Source: Paracyclopina nana
Lineage: Eukaryota > Arthropoda > Copepoda > Cyclopoida > Cyclopettidae
Length of the DNA: 64,000 nt
Direction: 5' to 3'
Assembly: GCA_019096065.1 (NCBI GenBank)
Contig: JAGUCH010000003.1
Span: 10,478,001 to 10,542,000 of the forward strand
Position 1 is the stretch's first letter, and each line of letters starts with the position of its first letter. The notes under the pieces are model-generated. The model worked only from the letters and a program-made list of their open reading frames with translations. It searched no databases and was not told the origin of the DNA. A program made the translations under genes and the position numbers. Shown here piece after piece: positions 1-64,000 of this stretch.

Positions 1-408
1 CGCAGTTAAGTAGACTAAAGCTGCCATGGGAGAGCGCGCGCGCGCTTCTCCGCGCACTCGTTCCTTTGTTACAAATTTAATGTATTTAAGACTTGCTATA
101 CCAAAGAAAAGCAATTTTAAAAACTTCTAACCTTCGCTTTAAAGTCACGTTTCCTGCTTGTGCCATTTGCTGGCAGCTTTCTAATTTTCAGAAAGCTAAA
201 TAGCAATTATTAGTGTTTTCCAGGTATGAAGACTTGAGGATTATTTTTTGAAAGGTTGCACCGTTAAAGGTACGTTTTGCCATTAATTAGTATTTTTTCC
301 TGAAAAAAAGAGTACTTTCGTTTTCCCATTATAAAGGAATGGACAAATAACCAATCATATATGCTTGTATTAGGAAACTACTTTTTTTAAAAAAGATGGT
401 AATTGAAG
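1..408. other. Non-coding flank, no gene seen
   Basis: AT-rich sequence downstream of the DUF268 gene, with a short CG-rich patch near 36-60. I see no coding region, RNA gene or repeat pair here. Confidence 0.6.
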
Positions 409-414
409 ATTTAT
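409..414 (-). terminator. Polyadenylation signal overlapping the DUF268 stop codon
   Basis: AATAAA on the minus strand contains the TAA stop. If used, the 3' UTR would be only 10-30 nt. It is the only canonical hexamer I noticed near the stop; use is inferred. Confidence 0.45.
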
Positions 415-1631
415 TGCCTTTTCTCAACTACAATGGTAGGCTGGTAGCAATAATCACATTCCTGGGAAAATAGGGAAAAATCCAGGTCAGAGTACACTTG
501 GTTCCAGTTGGCAAACAAGTGGGCATACATGAGAGGTCCATAGATCCTGTGGCTGTTAAAGATGACCTTGTCTGGTCCAGAAGGAACTCCGATTAAAGCT
601 TTGGCCCTTGGCTTCAGTATGCACCAAGATTTGGCCATGCCAATTAAATCTCCCCAAGGATTTAAACTGTCTCCATACCTGGATAGATAGATTCAAATAT
701 TGGCGTTTTTGCCCTATTTTTGGCTCTTTTCCAAGTACTGCGTCTACCTGCCGAGACCAGAATGCTCCAATGAGGAATATGAAACAAGACCATCGAAAAG
801 AGGCAAAGTTCCTTGCAGGTATTTCTCGTTCATGTCAAAGGTGGTCATAACTTCAATTTTGGGGTGAGCACTGGCAATTTTGACATAATCCACTGAGGTC
901 ACTTTTTTGGCTCCTTTACTTAGCAAGATCATTTCAATCCAAGGAGATTGGGAGCCAAGCACCAAAATGTGCTTGTCTTTCACCTCGAAATGAGAGTCGA
1001 TCATTTGCTCAATTTCTTCTACTGCAGCCCTTCCATAGAAGCCTGCAATAGCGTTTTTCCACTTATAGTATACCACTTTAAAATTGGTAATTTTTGGCAA
1101 TTTACCATGCAAGGTACCCTCGTTAATTCGCCGTTCGAGTGTTTCGAACATTTCCATCGTCCAATTTGAAAAGTGAGTCGAACCTTTCGAGTCGTCGCGA
1201 TAATAGTAATCAATTTGGACTTGGCCGTTATAACCGTAATCGTGGTATAACCATTTTGGTATACGCATTGGAGGCTCGTCAAATTGGCCGGGTGTGTCGA
1301 TACCGTGATTTTCAAAAAGGGCCTGGCAGTTGACCTTTTTCGAAATTTGATCGAAATAACGGCCCTTGTCTCCTTTTCTTTCGGATGTATCGCAAATTTC
1401 CCCACATGACTCTTTGATGGAAGCCAAATTCGTCTTCAAATTTTGGTAGATTTCCTGGCTGGTCAACTTTTTTGGTGGTTTGCCATTTTGCTCGTCTTCA
1501 AAATGAGCCGAGTATTTCTGCCTTACTTTGGAGATGCTCTCATCATCTGTGTGGAAATACTGGTTAATGTCAATTGTTGACTGGGCAACATGGCCGCAAA
1601 AAAGGGCGAAATGCAGCGCAGCCAACTGCAT
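411..1631 (-). CDS. DUF268 family secreted SAM-methyltransferase-like protein, two exons
   Basis: Exons are 748..1631 and 411..678 (complement), 1,152 nt, 383 aa, joined across a 69-nt GT-AG intron in phase 2. The join restores a continuous reading through the family's conserved stretch SLEHSGLGR-YGDSLNPWGD. The start is the ATG at 1631, giving a hydrophobic N-terminus (MQLAALHFALFCGHVAQS) that looks like a signal peptide. A TTG lies just upstream in frame but is not used as a start here. Residues about 221-250 (HILVLGSQSPW then GAKKVTSVDY) form a Rossmann-type SAM-binding strand-loop-helix-strand. Residues about 284-325 hold the SSLEH and LKPRAKALIGVP parts typical of DUF268 (Pfam PF03269, known from nematodes and other invertebrates). 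Substrate and reaction are unknown. The polyadenylation hexamer AATAAA overlaps the stop codon. Family assignment is from recognised motifs; enzymatic activity is inference. Confidence 0.88.
679..747 (-). other. 69-nt intron of the DUF268 gene
   Basis: On the minus strand the exon ends GGCAG, followed by a GTAGAC donor, and the acceptor is TCTATCCAG. Both flanking exons share one protein frame only if this segment is removed. An in-frame stop lies immediately inside the intron, so the unspliced message would truncate the protein before its conserved GD motif. Confidence 0.88.
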
Positions 1632-3008
1632 TTTGATCAAATGGTTACTGAAGAAAACACCTGAGTAATCTTGCTATCTACCTGTGAAAAATAAGTCACC
1701 TGGTCAACAAATCATTACTGTATATATTAGGAAACGCGCTTGCTTGCTACGTAACCTTATAAATATCACTTAAACATAAATCTCAATTTTTGTCAGATTT
1801 TAAGCTAAGGCAACAAGAGGTACATAACTTTTTCTCAGATTTGGTATACTCTACTATACCAAAGGATGTAGGAAATTAGCAATTAAAGAAAAAAAACCAT
1901 TTTTTTTTTTGTCTGAAAACAATTTTTGATCAGAAACTCTGTTACTACATGAAAATTGAGTTCTCTTTTTGTCAGAATACTAAACTTTTTGCCAGGTATT
2001 ACCTAGAATATCAAGGTTTTCAGAAATTCGAGTGCTTCCTCTTAATAATTCTCCATTTTGTGAATAATTAAGTCAAAGTGGAGAGTCATATATACCAACT
2101 AATCGACTCTTCTTTTTACTAATGATCTTTGGTGCTTTCAATTACCACTCATTTCCGAGGCAACATCAAGACATCAACCAAATCAAAAGAAGCAATGAAG
2201 AATGGTCGATCATCATTTCAGGTGAAATTGTGTATGAATGAGATGCATCACGACGTCACTTAGCATGCTCGTCATTTCCAGCAATTTGTGTCTACTTCTC
2301 CCCGATAACCGATTTATAAGCCAATAGAATCAGAAATTTTCGCCTTTTCTCCTCCTACTGAAAACCAGGATTTTTTAACATCTTTCCCATATAACGAAGC
2401 CGCAACTTTTACGCGTGAAATGCGTGTATTTCCGTGATGAAATTCGATTAGAACCTCTGTAATTTCATATCTTGGCAGCCGCGGCATATTACTGATAAAA
2501 TAGGAGGCTTTCTAAGCGTTTCAAGGCCTATTTATCCATATTTTTACCAATGCTCGTGACGCGCTCCTAGCATTATTTGCTTTTTATGATTATAGCAAAT
2601 GGCTAAAAGCACTCATCAAAAGTATCTTGAATAGAAATCCTCCTAAATCCTCCTCTTATTCGCTATGAATCAACCAAAAAGATAAGTATTATATTAGACT
2701 AAACACACTAAAAAATTCATATGCCTAATTTGTCCCAAATTTGCTATTTGGCCAGCTGCGCACTTGATGACGTCACTCTTTTGAATTATTCATTTTTTAA
2801 GTATTTCTTCGGCCTGCATTCGATTTTGAAAAAACACTTGAAAGCCAATTACAATCATTCTATTTTTCATACTCGAGTTCAATTCATTAGGAGAGAAACC
2901 AGAAGCTCCGAAAAACAATCTTGGACCACTTGAGACCCAGACAGAACTGCATTGCCACTAAATCAGCCCAAAAATGCAATTTTCAGAATTGAACCAAGTT
3001 TGGTATCA
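1632..3008. other. Intergenic interval between the DUF268 and Ig receptor genes
   Basis: Lies 5' of the DUF268 gene and 3' of the receptor gene, both on the minus strand. It should contain the DUF268 promoter and 5' UTR. A possible 5'-UTR splice acceptor (TTTCTTCAG) lies about 10-20 nt before the ATG. A perfect CRE octamer is at 2768-2775. No open frame here has coding character. Confidence 0.55.
2768..2775. promoter_or_regulatory. CRE-like palindrome TGACGTCA
   Basis: Exact match to the CREB/ATF octamer. A second exact copy is at 3049-3056, 281 bp away. An exact palindromic 8-mer twice in 300 bp is suggestive but not proof of function. Confidence 0.35.
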
Positions 3009-3028
3009 CAAGAGGAATAATGCACTCT

Positions 3029-3034
3029 TTTATT
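3029..3034 (-). terminator. Polyadenylation signal of the Ig receptor gene
   Basis: AATAAA on the minus strand, about 67 nt past the TGA stop at 3101-3103. This is the nearest canonical signal and implies a 3' UTR of roughly 90 nt. Confidence 0.6.
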
Positions 3035-3048
3035 TGTATTATTGATGG

Positions 3049-3056
3049 TGACGTCA
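3049..3056. promoter_or_regulatory. Second CRE-like palindrome TGACGTCA
   Basis: Exact CREB/ATF octamer, falling in the predicted 3' UTR of the Ig receptor between its stop codon and its AATAAA. It could serve the downstream DUF268 gene or be chance. Confidence 0.3.
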
Positions 3057-3100
3057 TCACGTAAATATTAAATTAGACAAGCTCATGATGTTTGCAACAA

Positions 3101-3268
3101 TCATCTTCCAATGGTGCCATACCGTTTGGCCATTTCTTCTTTTTTGGTCTGGGCTGCATTTCGACTGGTCTGAGTGTAGCTTACAGGTCCGTAAGCGTAG
3201 AGATCGCGGTAATCCGAGTCGGCATAGATCAGGTCTTCGTCCCCTTGGCTGGGCATCGGTTGGAAGGC
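3101..3268 (-). CDS. Exon 25: C-terminus of the Ig receptor
   Basis: Acceptor TTTTGCAG, then 55 codons and TGA. It carries a tyrosine-rich segment (DLIYADSDYRDLYAYGPVSY) and ends AKRYGTIGR. This reads as a conserved signalling tail, which is why I accept the unusually short 46-nt intron before it. Confidence 0.75.
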   Translation of the reverse strand, partial: AFQPMPSQGDEDLIYADSDYRDLYAYGPVSYTQTSRNAAQTKKEEMAKRYGTIGR

Positions 3269-6200
3269 CTGCAAAATGATGTCACAAGGATCACACGTCA
3301 ATCTCTTTGCCCACATTGCTGCCATTGTTGAACTTTAATATGGCATAATCTGTGCTATTGTTAGTATGAGCCGCCGGCCTCAGATTATTTATTGGGCCTC
3401 GATAGAGGCTGTTTCTGTGGTGCATTTGGTGGTGTTGGTAATTGTTGTGGTACGGGTCGTGGTGGAAGTTATTTTTCTTGTTATTGTAGGTGAGGTTGTG
3501 GTGTTGGTAGGAGGACGAGGACACCTGGCCGGACACAGTGGGCAGCATTTCGGCCAAGGGCGAGGCCGCCGTCGTCGTCGCATTCGAATGTCTGGGTAAA
3601 CTCGCATGTTGGATACTCGAGCCTCGGCCTGAACTCGAGCTCGTGTTGCTCCCATATCGGTAGCCATTCGCGGCTATTTGGGCAGTAGTCAAAGGGAGGC
3701 CCACATTGATGGTCGACGGGTCCAGTGGGGTCACTGCAGAGACCGTCAGGCCCTGAAATTCGTATTAGTAAGGTGTTAGAACGGCACAACACGAACACAA
3801 GACCCAACCATAATTTTGATTTTCAAGCTTCAATGATATACAGTCTGTCCGTTCAAAATTGGACGGTACGGGAATCTCAACTTTGTGTCACATATTAAAG
3901 AAATACAGGACTTTTAAAAGACATCGATGGAAAGATTGATCCTTTTTCCATCTTTTTGTAAAAAAAGAAAAAAACAATTTAAACGGGAAAAAACCGGGAA
4001 ATTTCAATTTTCCCAAGGCAACTAAGTAAATTGTCAGAAAATGAACTGATTCATCATTTATTTTTTGCTATCACGCGGAATTCTTATTAATATTTTTCAT
4101 TTTGTCAGAAAACAAAAAACTTGTCCAAAGGTTCAAGTTTTCCAACGATACCCATTATGCCTCGAAATTCATGAATGCATAACACAAACTTTTGATTCCC
4201 GCAACGTCCAATTTTGAACGGTCAGACTGTAGATCATCTTGTGAGGGCCAATATTTTCTGGTTGGGAACTTTGCAGATTAATGTGAGTAAAAAGACAAAG
4301 GACGAGGCAGTTCTTCAAAATTGCCTCAAAAGCAGGAAAAGTCAACGTTTTGGCATTTAGAAAGCATTTTTTCGACAATTAAGGAAAAAAACGAACCTGA
4401 GCCTCTAAACTGAGGGCATGCCTTAGTGGGTATAACAACGAGGAACTTTCAACTACTTGAGGTCTTTTTGCTGTTACAGGAGGTGGCGAGGATCCACTAC
4501 GTCTTTGCGGAGTGACCTTGGCCTCGTCATCGGCCTCGGAGTCGACCTCAGCCTCGGCCAAATCCAAGCCGACGGATCGGTCCTCGAATGACTCGCTCAA
4601 ATGCCTGATGCGGTTGGGAATGCGGAGTGAGGCGTATTGGGGGTTGCCACGCGGCTGCGCAATCATGGCCTCGTCGACCTCGACGACCATGCTTTCGAGG
4701 TCGTCTTTATTGATGCTGCGGCCTCGACGACGCAAAGATCCGAACCAAGCGGCTCGTTTGGAGGGCATGATGCTTTTCTTGGCTTGGTCATTCGAGGAGG
4801 ACGATTCCGAGGCCGTGGAGGCTGAGGACGGCGAGGGCCGATTGGAGATGCCAAAAGGGCCCACTTGGCTACGCGTCGATCCGTAGCCAGAGGATCCGTT
4901 TTGGCTGAGCTGACTAGATGGTCTACTTGTGCTACTTTGCATATTAGTAGTGGAGGATATCACATGGAGGCCGGCTGGCTCTTCCTGAACAATCACGGGT
5001 ACAGCGTGCACAGCCAAAACGTGATTAGGAAACATCTACGCAAACGAAAAAAAAAGTGGAAAATAAAATGAAAAACAAAGCCATCCGGAGGAGTTGCAGC
5101 CATTCCGGATTTGTATGTAGGTGTTGGGTTCAAACGTTTTTTCTCGAGTCTAACCTGTTTGTGAGGCTGTTGAGGCTTCATTCCATGAAAAGGGAGATTC
5201 TCGTAGAAGCCATTGTCCCCTGGGTATCCGCTATCCGGGCTGCTTTTGTTCGCATGCTGCCCATTCACGTCTACAATGTCACCAAAAAAGGACGGACATT
5301 AATCATACTGAAGATCTCAATCAACTTGAATGCTACGCTGTGTTATGTATGTAGTTGTGAACTTACTTTGCTTTCGTTTTGGCTTGGCAACTTTGGCAGT
5401 TGCTGTGGAGGCCGCTGAAATTGGGGCTGATGCCGTTGCAGTGGCATTATTTTCCGCCGTTTCAGCATCTAAATTGGGTGGGACACACAAAAAAGGAAAA
5501 AAAAGCATAAAAAAGCCATGCAGACGCAGACAAAAAAAGTAGGAAAATTACTGTTGTTGTCCTCCTCCTCAGAGTTCAGCTTAGTCTGCATGATGTCACT
5601 CGTTGAGGTTCCTCGTGCCACTTTTTGGACGGTGGTAGTCGATTCCGGATCTTCCTTGCGAGCTCCGTAGGTGAATCCGGAGATTTCCCCATTATTGTTG
5701 CTGTTATTCAGCACATGCAAGCCATTCACGTGGACATGCACACCTGGCCTAATTGGCCATTTATGCACGGGTTTCTCGTCCTCAGGTGAATTGTCAGCAG
5801 CCATTTCCTCGAATTTGTCACTGTCATTCGTGGTCGTGCTGTGGCCTTCTGAGCTGCTGAGTTTCAAACAAAAACCACGTAAAGCAACCAAAACACAGCA
5901 AATTATAAAAGTAAACAGAAAAATCATGCACCATGCTTATCTATGTCTGTGAATGTGTGTGTAAGAGAAAATACAGAGAAAATACAGCTACGCTACTGAC
6001 AAAGTGCTTAGAGTGAGAAAAATACCTGCGAGGTACTCGACAGAAGGAGAATAATAACGGAACGACGATGGAGACACTTCATACGAATTTAGGTTATAAT
6101 TAGTGCCTCGATTCAAGAGAGTTTTCGATTGAGCTGCTGGACGATGATGATGCTGATGAAGTTGGTATTGCTGCTGAGGACGTCTTTGGATCGTCGTTGG

Positions 6201-9200
6201 TCGAGTTAGGTCATTTTGGGTGAGAGAGGGCCCAAAGAGGTGACCACGTGACAAGAGGATTCTTCATGTATATACGGATTAATTAGTAATGGCATTACAC
6301 ATTTAAGCAGGGAAATTTGGGAGAGTGATCAGAAGCACTAACACCATCAACATTGTGACCTCGGCCTCCGGATTGACCTCTGGAAGAATTTCTCATGTTT
6401 GCTCTTAACATATTGCCAATTTGGAAGAGACTCACTGAAGACAACCAACACTCTTGGCAAAAACCCCAAGAAGAATATGCAAAAGCAGCCAAACTGTCTC
6501 AAAACGTTGACTACTTACTCGTGAGTAGAATGGATAGCAGCTAATTGAGGCCCATACAAATTCACCACAAACCTCTGATACGTGCTTAAATCAAATAGCA
6601 AATAGGTTACCCTTGGAAAGGAGTGGAGTAAAGTAGAAGTAAAGATGGTGTTAGTGCTTTTCTGAGACCTCAATGAAAATTATCATCACCAAGAAGAATT
6701 TTGGAGGAAGAAGAGTGACCACGATGAAAAGAGTGATTTGTTACGAGAATAGTAGTAGTAATAGTACAGTGGTGCACCTCAATAAGAGAGACTCCATATA
6801 AAAAGATATGGAAACGAAGAACAACACCAGCTATTTTGTCTAGTGCTAAGTAAAAGCCAACTTACTTCTCGCGTTCCTCCATATCCTGGTGGTTAGTATC
6901 TGTGTGTGTGTAAAAAATATACAATATGAAAAATCATCACACTTTGCAAAAAAGGGCGGAGTTTTCGGAGGAAATACATCCGGAAAATCTGGATTTTTTT
7001 GTTAGAAAGCAAATTTGCTTACACTTTTCGAGTGGCTTTCGTCGTCGACAAATGAGGATGACAGCCACGATGACAATCAAAATGGCGACAACGCAAGCCG
7101 CAATCACAGCCACGATAATGATGATGTTGGCCCCGCCCATGGCCTTGAGAAGGCCAACGCCTTGGACCTGGATCTCGCATGGCACTCCGGCTCCGATGGA
7201 GTTGTTGGCCAAGCAGAAATAAGTGCCGAAGCTCGCCTCGATCGCATCCAACATGAGGACACTTTGAAGGCCGTCACTCGTGAAGTCAGACAAGGCCAGG
7301 CTGGAATTTGCAGCCTTTGACCAAGCGAAGCGCACATCTTTGGCCGGATTGGCCTTGGCCTCGCATGTCAGCATGATTTGGCCTTCGTATTCTCCCTGCG
7401 AAATGCCGCATTCTGGCTGGACTGCAATTCACACAAAGAAAATTATGTACACTCACAAAATTATATGCGCGTTCTCATATTCACGAGGCAGAGCTCTGAG
7501 AAGTTAAGCAAGGCTCTTTGGAAGTCAATAGCTCAGTAATAGTTGAGCCGATTGGATCCAAACTTTCAGAAAATTTCAGCGGGACTTTTTGCAACCAACA
7601 AAAAACCATGATCATCCGAGGCCGCTTATCAGTCATTTTTTTTTAAAAAGGCGTGTAAAATGCAAGGCTGCTTTGCTCTACAATTATAGGAGGCAAATGG
7701 TGGCCTCCAATAATCGGTCTTCATCTAGTTGAATTTCCGACAAATCTGTCCAAGTTTGGCTCCAATCAGCTCATCTATTGCTGATCTGCTAGCTTCCAAA
7801 GAGCCTTGCTTAGCTTCAACAAGCTTAGCTGGATGAATATGAGAACGCGCTCATTCTAAGTCGCATTACATAGGACATCGAATTTGGTGGCGATCCTGGA
7901 TGAGCCATGCCTGTTTTCGGCCACACACGTGTATTCTCCGGCTTGGTGTCGACCGATGCCCTTGTCGAAGAAGAGCAAATTGTCGGTGCCAACAACTTCG
8001 TTATTGAATCTCCAGACATAATTAGCTTGAGGATATGCTTCAGCAGTGCACAATATCTTCTCGGGGCTCGAGCCCTCGCGCACACTGACATGAGACTCGG
8101 ATATCTCGATATTTTCCGGGGGATCTGGAAAAAGACACACATATCGTCGTCACACATGGAGATGATCCAACCAATAATGATATTACATTCCACCCTGAAG
8201 TACGTGGTGCTGCTGACACCCTCGGCATTGCTGTGATAATCCGACATTTGCCAAGATTTGCTTTGACACGTGTAGTTAGCGTTGTCAATAATGCGGTCCA
8301 GTTTTCCGCCTGGCCACTTGTCAATATTGAAGTAGAGCGTGGAATAAATCGATTCAAAGTCGTTCTTCGCATAATCAGGCTCGCGTTCGCCATACATGAT
8401 TGTGTATCTCTCGTCGTCCTCGTTGATGGCCAGGCCATCCTTGAGCCAAATGATTTTGCACAGCGGAGAGCACTCCACCTAATTATCAAAAACTAATATG
8501 AAATAATTCGTATTGTCAGGGATATTCTATTTTACCTGGCAATCCAGGGAAAAGTTGGAAACTTCCGCCATGGCTCCAGTGTAGGGTGGCAGCCTCACTA
8601 TAAAAGTGGGCGGAGCTGGAAGCAAAAATTAGAGATCGATATATGCATATACTTTTATATTGGAAAACTTTTAGCTAGATGCACTTTTCGCAATTGTACA
8701 GCTCAAATAATGCAGGTTTCTCGCACCTATGACTTGGATGTTGATGAAATCCTGCTTTCCCTGTCCGACCTCGTTTTCGGCCACACACGAGATGTTGGCC
8801 TCGGTCTCGAGGGTCACGGGGTCGATGGTCCAGTTGAAAGAGGTGACGTCGTTGACCAAGTGACCTCCACGTTTCCAAATAAACTTGCTGGCCTCAGGCC
8901 TTCCGACCTCGTCAACACTGCAAGTGAGAGTTATGGCCTGGCCTTTCACCACCATCTCTGTGTCTTTGCTGATGAAGGCCCTCCCTGGAGGATCTGTAAG
9001 CAGATGTTTCATTTTCGAGCGGAGCGGACTGCCAACCGGAGGGAGTAAGCGAAATCAACATTTTTAGCATAAAAGGTCATTCAGAAAACTGGCAAAAGCC
9101 CTCAAATTACCAACATTAATCATTTATAAACTAATCAGTATTATAAGTTAACAAATCGCTTCTTTTGAAATAACCCAAGGCAAGATTATCTCATAAGCTT

Positions 9201-12200
9201 GTCAGGGCTTAATGTTAGAAAGTTAAGAACTGGACAACGTAGAAAAAACATGAGGCCTCCTAATGAAGGCCAGATTTCGAGGAGAGAAAAAGGTAATTAG
9301 GCGCCGGCAAACCTCCCAAGGGAAATCAGGCGGAATATACTCACAGAAAATCTCCAGCTCAGCTGGTTGCGAGAGGTCACTCCATCCGGCCTCGTTGGCG
9401 GCCTCGCACGAGTAATTGCCGTGGAACAGCTTTGAGACGTGTTCCAGCAGCAATTTGCTCGGGTCAATGTCGCACAAATCATCGCCACTTTTGTGCTGGC
9501 TCTTTTCGTTAGGGCAATCTGGCAGCTCTTTGAGCAGGTTGCCATCCATGTACCAGTTGACCCGTGTGAGCGTTTCCGGGAAGCCGGTCACGAGGTCGCA
9601 AAACAGCGTCACATTTCTCCGCTCCAACTCACTGATGGGCGACGGAGGGTCCATTCGCAGGGTGACACTCGGTTTGTCTGGGTTAAAACGGTTTATATAG
9701 TACTTGAGGACAGTGACACAGTTAGGGTTAACCAGTTCCCTTGCAAAGGCTTTTAAATACATACATAATTTTAGGGCAAACTTACAGTACACTGTGAGGA
9801 CAGCTGAGCTTTTGGAGTCGCTCACACCTATGGAGTTCTCCAGGACGCAAGTGTAAAGGCCAGCATCTTCGCGGCTGACAGATCGAATGACCAAGCTGGG
9901 CTGAGTGACGGTGGCGCCCTCATACCTCGTGCGGTTGGCAGCAACATCCAGCAGCTGACCATTGCGGTACCTAAATATAATAATAACAATATAATGTAAG
10001 CTGCAGCAGAATTTTTTCCGCAAACTTCCACCACCACGACCTCATCCAAGTTTCTGATATACTATTTGAGTTATCAAACTCGCAGCCTCAGCCTCGTTTA
10101 ACGCCTGACTTGGTAGCAAAGCAAAAGTTAGCATTATGCTCTTCAGGGCTAGGCTTTCACGAAAAAGTACTATTATATGTTGTATCTAATTACCAAAACA
10201 TGGCCTTGCTTTCAAGTAGACTCATCTGAAAAGCCTTTAGGGCCTTAGAGGCCGAAAACCGGATCAATACTTTTAGGGCCTCCTGCATGCCTAATAACCA
10301 GCAGCATGAAAACTGCATTCCAAAACTTATTCCTTAGCCTACATTATAACTGTAATGAAAATAATAATACCATCTGACTGAGGTCAACGAGGTCGGGTTG
10401 GCCTCATAGGTGCAGTAAATCATGACCTCACGAGTCTCATTGGTGGTGATATTATAGGGTGACACATTGACCACGGGAGGATCTGGAAGTTGAGGTTATT
10501 ACAATTACATATTTATGATATAAAACAAGGTTAACTCACATAGAACCGCGAGGTTGACCGAGGCTCGTTGAGGTTCCTCTCTGTAGTGATCAAGCACTTG
10601 ATTGTTAGCCTCACATGTGATCGATTCGCCATTTTCGAAGCGAGACGCGATGAAGGAGATGCGAGATTGGGTCTCATAAGTGTTGTCATCCTGCATAAAT
10701 TAACATAGTTTATATAACACCTATTAAGGTACCTTTGGCATGCAGGAAAGGGCAGGTTTTTCTTCCACGTGAAAGAAGAAAGTCAGCTATGTAGTATATT
10801 TTGACATAACTTTGACACACTCGTATCATATCAAGTGTGTTCGTGAAAAAGTTTGCCAAAAAAGAAGAAGAAGAAGAAGGAGATCTCTTTTGGTGCCAGC
10901 TCTTGAGATTTCCTTGACATGCAGCCGAATTTATGTGGACAGGTCACAACACACAATCAATTAGATATATATACCTGCTTGATAGTGAACTCAACCGGAA
11001 GTTTCTGCAACAGCGTAGCATTTTGGCAGAAATTGCAATTTGTGTAGTAGTAGAAAGGCAGGCAGCAGAGATAATAAGAGACTTTTTGTTGTAATTACAA
11101 TGTCTGGTGGGGTGTGAGTGCTTTTTTTAAGGTTCATATAATAAAAGCCGATATAGGAAGGAAGCAAATCAAGCTTGCACACGGATTACTTTTAAATGAC
11201 TCTTTACCTGCAAAGCAACTTGACCGGCGGGCTGCTCTGAAAACGGCCTTGACCCATTGAACCACGTGATGACAGCGGCTGGTCGGGCACCTTGCGTTCT
11301 ACAGAGTAAACTGACGACTGACCCATCTTCAGCTGGAGAATCAGCACCAATCACTTCAGTTCGATATGGACGTACTGCAACGAAAAAAGAGAACTTCTGA
11401 TCCAATCTCCAAAATGGGCCTCGCTCCATAGACCATACAAAGAAAGGCAGTTTTTTTGGGGGAAAAAGGGAATATTTTATATGCAAAAGAGCCAACTTTT
11501 GACTTACGATTGACATCAACTTGGACGGAAGTTGAAAGAGGCTGGTCTATGGCCTCGTTCTCGGCCTGACAGCTGAATTGAGATCCGAGGTCACCACGAG
11601 ATAACTTTATGCGAACCTCATTTCTGCCAGTGCCTGTGCCATCCTCTTCCTCAAAGGAGCTCGCTTTACCTGCACAGAAAATCGACCTATGCTTTATAAG
11701 AACTGAGAAGGAAAACGTGATGACATACCAGAAATGACACTAGAGCCGTTGTACCAAGTGACCCTCGGAATGGGTTTGCCTCCTCCGGACTCGCACACGA
11801 GCCGTAATTCGTGACCTTCATTGAAAGGCCCAATGATCTTGGTCGAGATGTCCCTGCCGTCCGAAGTTGACACATTCAGATACTTGGGCTCGGCTGAAAA
11901 AAAATAAAACACCTTAGAAATGGCAGCGCGCTTCTCCGCACAAGCTGATAATCAAAACAGATGAAATGGAAACATCATTACAAAATATAACGATGCACTT
12001 CTTCTAGAGACTTCAACCCTTGCTTACATTGTTGCCATAGGTCACTGCAAAGGTAGCAATTTGCGCGTCTGACTGGTTAATAGAGGCCATGCGAACAACT
12101 GCCAAATGAGAATGAGCAGCATGAGAACCTACTCGACCTTTTACTTGTTGTTGCCATTAAATGTCTCGCATTAGAAACTCGAGGAAAAGTGGCGGGAAGT

Positions 12201-15200
12201 GGTCTCGTTTCCGTAAGTGAATACGCCAAGAACATTTCACATTTGACTTGAAAAATCTGTGATTCCGCGAAAGATTTGTTTATGTTTACAATTCGGCAGC
12301 AGAGCTTCCAGAAGGTTGTCATCGTAAAGCTTAATTAATTTGGCGGAATTCTAACACTTTTGGCAAAAAACAGGACTTACCTAACGTGGTCAATTTGACT
12401 AGTTGGACAACGGGGCAATCCTTGGTGATGTCCAAAAATGTGATTTCGCACTTGTATTCGCCCTCGTCGCTGGTTTTGAGCCCTTCGATTTGCAGCCTCG
12501 TGGTCGCATTGTTGGCCTCAAAAATGAGCTGCCCTCTGTCGACCAATTCCCCTTCGGCCTTGGCAAAGTTTGCTATTGGGCTGTAGACGTAGACCCTGCG
12601 ATTCTCCTTGTACCACTTGATTGAGTGAAAATCGCCGCACTCAGCCTGGTTAATCAAGCACGGAAGATTTACGGTGGCGCCAGCCTTCGATTTGACCTCC
12701 TCTCGCGTAGCACCTATAATTGATTAAAGTTAGATAATAAGCACCAAACAAAGTTTTAAGATTCAATAATAATTCGAGCAACAACACCTGGGAGTAATTT
12801 ATGAGGATATTTCTTTAGTTTATGCCATATCATCATCAAAATGATGATGGCCAAGCTGTGTCACATCCTATATTTTATACAATATATATAAAAGACGGGA
12901 ACTCGGTGCACATAGTGGAATTGGGTCATTTCTGGCTACTTGGCCCCTTTTCCTTGCCAAAATTCGGCCAATTTTTGCAGCAGCTGAACGAAGGAAGGAG
13001 ATTTATATGCAATGATATTTGAACGTGGAACCACTCTGACTTTTTTAGTTGCCTGAAAAAATGCCCCAAGACACGAAAGAAGAGCCCATCCTCAAATCTG
13101 AGGCCCAATCGAGTTTTGTCGCAATAAAAGTTGGCTTTTGTGCAATTGTCATTTTCGTTTCGCGCACGAGCGCACAAAACAATCATCAACAAGGAGAGTA
13201 TCTTCAGCCATATAACCATGGGGCTTTTGGCAACGCGAGGGCTCTCTCACTGCAGATTTGGCACCCATTTCTCCATAATAATGACACATTAAGCGAGCGC
13301 AGTGAAACCTTTATTATGAGAACACGTAAAAACTGAAAACAGAAGACAGAGGTTGCGTGATTTGTTTACACTCACTAATGTTCCGCAACTAGTGTGACTG
13401 TTCCACCTTTTTTACCATGTATGTGACTGTGGACGTCTATTTTTTCCCATATAGGACCAATGAATACGCGGGGAGTGTCGACCAAATGGAGCCTAAAGCT
13501 CATTACACACACATTACAAATGCATTGGTCCTGTATCTTACATCATCATCACCCCCGAACTATTCTAGGTATTTGATGACATCTCAATTGCTCGAGAAAT
13601 TGGAGGACCAAAGGGGTTGCTATGGAATGCTTAAGAGGGGGACAAAAGTGTGTACTAAGGCTATATGGGGAGGGAATACATAGCATGAAATTATTGGCTC
13701 AATCTTTTTTACAACTATTAAAGAAGCTCCAAATGAAATTCTCATGCTACTTTTACTACTTTCAAATGATGCTGAAAATTTGCATTCTTGCTGCTGGAGA
13801 AAAGAGGCAATCATACATATAAGGACTGAAAATGTGCTTATTTGGTATTCAAGTGAGCTGCTGACAGCTCAGCACACTGGAAAAATCGTGTTTCTATTCG
13901 TAAAACGTAACACTACTTCCACAGCAGCTCTTCTTGTCACTCATCCTCGAAATATTACTCACCAAGTAATGTATTCATGAAACTGTAATTTGCTGCTGCT
14001 GGTGTAAGGGTTACTGCTGAAGGCAAAAAAGCTAGCTAGCACTTTTCCCTTTGAGGACCAAAGATGTACTTCAGTAGTACATATAAGAGCCTTTCACTAT
14101 ACTAGATATTGTATTTTACAGGTGTAGCTTACACTTCCTGTAGCCAAAAAATCAAGCCCAAATACTTGCAATTCGTATTAGTGAATGTAGGGTCCATTCT
14201 TGGCATGTAAGGTAAGCTATGCTATGTAGTACACTCATTCTTCTTTAGGCTATTGTCCAAAATAGAAAGCAAGGCTTGTGTCAACACTCTTCAAGTCCCA
14301 TGGGAGACGGATCTTTGATACTGCTGGAAGTACAGCTCGATCAATCATAGTACAAGTCTTGCAAAACTGCATCTAGAAGTTGTGTAACCAACAAAAGTCT
14401 CTTCTTCTCAAACTTGTCACACAAATCTCCCAATGGCAATTTCCATGAGTACTTTATGCCTGTATTGAGACACAGGAGCCATACATTCTTTTGTGCCAAG
14501 ATTTGCGAGCCACACACAAGAATATTACAAGGAAATTTGATCCGTCACCTGACTGTCCAAGCGAAATAGAAAAAAAACCGAGAGAGAGAAGATGAAATGA
14601 GAAAGAAAGCTTTATGGTGGCACTGAGATAGCTGCACAGTTCTGGTGGTATAAAAAAGGGACTTTCAGCTGGCTTGAGAGTGAGCTAGGCCAGCTCTGGA
14701 ATACAAATCAAGTTAGCTCCTCATGGTCATTCGTATTCCACACTCCTTGTGTAAGCACAGTAGTCAAGTGCAGCTCTATACAGCTTTTAGGGGGAAGAGG
14801 CAGCTAGAAGAAGTAATGACCAGATCCCAGGCTGAAAAGTTGCTTGGCCAAACTTTTCTGTCATATACAAACTAAATTCAAAGTGGGAAAGCTTTTGGGC
14901 ACCCAGATTATACTTGCAATGACACCCAACCTTTCAAAACAAATCACTTGGCATTCAGGAAAATGGAGCCTCTTCAGAATGCAGATGGGATCAATCTATT
15001 TTCTTTGCATTTGAGCCTGAGTTTGGTTTTGGCACAGATGATGGGCCTTAAAACCATTTCTTTGCCTTTGTCAACACACAACTACTTCTATAAGTATAAA
15101 GTAGCTGGTTTGGATCCAAAGTTGGGTATATATTGCGGTTGACAACTTGTTTTCCTCTAGGCTTCATCTCATATCTGATTGACACTTCCATATCTATTGT

Positions 15201-18200
15201 GATAGCTTTGGTGGGGTCCACTAGATAATAACAGCAGCTCAATTGCCAGCTGGCAAGGGCTATACATTCGACCCATATTTATCCTGGCTTAGATATAACA
15301 CTCTTCATTTAGCCACACCAGCCAATTAAAACCTCCCTTTTTGTTTATATCAACATTTGACCAGATTTGGCTTATCACTTTGCACCTAAAATATGGTAAA
15401 AAAGCCAAAAATGTCAATGTTCAATTAAAACCTTCCCATTAATCTAAAAAGTATTTTGGCTAGATTTTGCAAATCAGTGAACGCCTGGAATTAAGCAAAA
15501 AAGCCAAATTCCTTCATCTTTCCACAGTTTAATCTAATCTTGATATTGATAGAAAAAGGATGTTTTCCCCTAATTTTTCGGTGAGATGGACATCATATTT
15601 GTTCCCTTGAATGCCATGCGGAGGAGAAGTATCTTGAGTCATTTCCCATTTCCATTTCAACAAGCAAACCGTTGCCGGAGGCTGCCTGATGTTTGTTGAG
15701 CAAACAGGAGGAATTTCGAGGCCACCGCGCACACTGTGCAGCTAGTGGCCTTCTTCGGCTAAATATTGAAATTCAGTCAATATTGGCACAAATCAGAAGA
15801 TCCACTTCCCCCGCAACCGATCTCACTATTTGGGACTTTTCCCAGATTCGAATCCCACAGTGGGCTGCTCGCGAGCAAAATGTTGGCCTTTAGAGTACAG
15901 TGGTGTAGAGGCCTTGTTCAACACACAAGAATTCCTCGGGGGGAAAAGGGAGAAGTATAACGTAATAAATACATAAAACCATGCCATTTCCCAGATTATG
16001 CTCTCAGCATTTTGCTAAGGATCAACAGTAATGGTGGAAATATGCATGATTTGTGAAAGGTGTCCCAAAATGCTTCAGAGTGGTGGAAATCTTCATCCTC
16101 CACGAGCCACGAGATGGATGGACTACCATTCAACATTTCTATTCAGCTTCTCACTGTATATTTTGCTGTAAAGGGAAAATGGCCCCAGTTACGAGGGTCA
16201 AAGTGCCCTCCCTGCATTTACTCTGCTGCATAGTATGCTACCATGCAAAAAAGGGAGATTCCAGCTGACAAAAGCTACCATTGAGTAACTTGCATTACCA
16301 TCATGTTGTTAAGCTAAAGCTGCAAATTGAGCATGCATGACAAATGCATGTTAATTCCCCAAACATTAGTTAAAATGCCTTTTTTCTGCCCATCCACATC
16401 ACTTGTTGTAATAAAGTGGAGCCATTTGTTTCAAATTAGCAAAAAACAGGTCTAGTTTCATTCGTGGATTCCTGCTGAGCGGATAATTGATGAGAACACT
16501 TAAATAGCAGTTGAAATGGAAAAAATGCTAGCTGCCCTTCAAAGATGTAGATGAAGTGCGCGTTAAGTCAAAAAGGATTTACAATTAGCATGGCATCTCT
16601 TTGGGATAACGCTATATAGAAATCAGCGCTACCAGATTGTTCATGGTTCGTTAGGCATATTGCATAAGATTATGCTTTGAAGGTACACATTTTCTCTAAC
16701 GAACCTCTTTGCCGCCATGGTGAAAAATGAGGCCTAATTTTGCCTTTAATTATCAGCTTAAAAAGTTTCGGTTGCATTGACACAGTGCAATTTGTTACTT
16801 CTGCACAGCATACTCTTCATAAAAGGTAGCATTAGATCAACTGAAAAAAGTGGAGGAAATGGATTTCCCCGGCTTATCTTCAGGGAGGCTGATATTCTCC
16901 ATTATTTACATATTGACGTTGTTGTTTTGCAGGCAAAGGAAACTCTCCTTCAAAAGTTTCCGGCAAACATTTCGGCAGTCAGAAAATGCATGCAGCCAGC
17001 TAAATTCTTCTTTTGGGTCAATCTTGAAGAAGTAGCAGAAAAAGTCTTTGGATGCAGACAAAGCTGGGCAAAGAACTGCAAGCCTGAGATTATATCCTCA
17101 TAAATTTCTCATATTATTCTCCCTCACTAAAAGCTGCATGTGTAGGTAGGAAGCAAATCCTGGGCATTTGCATATCAGCTCTCAAGCCATCGAAGCTTAC
17201 CTGAAAAAGGGCAAAATTCAGTCTGACATATAGTAGTACGACTACTTTCAGATTTTCCCAGACTAGGCTGAATAATATGTAGTGTGCTGCCAAAATGGCC
17301 CCTTCTTTTATTTAGCTGCTGCCATAAAAAGAAGAAGAAGCAAGAAGTTTGGGAAGAAAGGCAATTTCAAAAGACAGACCGTGGCCATTTAAAGTTTGCT
17401 AGCTCCAATTTAATACCATACAACTTTTGTCCTCTCTTATAGAATATTCCGACTTCATTCAAATGCCATCATCCAGTTAGTTTTGCTTGCTCGGCGCTAG
17501 ATGGCGCGCGTTGCGTAATGTTTGCTTCACCTAAAAGGAGGTGACAGATTGAACACTTTTTCCCTCCTAGATAAATAGAAGGGACAAAAAATGTCGATTG
17601 GCCCAGAACCGATATGTTTTCGTCAAGCCAAGCCGCACTTTTAGTGACACCCATCTACCATTGCCACAGCGGGAAAACATGCCCTTCAAAATGCCCAAAA
17701 AGTGCTGCCAAACAAAGCAAATTAAAAATAGCCAGAGTGCGTGTCTAATTAAGATTTTGGCACTTTTTTCTAGTCTGATGCCTCAAGATAGATCAATTTG
17801 GCGACACACCCAAAAATTAGGCGACGTTTAATCAGATTGTCATCGTATCTTCTTTGTGGAATTAAGGCGCCAAAAAAGCACCGAAAGATAATCAAAAGAG
17901 CCAAAAATGACACAGCATTCAACTAAAAATGTCGCCTCTGGAAGCGCTGTAAACAGTTAAGAAAAACATAAACAACAGATTAAAAAGATGCGAAACTAGT
18001 GCTGCTTCAAAAAGTCCCCAACTTCATCAGAATTGTTCAGTGCAAAAAGTGCTGCAAAAGTGCAAATTTGCAATAATGAGCGGAGGGTGCTGCTAATTTG
18101 AAATTGCTCACTGATTCCAAAGCGCAAAAGTTGGCGTGATTTCACGGAGGTCTCTCGTCTTAATTTAGGCACGAGATTGAGCCTGTACCAAATTCGTTTC

Positions 18201-21200
18201 ATATCTTGTGAGAGAAGAGCATTGATGTTATGGTGGAGTTTATTGCTTAGGGACTTGCTTTGGGTCATTGAGTCTGATCTGTAAAAAATTGACCGAAATG
18301 GAAATAGCTGATTAATTTGATTAATTTTCTGAACGTTTTTGTTTTTATTTCATGCTTGTCATCATGTGAATTAACCTATGCCATTTTTCTCGGATCAGAC
18401 TCTATGGCACTCAAGAAATGTATTCTGTCATATTTTTTATTAGCTATGTGGCAGTATAGATGCAATTAACGTCATCTTCTCAAATGTTCCCACCACAATA
18501 TCATTATTGCACTGTATTGTTGACAAATCTTAATGAATCGCGAATTCGTTCCAAGCACCGAATTTTCGGACTTTTAATTGATTTTAATTTTCTGCTAGCT
18601 TCGATATCTGATGTTCGCTGTGGTGGGAAAATTTGTACTAAAGACATGGAAGCTGAAAAAAGGCCATCTTGATGGTGGTGTATTTAAGCTATTCAAGGCT
18701 AATGAGATCAAGGAGCCGGAAAAGAAGCCGGAGAAATGTGCAAAAAAAGGCCAGAGAAAGCTGCTGGAAATTATCAATATTTTCGCTAAAAAATCAAACA
18801 CAAAATTCAACAGCCTTTTGTCAACCCTGTGAAAACGGCATTTACATATCTTCACCTGCCAAATGTTTGTTTTTGGCTGGGTAGGAGAAAAATGCATTTG
18901 CAAGCTAAAAAGCCGCCAATGATGGACTCATTTTTTGCTTTGTTCGAGACTGCGATGTAAAAAGGAGACATGGCTTCATTTCAATCATGCAAAATAGTCG
19001 CGGCCTTGCATTGGGCGAGTAGGCCCCCTGGTGGCGAACAAACAAATATCATACATCTTGTGGTGCAATGAAAAGCCATGTTTGTGCGTGCAACGATGAG
19101 CGATCGCGCGCTGTGCTCATCTTTTAATGCGAGATCACGAAAAAAGTAAGCTACTTTGTGTCACATATCACTTGCCGTTCAAATGCACAGTGGGCGAATT
19201 CCAAAATTGACAGAAAATTGCTTTTTCGCTGCTGTAAACATTTTTAATGGGCGCAATCTGATTTGTAAACGAATTGCGGCGTTAGTTGACGAAGAGCAGG
19301 AAAAAAGCAGCAAATGAGCTAATTATTCACACTTTTTTCCCCATGGAGTCAAGGCCAAGCACGTGCAATTGTAGGCAGTTACGAGCTCGCTATTAATGGG
19401 GGTGGCATCCAATTAATCATAAAGGTTGCCTGAAAATCAATGTCACGACTCCTCGACAGATTGTGAGGCGCAAATTGTGGGCGGCTCGATTTGACGAAAA
19501 AAAACCCCAAAAAAATGACACGCGAATGAGGGCAATTTTAAAAACGGCCAATTTGGCTAGAAAATAGTTTTCCGAGCGTTTTTACGCGCTCGCGGCCCAG
19601 TGTGCTATGTTGCCACTGCTATATACAACTTGGCCATTATATTGAAAGATAGAGATCTCCATAACACATGCTTTTCTTATATATAGGACATCCCACGCAT
19701 TTTCGATATATATTATGACCATGATTGAGGAGCTGCAGCCTCAAGGCTCCATTCATCAAATCAATCTACAAGAGTAGCAATAAATGTTGCTCTGCGTACA
19801 AATGGGTCTAGTCAGTGCTTAGCTATGACAAATTGGCAACTTTTTTATGCCGTTTCGCCTTGAAAGTCGAAAGTCGTTTAGGCCCTATTGAAAGTTCCTC
19901 GATCGTCATTATTGGTAGTACAATTCATATTCCAATCGCGCGATATTCGTGATTTGGCGCTGGGCGTGAAAACGAAATTGCCACAATGGGAAGTCAAAGT
20001 CACTTTTGCGCTCATATGGCACAAAGTGCAGAAACGTGTGGCCTCTCCTGCAAAAACTCACTTTCTATCATTTATCTCGGTGTATACTACATTCAATGAT
20101 ATTTTACTGCTTCAAAACAAAATATGCTACTTTAGATTGCTGCTGGAAATGAAATGCTTGCTTGCCCTTGCGGAAAGCGTGACGTTTCGCTGGTTTTTCT
20201 TAACTTGCAGCAAAGCAGCTCTTTACATTTATCCATTTATGCGATCTGCGAAATTAAAAGAAAACAGTCGACAAATTATATTGCTTTTGCATGCATGCAA
20301 ACAAGCTTTGTTTTCGTTGCATTGACGCGACACCTAGCGGACTAATTTTTTCTTAAAAAGGCAATATTAATAGCCATGGTGTGCTCAATAGGAAATCAAG
20401 CGAGAAACCTTTGAAAAAATACTTTCACTTGATTTCTTATCATGAGCTCATTATTTTTGTCAATGCAGGAAATGGATAGAACGTGTTTCATACACTTTTG
20501 CATGTACTATGAAAAAAGAATGGACTAATCTCGTCAAAGGAGGAGAAAATCACGCGCTTTAAAAAACGTAACAATAAAAACAAGAGATGCTCACTGTGGA
20601 ACAGATGAGCGCCTAAAAAACCCAATTTCAGCAGAAATTCCTTTATCTGGACCTGCAGATATGGCATAAAATGAAAAAGCATGACTGTGACATTAAAAAG
20701 TTGTACATTTTCCCGCTGTGGTCCCTTGTGGCATAATAATGGCGCTTCAGGATTATGAATCCCATAAACATCATGTTACACAAGTACACACACAGAGGGT
20801 TGAGGTCACGATCCCCACTACCTATTTTCGTGGACTTTTTGAAAGTGTCGATGTGAGATTCTCGTCAGACTCAAGGTTAAGATCTTAAATTTTTTCGCCA
20901 GGATACGTACAAACTGTACCTAGGAAACCTAGCCATTTTGGCGAGAATTGGACTTCGAGATTGGCTATGCAAAGAGGTGTGGTTCTCGCAAGATTTCTTG
21001 CGAGAAACTACGTCATCTCGCTGGACGGACCGGCACTCGCTTCTTGGTTCTCATTGGGATTCTTACATGAAAAAATGAGATCCTGACCTGCTCAATAGAA
21101 GCTAGCCGCTCCATATGGAAAATGAGAACTGCACATATGAAAAAAACAGTGTTTTTTTATTTTGGACTCAAATAAAAGGCCTATTGGCCTTGTCAATCAT

Positions 21201-24200
21201 ATTAAATTTATCTCATGCTAATTATGTAGTCTAAATGATAATTTTGAACTTAATTCTTCGGGGCTGCAGAGGAGCCATCAGCGCCATCAGATGAGTCCGT
21301 CAAGTATCTTCGCTCAGGGATTTCTCCAACGTTTTGATGAGAAGTGCTTGGAGTGACGTTGGAAGAGCTGGGGATGGGGCTTTTCTCCTTGGCGGAAGCT
21401 TTCCTCTGCTGGAATAAAGGATGAGTTAGGTTACATTTCATGTAAGTAAAAGGAATAATTGACAAAATCTTAATGAGGTTCTTATAAGGCTTTGAGGACT
21501 CACTGGGGGTTTTTTGGACTTATTGGCCACTTGGGCATCCTTCACGCTCCCATCTTCAGAAGACAAGTAGTCCTCTTCATTCCTGGCCGATGCTGCTGAG
21601 GATGATGTCTGCAAAATAAGAGCAATTGCAATGTAATTCAAAATAATAAAATATTGTGTATTCATACCTCGCTCGTTTCTTCTTCCTCAAGTTCCTCTTC
21701 CTGAGCCATGTTCGCCAAGTTCTTGCGAGCACGCTTTGCTTGGCTGGCAACACCAGTGAAGGGCCAGCATTGCTTGATGGCAGAGGCATTTCGCTTACGG
21801 GAGACTTGCTCTTCATCAGGAATGACCACTTCTGGGAGTTGAGCATTAGCATCTGCCGAGAACTCTTTGACTAGTTCACGAATGTCAGTTATTTCGTCCA
21901 AGACTTCCCTGTACAGGCGAGGCAACTGGAACGATGAAGTGATGTAAAAGTGATGTCCATATAAACTGACATGATCAACTTATTACCTCAGGCACAAATT
22001 GAAGCTTGTCAAAAGACAAATTCCTGTAGTCTTGGTCAAACAAGTGTGCCGCAACGCAAATGAGGCGGAGCATTTCCTTTTCATCAAGGATCTCGTAAGT
22101 ACTTTTTGAAGTCATGCTATCAAAAATGTGCTCCCTGGGAGTCACTTGCGGCAAGACATTGCTTGTGCTGGCGGCCTCTGCTTTGTAGCCATTCTTGATC
22201 TCCTTCCTCGTCTTGACTTTCTCAATGTGTTGCTCACGAGAAGGAACGACAGCTGTCTTAGGCAAAGTGTGTCTGTTGTGCATGTAGAATTGGAAATCCA
22301 TGTCAACGACTGCTTCAACTGCTTCATCTACATTGGCAGTATTGTTGACAGCGCAAGTAAAGAAATTGCCTCTGTCAGTTCCAAACGTGGTTGAGCAAGG
22401 CAGCCTTTGCTCAGACAAATGAGCAGCCTCAGTTCCTGGCAAGAGCTTCAGCATTTCCTCCACCATCGGAATGAGGTAGTTCTCATTCATTGCGTGAATA
22501 CCGGGAGGCAAAGGTCGCTTGTTGAACTGGAGCATCTTTGTCGAACTGAAATTATGTTTAATATTATGGGCTAAGTTCTTGCAAGAGTTAGGCTAGCTTA
22601 CTTCGGATTTTTCCCGTAAATCAAGTGGGCACGAGCGAGGGGAGTGAACAGAGTCATCACTATCGACTTTGCCATTGTGACATTCATGTTGGCCAGGGGC
22701 ATCTTCCTCAAGTAGGGTGCAATGAAGGCACAGATTTGTTCCTGAAAATGAAAAGAATGAAATGTCAAATATCAATTTGTTTCGGGGGGTTATGTCTCGT
22801 GAGAAAAGTACCTGGATGAAATGGCATGAAAAATAGATGTCACAAGCCTTGCCCATGAAGTTAAAAGCCACCGGTCGGAGCAGAATCATGCGACCTCGGC
22901 CACGAATGTCGGCTTTTCCAAAGAAGTTCTTCTGAGGAGAAACTGCAGCCACTTGCTCGGACACATTGCTCATTCTCTTGTCGATGCCTTTCGCGACTTT
23001 CTTCAAGTCCTGCAAGTGAATAAAGCATCATGAAATGTTATCTTACAAGAACCTGATCAACAATCATACATGCACATGCTGAAACTTGTTGTCCAGTTTC
23101 TTCTTAAGGTTGTTGTTGGAATTGTTGATGGCATCAATTATGTCCGTCTTGTCCTTCTCAGCATCAACTCGGATGCGTGCATACAGTCGCTGCAGTTGAT
23201 CGTCAAAATACTCCTTGGTAATGAAAGTGCCAGCACCAAGTTCCTGCAAGCAACGTGGTGCATAAGAAAGGTCGATCATTATCTTACAAGAAATGTTTGC
23301 ATCTTACCAAGATCACTTGATCTGCAGCAGGAGTTGCTGCTACTGATGGCAAAGACTCACGTCTCCCGGCAACAAACGTGAAATTGGGATCCTCCATTGC
23401 CGTGGTCGCTTCATCAGCAGATGAATTATTGTTGCCGTCTGGTCCAGAGTGCTCTCCAGATGTTGCTGTCAATGGCTGAGCAAACGTGGTGTTGGTCTCG
23501 TAAGACACAGATTTCGGGACGGGGGCAACTTGCAATTCGTCAAGATTGACCAATGATGTTTGCATTGCATCATCTCTGCTGCCCTGTTGTTGCGCAGATT
23601 GTGCTGGCATCGGCTGGGGCTGGTGAACCTTTGAAGGTGGTGGCGGAGGTCTAATAGGGTCACGAGTTATCGGTGTCATTTCCTCCTGTGATGATGATTG
23701 CGACGCAATAGAGGGTGCTCTTGATGGCACTTGTGATGGAGCTCTAAAATCCTCCGAGGGAGCTGCAGACTGCTCAGACGGAGCTCGTGATTGCCTTTCA
23801 GGAACTCGTGAGACCTCAGTTGGCGGTTGTGAGTGCTCAGAGGGCGCTCGGGAATGCTCCTCAGACGGAGCTCTGGAGACCTCAGACGGAGCTCTGGAGA
23901 CCTCAGACGGAGCTCTGGAGACCTCAGACGGAGCTCTGGACCGCTCAGACGGAGCTCGTTGCTCAATTGGAGCCTGCGAAGCCTCTGATGGGGCCCTTGA
24001 GCGCTCAGATGGGGCTCTGGAGGAGACAGATGCAGTCCGAGACTTGGATCTCCTGAGAGGAAGGTCAGCTTCCTTTGCCTTCAGCCGTTGAGAAGCCCTA
24101 GTTGCCGAAATGGCTGTCCGCACTTCTTCGTCCATGGAGGAACGATCGTCGGTGAGGTACTCCTTTGTGTTAGGGTTTAGCATAGCCTTTCTAGTCCTAA

Positions 24201-27200
24201 TTGTCCAAGGACGAAAGAGGAATGACTTCGTCTTCTTGTCTCGCTTCTCGTACATTACATCGGCCATGACTTTTTCGAACCATTCGTGCCGTATATTGGC
24301 CCAGCTTCTTATGAGTTCATCCTCATCCATATTGGCGACATCGGCATTCAGCTCCTTAACTGCTGCATCAACTCGAAATTGCTCGACTCCTAAAATTTGC
24401 ATTAAATGTGGGCATGAGAAAATGCAATTTCAAAATTCGTATCGATTACCTTTCTCGACTCTTGCAAACACTCGAATTTTCCTTAGGATTCCTCCAAAAA
24501 GAAGTGGAACCATTATTCCACGGTTCTCGCCAAGCCTTTTCAGAATCGGGAACGAGACGGCCTCAGTGAGTGGGATTCCATCGTTCACGGTGATATCCAC
24601 GGGCAGAAAGGAGAACACCGGTTCTTCGTCAAGGCAGGCGACGATAATTCGGTCGTAACTGATCGCAGATTTGCCAGGATTTTGCGACATTTTCCAAACG
24701 TTAATTTAGCGCGTCTGTGTGAATGGCGGTTATTTTAACCTGTGACCGTTTGACGATTTATTTTGAATTTCGCAATATTATTTTAATAAGCTGACTGTCA
24801 GATGGCTGTTAAGATCTCATGAAAATCTCGCAAGAATGTCGCATGTTTACATAATAAAAAAAAAAACAGCGGCAAAGACTGAGCAAGCTGAGACACGAAG
24901 CCAATTTGCGCAGCTGACCAAAATTGACACAAAGCCGTGAGATTCGCACATTTCAGCGAAATTTGGTGAGAAATCTCAGTCATCCTCCTTAAAATTCTCA
25001 ACTTTAACGCTGATGAATGCCACTGTTGAACACTCGACAATTTCGTCTCGCAAGTTACACACCAATTTTATGAGAACGTAAGTTGCTCTTTCATTTGCTT
25101 CCATCAATTGGTAAAGGCTTTTATTGATTACTTATTTCCTCATAGCATTTTTGCCATGCCGCCAAAAAAGAGACCTCGATCTCACTGGCACGATGCCGAG
25201 CAGCGCCGAACAAACCGCATGTTGGAGAAGTTGTCATTGAGCGTTGACAACATCAAGTCAAGTATTAGGACCGAAGCGTTAAAGATTGACAAGATCTTTA
25301 GACGAGATAGTAGCAAGTGAGTTCATTTTCATTTGAAATTGTCAATCACACTGTAATGCGTCAATTAAAACACAGGTTTTTCAGTGACGAGGATTTCGCC
25401 CCGATTCATGGACTGTACCAGCAAGAAGGACAGTTGACTGCCGTCAAAACTGAAATCGATGCTTTGATCCAAGCTGGATTCCTGACCAGCGATTCGGAGG
25501 ACTCAATTGCTCCTGTCGGTCTTGCGAGAGCTTCGCAAAGAATAGATGACACAACAGAAGAGGACGCAAGCGATGCCAATGTCAACACGTTTTATTTCGA
25601 CGTCAACGAGGATCCTGATGGCATCCCGGACCTGAGCACATCAACAAGTGAGGAGCCACAAGTTTCTCGCGAGGATGCAAGACGTCATAGAAAAATGATT
25701 TGCAATGTCGAGGGCTCACCATTGTCAGAGAATCCGGAAAGGGAGGGCTATTTGTTCGAAGGTTCATATTACCTTGACGCTGATTTTACGAAGATGCGCA
25801 TTGTCGACGATTATGGCTTCACTTCATGCGAAGAAGCTAATTCGCATCACTCTGACGACTCGCAAGAACCTGAGGGTAACAATGATGCCCCCGAAGCCAA
25901 CAACGAAGAGGTGGAAGTTGATGTAGTCAACGTCAGCTCAGGTGACGATGATGAAATAATTCAAGTTCCTCCTGTCCCTCCGGAGCCTGTAATTGAAGAT
26001 TTCGAAATTCCACTGTTTGAGGATAACGTGGAGGCCGACGACAAGAACGAGTTCATCAAGAATATGCCATTAACTTACAAGAACTTTCAGAGAATGGTAG
26101 CAAAAGAGGAAAGGCTTCCAACTCAGGCTGAGCGGAACAAAATGTTCTTTGAAATATTTGAAATTGTGTGCACCCGTAAATTTGTCACAGAGGATGGCAA
26201 AGAGGTCTTGTTCAACCTTTTTAGAGCTGAAATGGAGGAGCGTGGTCTCAGCTCTTACGACATTTGCAAGCTGCGTCTTGAGGGAAGCCATCCCAAGGTA
26301 ATGATGGAGTACGAGTTTAAGAACAATGACACAGGTGAGATTGTGAGGCATATCGGCGATAAGTATCCACGCAAACAATTTCCTCGCAAGAACTTTACCA
26401 AAATTTCTGAGTACGCATACATGAACATAAGCGAAGTTTGGAGCACAGTACGAGATCAGCACGTGAGCATTGAAAATTTCGTTCCTGGAAGGCACCTTGT
26501 CTTTTATATGGATGGCGTTCCTCTTTCGCATTCAGGCCCAGACCAGTTAAATGTAGTTGGCATGAAAATCCCCCCGTGTCGGCAAATCTACACTGTAGCA
26601 ATGCATGTCTATAAGAAGGAAAGTGGCCTTACACCTAACAAGATTGTCGAGAAGCTGATCCAGCAATGTAATGATGCGAATATGTCAATAAGGCGTTTCA
26701 TCGGCGATGCTCCTGTCCGCGCAAAGCTGCGTGGGCTGAAGGGACATGCTGGCACATATAGTTGCGAGAGGTGTGAAGCCAAAGGTGTGAGATATCAAAA
26801 TCGCACAATTTTCCCTCACGAGACGAAATCAGCACCCGCAAGAAGTAACACTTGGTGGAAGGACATTGTTCAGCAAATTGCCACAAGTGACATTCGCAAC
26901 TTCACCGAAGATGTGCTGAAAGGGGTGAATGCAGCCACACCACTAGCAATGCTTGATGGGTTCAATCTTATGACTGACTTTGTGTACGAGCCAATGCATA
27001 ATCTCTCAGGAGTTATCAAGCAACTCATGAAAGCTTTGCTCAGTGATCCAGGACCGAGACTGACTGCACAACAACTTCGCTTAATGACTAAGTTTGATGA
27101 TCGTTGGTGCCGCATTAATTTGCCCAGGGAGTTTAACCGACGTGCTAGGTCAATAATGGATAACTTTGTCAACTATAAATCTCAAGAGTTTATGGCCATT

Positions 27201-30200
27201 GCTGTAGCTGGTCTTTTTGCGTTGGGCGAATCATTTGACCAGCCACTATATGCAGGCCAAGTTAGAACTTGGTATTACGTCTGCTTCTGCATTAGAATGG
27301 CCTTGTTCGACAACGGGTTTTGGCAAGAACTTGATGAGAAGTACAATGCACGTCGACTTCATTGCTACACTTATGAGCTGATCGAGACAAACATGGGCCT
27401 AATTAATTGTACCTGGAATGTGCACACATTTTTTCACCTATTCGAAGTTCGAGCCATTGCAAGACTGCCAACTCTGAGCACCCTAATGTTTGAGGGCAAC
27501 TTCAGCTTCATGAAAAAGGTACTGAAGCCAAACACTACTAGTTTCCCCAAACAGGTCTTGCAAAATATGTTCCAGAACTTTGTGTTCGGTCATGAATGTG
27601 AGAACATTGTCCGCTTCAGCAACGTAACGTTCTCCAGAATTGATGACACAATTGTGTACACCTCGGATAAACAATTCTTCAAGATTGACAAGATATTGGT
27701 GGCAACGTATGAGTGCAGACGCTACAACACTGAAAGAGCTGTCATTGACCTCACTCCTAACTTGGACTGGCGAGATGTTGGCGTCGTCAAACTAGTCGAT
27801 CTCCCAAATGATGTCCACATTGTCGAAAGAAGAAAAGCCATCGGGAAGGGAGTAATTGATGGTCAATACTTAATTGCTGTACCATTTGACACGTTCTTTA
27901 CTTAATTGACATGTCCATTTCATGCCACTTAACAGGAAAATTTTCCCTGGATATGTTTCATTTAATAATTGACTACTTATGTTTATGCAAGAGTCCAATC
28001 TAAGTCTGATACAAATAATAATTGATAAAGAACGAAATAAATTTGTCCAGAATGAACGAATTCAAAGAAATTAATGCATTCCTAATTGATTCATTAAGGA
28101 ACAAGAGCTTCACTTTGAAAATTCGGCATTGCAAATTGTAATCGCTATAAAGTACGTACTTCGCAGTTTTCGATGGGCCAATTTCGCAGTTCACATAAGA
28201 TTGTAAATGATGAAACGCATCTTTTCAATGAGAACTGAACACAGCATAGGCTTTATTGATCTCACAAGAAAATGTTCTATTCCACATGCTTGAACTGCAA
28301 AGGAATCTTATCTTCGCTTATTTAAGATTTCCAAATGAAAACTTGAAGGTACTTTCAAATGGCTGGAATGATCTTGCGAGATATCAACTACAGACACCGT
28401 CAGGTTCTCTATGGGAATCTGAATTTACGAGAACTCAGAAGTGTCTGACGAAAACTCAACCTAGACAAAAAAAAAAAAAAGGTAGTGGGGATCTGCTTTG
28501 GCGAAAAAAAGCCTCTTGGCTCGAGCTAAAATTGAGCCACGCAGCCAACGAAAATGGAGATTCATTAGGCAGCTCGCAATAGCAGCAAAACAAAAGTTTT
28601 CCTTTTTCCAATCGCAATCACAGACAGTCGAGTTTTTTTCTCCTCTTTTGCTTAACTTGGCACACAGAGATTGGCAAAAGTTCGCCTTGCTTATCGCGCG
28701 TGGCTCTGGCTCGCGCGCGCGCGCGCGCGTGAGAGAAGATGCCAATTTGGGTGTAATTTATTGCAGCTTGCACACAAAATTCCGCTGCTGCTGCTGCAAG
28801 TTACTGCAAGTTACTGCCATTTTTGCAGATTTGCAGTGCTGTGCTCGGGCCACTTTTCCATGCATTGCTCCCTTTTCATAAAGCAAAACTGGCTTTTAAG
28901 GCCTATTTGCTATTGTTGGACCTGCTGAGCATTCTTCAAACTTTCTGGACTTTTTGAGGCTTTTTGAACCTACCACAGTGGGGTCATCTCTATGCGAAAA
29001 GTGGCGTTTAGCGGCAAAGTGAAATATTCAAGTACTTAATGCCGTAGGCCTTTCAAACAGAGATTTAAGGCCTAGTTTTCAAATTTTTTGGCTTGAATTG
29101 ATGATTTTTCATAGAAAAGTGCATTGTAAACGGTTTTGTCAGCTATTACTGAGTTTGTTATTGTTTTGAAAATTCAAAAAGGGCTGCTGAAGTCGGCAAA
29201 ATGGGCTCAGTGAAAACTGTGATATCTCAAAATGGCGCCAAAATGCGCAAATAAAACTTTGTCACAATGATTTCAGGTAATGAATTGATTGTTTCATGCA
29301 AAAATTGTTGAGAACTTTTGAGGGCTAACGAGCAAATTAATATTTGAAAATGATCAAAAATAGCTTAACTTCAGGATCCCCTTTTCGCGGAAAATTTGAG
29401 CGAATCGCAAATTTCCGTTAATAGTTATCATAATTTGTAATGTAACCAACAATTAATTTTGATGCTACAATCATGATTGAATTGTTTTCGGCCTCGAAAT
29501 TTCCAATTTTAAACTGCCGTGTTTTGAGAGAGTTTGAATGATGCTGCCATTTCGCGAGATTTCCGAACGCCACTTTTTGCAATGGGATGACCCCACTGTG
29601 AGCTACTGGGCATTTTGCCCTACTGAGTGTTTGGAGCTATTTGGACCTACAAAATCTGCCGTCGTTGAACAACTGAAATCAAGGGGCTTACTTGGCTCAC
29701 TCTGATTGGCTTGCTTTAAAAACGGGTTAATTTAGGCCTAAAGTAAACTAAAGTTGAGCCCACGAAGCTTTTAAAAATGGTTGTAATTATCAAACAATAT
29801 GGTAAAAAGTATTCTTTTTGTCTAATAGTCTCAGGCTACTTCATGCGCACTATTTGTTTTCAAGATCAAGATGATCTATAATGTAAGGTGACCTCTTTTC
29901 ACAGCTGATCACATCTGACTATGCTATGGAAGGGCTTCTGACGAAAAAAGTAGAGCTCTATGAATCATAAGTTTTATGAAAAAGCCGTCAGATGATAGAA
30001 AACGCCTTAATTAAGCGATTTTTGAAGTAAAAATTCCGAATCTGGTAAAGCTGATTAACATGCTTCCCTTCTCCTTCTAGAGCACTAAAAATTGGCGCCA
30101 TAATCTAAATTTGAATTTCCCGGTTTTTCATTGAAGCGAGCACCACTGCACAAATGACGAAAGAACTAAAATAAGTTTGGTGAATCAATTTGAATACTTC

Positions 30201-33200
30201 CGTCTAGAATTGACTTAGTTGATGGCCCTGTACAAGAAAAAATTCTGCACAAAATCGTAGGTCCACCTCAAACTTGGAAAGAGTTAATACGAATCTGTGG
30301 CACAATGGAGCTTTGCGAGGTCTGGTTTATATTTGACAATAGACAATGCTTTTAATTCTTTCTGCTGTCTGTAGAAATAATAGGCTTGGCCAAAAAGCAG
30401 CAGCAGCAGCAGCAGCAGCCAGCTTTCTAAAAAATGTGCTTTTAAGCTTTTGCACCATAAAAAGAAGTGAAGGAGCCTGGTCTTCTGTATCTGAAATGTG
30501 CCACCACGACTGAGCTAGACCCCATTTTTTTGGCACCAACGCGAGCCAATTCTGGTCCCTCATTTAGCGCAAAGTTTCTCTTATCAGGATTTCTTGGCAG
30601 TATTCAGAGCACACACACACCGATTTTCAAGGCCATTTCAAACCTCCATTAGGGACGTGATTTTTTTCTGTATTGATACATAACCTTTTTAATAAATGGC
30701 TCATCCGCTTTTTGGCCACACAAATTTCTATGCATAGCACAAAGGAAGCAATTTTCAATGTACTACTCAAGTGTAATAGCAAGTAGACCATCATATTTAT
30801 ATTCCACCGCCTGATCACAGTGGGGCACCCACCCCCGAAAAAGCCCCATTTTCACATCATACGCAGCAGTAAACAAATGAATGATTCCAAAGCGAGCTTT
30901 GTCATATGGAGTAGATTATGGTATAAAAATGGAGATTTTTAGGCATGAAACCGCCTGTGTGATGAAGAAAATGCTGGTTTTCCAAGTAGGGTGTTGAATT
31001 ATGGCGAGAGGAAAGTTTGCTAACATGGAATATATAGCAGCAGCAAAGAAGTAGGACTCAAGTACCTAAGCAAAAGTTTTTAGCGTTGTTTGTCAGCAGC
31101 AGCCAAGCTCAACTTTGCATTTCCGTCTTCAACATTTAGCAGAGCCTTACTTTTATGCTGTATGGGGATACAATTTTGGGAGACAAATGAGCCATTAAAA
31201 TAAGAAATCTTTCGCCAAACTTTCCCAAGTGTCTTTCGTCCCCACTTTTTGAGCCTAATAAATAACTCTTCATAAAAGCATCAAAACACACTTTTGAGCT
31301 TGACGATGATGGAAAGTGTCAGCAGGCTTTTGAGAAGAGTGGTTTCAGCTCAGCAGAGTAAAATGCATTGACTTTCCTTATAACAAAATTATATACTATT
31401 TTCGCAGGAAAAAGTATCTAGAGCAGCAACAGATTCTGGTCATAGAAAATGGGAGGCCAGTTGCCAAGTTTTGTTTATCCTGGGCCTGAATGCATTTCAA
31501 GTAGTCATAGAATTTGGCCCTTTCAAAGTTGTCTTCTCTCTACTTATATTTATATATGCATGTAGTAGTCTACTGCAGACACCTTTTCATCAAAGGAGGA
31601 CAACACTTGAAAGTTTTCCCTTTTCAAACCCAGGCCACATACTCTGAAAAAATCTGCTGACATTACCTGCATTTCTACGCTTGCGAGCTGCTTCTTTTGG
31701 GCGTGGTGCTCGAATTACAGCCATTTTTGCACCTTGGCTGGGCTGTCAACAGCTACTAATTGGCCCTCATCAGCACCAGAGTCGTGTTGTCAATGTTGCA
31801 TAAAGTGGCCAGATTATCTCATAAAGAGTCAAGGCCAAAATCATATTTAAAAAGAGCAATAATTGCTCACACGTGGTCTCGCTTCAAAAACGTAAACAAA
31901 GGCGCAAAAGCTGTTGTGACCAGTGCGCGCGCGGAAAGTAAACAAAGGTCAGAAGCGTTATATATTATTTTCGCAATAAATTAAGCTGTTTTTGCGCACA
32001 ATGCATGCGAGTTGAGCTCTATGGATGGAGCAAGCTCAGCATAAAAGGATCTACTCTCAAGTTCTTTTTCACAAAAGCCGCATTTTGCAGCCTGCTGCAT
32101 ACCTATATAGTTTGAAAGAAGGGCAAGTCAAAAACAAAACATCGACTCGATTTGACATCTATTCATAGCAGTGGGTTTAAAGATGAGGCTCTTGACATTT
32201 CAGAAGAAAAACACCAAGTCCTCTTTTCTGACACAAAGCAAAAAATATGCTAGATTTTAGTATGCATCACTATGAGCTCGTGATTTTGAGCCCCAAAACA
32301 AAACACCTTGGTTCGTGGATGTGTTTTTGCTCTCAGGTAATCACAGGGTAGTAACACACACGAGGCCCACCCTATTGCTTATCAAACTCATACATATGAT
32401 GATTGATAAGTTGTGAAGGCCAACGAATTTCGCAAAATCCTCAAAAGAGCCAAAAGCTTGATGGGCGGTGGGGGTAAAAAGTAAGAGAGTAAAATTATTG
32501 CCCTGGGCTAAAAAAGAGCCATTATTTCACTGAAGCAACACCAGATGGTGGTGAATTTTTTCTTCAGGGGCTATCTGATATTCCATAAAATTCTGCTATT
32601 GCATAAAAGTCCACCTTTTAATTAAGGCGCGGCATTTAAGGATGATGCAGAAAGGCAGAAATTGATGTTATCATCGAGCCCTTTTTCCTATTTATTTGAT
32701 ACTACAAAAGTCACACTCTACTCTACTGACATTGTATAGTTCTATTGTGCTCTTCAAAAGAACCAACTCCGGCTTCTTTTGTAGGAAATGAGAAAAAGTA
32801 GCTCGCCGCTGCGGCTCGCGCCATAAAAGAAGAAATGGACGGAGAAGAAGTCAATCAAAAGTGCCCAGGAACATCTCAGTTCTTTTGTCAATAATGTGAT
32901 GGTCAGTTTTTTCCTGCTAGGGCTGACACAAAGCTGAACGAGCAGATAATTAAGATAAAACGCGTCTTGAACGGGGAACGTAAATAAAAGTCAGCTGACG
33001 CCCAAGCGTGTTGGCTGCGCGCCGTGCCGCGCCGTGACAAACACACTGTAAACAAACAGCGGTAACTCGACTGGAGCATATTATGCAGCACTGAAGTGGT
33101 CAATTGTACACTTTTACGGAAGCCGGAATTCTCTTCTTTGATAAACCGATCCCTTTGATGTCTTCCAACAACAACATTTGGCAGAGAATTTCTTTCTTTC

Positions 33201-36200
33201 CACATCTTTTCGGGTCTTACCTGAAAAGAATGAGGGAAAAATGCATCCTAATTTTCTTTGGAGGGAAGAAATTGCACAAAGTAGCAGAAGAAGTGTGAGG
33301 TCAATGAAAGTTTTGGGCTAAATGAGATTATTGGACCAACATCAGCTTCATATTTGGCACAACAAAGAGCTCAATCAATGGATCCATGTAGGGAATATAA
33401 AACGCGATTTCGTGCCACAGTGTGAGATTTTCCAAAGGAGTGTTTGGACTTTTTGTGGGCCACAGGCCACAATGTGGCCAAAGGTGACCACAGAGAGACA
33501 AAACCACCAAGATAAAAGAATCTTTGCGGCCATAATGTTAAGAGGTACTTTTATCTCTTATTGCTCTATCAATTTGATGCTTGCCAATCCAGGTGAGAGA
33601 AGGACTTTTTACACTGTGCTCATTCAAGAAGAGTCCATAAAAAAACAGGGCGTTGTGTTCACAACTCAGAATGACCCAAAAGGTGTAATGCAAAATACTC
33701 AGGCTGAGCAAAAAACTAATGGAACAGAAGATAACTAACGCGACAACAGTTGCATTTTGGCGGGCAAAAACGTAAACAACAACAGCTGTCAACTCCAACA
33801 AAAATAGAGAGGAGCAACTGGAATTTTGGGGGGCTTTGATTTACGCAGCAAAAATGTACGTCTGTCATTAAAATGCCATTTTCTTTTTCCAGGTGCACCA
33901 CTGTGCACACTGGTCTGGAAAAACTGTTTTTCTAGATCTTTTTATGTATGGCTCGCGGTACTGATGGTGATCTGTAAAAGGAAGGGTGGAGATGCAAATT
34001 GAATGTCGAGAAAAGACACCTTTTATGGGAAGCTGACATGCATATCATCATCGACACCTTTTTTTTCTACGACTGGTGGTGATAATAATTTCTTCATGAA
34101 AATAACTAATTTATGCATGGCAAAATAGCAAAAATGATTGTTTATTAGTGTAAAATGAAATGAGTGAAAGGTGATTAATAAACCTGAGCACCCCCACTGT
34201 GCAGCATTTCCCCTATATATACTACACCATAGGTGAATTGCAATTAAATACAAATCAAGTGAGGTGGAAAAAAGAAGCTGTTTTTTTCTTTCTCAAGTGA
34301 TTTGCATTATGTTGCTGCTTTTGACTTGTCAGCCTGAAATGACTTCCTGTATGGTTACTCGAAATCCACAGGTCGTGGGTAAAGTTCACCTCTTTATTAA
34401 GCAGCTTTGGAGCAGTGCTATATCCAGGCTTGCTAAATTGCCTTGAAAAAGATGGGAAAAGTTCTCTGGAACGATTGACAGCCACCTCATTTGGGGGTGC
34501 TCACGACCAGTAGACCCATGCTTCTTAAAAGAGCCCCAGATGAATAATGATGCCATTTTGTTCACTGCTTGCTTCAATCCATGGGAGGCTAAAACTTTTG
34601 AGAGGCAGTGAATCTTGGTGTTAACAATGGATCTGCCAATAATCAAATTCAAAGGATCATCAAACAATGGCACATGGCTTTATAGTGACAAATATAGGAG
34701 TAGCATATTTTAATGAGCTCTTGCCATATTCTCATTTCAAGAGGAAGCTTAAAATTGGCTATCAGCCTGGCATATGAATTAATAGTGCATAATTAAAAAG
34801 GGGTCCCCCCTCCTATAGCTTCCCAGATTTTCATCAAGCCTAATTTAAAAACTACGGTGTTCATCACCTGCAGAATCTTGATATAAGGAAAGATTTCACT
34901 TTGAAAACAAAATTATTTTTTGCTTTCTTTAAATAGCTGTCCCAAGTTGATTTGTCTATCCTAGGCCAAACAAAAAAGATGGAGGTGAGTATTAAGATTT
35001 CTTGTGCAAAAAGAGGACCAATACTTGGCCCCCACTTTCTTCATGGCAGTGATGGCCTCCAATAAATCCAAGATGACTTCCACTCACTCTTTGTCTCTAA
35101 AAGCCTTGGAGTTGCATTAGGGCTCAAAAATAGCCAGCCACAAAATTGACACTGGCATGACTCTTCAAATACTGTAATAATGGTTACAATAGGGCAACCC
35201 CACCCAAAGAGGAGCCAAAGAGGAGATTTCTCTGGGATCATTTGGAGCTGATGAGAGGCTTCTTTTGGGGTCCAAATCAAACCATGGCTTCCTGGCTTTT
35301 GATCAGAAATAAAATGCTAATTATTTCCTCATTTCATCATCATCATCAACATATCTCACCATGATCAAGTAGAAAGTGCGAAAATTGAATTCAATGATGA
35401 TGATTTCCATGAAGAGGCAAGATGATGATGATGATGATCTATCTGGGGCTTAAAATATAGCAGAAGCCAAAATATGAGCTCAAAAGTGAAACTTTTCTCA
35501 CCAACTGAAAGTTGACCTAGGCTGAATGCAAATTGTCATTACTAAGCTTAGACCAAGGCCAAGAGGAGCCATTTTGCAACTGTTAAAGACCACCCTAATT
35601 GTTGTAGAGTACCCAATCTGTAACTTGGCTGCTTATAATTAGTGAAAATTGTTAATGTACTGCAAACTTGCTCCTTTGCAGGCCTACTGAAGAAAACTGA
35701 AGGCTGGAGCAAGAAAAATGCATTTTAAGCAAAAAAGGGCAAGTTTTAGCTAGGGCACAAATATGGTTTTCTCTCCTGCTTGCTTGCAATAATGTCACTT
35801 AGACACATTATTGGCGATTTTTCAAAGCCTTCCCCTCTGCACGATTTGTCCTTCACGACGAAGAACGAGCCTCCTTCAAAATGGCAAAATGAATAGAATT
35901 AATGCATTACGATTTGCACAGTGACATATCTAGTTAAATGCTTAAAAATGCCAATTGTGGGAATTTGCTTAATGAACGGAAAGACATCCTTTTTCCGCAT
36001 GCTTTTTTGCGGTTGAACATCACAATTTCACCTATATTTTTACACCTGCCAAAATAGCAAAACATTTCTTATATTGAAATTGAAAGAGGAGCCCGTTTCT
36101 TTGCTGCATAGGAAGTAGACGCTCAAGGCAAGAAAATTACACAGAAAACAAACGTTCTGGAAATCAATTGTGGGCAATTTGGGTGATTGCTCAGCAGAGG

Positions 36201-39200
36201 AAACTTCATTCATTTTATGATAATTTCTGCTCAGGGACACGTAGTAGCATATTTTGAATGGGGTAGGAGAGCCCAAATGAGGCTAATTTTTGGCTTTGAA
36301 TTGCCCTCTTTAGTCAGCTGATTTGGCATCATTTCGTGAACAAAATGTCAGGCATTTCATCAAGCTGCTGCTGCTTCTTTTGTGAGCTCAAGGCATTGTG
36401 TGAGCAAGATTTAGCAGAGGATTTTAATTTCAATTGAATTTTCACCCTGCTACACTATGCACCATGCTCAGATTGTGTAACGACCTTTTATTATATTAGT
36501 AATGTGAGAGGAGATCTTCTCTCTCATCTTCAGCTTGTTCATGGTTTGCAGTTATTGTTTAGTTGTGGGGAGCCTAAAGAATTTATTACCCTCGAACTCT
36601 ATGGGAATTGTTACATCACACACTGGGAAAATTCCACCACAACATTTTCCTGTTGCCATAAAAAAGGCTAGGTAGCAGCAGCATTTTGCACTGGGAGCCC
36701 TCTCAGTGCATAAAAGACAGGAAATGTACTGACCCTCAAACTACTTGAGAAATTACTCCACTTTTAGCTGCTGCAAAGATCATGGGAATTCAGCCTCAAG
36801 GGGCAGGACGTGGTGCATTATCCAAAGAAGAAGAAGTGACATTGACAATGATTCACTTCCAAGTCAACTTTTGCATATGTACTTGATTGGCATTTTACTG
36901 AAGGAGATTCTTCACAATGCCAAAATGTCCTCATCAATCTGGAGCATCTTTTGGGACGCTGCACTATATACTACACACATATGTGGATAGATTGCCAGGG
37001 ATAAAAGTAAACAAAACTTCTCTTTTCAATTTAGGACATTAAGCAGTGTCCTGAAAAAGTTGTGGCTTTACTTTTAATGGACATGGATGAGAATGTGAAA
37101 CAAATAGGATCATTATGTCCTGAATTTTGTGTGCACAATTGCTTTTACAATGGGGAAACTACCCTTCTTCATTTCTTCACAGTCTTGACTTGCTAATCAC
37201 ATTTGATGAAGTTCTATGGACAATGAACGAGCCCTGCAGCTAGGTTACCTAGCTAGGTGGTTAGGTTAGGTTTTCCCCTCTCGAGTTCCCACAAAATCGC
37301 GTTAACGATCGCATTTCGGCATACAGATGACATCGTCCTTGCCAATAACAGTTGGAAATCCTCAAAAATGACGCCTTTTCCAATCCATGTTAAAAGTGTG
37401 CGCGTTAACTCAAAAAAGAACAGGCCACTCAGCTTGCTTCCGTTTTGGATAGCGCAATAATAAATTGGGGGCTACCAGATACGGCTATTTTCCCCCTAAA
37501 TTTCCACCAAATGCAGCATTCCCTATAGCTTGAGATTATGAAGGCCGAATGGGTCTTGCTTGACGCGACCTAGTTTTAGTCTACCGCAACCAGCTCGCGC
37601 CTTCAAATGAATCTATCAACTTAATTATGAATTTTCAGCCTTGAAATGTAAATGGAAGAAGACATAACCGCAGCAGTTTAGCATACACCAATCATTCTTT
37701 CCGGGAAACCTTTTTTCGCCTTTTTTTGCATCATTTGCCAGCGCAATCTTCATGAATGTGAAGCCATAAATAAAGGCTGTGTTGTGACCTCACGCAGTAA
37801 TAAAAAGTGTGCCGAATTCGATATGAAAAAAGATGGCATTTTATGGGCCATATCAGCCGTAGTGGAAAATTATAAAGCTGTTAAAAATCGATCCCATTGA
37901 AGCGAGGAGGGACACATTTTGTGCAGAAAATGGCTGTGAATTATGGGAAAGGAACCGGATCAAAAACCGATTCTGGGATGGCAGAAGGCCGAGAAAAAAC
38001 CCACTGCCATACTTCTTCATACTAAAGAGCCTTCATGGCATGAATACTTGAATATTTGGCTTGAAAAAGTGGTAAAATATTTAAGTAGGGGGTCAAATTA
38101 GGCATTCCTTTTTTAGAAGAGAAAAAGATAGGAAAAGCTGGGGACTCTCTTTAAGTGCATAGAGTGTCTCTAGGTGGTGGAAAAATCCTCATATTCCATC
38201 GAGAGCTGCTCCTCTCATGATTTAGTAGGTTGAACAGCTGAGACAAAGGTTATATGAAAATTCAGCTGCTGAAGCAAAATAAATGGCCTTGCAGATGCTC
38301 AAGTCACATCCTTTTGGGCTAATGGTCATCCTTTAATCCCTTTCATGTCTAGGGTTTTAAAGCTACAACTTTTTTATTCTAACCAGCTAGCTAACATGCT
38401 TGGCCAGGAATTGGAAGGAGAAGCTATACTAGCATATTAATCTGGTGCAAGGGGAAAATAGGCCACAAATGAATTTGGATGTGGGGAAAATTGAATTTTA
38501 CCTTCAAAGGCATAATTCATGTTGGGATCTACCCATTTTTAATGGGAGCTGGCGAAAAATTGGGCCCAGTGTGCTTAGCAGAGCATAAGAACTTCTTGGG
38601 CTTTGAAACTTGTCTTAGCACGCCTTGATGGGGAAACTTTGTCGATTCCGAATTGTTTCAGAACTTTACTAGTACAGTACTGGTATCTTGTATAATGGCT
38701 TTGGCAATGCTTTCAAAAGATATATACGTAAAGAAGGCTGGAAATGCAAAAAAGTCCATTAATGCCATGTTTACCTATTTAGAAAGTAAATTGTATTTTA
38801 ACTGTACTTTTTAGACACTTTTGAGCATTGAATGTCAAAATTTGGAGATGGTCTATTTTTGACATTGACAATGAGATGGAATTTCATCAAGTTTGCAGAT
38901 GAACGAGGCATAAAAGCGTTTGCTGTCAGTGCGATTTCAGCAAGTTGCAATAAACAGGATAATGGTACATATAATAATGTAGATGTGGAAAGCAAGAAAA
39001 AAATCTTCCTTTTCTCGCACTCATGGTCATGGACAAAGATATCATTACGCGATATTACACCCACCTTGGTCCCCCATTGTATCCTAGCAATGAGACTATA
39101 ATAAAGTATCCTGCTTTGTACAACTATCTTCAGTGCAATGAGAAAAAATAGCCTGGATCGACTCGCCTTGTAATTAGGTATATTTATCATGATGCATCAT

Positions 39201-42164
39201 CACACCAGGAAGATCAAAGAAATATGAAAAGCCTGGCTTTTTTGGGTGAAAAAAAGTAGTACAAGCTTGACCTTTTTTTTTTGCAATGCCAAGGTCAATT
39301 TTAGATTATCATCATCTTCTCTTCTGGTTGTGCTAATTCCACTTCCAGTACAATTTAATAAGATGATGCTCTTTTGATTGCAACACATTTGAACCAGACA
39401 CTCAAATTGTTGGCATGGTGGCCTTTGCAAATGACCTCATAGTACATGCTACATTTTCCACACTTAAAGCACTAAATTGAACTGACATTTCAGCCAAATT
39501 GAAAGATTTTCACCTATCGGTGATGTGGCTTAAAATAGCAAGACCTTTCCATCATCAGGAGGTTTTTTCGTTTTACAAAAGATGACTTTTTTGCCAGGTC
39601 TTGCATAATTTTCCTTTACCTTCATTATTTCGCTGTCAAAATTTGTGGCATTGTGCGTTCCTTTCTTGAGTAACTGTATATAATACTTTTCAACTAGATG
39701 AACTCAGGCACGAAGAGAATAGCAGCAACACACACACACACATCCAAGTGATGATGTCACGGACCAGAACGAAGAATTTGACGGCCAAATTGTAGCACAG
39801 ACACTTAATTTAAAATGCCGTCGTTTTCTGCCAAAACAGCAGTCAGCTGAAAATTGAATCAGCTCGTAATTTGCCCCGATCCACAACATTGAATGGATTG
39901 CTCGGGGAAAATGATGGGAAATCGGAAACTAATGTGTGGCATTGGAAAACAGAATTATGAAATGCAATCAAGCATTCTGAATGGCTCATATGTCAGAAGG
40001 CAAGGAGGTTTGCTCTTGTTATGTCATGTCAAAGAAATGGCCTTAAACTTTGCGGCTCGTTGTTGACAACAAGTTGCGTGAGTGAGGCGCGCTCATCAGC
40101 TGTCACAACACACAAACAACTCGGCCAAGAATCAATGCAGCAATATTTGATCGTTTCGTGTCACTTTTAAGCTAATAGGAAGCAAAAGTGCGGTTTAAAA
40201 TGAATAATATGAAAAAGTCCAGTTTTGAAAAGTGCATTTTTGTTGGCGTTTTGCCATACGTAAAAAATTCAAAGCGCACGGACAAAATGTCAGACTGGGA
40301 CAAAAATGCTGAAGCATCCTCGCTAGACGGAAAGTTATGCAATATGGACTCCTTTTTTGAGCTTGAATTCAGCACTGGAAAATCCAGATTGCCTGCTGCA
40401 AAGGCCCGGAGTGGTCAAGGAGAAAGGCAAATGTATTCACTGACTGATACGATCCATTCTCAAGTTGACTTTTCGGCCGAGGAAATTCAGAAATCCGGGC
40501 AAGCATGCAGAAAACTCCTTGTAGCAAGTAAAGCACATCGAGCTACGTTATACGAAAGAGTTGCATTGCTGCAGGTTTTCCCTTATCTTATTCACAGTAG
40601 TCTTCCGCTCGGTTGGGCTAGGGAAACAGCTATGAGCATCTCAATAAAAATATGCTCCACAGTGGGAGTAATGTATATAAAATACATATTTTTTGGCCTG
40701 TGAAAATCTAGTAAAAAATAATTTTACTATAAATATCAATTGCACGATTTGGCATACACTTTTTATGGGCATGAAAAGCCTAGGGTGAAAATAATGCCTC
40801 GAGTTGTTTTCTAAGGATCTTTCTACTTTTGTGCTGCTTTTGCTAATACTATCAAAAGAGAGAAAGGAGCCATGGAACAGAGGATTAGGCCAAGTCAAGC
40901 AGACATTCCGCAAAATAAAGCCAACTTCTTCATCTTATGCTGAAAATTATTTTTATTTGGCCTAGAAGATTTTACCAGAAAATTGCCCCCCTTTGAAGCA
41001 TGAAGTAATCAGAGGTCATTTTTAGGCCTGTGATTGCTGTACTGCTACTGTAGCAAATGATGCTGTTGAATCTGACAGCTATAGCAAGGTAACGACAAGC
41101 AGCCAATTAATGCCTAACTTTCTTAAGCCTTAGCAGCCAGCTACTGTACTGGGAAGGCCCTTAATTAATTTGTAGAAGCTGCAAGCTTGCCTCACAACAT
41201 AGAAGCATTTATACACACTGGGCTGTGATGGCAAGAAAAGTGCAGAGTCCCTCAGTATAACATGGCTCAATCAAGTTATGGCCATCAAAATTGCAAAAGT
41301 CACCTTGGCAATCACAATAATTTGCAAGATAATGAGAGTGACCTTTTTACTACTACTGCAAGAATATGAGGACTTGGCATAATCCACGAATTGCTGTGTG
41401 GCGTTTAAAGGCCCATTTATATCACATCAGAGTGGCCTTGAATTGCATCATTTCTTTGGCATCACTCAACGTCAGCGTGGATTTGGCCAAGGTTTGACCC
41501 AATGTTTGGTATGCAAAGCAACACTCAAAATCAGCCACTACTTCTACATATACCAAACTTCCTTCTATAACAATCAATTTATAGAGCAAAATGGGAGAAG
41601 TGTGGTCATGCAATTGCATTAGGGCAATTCTCTCAGAGGACAAAAGAGTCCTTAGCACTCAATGAATATGTGGTGAGTGTGTGCATGCATGCAAATTAGG
41701 GCAAATGGGCAAAAAACGGTGAGATTTCTGGCTGTGCTACTAAGAAAGGTGAAATAGAAGAAAGCTTTTACAGTTTCTTCCCGTTGCATTTCTCATCTTC
41801 ATCTTCAACATATAAGAAGATAAGAGAGCCAAATGCAGTTCTCCAATTCAATACAAGTTTTGTCATTTATATAGTATGCATTTTTTTGTTTCTTGCATGA
41901 AAATGAGGGGAGCTGTCATCAGTGAATGAAATTAATCTGAATTCAGATAATATATCATATAGAGTAAATTAAGATGATGTGCCCAAAAAAGCTACACATG
42001 GGCAGTTGCATTTGGCAGTTGTTTTATTATTGCTCCATTATATCAATTTAAAAGTTTCTCAAAAATCGCAGAAAAATCAGTAAATTCGGAAATTTCAGCT
42101 TACCTTCAACAGTGTGATGCTGCAGGAGGGCAAAAATGAGGAATTTCCAAAACTGAGTCCACAT
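3101..42164 (-). CDS. Nine-Ig-domain transmembrane adhesion receptor (nephrin/SYG-2/Sidestep-type), 25 coding exons
   Basis: Exons (complement): 42104-42164, 12381-12713, 11729-11893, 11508-11669, 11208-11374, 10975-11004, 10540-10690, 10371-10482, 9786-9970, 9345-9677, 8727-8993, 8536-8615, 8187-8478, 7870-8124, 7023-7421, 6866-6899, 6519-6572, 6378-6434, 6026-6261, 5552-5848, 5367-5468, 5155-5270, 4397-5035, 3315-3752, 3101-3268. Each junction has GT-AG ends, phases match across all 24 introns, and the total is 5,133 nt (1,710 aa). Order: signal peptide, nine Ig domains (about residues 21-950), no fibronectin III domain seen, transmembrane helix about 963-989, tail 990-1710. IgSF receptors of this shape sit at the plasma membrane and act in cell recognition, often axon guidance or synapse choice. 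Domain content is clear; precise orthology is not. Exons 16-19 are the least certain. Confidence 0.85.
3269..3314 (-). other. 46-nt intron near the C-terminus
   Basis: GTGGGC donor and TTTTGCAG acceptor, phase 0. Shorter than any other intron in the gene. Retention adds seven residues and a stop, removing the tyrosine-rich end. Confidence 0.6.
3315..3752 (-). CDS. Exon 24: His/Asn/Ser-rich tail exon
   Basis: 146 codons, starts GLTVSAVTPLDP after TTTCAG. Asn/His-rich in its second half. It ends at AAT before GTGGGC; if that donor is ignored, the frame stops 8 codons later at 3291. Confidence 0.75.
3841..4229. mobile_element. Tc1/mariner-like MITE in intron 23
   Basis: Terminal inverted repeats of about 40 bp with about 6 mismatches (start CAGTCTGTCCGTTCAAAATT), each flanked by TA (3839-3840 and 4230-4231). 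389 bp, no coding capacity. TA duplication and CAGT ends fit the Tc1/mariner superfamily. Confidence 0.82.
4397..5035 (-). CDS. Exon 23: long Ser-rich tail exon
   Basis: 213 codons, phase 0 both ends. Contains SSGYGSTRSQ, a basic patch (FGSLRRRGRS), QYASLR and an acidic run (SEADDEA). Its composition suggests a disordered, phosphorylated adaptor-binding segment. Confidence 0.85.
5155..5848 (-). CDS. Exons 20-22: middle tail, including YENLPFHG
   Basis: 5552-5848, 5367-5468 and 5155-5270, phases 1, 1 and 0. The second is Ala/Thr-rich and basic at its end. The third encodes SPDSGYPGDNGFYENLPFHG. YENL fits both a tyrosine endocytosis motif (YxxPhi) and a pYxN SH2-binding site; function is inferred. 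Confidence 0.8.
6026..6899 (-). CDS. Exons 16-19: membrane-proximal tail, small exons
   Basis: 6866-6899 (34 nt), 6519-6572 (54 nt), 6378-6434 (57 nt) and 6026-6261 (236 nt). The 34-nt exon shifts the phase from 1 to 2, which the next three need, so the set supports itself. Exon 18 has a second possible donor at 6360 (adds 18 nt, in frame). The exon 19 acceptor at 6261 is chosen for the TACTAAT-like branch site about 20 nt upstream, but an in-phase AG lies further in. The encoded tail is Gln/His-rich with several tyrosines. Confidence 0.6.
7023..7421 (-). CDS. Exon 15: Ig domain 9 and transmembrane helix
   Basis: Ig domain 9 (MLTCEAKANP, FAWSKA, GTYFCLANNS) has an outer Cys pair (PECG and VPCE). 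It runs straight into a 27-residue hydrophobic helix (NIIIIVAVIAACVVAILIV and on to VILIC), stopped by the basic RRRK. No fibronectin domain separates Ig9 from the membrane, unlike nephrin/Sns. Confidence 0.92.
7467..7850. mobile_element. Foldback/MITE-like inverted repeat in intron 14
   Basis: Ends match as GCGCGTTCTCATATTCA and its complement. Further in, a long imperfect inverted pair includes AAGCAAGGCTCTTTGGAAG. 384 bp, almost filling the 448-nt intron, with its right end 20 bp from the exon 14 donor. No clear target duplication. Superfamily unknown. Confidence 0.7.
7870..8124 (-). CDS. Exon 14: Ig domain 8
   Basis: Whole domain with EKILCTAEAYP, YVWRFNN and AGEYTCVAENRHG. Symmetric phase 1. 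The next intron holds an inverted-repeat insertion at 7467-7850. Confidence 0.88.
8187..8615 (-). CDS. Exons 12-13: Ig domain 7
   Basis: 8536-8615 ends with the first Cys (FSLDCQ, phase 0). 8187-8478 continues VECSPLCKIIWLKDG and ends past the second Cys (NANYTCQSKS). Extra cysteines next to the first one suggest a second local disulfide. Confidence 0.87.
8727..8993 (-). CDS. Exon 11: Ig domain 6
   Basis: Whole Ig domain: ITLTCSVDEVG, FIWKRGG and ANISCVAENEVG. Phase 1 at both ends, so it could be skipped without frame loss. Confidence 0.88.
9345..9677 (-). CDS. Exon 10: Ig domain 5
   Basis: Single-exon Ig domain with VTLFCDLV, RVNWYMDG, LLKELPDC, LCDIDPSKLLL and GNYSCEAANEAG. The additional Cys pair in the ELPDC to LCDID loop is a family signature I recognise from invertebrate nephrin/Sidestep-like proteins. 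Symmetric phase 1. Confidence 0.9.
9786..10482 (-). CDS. Exons 8-9: Ig domain 4
   Basis: 10371-10482 has the first Cys (VMIYCTYEA) and ends within the core Trp codon. 9786-9970 completes the Trp (WYRNGQLL) and has the second Cys in DAGLYTCVLEN. The phase-2 split inside the Trp codon is strong support for the join. Confidence 0.88.
10540..11374 (-). CDS. Exons 5-7: Ig domain 3, with a 30-nt micro-exon
   Basis: 11208-11374 holds the first Cys and Trp (VSLLCRTQG, VITWFNGS). The micro-exon 10975-11004 encodes KLPVEFTIKQ and is flanked by TTGCAG and GTATAT, in phase 0 both sides. 10540-10690 holds the second Cys (ESITCEANN). The micro-exon supplies the beta strand expected between the NGS loop and the RISF strand. 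Confidence 0.8.
11508..11893 (-). CDS. Exons 3-4: Ig domain 2
   Basis: 11729-11893 carries the first Cys and Trp (LRLVCESGG, VTWYNGS); 11508-11669 carries the second Cys (SQFSCQAENEA). They are split by a short intron in phase 1. N-glycosylation sequons are visible (NGS, NVS). Confidence 0.85.
12381..12713 (-). CDS. Exon 2: Ig domain 1 (V-type)
   Basis: Encodes one whole Ig domain: first Cys in TVNLPCLINQ, core Trp in IKWYKE, then the DEGEYKCEIT motif with the second Cys. Extra cysteines (QAECGDF and KDCPVV) could form a second disulfide. Phase 1 at both ends, the usual Ig module arrangement. Confidence 0.88.
17494..17505 (+). promoter_or_regulatory. CTCF-like motif
   Basis: GCGCTAGATGGC matches 10 of 12 positions of the CTCF core CCASYAGRKGGC. 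A single partial match; low confidence. Confidence 0.22.
19022..19037 (-). promoter_or_regulatory. Perfect CTCF core match
   Basis: The minus strand reads TCGCCACCAGGGGGCC. The 12-mer CCACCAGGGGGC fits CCASYAGRKGGC at every position. CTCF is conserved in arthropods, so a boundary or looping role in this long intron is possible. Confidence 0.4.
20810..20822. repeat. Left terminal inverted repeat
   Basis: GATCCCCACTACC, exact inverse of 28481-28493. CACTACC begins at 20816. Confidence 0.85.
20983..21006. promoter_or_regulatory. Subterminal palindrome, candidate transposase-binding site
   Basis: TTCTCGCAAGA, two bases, then its exact complement. The half-site TCTCGCAAGA recurs between the two genes (24826-24835; 25046-25054 in part) and near the right end (28372-28381, inverted). 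Repeated subterminal motifs are typical of CACTA-type transposase binding. Confidence 0.55.
21250..24690 (-). CDS. Transposon-borne protein of unknown function, nine exons
   Basis: Exons (complement): 24450-24690, 23308-24389, 23070-23243, 22812-23009, 22602-22741, 21987-22545, 21668-21925, 21504-21608, 21250-21408; 2,916 nt, 971 aa. All junctions are GT-AG with matching phases. I do not recognise the family. Residues 1-160 look globular (CLDEEPVFSFLPVDITVNDG; MDEDELIRSWANIRHEWFEK). About 195-310 is a low-complexity array of SRAPSE-like units, followed by a Pro/Gln/Ser linker. Residues 442-560 are charged and helical (LKKKLDNKFQHVH). About 566-800 is again globular (APYLRKMPLANMNVTMAKSI). The end is acidic with basic, NLS-like KR clusters (SRKRNAS, QAKRARKN). 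Divergent from the transposase across 465 bp, so an accessory transposition or DNA-binding role is a guess. Confidence 0.8.
23740..24040 (-). repeat. SRAPSE tandem repeat inside the unknown gene
   Basis: Variants of a coding unit centred on Ser-Arg-Ala-Pro-Ser-Glu. Several 21-bp units around 23,880-23,940 are nearly identical at the DNA level, indicating recent slippage. Ser/Pro/Arg/Glu composition suggests a disordered region. Confidence 0.8.
24691..25155. promoter_or_regulatory. Divergent promoter region of the transposon genes
   Basis: 465 bp between the two start codons, head to head. Holds two copies or near-copies of the CTCGCAAG half-site also found at the element ends, so the transposase might regulate its own expression. 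No TATA box is obvious. Confidence 0.5.
25156..27905 (+). CDS. CACTA-like DDE transposase, two exons
   Basis: Exons 25156-25316 and 25376-27905, 2,691 nt, 896 aa, with a 59-nt intron (GTGAGT, CACAG) in phase 2. The start is the ATG of MPPKKRPRSHW, giving a basic N-terminus. Residues about 90-270 are acidic and probably disordered. Motifs of the animal transposase family follow in order: FYMDGVPLS (Asp433), FIGDAPVR (Asp498), KGHAGTYSCERC (Cys517 and Cys520, zinc-type), YEPMHNLSGVIK (His595) and STLMFEGNF (Glu760). Asp433, Asp498 and Glu760 are my candidates for the RNase H-fold triad. The frame is intact, so it may be active or recently so. It lies in the host receptor's intron on the opposite strand. 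Confidence 0.85.
28481..28493. repeat. Right terminal inverted repeat
   Basis: GGTAGTGGGGATC, exact inverse of the left end, preceded by a 14-bp poly-A run. Confidence 0.85.
28712..28729. repeat. (CG)9 dinucleotide tract
   Basis: Eighteen alternating C/G bases, able in principle to adopt Z-DNA. Striking in an AT-rich intron that shows no strong CpG loss. Confidence 0.85.
28974..29600. mobile_element. Transib-like MITE with CACAGTG ends
   Basis: Inverted ends of about 37 bp, starting CACAGTGGGGTCATC and sharing AAGTGGCGTT further in. 627 bp, non-coding. CACAGTG is the Transib-type terminus. The 5-bp flanks (CCTAC and AGCTA) do not match, so a target duplication is not shown. Confidence 0.7.
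30396..30419. repeat. (AGC)8 trinucleotide repeat
   Basis: Eight uninterrupted AGC units in intron 1. Non-coding here; useful as a polymorphic marker. Confidence 0.9.
35335..35440. repeat. Paired ATC/GAT microsatellites
   Basis: A CATCAT tract near 35,335-35,350 and a GATGAT tract near 35,420-35,438 are complementary and could pair as a hairpin. No other function is apparent. Confidence 0.6.
42104..42164 (-). CDS. Exon 1: start codon and signal peptide of the Ig receptor
   Basis: ATG at 42164 opens a 20-codon hydrophobic stretch (MWTQFWKFLIFALLQHHTVE) ending in a phase-1 GTAAGC donor. The first Ig exon, 29 kb away, has a phase-1 acceptor, and the split codon gives Gly. The link rests on phase, strand and the lack of any other leader nearer the Ig1 exon. 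An extra small exon in between cannot be excluded. Confidence 0.7.
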
Positions 42165-42289
42165 TTTTCCTTTTTCGTGGCTTAATTCACTCCCTGCATT
42201 GGCATGGTTATTATATGCACTCAGTTCGTCTCACATAATTTCACAGCTGTTTTCTGTGCACTCTCTGTTTTGATCAAGAGCTCGATTTT

Positions 42290-42295
42290 GACTGA
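42290..42295 (-). promoter_or_regulatory. Candidate initiator (TCAGTC) for the Ig receptor
   Basis: TCAGTC on the minus strand matches the arthropod Inr consensus about 130 nt 5' of the start codon. Just upstream (about 42,300-42,400) is a CpG-rich patch that stands out from the AT-rich surroundings, as at a promoter. No TATA box is evident and the DPE position is only a partial match. Confidence 0.35.
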
Positions 42296-42299
42296 GACT

Positions 42300-45200
42300 G
42301 CGAAGACTCCGAAGAAGAAGAAGAAGACGCGCTCGCTTATTCTTGCGCGAGGCAACGGCGAACGAGGATTCGCGCGAGACTCCACCGTGCGCATACACAG
42401 CCAAATATCTGATGAGATAATATGCCATTATCAATTACCTGCAATGTTTTATCATCAGCAAAAAAGCATCATCAGCTTAATTATGAGACCAGCCCCCATT
42501 TTGATCAGCTTTCTCCATTTAATTTACTCTATTCAATCCCATTCTTGTCATATAATCATATTAATTAATTTAAATGTGGAAAATGCATTTTTTAAAGGCT
42601 GTATATTTTGAGAGGGATTTAGTAATCAGGGGGGAATATATATCGGAAATCCACTAGGTATTTGCATGGTGCTTGGAAAACTTATGAGGTGTAACACATG
42701 CAGTGTAAAAGTTTACGGTTCTCCTAAAATTCAGCATTTTGTCACAATCCACTGCAGCTAAATTGGCTTGCTCTACACTTGGTGAAGGTTTTCAATTAAT
42801 GGTAGCAGAGAAAGTGATGATGGTCCAATCCGCGTGGCAAAACCAGCCATAAAAAGAAGCTAACCACTTCATTTCAATTTCAGCCTTATGCATATGTATA
42901 ATTCAATCAGATGCAAAACCTGGTTCGAATCTTGGTATGCTATACTTGCTAATTTATCTGGATTTTGGGACTTGGTGTAGAGATAAAGGAGCCATATCAG
43001 CTTAGTGCATCCTTTATTATACAATGCACACTGGGCTAATTTTGCTAGTAAAAATCCAACGTAAGCTTCAACAAGTGACCTACTGGTATTTTTTGCCTTT
43101 TCCTAGCTGTGCAATAGAATATAGGTTTTTTTCAATTGAAGGCTTTCTCTCACAGTGAGCTCAGAGTGCAATTTGACTATCTCAATATAGAAAGCAGTCT
43201 CAATTCCCTTTGCAGTCAGATTTCGGGTTCAATTCAGAGATCCGTTTATTCTGCATATAGTGGTAGTAAAACACGCCCTTTCACCCACCAAAAACTCATC
43301 GTGAATCTTGCGGAAATTCAATTCAGTTTATGTCACCATTGGAAATTAAAAAAGGCTATTTTTATAAACACTCTCATCAAAGAGAAGTGATGAATGCAAT
43401 TTTAAGCTTTCTCCAAAGAAATGCATGTGTATGCCCTTTAAAAAAAGCTGCTATACAGTATTTTTAGTCACTTGACAAATATTTTGCAACTGAAAGAGGA
43501 CGAAAACAGCCTCGTTTTTTCCAAGCCTTGATTTTGCTGCTCTTCTAACCCAATGTTCTGAGCAGCACAGCAATGGCTCGTAAAAAGCTGATGCTACAAC
43601 GTTGTACTACATTCACATTGTGGCTTTTTAGGTATTAAAACCCAGCTGAGGAGCAGAATTTAATTAGAAGCAAAAAAGGGAAATGGCATAGATAAGAATA
43701 CTTCATGCCAACTTTTTTAACACAATTCTCAAAGGGGAAGAGGAAAATGCTTTTTTTTCAAATACTTCTACAAAGCCCTCATTGTGTCTGCAATGGATAA
43801 ATATTAATGTTAGCACCCCCATGTCTTCTTCATGCTAAGTCTAAGAAAACTTTTAGCCCTAAACAGATTTTCCCATTTCGTCTGAAAAACCAGAATGACA
43901 GAAGAGCTTTCTGTACTTAGTGGAAGAATGTCCCTTGGGAATCGTAAGAGAGATGCAAATGTTCCTGTTGTTGCTCTTGCAAAGCTACCCCATTTTTGCC
44001 TTAAAGTACTTCTACAATGTAAAGCAGTGAACATTTGGTTTGATTCTCAGGCCTCAAGAAGGGGTGGAAAAATTCAAAAAATCCTCTCATTTTTTATTTT
44101 TTTAGTTAGGGAAAGAAATTGGGATTTCGAGGTAGCTTTTGAGGATGTCAACATATTTGGCAAGAAAAAGGAATGTATTTAGTCTTCAGCTCTGCTATAA
44201 ATGGGGGTGAGGAACAAAGGTGCTCGTTTGTCATCTCTTGTTGTAGCAATTCAGGAGATGACAGGAATCTGACATGATCAACAACCCCCCCCTTTTTTCA
44301 GCAACTCAAACTCTGAGAGCTGTGATTGGGGCAGCTTTTGTTTCAACTGTTCCCCCTCTGGCCATCAGATCAACATCATCAGATCTTTGAAATGGACAAG
44401 GCAGCCATAACTCAAACTACACCCAACTATATTTATGCTACAAGGTGCAAATGTCTCCATTACTCTCATTTTCCACAATGTAATACTTATTAAAAAATTT
44501 TTTTGTTCTTTTCACATTACATGGGCAAATGTAGAAAGTAAAGTGATGTCAAGAGTTGACTTATTGTGAACTTTAAAAGTTTTTGTTTTCCCACAGTGCA
44601 CAGCATACTATATACAAGCAAGCTAGTTAATAATAGAAGCCAATTGAAAATAAAGGCAGGAGTGAAAATGGAAGCTAGGTTCTTAGTTGTCCAAATAAAG
44701 CACATATTGGAATTTGTGAAGCAGATACTCAACGCATGTCAATCTACGCTTCGGCTTTGAGTCAAGTAGATGACCACAACTTGTAAGCTTGTAAATCTCA
44801 CCCAGTTTTGCCAGCACAGATCTCCAGGAAAAAAAACACTGCGGGTAAAAAATAGCTAAACTAGAGGTGTAATGGTGGTGCTTTGGAAATATTTCATGTC
44901 GTGTATTTCCTCAAGGAAAGGTGGAGCAATTTGGATTTTATCACAAATGAAGGTTAAAAAGGGTGGGAACAAGAAACACATATTTTGCGGAGATATTAAA
45001 AAAGCCTGACCTGGCAAAGAGTGGACCACACACACTGATTTTTCAGCTGCCAAATGAGGAAAATTATGCCTTGTTATGCTGGAATATGGCTGAGCTACAT
45101 CTTCAGATTTTAGCCCAGAAATTCAGGCCTTAGAATAGATCCAGGCTAGCAGCATCAGATTGAAATGGATATACACCATGGTATGTATGCAAATCAAGTT

Positions 45201-47891
45201 TGGCTTGTGTGCTATACATATAAAGAAAGACACGAAGAGCAAACAAAAGCCATTTCGAAGCCCATCTTTCATATCTGTCCAAATTGTTCATGTTTCCCTA
45301 GCAGCTTTCTTCAGAATTTCTCATATATTACAAAATGGCATGTTCATCTACACATCTAGATCTTGACTATTTTCAATTTTTCTTAGTGCTAATCATGTTT
45401 AAACAGCTGAGGTAAGATTTGAATAGGAGGGAACCGAGTGCAAATTATCACGCCCGAACGAAGTGAGAGCTGGTATGAAATTCCTGATTCTGGTTTATCA
45501 AGAAATATTAAAAATACAGAAGCTGAGAGTCACCAAAGTGATCCATGTAAAAAAGCCATAGTCAAAACAAGGAATAGATGAGCATCACATCAATGCCCAA
45601 AAGTGAGTACACAGATAGTATAATAGTAAAAATGGCTGCGAAACTGTAGATGTGGGCGGCATCCAAGGAGACAAATCCGTCTTGTTGTCTACCGGAGCTA
45701 AGACACATTTTACAAGCTTGGCTACTAACACACCTCCAGTCCTGAAGAAGCTCTCTTCCCTTGGCTTGGCTCCTTGTCCAAGTGATAGATACTTTCTTAG
45801 ATGGTTGACACGTGCACATTTGGTTCAGACGCAGAACAAAAACTCATTAGAGCCTCCTTCTCTTTAGCTGTAGGGACACCTTGTAAACCTAATATACCAC
45901 GATGAGGGTGAGGGGAAATCAAAAAAAGCAGCTAAATTGCATTTATCTGGGAAAATTGCCAACAGATTGCTTATAATTGATTGATCAATCGCATACATCA
46001 CTTTTTAAGCCCTGTTCTGAATAGAGAATACTTATGTGGATTTTGGCTGTTTTTAGCAGTTTATGGTGTTGTCAGTGAGGCGCAGAAATTATATAGTGTG
46101 GTTTTCTGGGTCTTTTCCTCAAATATGCTGAAAACATCATTAGAAAAGGTTGATTGGCTGTTGTCAGCTTGATGATCAAAAGATGCATTATGGCAGATCT
46201 ACAAGAAGAATCAGGACATGGCAAAGCCACTCCCAATTAAATGAGTTTTTCATCTCCACTTCCTTTTGCCATAAAAAAAGCATGAAGACGACAACGCTTG
46301 CTCGTCATTACATAAAAATCACTGCATACAGCAAAACGAACGATTTTTGATGATAATTTGCGATAAGCTGAAAAGCAGACCATTTCCTGCACTTATAAAT
46401 CATCAAAGTGTTTTTGGTTCACCCTCAGGAAAAACTGAGAGGATAATTGGCTAGCGCCCATTTTTTTTATCTGATTGCAGCCAAGTAACTTTATTTGCTT
46501 TGCACAGCAAAGAAAAAGATGTAAAAATGGCTTTGTGGTTATGGTTTTATTATCAGAGATCAAATCTAGAGAATCTGGCATCAGCAGATGCGTTCGTGTT
46601 TGGAAGACATTTTCATTGGCGTTTTAATGGGCTGGCAGAAGCTGCAGTGAAATTCGAAATTTTTAAGACCAATTGAAAAGGATAAAAATACTTTGTACTT
46701 ATCCAAGAAAATGCTTTTGATCCACTTTTCATGCATTTTAGCCATATTTTTTCTTGCGTATTTTAGAAACCTTATGAATGACTCATAACTATTTGTCTGT
46801 CAACAAAAAGTAAAAATGCCAGAAATGCGTCACAATGATTTTGATCGGTTGAAGATTAACCTCATTTTTTCTAGATTTTGTCAGAATACATAACAGCCAA
46901 AACAGTATTTGGTATTGGAAATTACAAGTGATCATGCAACTTCTTGCTTGGACCATTAAAAAAGTATGTTGACAATTTTCATTGCCTGGCAGCAAAACTA
47001 ATGATCTTTTCTTACTTACTACTCAAAAAAGTGCTTCATCCTCAGTAATCAAAAAGAAAAGCAGGTAACTGTTCAAAGATTGGAAAACTTGCTGTATTAT
47101 TTTTGATGCATGTAACAAAAATCAAGTCTTACATTAACCAGGAGCCTCAAACGTAAACATGCATTAATTACATGGCTAGTGAGCCTAAATGAACATTTTT
47201 AGCCCTACAAATGATGGAGATTTATCGTTGCATGATTTAGCCAAAGATTCATTAATCTCTGAAAAAGCAAACAAAAAAAACATGGTCAAAAATTCACATA
47301 AGCATTGAGATGTTGTGAAAAATTGTCTTGTAGCAAAAATTAAATAACTTGAGAATTCAAGATGAGGGGTTAAAAGATCAATTATTGGTTGCATTAATCA
47401 ACTCTGAAACAGGTCAAAGGCCAGCTCACAATTTATTTGGGAAAAAGTGCAAACACAGATATTATGATAAAGCTGTTTGTGGTTTTGGTGGTCTTTACTT
47501 GACTGACAAATTACATCAGGCACAGCTCTAAAAATTACCAATAAAGGCAAGAAAGATAATAATTCTCAGCTTATTAAAAATGATTATATATAAATATCGA
47601 ATTTGGTCATATTCTAGATTTCTGGACGTCACATTCCAATCACTGCTCAAAATCTCACCTTTCTACCACCAATTTCTTCTTGCACAGTTTGCTAGTGAGC
47701 ATCTTGATTCAAACATAAAAATTATTAATACCATTTTAGGGCATTAAGTTCTTTGAAGTAAGCTTGACATTTCCTCTCTTTTAATGGGCCTGGGCGAAGC
47801 TGTCAACCAGCAAGCTTTGCTTTTTCTTGACTTGTGTTCCTAACTTTGTCCGTGAACATGGAATTTCAAGATGTCACGTAGATCAAGCTGA
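42300..47891. other. Upstream region of the Ig receptor, no gene seen
   Basis: AT-rich DNA up to the retrotransposon. It would contain the receptor's upstream regulatory DNA. I see no supportable coding sequence, RNA gene or inverted-repeat element. Confidence 0.55.
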
Positions 47892-47895
47892 GAGC

Positions 47896-48094
47896 TGTAG
47901 GAGGTTCGCATAGACCCCCCGAGGGTGACACGCGCGCCCGCGGGTAGCGATGGAAGAACTTGCTACTAGAAACTAGTCGAGGTGTTTACTCGAGTGCGTC
48001 CGTTTATTAACTGATTCTGTACAATTAGCTTCACCGGGACGTCGCGCCCGCTGCGCGTCTGCGAGCACGCCCGTCTACCCGTGTTCCTGCTACA
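47896..48094 (-). repeat. 3' LTR (199 bp)
   Basis: Begins TGTAG and ends CTACA, a 5-bp perfect inverted end. Identical by eye to 58115-58313. Confidence 0.93.
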
Positions 48095-48107
48095 ACTTCC
48101 CCCTACT
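48095..48107 (-). other. Polypurine tract
   Basis: The minus strand reads AGTAGGGGGAAGT directly before the 3' LTR, the expected plus-strand primer of reverse transcription. Confidence 0.75.
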
Positions 48108-48504
48108 GAAGGGTTGTCGTGTCCTCACGACGGGGGCCTACGATCCTTGCCTTGGCGTAGCAGGCCACCAGGGAGGCTGGGGGTGCTCCCGCAGTCTCGA
48201 CTTCGGGGAATGGTTTTAAAGGCGTCGATGCACGAAGGCACCATGGCTGCAGGCAGGACCGTCATGAGATAATGGTGCATCGACTTGCTCTGTCGAGCCA
48301 GCACGTCCACTTGGGCTGGCTTGTAGGTTCTTGTAGCCCTAATTGTGTTCCTGGAACAGGGTCTCGCACAGTCGTTGGAGAAGGCCTTGGGGGATGTCCG
48401 GTGCGGCGTCGTCAGCCTCCCCGTCTCCCGCTGAGCCGGCGGCGGCCGTAGCATACTTGGGCGGTGCATCCTCATCCTCACCATCGTCATTGGAGCTGCC
48501 CAAG

Positions 48505-50317
48505 TTAGCCAGGCAGAAGGCCTGAGTGGTCCCGCCCCAGGGTGGTGACGTCCTCGCCTGGAGGGCCGCTCGTCGTCACTGTCGCCCCTGGGAAGAGGAT
48601 CCGGTCTTGCCTCAGATTGGTCACCATTCTCCATGTCATCTTCTCCATCAAGAATGCCGTGTGCCAAACCGCCAACAGCATCCACCACCCTAAGCCACGC
48701 CAGCGGTATAAGACCACCATGCGCAGCAGAGCTCCGAGGATCAGTCTCAGGAGGCCCACCGTAATGAGGAATCCTGTGAAGTACAAGTAGTACTTCCCTG
48801 CCAAGCTGAGGAAGGGGATGATGGCACTTCCCACATGGTCGACCATCTGATCAATGTCTCCCTGAGACCAGAAGGTGGTGGAGCGGCTGCCAGTGATGAG
48901 CGAGTTGTGAAGCACGTTGCTGGTGATCATGTTGACGACAGCCCCCCTGGCTGCTGAAGAGGTGGAGATAGAGGATGTGGTTGGCCTGCCGCTCGGCTGA
49001 GAAACACCTCCACCCAGTCCACGGCTGACGTCGTATTGATGATTACGAGGAGCAGCATCCAACAAGGGGTTGAGCTGGGCATTTGATGGGCGTGATGGAG
49101 TTGCATGGGACAATGCTGGGCCGGTCCGTCAGGATGAACAACAGCAGGTCCGCGAAGCGAGTCTCGCGGTTCACCAATACCGCGATCTCTTGGGTGCAGT
49201 TGTTGATGGACCAGGTGACTGCCTGCACCGGGTAGCACGAGGTCACATTGGCCACTGCTCCGGCCCGGGTGACGAGGTGACCTGGCCCATGACTGTTCAG
49301 GGTAGCATACGTTGACGACCCCGAGGCAATGCTCTGCAACTTATAACATATCAATTCCTGCAGAAACTTTGAACCGGTCCTGGATGTGCAATGCATGTTG
49401 AGGGTGAACGAGTGCCAGTTGGGTTTGGATATTGGCCCCGTCCATGTCTTCCTGGTGCAGATACTTGGCCTGAAGGGGCCCCATCTCCAGGTTCGATCAA
49501 CAGCATCACGAAGTCTCTCAACTGCGTGGTGAATAGCTTCTGCTGGCACATTGACTGCGCGCCCTTGAGGGCAAATCCGGCAAATCGGGACTCCTCCTCA
49601 GGGGCTAGCAGGAGGAGGTCGCCAAGGTGCCCAGTTCCTCCCAGCGAGCTGGTGGCATTTCGATGGGGGAAGAGCACCGCAGGTCCCTGGTAGACTTCAC
49701 TCAGTTGATCCTCACAGCGTGGAGACTTGCGTTGGGCCACACGATCATGCCCTCGGCGTCGTCCTGCACGATGAGGTCCTGGAAGTTCGCGGTCAGGTGG
49801 TTGGAGAACACCACCCGCCCGTTAGCCGTGTTCAACTTCCCGTAGATGGGCTCGACCAAGGCGTGGATCGTGGTGGTCTCATTTGATTTGTAGAAGGTCA
49901 CGCCCCCGCTGGTGAAGGTAGTCGCGGTGCACTTGTGGTCCTTGTCCAAGACTCCCTTGGAGAAGTATGAGAGCAACGTCGGGTTGTTCAGCGCCACCGC
50001 TACCTTCTTGTTCTCCACAATCAGGTAGTGCTTTTCGGTGGCCTCTTGGTAAGCTTGTGGAGTCACCAAGTAGGGCTTGTTGACGTCCGTCATCTGACTG
50101 CCGTAACTGATGCTCTCTCGTACCCACACCTAGTCACAAGCTCCGGCTGACTTAGATTGATGGCCTCGTGGATTGCATCGGGGTGTGCGCAGTCGTAGGT
50201 TGTGAACAAGGCCGCTTTAGCCTCAGGCTTATACAGGTCTGCGCTTCTACCTGCCAATGATTTGACCTTGGAGGATGGCTTCCAGTGCCACCTCATTGAG
50301 GAGAACCCAGTAGCCAT
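48505..50317 (-). pseudogene. env-like glycoprotein region, frameshifted
   Basis: Located after integrase, where env sits in env-bearing LTR elements. Segments in several frames (50090-50317, 49701-50129, 49043-49549, 48505-49113) contain spaced cysteines, N-glycosylation sequons and a C-terminal hydrophobic span with a basic border, like an anchored surface glycoprotein. The overall pattern reminds me of chuvirus-type glycoproteins that arthropod retroelements have captured. This is a resemblance judged by eye, not an alignment. The coding sequence is broken by several frameshifts. Confidence 0.5.
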
Positions 50318-51116
50318 ACATGAAGAGGGCCAGCAGCAGAAAAGAAGCGTTGCACCACATTGGCATGGGCATGGTTAGCGTTCATATTTGGTACTGTTGG
50401 CTAGATTATTGTGATAGTTAGCAACTCAGACTGTAAGAGAGAGAGAGTAGAGTGTGAGTGTTATGTAAAACTGTAACTTGTGCGACCAAAATACTGAAGT
50501 TTTGTACATGAGTTTAACATAAAAACATTTTGTTTTGTGGTGATGCGATGCACCCCCTCAAACTTCGTGTTGAGGGAGCACCAATATGTCCCGATTACTT
50601 ATTAAACACTTATCTGCATTGTTTGTGGCGTTAATGGTCTTGTCATCTTGCATGGTGTTGTCTTTGTTGTCATTGAGTTAGCTGGGAACTCAAGGACATC
50701 ATACTCAAGTATCGTGGGGTCATGATTGAACTGTGGTATTGGGTCGTCTCTGGTATGAGGGAACATGTATTCCCGGGTTAGTGGGCGCCATTGCAGACTC
50801 GAAAGAATGGGCAACTCCTCCATTGGTGCAGTTTCCACTTTTATCGCTGTTTTTAGGTACTCTTAGACTTATGTCTATCATGTCGAAGTCCATGTTGTCC
50901 TTGGGAGGTGCAGAAGGTTTTTCAGCTGCAAATTTGGTGGTAGTGAGTTTGTTGATTGTTTCTCAATAGTCCAGGGCCTTTGTCGTGGGGTGAAAGCCTG
51001 TTTGTCCGCTAGTTGGATGCGCTTAGCAGATGTTTGGCATCAACCTGTTTCCGTTGCTTGCTCGCTGGGAATCCCCAAAGATGAGGTCTGAGTTGGTGGT
51101 AGGCTGCCGTTCAACA

Positions 51117-51930
51117 CTATCTTATATGGGGCCAGACCAGTTGACCGATTTTCGGTAATGCTTGTAGTGGGCAGGACAACCAGGGTGAAGGGCACCACTC
51201 TGCCCATTGGGCGTAGTGCCCTGTGATCATCTTATGAATGAGTTCTTTAAGGTTTCGATGATGTCGCTCCACCAGAATGCTCCGAGGTTCGCAGGACATC
51301 GTGGTTGTGGCCTTGATACCCAGAGCAGCGCACACCACACCTGTTTCATTAGATGGGTCTTGGAATGCGTGCCTTAACCGGTGTGCAGCCATTCTGGCAA
51401 CCAGAACTTGCATGGAAAAGCCTCTATCCACACATTACACATGCATTTTTGTGAATGATGCTGACTGGAGATCTTGAAGGGTCTCATATAATCAAGGCTG
51501 GAATCGCCAGTTCTGTTGTCGGCAGAGCGATCATGACTAGACAACCTCATCAGCTCTCTTTGCCATCCATGGGAAATAAAAGTAATAAAAGTGCTGGGCT
51601 GTCCTGTGTAACAGGGTTTCCTTCCTTGGCGCCCGGTGGTCTCGTGATTATGCAGCAGGCTGGCTTCTTCCCATTTGCTTGGCACGACCAGCCAGGAAAA
51701 TGAATCGGCCTTGGTGCCTTGGAGCTGCAATGCCCTTTGCTGATCCAGAGGTGAGCTGTCAAACTAATCTAGTAGGACCCTATCGCGGGCTGAAGCGGCT
51801 TCCAAGGGCTCGCAATGGGGTTTGTCGCAGCTGCGCTAGTTTACGCAAGGTGACAAGGTCATTGTCTTCTTCCTGGGCCTCCGCCCACAGTTCTGGCTTT
51901 GTGGGGATGAGCTTAGGTTTGCTACTCTGA
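51117..51930 (-). pseudogene. Integrase remnant
   Basis: The best segment, 51117-51431, has the end of the integrase core, with the catalytic Glu in a VERHHRNLKELI context. Upstream frames are broken and I could not place the HHCC domain or the first two catalytic Asp residues with confidence. Confidence 0.6.
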
Positions 51931-52184
51931 AGAAGTCATCGTTGGAGACCTCTGAGCTGGGGTGGTTGCTGGCCCAATCAAGGGCGGGGCCTGGCTCAGG
52001 GAATCTGCGTTGCTGTGTTTGGTGCCGGTTCAATGCACCATTTCGAAGTCCTAATTGGAGATGGTACCGAGCAATCTGGCTAGCATGCTGGTGGGGGGAT
52101 CAGCTTCCTAGCCCCATAAAGGATGACCCTTTCCTTGCTGCCTTGAACTTGCAACAGCAAAGCCCCCACAGCTCCGTTCTCCTG

Positions 52185-53449
52185 CTAGAAACCAGTGTCC
52201 AAGATGAACATGTTAGGTGACACGAAGTCAGGGCAAGCCAGCACCAGGGCCGACACAAGGCGTCGTATATTCTCCCCAAAGGCTTCTCGATACTCTTGAG
52301 TAGGCGGGTAGGTGTGCATAGCTGCTGTGCCATTATCCCTCAAGAGCTTGGCACTCAGATGGGCGGTGACATGCTGGTACTTCTCGATGCAAGCCTGATA
52401 GTAGTTGGCCTTGCCCACGAACACTTTCAATAGCTTGCGGGTGTTGGCAAGGGCCATTTGCAGATCAGGTCGACGTAGGCTGGCACGACCTCCAGTCCCT
52501 TGGGCGTGACAACATGCCCCGAATAGCTTACTTGGGTCTGGAACACGTGGCACTTGGACAGCCCAAGCAGTAGGCCGGCCTTTTGGTGGTCTTGCAGCAC
52601 AACCCGCGGGTTGTGAAGGTGTGACTCAAAGTCAGGGGAGTAGACCAGGCAATCGTCCAAGTTTGGAAGAGCTACATCTCCCATGACACTCCCTCTAATA
52701 CTAGGCATTAGAGCCGGCTGTAAGTCTTGGGGGCATTGGTGAGCCCACATGGCATCTTCAGAAAAGGGTGGGAGCCATCTCTGATTGAGAAGGTGGTCTC
52801 CTCCATGTCCCCAGGCTTGATGGGCACCACATTGAAGGGCTTGACAGCCTCCAAGGTGGAGAAGACGGTAGAGCGGCCAATTGGCTCAGATTATCCCGAA
52901 CATCCTCGATCGGGTTGGATTCGACAACAGTGGCCTTGTTGGGCTCGCTATAATCCAGGCACGGCAGGAGGCTCCCGTCCCTTTTTCCGAATGTGGACTT
53001 GTGGGGTGGACCACAGCAAGGAGGTTGGGGTGATGACCTCTTGTCCAACCCCTTTTGGGTCTTCTCCTTTAAAGAGGCTTCCACGCTGGGATTGATTGGC
53101 GTAGATGAATATTGATTGGCCTGGTTACAGGCTTGGGGTCGATGGCGTGTTCTACCAGCTTGGTCTGGCCAGAACGACCGTCGAAGGATAAGGCCCCTAG
53201 ATACGCAGTGAGGAGTGAGGCAGCGGCCTTCAACTGCCCGGGGTCCCTCCGGATGAGGTCGTTTTCTTCCAGCTTGTAGGCCCGTATGGCAAACTCAATT
53301 TTCTCTTGCGGGCCAGCATCGGGAGGTGGTCCCTTGTAGGGCTGGCCCTCCACGTCCCGTCGGGGTGGATAGCTTGTACTTGCGGCTCTGGACCCTTGTA
53401 GGGCCGACGGCCGGAGGCACATACTCCCGGAGGGTGCCGTAGCAAACAC
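52185..53449 (-). pseudogene. Reverse transcriptase/RNase H region, frameshifted
   Basis: Gypsy-type blocks appear in order but in different frames: the N-terminal 'LVEH' block (53069-53449), a DYSEPNK block (52758-53084), the Leu-Asp-Asp active-site box followed by GHVVTPKGLEV (52427-52750), and the RNase H entry block ending in ILDT (52185-52553). At least three frame changes are needed, so it is inactive. Confidence 0.75.
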
Positions 53450-53824
53450 CTCCTTTCACCTGCAGAGAGTAATCCAGCTAGTTTGACAATTCACCATCAG
53501 GTGTCCTCCTGCGGCTGGCTGACCCACTACGCATGGCCAAGGAGCCAGCTGGGTCTCCTCAGCAACTGGCCTCAGCTTCGGGCGCTGCTTACTTGGCCTT
53601 CCCATGGGGCCACTGGGTCGCGACGGCTGCAACCAGGACCGTGGTGCACCGTGGGACCGTAGTGGGTCATGTCACATGGATGGCAGATTCCACGGTTGGG
53701 GTGTCAGCAGCGTCGTGCAAGGCTCCGACAATCGGGAGGTACTTGGCATGGATCTGGAGGGCACCTTGAGAATGAAGCTTATTGATGTGATGATGGCTCT
53801 GGAAAGGCCCACACATGTTGAAGT

Positions 53825-54133
53825 CTATGGACGGCTGTGTACTACCGTGGGCCGGATAGAGAAGATATGAGGGTGCTTTCCGATCTGGACTCTCAGGGGC
53901 TGTCCGAGCTCTCCCAACACTTGCGGCCGGTGCCGCTTGTGGGCAGTGCCCACCACGGTCATGTCGCAGAGGGGCCATAGGTTGTGTGGCAGGACCCCAA
54001 AGCATTGGGCTAAGGCCTCAGAAATGCAGGTATGCCAGCTATGGCCGCTGTCAACTAGGGCACGGGTCTTGATCCAGCCAATACGCACAGGTACCAGTGC
54101 TGTAAAATTGTTTATGTTCGGTGATGTGATCAA
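53825..54133 (-). pseudogene. Retropepsin (aspartic protease) region
   Basis: An open segment of about 100 codons with the Val-Asp-Ser-Gly active-site motif following hydrophobic strands, as in Ty3/Gypsy proteases. The frame ends before reverse transcriptase begins, so a pol polyprotein would not form without frame changes. Confidence 0.65.
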
Positions 54134-54189
54134 GGGCAGCTAGCAGGAGGGATATTAGAGAGGCTCGGTCAGAACCCTCTACAACCGGG

Positions 54190-55447
54190 TCAGTTGTTTC
54201 CTGCCAGCGTGGCACACGTGGGCTCTGCCTCGCCCTTGGGCCTTGCTTCACAAATCTCGTTGACCCTGGGGTTGCTGGTTGTTGGTGGTCCGGGGCTGAG
54301 TCCTGGCTTGCGGTCACCCTCAATACAATACTTGAGATGGAGCGCTCTTGCATGCCGAGGACCGTTGTTGCTGCTGGCTCTCAGCCCGGTACCCTTTGTT
54401 GGTTTTGGGGTTGTAGCGTTTGTTGGGCTCGTCCCGGTCAAGGGCCCGGCATTCAGCTTACCAATGACCCTTCCTCTCTCAGTAGTAGCAGATAATTTTG
54501 GTGTCGGCATCAGACAAGAGCATAGCGGAGACTTGGCCTTTGCCCAGCCCAATGGACAACAAATACTCTGCCTGGCAAGCCGCCTCTAGGGCCTCAACCA
54601 TGGTGGCAACTTGTGCCCCAAGATGCCCGCCACTACGTCCTTCCTGTACATCTTAATGACAAGATGCGTACGAGGTCCAGGGCGAGTTAGGGCCTGGCCC
54701 TCACAAGGATGCTCCACAGGCGGCATGCCACTGAGGGATGGCCTGGTCAGACCACTGCTGGGCGGTTTCCAGCACAATGTGAGCCGCCTGAGATGAGGTA
54801 ACCATGGCTTACACGTCTAGCAAGTGTATGAAGGTGAAAGCCTCATTGTCAAGGCATAGAGGTCAACCTCATTGACCGTTTGCAGTGCCATGCCTACCAA
54901 GGCGTGCTTGGTCTCCATATTCTTGGTCGCCTTTGTTGCTTGCAACCCCAAGAAGGTAGCCTCGACAGGTAGGTGGGATGTGAGCCACTTATCGGCCTCA
55001 GTGTCCTCAAACTTCCTAGCTTGCATTTCCGTCAAGATTGGACAGCTGCTGCCTTGGCTTCCAAATGGCAGGTCCCAGCCTCCAGCCAGAGCAGCTCTAC
55101 TCCCTGTTGTCGGGTATGGAGGTCGGCCTGGCGCTGGGCCTTGAGCCCTTGCATGAGCGGAAGCGTCATTACTTGCATATCGGCGGGAACAGCAGCCGCG
55201 TTCTCGGGGCCCCGGCCAGGAGCCTTCCTGAGGCGAGCAGCCCAGAGCCCCCTGCGCATCTAGATACTCCACAATTGCTGCTGTGGGCCTTGAAAGCACC
55301 GCCGCTGGGTGGTAAGTCGGGGCCCTCGTTTGCAGAGGAGGAGTGCAGCGGCGAAGGCTGATATCTAGTGCTCAAAGGTAACGTAGCATAGTTAATGAAG
55401 AAGCAAGAGTGGGTGTGGTAGCCTTGGGAGACCCCAGAGAGCTGCAC
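54190..55447 (-). pseudogene. gag-like region, frameshifted
   Basis: Gag-like sequence is spread over at least three frames (about 54817-55299, 54586-54790 and 54190-54552). Near 54,470-54,500 there is a CCHC zinc-knuckle-like stretch interrupted by two stop codons, one of them at a position expected to be cysteine. Gag would normally package the RNA. This copy cannot make the full protein. Confidence 0.6.
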
Positions 55448-56515
55448 ACAACCCCTCCAATCTGATCACTCTTTTTAGTGTCATTGGATCAGCGCAACGG
55501 CTGCTCTCACGGCCAGCAGGGGATTTCTGGCCCCTCTGACACTCTCGAGATTGTTTACGCGATCTGGTTTATGACCGGAGATTTAGACGGCCAATTTTAG
55601 CTATTTGGCTATTAGCGGAGCTTCATTAGCGACAGGATGCGAGATTTAGTTTACAACTTCTTGCAGCGGCAAACAGCAGTCGATCTCCCTTGTTACTAAG
55701 AGTAACCTTGGGAATTTGGCCATAAAGAGGCCAGCAGCTTGGTCTGTTTGCGACCGTATTTGCGCAACACAATGCTAGGTCTCAGAGTGACCATTTATGG
55801 CCGTATTTTGTGCCTGACAATATCAAATCTCGAAAGTGACCGTGAGCGGATTAGCGATATGCAGTTGAGCCGACCCATCTACGGGTCAAGGGATTAACTT
55901 CCCTATTAGTACATTGCTCAGTGATCCTTGACCGATCCTCAAGAGCCAAGCCTTTTCCGGCCTTCGCCTGGCGGCCCGCCGCTGGGGTCCGCCTGACGGC
56001 TTCCCGAGGTATACTTCTCGGGGGTAATCGATAGTCGTGGCCTGATTTCTTTTTGACTGCGTGCGCGCAGTATTTGGGAGCGTGTAGTTAGTTGTTGTTT
56101 ATTGATCTTAATGCAATCATTAACATGAATCGTTCTGACAAATGCGCGTTTTTCTGCAAAGTAACGCGGCCTCCCTGCCAAGGCTTCAACCCAACCAGAA
56201 ATTCTGAGCCCTCATACACCAAAAAAACTCTCAGTGAAACTTATATGTTTTATCAACATTGAGCTCTAGTCATTATGTAACATTAACCGCATTGACACCT
56301 AGATAAAATCAAAAACACCCATTTTCCTTGTCACTTTCGATTTTTTTTCCAATTTTTTTTTTTTACATAGGTGGTACGGAAGTCAATGTTACGCAACGAC
56401 ATAAACTCAACCCGGGTAAAACGAAGGAGTGCTAACACGTTACAATAACTTTCAGAAAACTTGGGAAAATTTCTGGTTGGGAATGGTGGCCTTGTTGCGA
56501 GGGCGAGGCTGTGAT

Positions 56516-56731
56516 GGCGACTCAGGTGTCCAGCGATCTTGCTGCCTGAGGGCCCGTGCTCTCCTGGTGATGCCCGCCATTCTCTGTGGCGCAGCCTCAG
56601 CCGAGGACAAGCGAGGTGGTTCTGGCGACTCAGGTGTACAGCGATCTTGCTGCCTGAGGGCCTGTGCTCTCCTGGTGATGCTCGCCATTCTCTGTGGCGG
56701 CCTCAGCCGAGGACAAGCTTGCTCGGCATAC
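56516..56731. repeat. Two-copy direct repeat, 108-bp period
   Basis: Each unit starts GGCGACTCAGG and runs to the CAGCCGAGGACAAG segment with few changes. Confidence 0.8.
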
Positions 56732-57289
56732 GATAGCCGGCTGGCAGCGTATTCGCGATTTTCTGCTAAAGTGTCGCGATGCCTACTGCCACAACACCTC
56801 CAAGTGACCCGGGCATACGACCTCGAGGGGCGCGCCCGGCCTCGACCTGGGGTGGATATTGTACTTTCTGCTCTCCAGACGAGGGCACTCGACTGGCGCA
56901 AGCAACGACTCGCTGTCGGCCGTGCTGGTGGCTTTGATAATTGCCTGGGGTGTGGCCTTCTTGCCACGCCCGTTCAGGCGGTCTTTAACCATATTGCTGT
57001 CCCTTATTTGCGGGTGGTTCATTGGTGTCTCATATTCGCGTTTTTCTGCTAGAGTGACGCGATTCCTACTGTTACTACATCTCTGGTGACCCGGGGGTTG
57101 TGCGACCTCTCTCAATAGTGGTGCGCCCCGGCCTCGACCCAGAGATGGGGTATCTTGGCATACTTTCAGCCATACTTTTCACATTGTAAAAGCTGATTTT
57201 GAATTTATCATGGTAAATGGCACCACCATAGAGTAGTGCATCAGGTTGTGCTTTTAGTGGAAAAGTGGGGAAAATACTTTTTGCCTCTG

Positions 57290-57747
57290 CACAGTGGATC
57301 AAAAGCCGATTTCACGCGCACAGAAATTACGTCAAATCACAGATTTCCGATTTTAGCACCCATTTTTAGCTTCCAATTTGTAGGACTTCTAGGCTACCTA
57401 AAGAGCACAAATTAATGTTGATTGACAGATAAAGGTTTAAATTTGGTGAAGAACTCATAATTTTTGGGCAAAAGTTGATTTTGACGAATTATGCAGAGCA
57501 GCAACTTTGCACAATTTGAGCAGAAATTGGCTCTCCCATAACTTTTATTCCAAATGACTCCAATTGAGTGACCAAGTCGAGGAAGTCAAGCTTATAGCAT
57601 AAATTGAAGAATTGGCTGCTCTTACTTGCTCTCCTGGTTGCCAGGATGGCGTATTTTTAGCTTACCGCTAATAAGAAAAAGGTGCTATGTTGATTTTGCG
57701 ACTTTTTCCGTGTGCGTGAAATGAAATCAGCAAACAAACCCACTGTG
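57290..57747. mobile_element. Transib-like MITE with CTCTG target duplication
   Basis: Ends CACAGTGG and its complement, with matching internal GATTTCA and CACGC segments. Flanked by CTCTG on both sides, a 5-bp direct duplication. CACAGTG ends plus a 5-bp duplication are the Transib hallmark. 458 bp, non-coding, inserted in the retrotransposon leader. Confidence 0.72.
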
Positions 57748-57787
57748 CTCTGGAGTGAACGCATGTGTAGTGGCTTTTCACACTAGA

Positions 57788-57971
57788 CAGGATGACCAGG
57801 TGTGGCTATTTATAGCTAAGTGGCTATTTTTTTGCTTTGTTTACTACAATTTTGGCTACAGTGATTTAGGCCGAATAGCCATAGCCATTTGTGGCCACTT
57901 TTAGTCTTTTCCTTCAAAGATAACCGAATGTGGCTTTTTTTGGAAGATTTTCAAATGTTCTGGTCACCCTG
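57788..57971. mobile_element. hAT-like MITE
   Basis: Ends CAGGATGACCAG and, inverted, CAGGGTGACCAG. The 8-bp flanks ACACTAGA and CTACTAGG agree at 5 positions, fitting an aged 8-bp hAT duplication. 184 bp, non-coding. Confidence 0.55.
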
Positions 57972-58096
57972 CTACTAGGGCGTTGTCGCCGCCATTGTTC
58001 CTTTGTTCCTGTTGTTGTTGTATTGCTCTATGGTCCTCTTTTTACCTCTAGCAGCGTTCTTGGGAGCAAAGGTGTCGAAAAACTCGGGGAGTTGTC

Positions 58097-58111
58097 CTCA
58101 GCACCGAGCCA
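58097..58111 (-). other. Primer-binding site
   Basis: Three bases inside the 5' LTR, the minus strand starts TGGCTCGGTGCTGAG, complementary to a tRNA ending in CCA. The tRNA species is not identified. Confidence 0.7.
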
Positions 58112-58114
58112 ACT

Positions 58115-58313
58115 TGTAGGAGGTTCGCATAGACCCCCCGAGGGTGACACGCGCGCCCGCGGGTAGCGATGGAAGAACTTGCTACTAGAAACTAGTCGAG
58201 GTGTTTACTCGAGTGCGTCCGTTTATTAACTGATTCTGTACAATTAGCTTCACCGGGACGTCGCGCCCGCTGCGCGTCTGCGAGCACGCCCGTCTACCCG
58301 TGTTCCTGCTACA
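58115..58313 (-). repeat. 5' LTR (199 bp)
   Basis: Identical to the 3' LTR. Should hold the element's promoter on the minus strand. Confidence 0.93.
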
Positions 58314-58317
58314 GAGC

Positions 58318-59092
58318 CAAAGTCACAATTTACGCACACCTCTTTTGTCTTTCCAAACCAAAAAATGGCCACCTCAATAAGCTCCTCCTTCCTTCGTGGC
58401 TCAAAGCCTAAAAGTTAATCTTCTGCTCCAATTGTGTATTCTTTTCATCACACCTTCTTTTCTTTTTTGAAATTAAAAGTTTTCTGTGAGAAAGAAAGAG
58501 AAGAACAACAAACTCTGTTTTTGACACCTCACGACAAACTTTAGCTGGAATGTTGATATACTAAAATACAATGTGTCAGTCTCTTCCAGATAACGTTGAG
58601 CAAATAAAGCCTTCTTACGCGTCAACCCACCAAAATTAATAAATAATCCCTTTTTTATATGAAATTTGCAAGCCTTAAACACCATGTTCCTCATAAGAAG
58701 AGGGATCAGGGCTTGAAATCGATCCATGACAACTGCAACTTGTCATCTTCAAAAATCAGTAAAAACAAATTTGAAAGATTAATTTAAATAATGTCATCAG
58801 GTTTGTATTCAATTAATAGTTTCTAGAGACAAATTTTAATTTTCGACTGCCTGAAAATTTCAGCTTCGCTTCAACTAAAATATGGGATCGGGTCATCCCA
58901 TCGATCCATCGAATCAACAACACGTTGCCTCAGTGCGTCAAATTCAAAACAAAAGCGCAAAAGTCGTTATCAGCACGCGGAATCTGTCAAGTGGCAACAC
59001 GATTTCAAGGTAATTATTGGTTTTTAAACGAAACTTCATGAGCAGGAACTGTAATAACGATAAAATCTTGCAGCCAGGCTTCGGTTTTTTCA
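58318..59092. other. Non-coding DNA between two mobile elements
   Basis: AT-rich, no clear gene. An 84-codon minus-strand open frame at 58473-58727 has no recognisable features. Confidence 0.5.
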
Positions 59093-59101
59093 CCTTAGTC
59101 C

Positions 59102-60318
59102 GGGTACCAGTACTTTGATCTAAAAAGGGGTCCGTTTTAAAATCTACATGTTAATGTCTACTGGCGTCTGTTTTATGATCTACTGACGTCGTTTTAAGGT
59201 CTATGTTGTTTTTTTTGGTAACATTTTTACCTGAGTACTTTGATCTACATACCTGTGTGTTACGATCTATGGAATTTATTATCTGAGAACTGAACTCAGT
59301 AAATGAATAAAGAGTTTCTGAGTCAGATGCTCATTCAACAGCTGCAAAGTCTTGCATCTCTGAATGCAATGGCTACATATACACAAAAATCCTCGAGAGG
59401 GGCCTCAATTGAGAGGCCAGGCCTCTTAGCAAAGTCTCCCATAATGCTACAAAAAGTGAATTTATGATTTTTTCAATTTTTCCAAACTTTTGTGAATGTC
59501 TTACCTATTCAACAGGTGAACAAAAAGTGAGACAAGTATCCGATTCAGAATGAGCTTTTGCGCTGAGTCTGCAAATATTAAGGTTGCAAAGACTTATGCC
59601 CTGTTCATCTACTCTATTTTTTCGTAACTTTCTTGTCCTACCTTACGGAAAAAGTTGTCGTAACTCCACAAATTTCTATTAGCTGTCGTAGCTTGTAAGA
59701 ACTAGCGTTATTTTAGCGATCCCTCTAGGATTGACTAAACTAATGCAACTTAGGAGAGAATTCACCGAAATGATTGACCTGGTAGAATGTTTTAGTCGGC
59801 CCTAGCAGGCCGGCTTTACTTGCAGCAAGCTTCATCCTTACGTTAGGACACACTAAACCAAAGGAAGGTTGCAAGTTTGCCCTTGAACAAAGGCAAATCC
59901 AAATTGATTTAGTCAACCCTAGCCATTATGTGCTTAACTTGACCAACGCGCTTGCCCAATTCGTACACTAACGACTGATCTTACGCTCACAGCGGCTCAC
60001 TTAAGACAATTTTTGTCGCTATAGAATAACGAAAAATTTTCGTAAGACTGCTAAAGTTAAGACTGAATTTGTCGTTGTAGATGAACAGGGCATAAAACCA
60101 ATTATTTCCGAGCTGTAGATGCTGAAACGAAACGAATCCTTAAACTAACATTTTGCTCTAAAAGTCATTTAGACCTTAAAACAGACGCCAATAGATATTA
60201 AAACTCAGGTATAAAAAGGTCTCCAGCCACTCCGCGCTAGATCTTAAAAATGACGCCGTAGATCGTAAAACGTAAACAACATGTAGTCCTTAAAACGTAG
60301 ATCAAAGTACGGTTTCCC
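59102..60318. mobile_element. Non-autonomous DNA transposon with 9-bp target duplication
   Basis: Flanked by perfect CCTTAGTCC copies (59093-59101 and 60319-60327). The 21-bp ends share GTACTTTGATCTA and begin GGG. Internal GATCTA-type motifs recur inward from both ends. No coding capacity. A 9-bp duplication fits Mutator-like or Merlin elements; the superfamily is unresolved. Confidence 0.85.
59597..60092. mobile_element. TA-flanked MITE nested in the larger element
   Basis: Terminal inverted repeat TGCCCTGTTCATCTAC with its exact complement at the other end, flanked by TA on both sides (59595-59596 and 60093-60094). 496 bp, non-coding. Fits a Tc1/mariner-type MITE. Confidence 0.8.
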
Positions 60319-60327
60319 CCTTAGTCC

Positions 60328-63300
60328 TATTTTTATTTTTTTCTGCAGCCTCGGTCAATGTCAGTCGTGATTGGGACCACGGTCTCAATTGCCCATTGAG
60401 TAAGTACTTGAATGGGACAAAAGGTTGTCCACAAACCTTTTTTGAAACAATGGACCACCTAATTTCTTCGCAGCCTGAACTAAGAAGGAAATAACATTGC
60501 CAGGACTATGTAGAACACTTCCAGCCCTAAAAGAAGTTCTGGTTTCGATCACAAGGTCAGCCATGTCAATTTCGTGTCAAGAATCTCACATTAGATGATC
60601 TGGAGCAGCTAGAGCCCTCGGCATGCAGAGAAGGGCAGCTTTGCAAGGTAGGACTCTATTTTGAACAAAGAATCATGGCTGGTAGGTAAAAAGTCTCAAT
60701 TGGACACACCGCAAACAATTCCTGTAATTTTTTATTCATTAATTTCCTCGGAGTGTGTGATTAAGCTGAGCAGGCTTGACCGTTCTCTGTAATTCATGGG
60801 CTCTAGCCTACCACAGCAGCAGCTAGAGGAGAGGAATTGAAAATTACATCTTTTTGACTGATTCCCACACATGTACAATAGTAGCACGAAAAACACACAT
60901 TGAGCTATTAGACCAAGACCACAAAATTCGTTTTTTTGCTCCTATGCTGTGACCCAAAGTGAAGGTGGCAAAATTGTGGTGGAGAAATGAGCTGTCAAGT
61001 GCAGCAGAAATTGTCAAATTTACAAGTGGGAAATATATACACTTTGGCCTTCCTCTAGCCCATTTTGAGCAGTTTCCTCTTTTAATGTGATTGATGTTTG
61101 AGCAGGAGCAAATCTTGTGTGATGATGATTCTCGGGAAAATGAGAACTTTTTGCCTTGAAATAATTCTCTCTCTCTGCTCCTTAATGAAGAGACATTTGG
61201 AGTGACTTGCAGAAATGCTATCAATTTTCTACATGATCTTTGGGGGTCGGGCGAAGTTAACTTAAAAAATTAACTCTCAAGGTTGCTAAATTCAATAATG
61301 AGAAAACTTTATTATTCACCAGGATATACTCACTGCTGCTTTTTTGCTAATTCTCTCCTGCTTGCAGAATTTTTCTGGCCAGTTTGACAGATTATTCAAT
61401 CTCATTCTGGATCTGGATTTTTTATATCAATTTAGTCCAAACCCTTTTTTGCCCCTAGTAAGATGAATGGTCTTTTCAAGAGTCCTGAGAGAGTTTCATG
61501 CTCATTAATCTGCCATTTTTGTTGCATTCTTCAAACTTTTGTACAAGAAAGTACTTTAAAATGGTAGATCATTCTCAAAAAAATTGAGGCCTTTGTAGTG
61601 ACTTTTGCTATTTGGCATTTGTGGTGGAAACTGGCATTTTCTCAAGGAAAAGTGACATCCTCTATTGAAATGGTTAAAAACAGCTCTTTTTGCTCTCTCA
61701 GCTGGATTGTTTTTCATCCAGATCTTTTAATTGGATATACACTCGAGCATGATTCGTTTAGCCTATAGTGGAAATCGTGAGTAGCAGGAAAATCAGTGGA
61801 TAAAAATGCCCATTTTTGGGGTGAAAAATATATTGTAGCAATCCCGGCGAGATTCAATATCGATTCTAAGCACGACGAATTCCAGGTCAAACTGGAGGTC
61901 ACGACTGAATAAGATGAGCAGTTTTTTCCTCGTTCTCACAGCATGTTTGTGAGCAATTTTGGTATGCTACATGGCAACGCATGCATGCATGCCAATGTTG
62001 CAATTACAAGCCAAACTTTTTCCTTCCTCTTTTCTTTTTTGGCCCTCTACGCAAAAAGGAAGAGCTGCAACTGCCTCCTTCCTTTTTGAGGTAACGCCTT
62101 CGAGAAATCAGAGTTATCAGTCTGCAGTGAAAAATTGCCAGCTTTGAAGCTTGAATAATGCAAAGATGCTTTTTTGATGTTGGCCACATTCCAGTCAGCA
62201 AATTGCCCATTGTTGAAAATGACCACACATTGTTGCATAAGGTCGTTTTTGGGCTGTTTTCACTCAACTACTAGGACTTTGGAATAGGCAAAAAACTTAA
62301 CTGGGTGCAACCCCAACAGAATTTGATATTTACAGCTCTAGAAAGATAACAAAAATGAACCTTTTGTGTGGCTCTTGAATTGATTTTGGTCAGGCAATCA
62401 ATTTGCATGATTGAGATCATCACCTGACATCATTTAATGGACCATCAAAATCATGATGGACTTCTTCCACGAACCATCACACACACCCTTTGACAACACA
62501 AAGGCATTTGGAGTTTTCCCCCAATTTTCGACCTGACTAATTATTATTGTGGGCTCTCAACGTGAAGTCAATTAATATTTGGTGTTGTGAAGAAGCATCG
62601 AAAGTGCTCAAGCTTTAGCAGCTCACCTCGTTAAATTCCACCTTTTGGAATTTGTATTCAATTTGGTGCTATATACATGCATGGAATGGCCCCTAAGGCG
62701 TCGAATTTTCCTCTTCCAGACACTTGATTATATTCACACTCTCAAATGTGAATTTAAGCATGACATGGGTCATCTTTTACAGGTTTCTTCTGTGGGATAG
62801 AAAACCGGGCCCAGGTCATCTGAATGAGCATCAAAAAATGTAAAAAAGGCATTTTTTGCTGTGCATGGGCTGTAATTTTGGAATTATGATGAATGGGGCC
62901 TAATTCGTCTTATTACGCAATCATCTGGGCCTGAATACACAATCAGTTGTAAAAAGCAGTCCCAGCTACTGAATTCGCTTCTCACGACCTAACCCTGACA
63001 CATTTGGTTAACTTTTATGACCAGAGTGAAGAAACTCGATCCACAAATCCCAATTAGCTCCAAGAAACATAGCAACAACAAAAACAACGGTTCCTTTTCC
63101 CCCTTCCACTTTTTATTCATGCAAATCATTTTGGTAAGGGAGCTATTGTCTGCACATGGAGGGAAACTGCCTTAAAAACCACTTTTTTAAACCCTCTTTA
63201 ATTAACTAATTTTTTTGTAAATGATTCTTTGCTGGAATGTGGCTGTAATTTCATTTATTTCTCAGGGCTTTGATTTTTGCCTGAAAACATTTTTTTAATG

Positions 63301-64000
63301 GGAAATAGTTTCTGAGTGACTAAAGAGAAACCTTAGAGCTGTTTGCTCCATATTTACACTTCAAACATCCTTGCGGGGTTTTGAAGTCATTAATGTTATA
63401 TTCTTATATGAGTCCAATCTTGTTTGGCTTCAGCTTTAGAAGCTGCTCCCCACCAACAATCTGCTGCTAATTTTCAATGGAGAAAAAATGATGGATTCGT
63501 TATTTTATGCGCCTTTCAAGCTCTTTGAACAAGATTTGGTGGGGAGTAGGCCTAATTAATTGGATAAATCTCAGGCTAATTTTGGCCAATAAACTGGAAA
63601 TGGAAGCCTGCTAAGTGTGAGGCAAGTTTGGAAATGCTACCAAACCAATTCACTTCCGAAATTCTTGCCTGAAAATGAAGCTTTAAAATTGGGCCAGATG
63701 GCGCTGGTGTCGTCCAACAGTAACTCTGCTTTGTTGGCTTCTGTTAGGTATGAATTGGTGAGCAACTGCAACTGTTATTGTAATATTATAAGATTTTTTG
63801 CTTTTTTCGCGCTCCTAATTTGAATTTTGAATGTGTGAAAGTAGCGCCCTCTGTGAGCGAGTGCAGCGCCATCTAGTTTTGTTTTGGCATTAAACTAAGC
63901 AGTTCAGGGCAAAGTGTTGGAAATAATGTGCTGTTGGAAATCCTTTTGTCATGGTGAGCCAATTTTGAGTAAAATTGGTGCTCGAGCTCATTGAGTATGC
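60328..64000. other. Right-hand non-coding region
   Basis: No gene could be supported. Minus-strand frames near 60.8-61.2 kb and 62.0-62.3 kb lack coding features. The last 350 bp are richer in CpG and hold three CTCF-like motifs. Confidence 0.5.
63691..63879. promoter_or_regulatory. Cluster of three CTCF-like motifs
   Basis: GGGCCAGATGGC at 63691-63702 (plus, 9 of 12 core positions), CTCACAGAGGGC near 63,845 (minus, 9 of 12) and AAACTAGATGGC at 63868-63879 (minus, 10 of 12). The grouping within 190 bp is more notable than any single match. Confidence 0.3.

Follow-up and report, generated by a model that had tools for sequence, protein, structure and literature searches.

We find that positions 20813 to 28490 of the DNA studied are a real DNA transposon of the CACTA/Mirage type. 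Besides its transposase, it encodes a second protein that was previously unrecognised and is carried by a large, diverse transposon family of an animal. The DNA is from Paracyclopina nana (GCA_019096065.1, contig JAGUCH010000003.1, positions 10,478,001 to 10,542,000, forward strand), and this whole stretch of 64,000 nucleotides is called the window. We consider it probable that the element is a two-protein transposition system, namely a CMC cut-and-paste transposon that needs both element-encoded proteins, with the second protein (the partner) acting as an obligate cofactor. One animal genome holds dozens of independently diverged transposase-partner pairs along with short copies that could serve as substrates. 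Because diverged pairs are many, and recent-looking copies and short copies are present, a CACTA-type need for a second protein becomes testable in animals as well.

The element (Table 1) begins with CCCC at 20813 and ends with GGGG at 28490, and its perfect 11-bp inverted end (TIR) CCCCACTACCT is followed by one mismatch and then TTTT. The GAT/ATC beyond the ends is flank, and the AT within it is a 2-bp duplication (TSD). A preliminary description, made from the letters of the window, had reported exact inverted ends of 13 bp; these ends are real, but that length took in three flanking bases. Their recurrence at other copies, proposed there as a check, was found: CCCCACTACC occurs again at L002, L009, L011 and L012, and CCCCACTACG in element E37. 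A single end was located in E14 (CCCGACTAGG). Among the 57 inverted pairs in the region, the one at 20810-20828 and 28475-28493 (pair I5; 19 nt, 95%) is not distinguishable from the others by length alone, and recurrence was followed for this pair.

Table 1. Features of the element, in window positions.
Feature	Position	Strand	Remark
Whole transposon, 7,678 bp	20813..28490	.	ends by comparison with full copy L002 and gene-less copies
TSD AT, left	20811..20812	.	
Left TIR CCCCACTACCT	20813..20823	+	perfect 11 bp
Partner exon 9, stop codon	21250..21408	-	
Partner exon 8	21504..21608	-	
Partner exon 7	21668..21925	-	
Partner exon 6, conserved C-terminal domain	21987..22545	-	next intron phase 0, as modelled in 8/8 elements
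Partner exon 5, conserved C-terminal domain, FTPLARAHLIYGK	22602..22741	-	next intron phase 2, as modelled in 8/8 elements
Partner exon 4, conserved C-terminal domain	22812..23009	-	
Partner exon 3, coiled-coil-like LKKKLDNKF stretch, judged by eye	23070..23243	-	
Partner exon 2, rest of N-terminal domain, then STPQ-rich linker with SRAPSE array	23308..24389	-	
Partner exon 1, start codon, N-terminal domain residues 1-80	24450..24690	-	
465-bp region separating divergent start codons	24691..25155	.	from gene models
Transposase exon 1	25156..25316	+	
Transposase exon 2, catalytic domain and stop codon	25376..27905	+	
Catalytic D433, assigned by motif	26511..26513	+	invariant 17/17
Catalytic D498, assigned by motif	26706..26708	+	invariant 17/17
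C(2)C motif, C517-C520	26763..26774	+	invariant 17/17
H(3)H motif, H737-H741	27423..27437	+	invariant 17/17
Catalytic E760, assigned by motif	27492..27494	+	invariant 17/17
Right TIR AGGTAGTGGGG	28480..28490	-	perfect 11 bp
TSD AT, right	28491..28492	.	

Locus L002, on a different contig, is a second full copy that is 99.3% identical, and its transposase differs from that of the window at 4 residues. Both genes are open at both places, which bears out the earlier claim of two intact, divergent, intron-containing genes inside one element. All seven elements with both ends read carry a 2-bp TSD (AT, TT, TT, TG, CA, TA and AG). Copies of 1.24 and 1.49 kb that match neither gene retain both ends and 2-bp duplications, and therefore were probably mobilised in trans. 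No empty site was found in this genome, where the flanks of the element are single-copy. For relatives, a search starting from TIRs yielded only pairs that look like chance, and ends were set from near-identical copy pairs in its place. A domesticated host gene pair that merely resembles a transposon would also have both genes intact in two copies and constrained in the family, but this explanation is barely credible in view of the TIRs, the 2-bp duplications, the gene-less copies and the second copy, which is 99.3% identical and sits at an unrelated site.

The transposase (896 aa, two exons, plus strand) is open. Its CMC signature, D(64)D-C(2)C-H(3)H-E, is invariant across an alignment of 17 transposases that includes the window's own and two near-identical row pairs, and this set of D, D, C(2)C, H(3)H and E upholds the DDE transposase with readable family motifs described earlier. 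C(2)C and H(3-4)H motifs between the second D and the E are common to EnSpm/CACTA, Mirage, Chapaev and Transib, and are shared by RAG1 (PMC12730594). The element resembles the CMC superfamily in the order of these residues and in its short TIR and short duplication, which at 2 bp in 7/7 elements with both ends read lies within the superfamily's 2-5 bp. CMC termini are mostly 5'-CA..TG-3' in the passages of that source on the group, whereas those of this element are 5'-CC..GG-3'.

Within this superfamily, the element differs from plant-type CACTA, which has the TIR CACTA and a 3-bp duplication, in that its family's TIRs start CCCCAC or CCCGAC and its duplication is 2 bp. A TIR beginning CCC together with a 2-bp duplication was found in the window's element, L002, E37, E40, L009, L011 and L012; these features and a transposase CXXC are likenesses to the animal TRC elements (SmTRC1, Aedes, Tribolium) in the excerpted account of PMC1636069. 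The TRC transposase comes from a single ORF whose products are alternatively spliced, the second ORF of one clone sharing most residues with another product. In their descriptions, as far as excerpted, there is no separate divergent second gene, whereas the window's element has one. Transposase_21 (PF02992), which marks CACTA and animal TRC, matched none of the 17 members at E <= 1. The nearest Pfam family was DUF1258 (PF06869), that is, Mirage (PMC3985635), matched by 2 of the 17 members with a best E of 0.0056; one of the two, L027, scored 16.6 bits, far below the cut-off of 33.1. Genome searches with either profile gave no match, and their controls were equally silent. Transposase residues 400-800 had no relative at E 0.001 in a collection of 5.8 billion proteins, a result that says little on other animals, and the transposase alignment had no match in viral contigs. 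A single-sequence structure model of the core reached pLDDT 33, too low for the RNase H-like fold of the superfamily to be looked for in it.

The partner gene lies on the minus strand and encodes 971 aa without a stop in nine exons, all GT-AG, confirming the intact nine-exon gene reported earlier. Judging by the gene layout, the intergenic region is presumably a shared bidirectional promoter. The SRAPSE array described earlier is confirmed, with 9 RAPSE/RVPSE matches counted in the window's element, but none of six further locus sequences, of which two are near-identical, contains it, and it is therefore a subfamily-specific linker and not a defining feature. The introns flanking exon 6 have the same phase in 8/8 elements, with exon lengths and phases taken from an aligner guided by the window's protein. 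A full-length open partner was modelled at the window and L002 only, and other elements gave N- or C-terminal parts.

The partner constitutes a protein family without a recognised fold, and this genome has at least 132 loci of it. Nothing above cut-off was found for it in Pfam, the PDB or the 5.8-billion-protein collection, which agrees with the earlier statement that it matches nothing recognised and does not imply absence from other animals. The PDB gave no match to queries A1 and A2, nor did the protein collection, at E 0.001, to partner residues 470-870 or the six-sequence partner alignment A3. Neither an enzyme domain nor a DNA-binding domain was found above cut-off, the latter search giving one sub-threshold Myb_DNA-bind_7 match (E 0.16). 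The C-terminal domain, which we took to resemble BEN/DUF4806, had no such profile match in 7 members; genome profile searches for BEN/DUF4806 were silent, their controls also being without a match. A structure model of exon 6 reached pLDDT 36, again too low to read.

A divergent partner-like match lies 1.0-4.1 kb away at 69 of the 73 transposase loci listed in this 92-Mb genome, a listing of the best-scoring loci only; random placement gives a mean of 0.50 paired loci and a maximum of 5 in 1000 runs. The other four have no partner in the lists. Paired partners include ones only about 30% alike. Other copies carrying both genes, which the preliminary description had advised looking for, are thus present, in full at L002 and with a partner-like gene at the 69 loci. 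This pairing of a transposase with a second protein at nearly every copy examined suggests that the proteins work as a pair. Many transposase frames are open, and several elements have 99%-identical copies and look recent.

From the partner side, 63 of the 132 loci have no transposase among those listed. Six of these were read: L013, L016, L042 and L044 have an apparently damaged transposase alongside, and L043 and L045 have none within 4.1 kb. Among the 35 partner loci closest to that of the window, 33 adjoin a transposase, some apparently damaged, and two have none in the 4.1 kb read. A solitary host gene of the ordinary single-copy kind, named earlier as a refutation, may lie among the 57 more distant partner loci that lack a listed transposase. 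The suggestion of a captured host gene is unsupported, since partner-like genes adjoin same-family transposases throughout the genome.

Partner and transposase distance matrices from eight elements agree closely (Mantel r 0.95, permutation p 1e-4). Both genes are under purifying selection in these elements, whose lineages are 37-85% identical; for the most similar pair, E25/E31, dN is 0.11 for the partner and 0.12 for the transposase, and both genes have reached saturation at synonymous sites. In 28/28 pairs, the C-terminal domain of the partner is better conserved than the transposase. Where intactness had been ascribed to selection or very recent activity, the constraint across these lineages speaks for the former, and recent activity alone does not suffice. 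The same constraint bears on the idea that the partner goes back to a single ancient capture of a host gene and is now a passenger without a role for the element. Its nine exons and lack of recognised relatives outside would fit, and the 57 more distant loci could hide a host copy. However, a passenger would decay, whereas the partner is constrained equally with the transposase and its introns are conserved in 8 elements, so this reading is largely contradicted and we regard it as very improbable.

An element-encoded counter-silencing factor, such as VANC of VANDAL elements, would keep the element expressed from outside the transposition reaction and would likewise be selected and remain next to the transposase. 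Genes of this sort occur in transposons of several superfamilies, among them the TET/JBP enzymes of fungal transposons. The TET/JBP genes move between superfamilies (PMC12730594, in part), whereas the divergence of the partner follows that of a single transposase family (r 0.95 in 8 elements). With no above-cut-off enzyme domain in the partner, and its position and orientation constant at 69/73 listed loci, we judge this role unlikely. Less probable still is a repressor or copy-number regulator whose cofactor role is secondary, on the model of TNPA as a suppressor in maize. The active promoter of Spm is also a target of repression by TNPA (PMC1636069, in part) and the two genes may share one divergent promoter region, yet a pure repressor is expected to be lost often in spreading copies, and 69/73 keep the partner.

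That the partner is what animals have in place of the second protein of CACTA elements, as had been proposed, is the best-supported reading, given the 69/73 pairing, co-divergence and constraint. In function, the system is best compared to TNPA/TNPD of plant CACTA, with a cofactor that is unrelated and conserved to an unusual degree. Maize En/Spm (TNPD plus TNPA or ORF2) likewise encodes two proteins, of which the second supports excision and transposition (PMC4158355 and PMC2613891, in part). Both Spm proteins are spliced from one transcription unit in the account excerpted from PMC1636069, whereas the window's element has two divergent genes; plant TNPA-type proteins share little similarity (PMC2613891), whereas the partner is conserved family-wide. 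PIF/Harbinger elements (transposase plus ORF1) also need two element-encoded proteins for mobilisation (PMC2836001, in part), but belong to another superfamily; in the Nuwa families the duplication is 3 bp and the second protein is of Myb/SANT type (PMC12730594), as against 2 bp and no above-cut-off Myb match here.

We infer that the partner has a role in transposition, is required for it, oligomerises and contacts DNA. The transposase would cut and join the CCCCAC... ends through a D-D-E site organised about the C(2)C and H(3)H motifs, leaving 2-bp duplications. The partner, produced divergently from the same region, would be the obligate cofactor, its conserved N-terminal domain connected through a low-complexity, variable linker to a coiled-coil-like stretch and a C-terminal domain that are likewise conserved. 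It would most probably assemble with the transposase, subterminal DNA or both into a synaptic complex, in the way that TNPA serves TNPD. More tentatively, and on balance doubtfully, this may be a distinct CMC lineage with a two-subunit enzyme, in which a catalytic chain is joined by a dedicated second chain that is no less conserved and was acquired independently of TNPA and RAG2. RAG1/RAG2 and ProtoRAG combine a catalytic and a cofactor gene in one element. If true, the two-subunit enzyme would be a further natural case of this catalytic-chain-plus-cofactor design in a broad transposase group; the partner has no kelch or PHD match, and none of the tests made places it as a relative of RAG2.

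A subterminal motif, TGAGAACCTGACA, was found post hoc and has 9 sites in held-out 700-bp stretches from 12 loci (shuffle mean 2.6, maximum 6 in 60 shuffles); 1 of 200 permuted versions scores as well there. Because stretches 800-1500 bp out also hold 8 sites, terminal placement is not supported, and TGAGAACCTGACA is a weak candidate for a subterminal motif. In five other elements, no 9-mer exceeded simulation. The word CTCGCAAGA occurs at 7 separate places in the window's element against a simulated maximum of 5 (40 simulations), a weak excess, and CAAGAAGA in E38 is one other 8-mer above its simulations.

Alignment to another complete copy, and to copies that have lost the two genes, set the limits of the two-gene transposon in the window. 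The preliminary description had reported exact 13-bp inverted ends; inverted ends are indeed present and perfect over 11 bp, but the outer three bases proved to be flanking sequence on comparison with other copies. The second full copy was found in the 92 Mb genome (10 contigs), which is taken to be that of an animal because of immunoglobulin-domain exons in the window. It aligns with the window element over 7,682 bases at 99.3% identity, with 38 mismatches and 5 gap openings. The two copies look recent because few substitutions separate them in the partner (18/2,904), the transposase (10/2,691) and the remainder (12/2,070 aligned bases). The earlier reading of two intact, divergent, intron-containing genes holds, as both are open in the second copy also, where the transposase differs at 4 residues. 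Their start codons lie 465 bp apart, and the genes point away from each other.

Positions and properties of the elements, genes and protein regions
Feature	Position or size	Strand	Ends	Duplication	Remarks
Window element	20813-28490		CCCCACTACCT	AT	
Second full copy	C2:16317332-16325000			TT	
Related element E37	C6, about 7.9 kb		CCCCACTACG...CGTAGTGGGG	TA	
Related element E40	C3, about 7.6 kb		CCCCACAAA-type	AG	
Related element E14			begins CCCGACTAGG		one end located
Copy L011	1.24 kb		both as in window element	TG	no match to either gene
Copy L012	1.49 kb		both as in window element	CA	no match to either gene
Copy L009	1146-8089, 6.9 kb		both as in window element	TT	no match to either gene
Transposase gene	896 aa	+			two exons
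Partner gene	971 aa	-			nine exons
Partner N-terminal domain	residues 1-165				conserved
Partner linker	residues 166-485				S/T/P/Q-rich (38%), contains SRAPSE array
Partner basic stretch	between linker and C-terminal domain				KKxDNKF; putative coiled-coil character, from sequence
Partner C-terminal domain	about 300 residues				followed by tail with basic clusters

The inverted ends recur at the second full copy and at L009, L011 and L012. The ends of relatives were determined from near-identical copy pairs, and a 2-bp duplication flanks all seven elements with both ends read. Animal CACTA-related elements, as described in PMC1636069, are alike in having terminal inverted repeats that start with CCC and 2-bp duplications. 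The 9-mer CTCGCAAGA occurs eight times in coding and non-coding parts of the window element (for example at 20985, 20996 and 28372) and is absent from 40 kb of other window sequence. The interior of L009 is crowded with the words CTATGAGA and ATGAGACA (30 each) and is a large satellite-like insert within transposon ends. Locus L010 holds a duplicated block in which one transposon end and its flank are present twice, 7 kb apart (1866 and 8877), each end being followed by a nearly identical open frame beginning IMPKQSPKKKGK, perhaps a retroelement gag. Just beyond the partner-side end of E14, a 339-aa open frame (about 6462-7478 of locus L014) resembles tyrosine recombinases of Crypton type.

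Whole-genome searches with transposase exon 2 yielded at least 55 matches, 51 without an internal stop (best 54 of 242 candidates scored), and a second transposase query yielded at least 70 (best 69 of 238); these relatives are ~30-60% identical to the queries. Residues D433, D498, C517-x2-C520, H737-x3-H741 and E760 are kept in all 17 rows of an alignment that includes the window's transposase and two pairs of near-identical copies (L019/L020 and L026/L027). According to PMC12730594, EnSpm/CACTA, Mirage, Chapaev and Transib share a C(2)C motif and an H(3-4)H motif between the second D and E. Pfam returned almost nothing for these 17 proteins: DUF1258, the Mirage family (PMC3985635), matched two (best E 0.0056), one of which, L027, reached 16.6 bits where the cut-off is 33.1.

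The partner was earlier said to match nothing recognised, and this is borne out: neither its N- nor its C-terminal domain has a Pfam match above cut-off, and the C-terminal domain has no PDB match. The SRAPSE array singled out in the same description is present in the window partner, but was not seen in six other locus sequences checked. One partner relative (G000:C1:11289666-11290655) matches residues 468-801 uninterrupted by introns within a 631-aa open frame, in contrast with the exon-rich window gene, which makes intron loss possible.

A search with the partner of the window element gave 77 exon matches at 35 loci; at 30 of these loci a divergent transposase is among the matches listed. 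Two more distant partner queries raised the number of partner loci to 132, and matches listed from two transposase queries were merged into 73 transposase loci. At 69 of these 73 listed loci, a partner match lies upstream on the opposite strand, 986-4,082 bp away; within 9 kb of listed transposase loci, a partner match is convergent at four and in the same orientation at one. Random placement of partner loci (1,000 runs) gave a mean of 0.50 and a maximum of 5 divergent pairs, against the 69 observed. The question of whether other copies carry both genes, raised in the preliminary description, is answered by these pairs and by the second full copy. No transposase is among the matches listed for 63 of the 132 partner loci. 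Six of these were read, including the five left from the first query: an apparently damaged transposase adjoins L016, L042 and L044, as it does L013, whereas the 4.1 kb read at L043 and L045 contains none. The transposase at C2:2577057 is among the most diverged, with 34% identity to that of the window, yet in the partner beside it (L048) both terminal domains are retained (the N-terminal one, YD...VFCRIEKG, as judged by eye), and so is the phase-2 intron.

Partner C-terminal domains and transposase residues 269-896 were compared among the eight elements with DNA sequence available for both genes. Identities range over 41-85% for the partner and 37-82% for the transposase, and since the partner value is higher in all 28 pairs, the partner is conserved at least as well as the enzyme. 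Distances of the two proteins correlate (r 0.95, permutation p 1e-4). In all pairs the synonymous differences have reached saturation, precluding an exact dN/dS, but nonsynonymous differences are not (dN 0.11 and 0.12 for E25/E31), and both genes have therefore been under strong purifying selection. An intact partner had earlier been said to imply selection or very recent activity; the eight elements indicate that recent activity is not the sole cause. The conservation of the partner contrasts with the second proteins of plant CACTA elements, described in PMC2613891 as having little mutual similarity.

In En/Spm, TNPD is the transposase and TNPA binds subterminal repeats, both being required, according to PMC2613891 and PMC1636069. 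By analogy with this pair, we infer that the partner may be a synaptic cofactor, with putative DNA binding and a putative requirement. Short copies keeping terminal regions only would then be substrates moved in trans. In the open-licence literature searched, we came across no account of animal CACTA or Mirage elements with a second gene that is both separate and conserved; related Repbase entries may exist.

Elsewhere in the window, a frame at 49704-50129 (-) has a weak match, under the family's cut-off, to PF24664 (E 3.4e-5), a family of viral fusion glycoproteins. It lies among many overlapping open frames (about 48-57 kb), a stretch that is perhaps an envelope-carrying retroelement. At 747-1673 (-) and 6940-12723 (-) lie host-gene immunoglobulin-domain exons, which make up three of the frames scanned between 6940 and 12723, and, apart from these, a frame with a match to DUF268 (E 2.1e-8).
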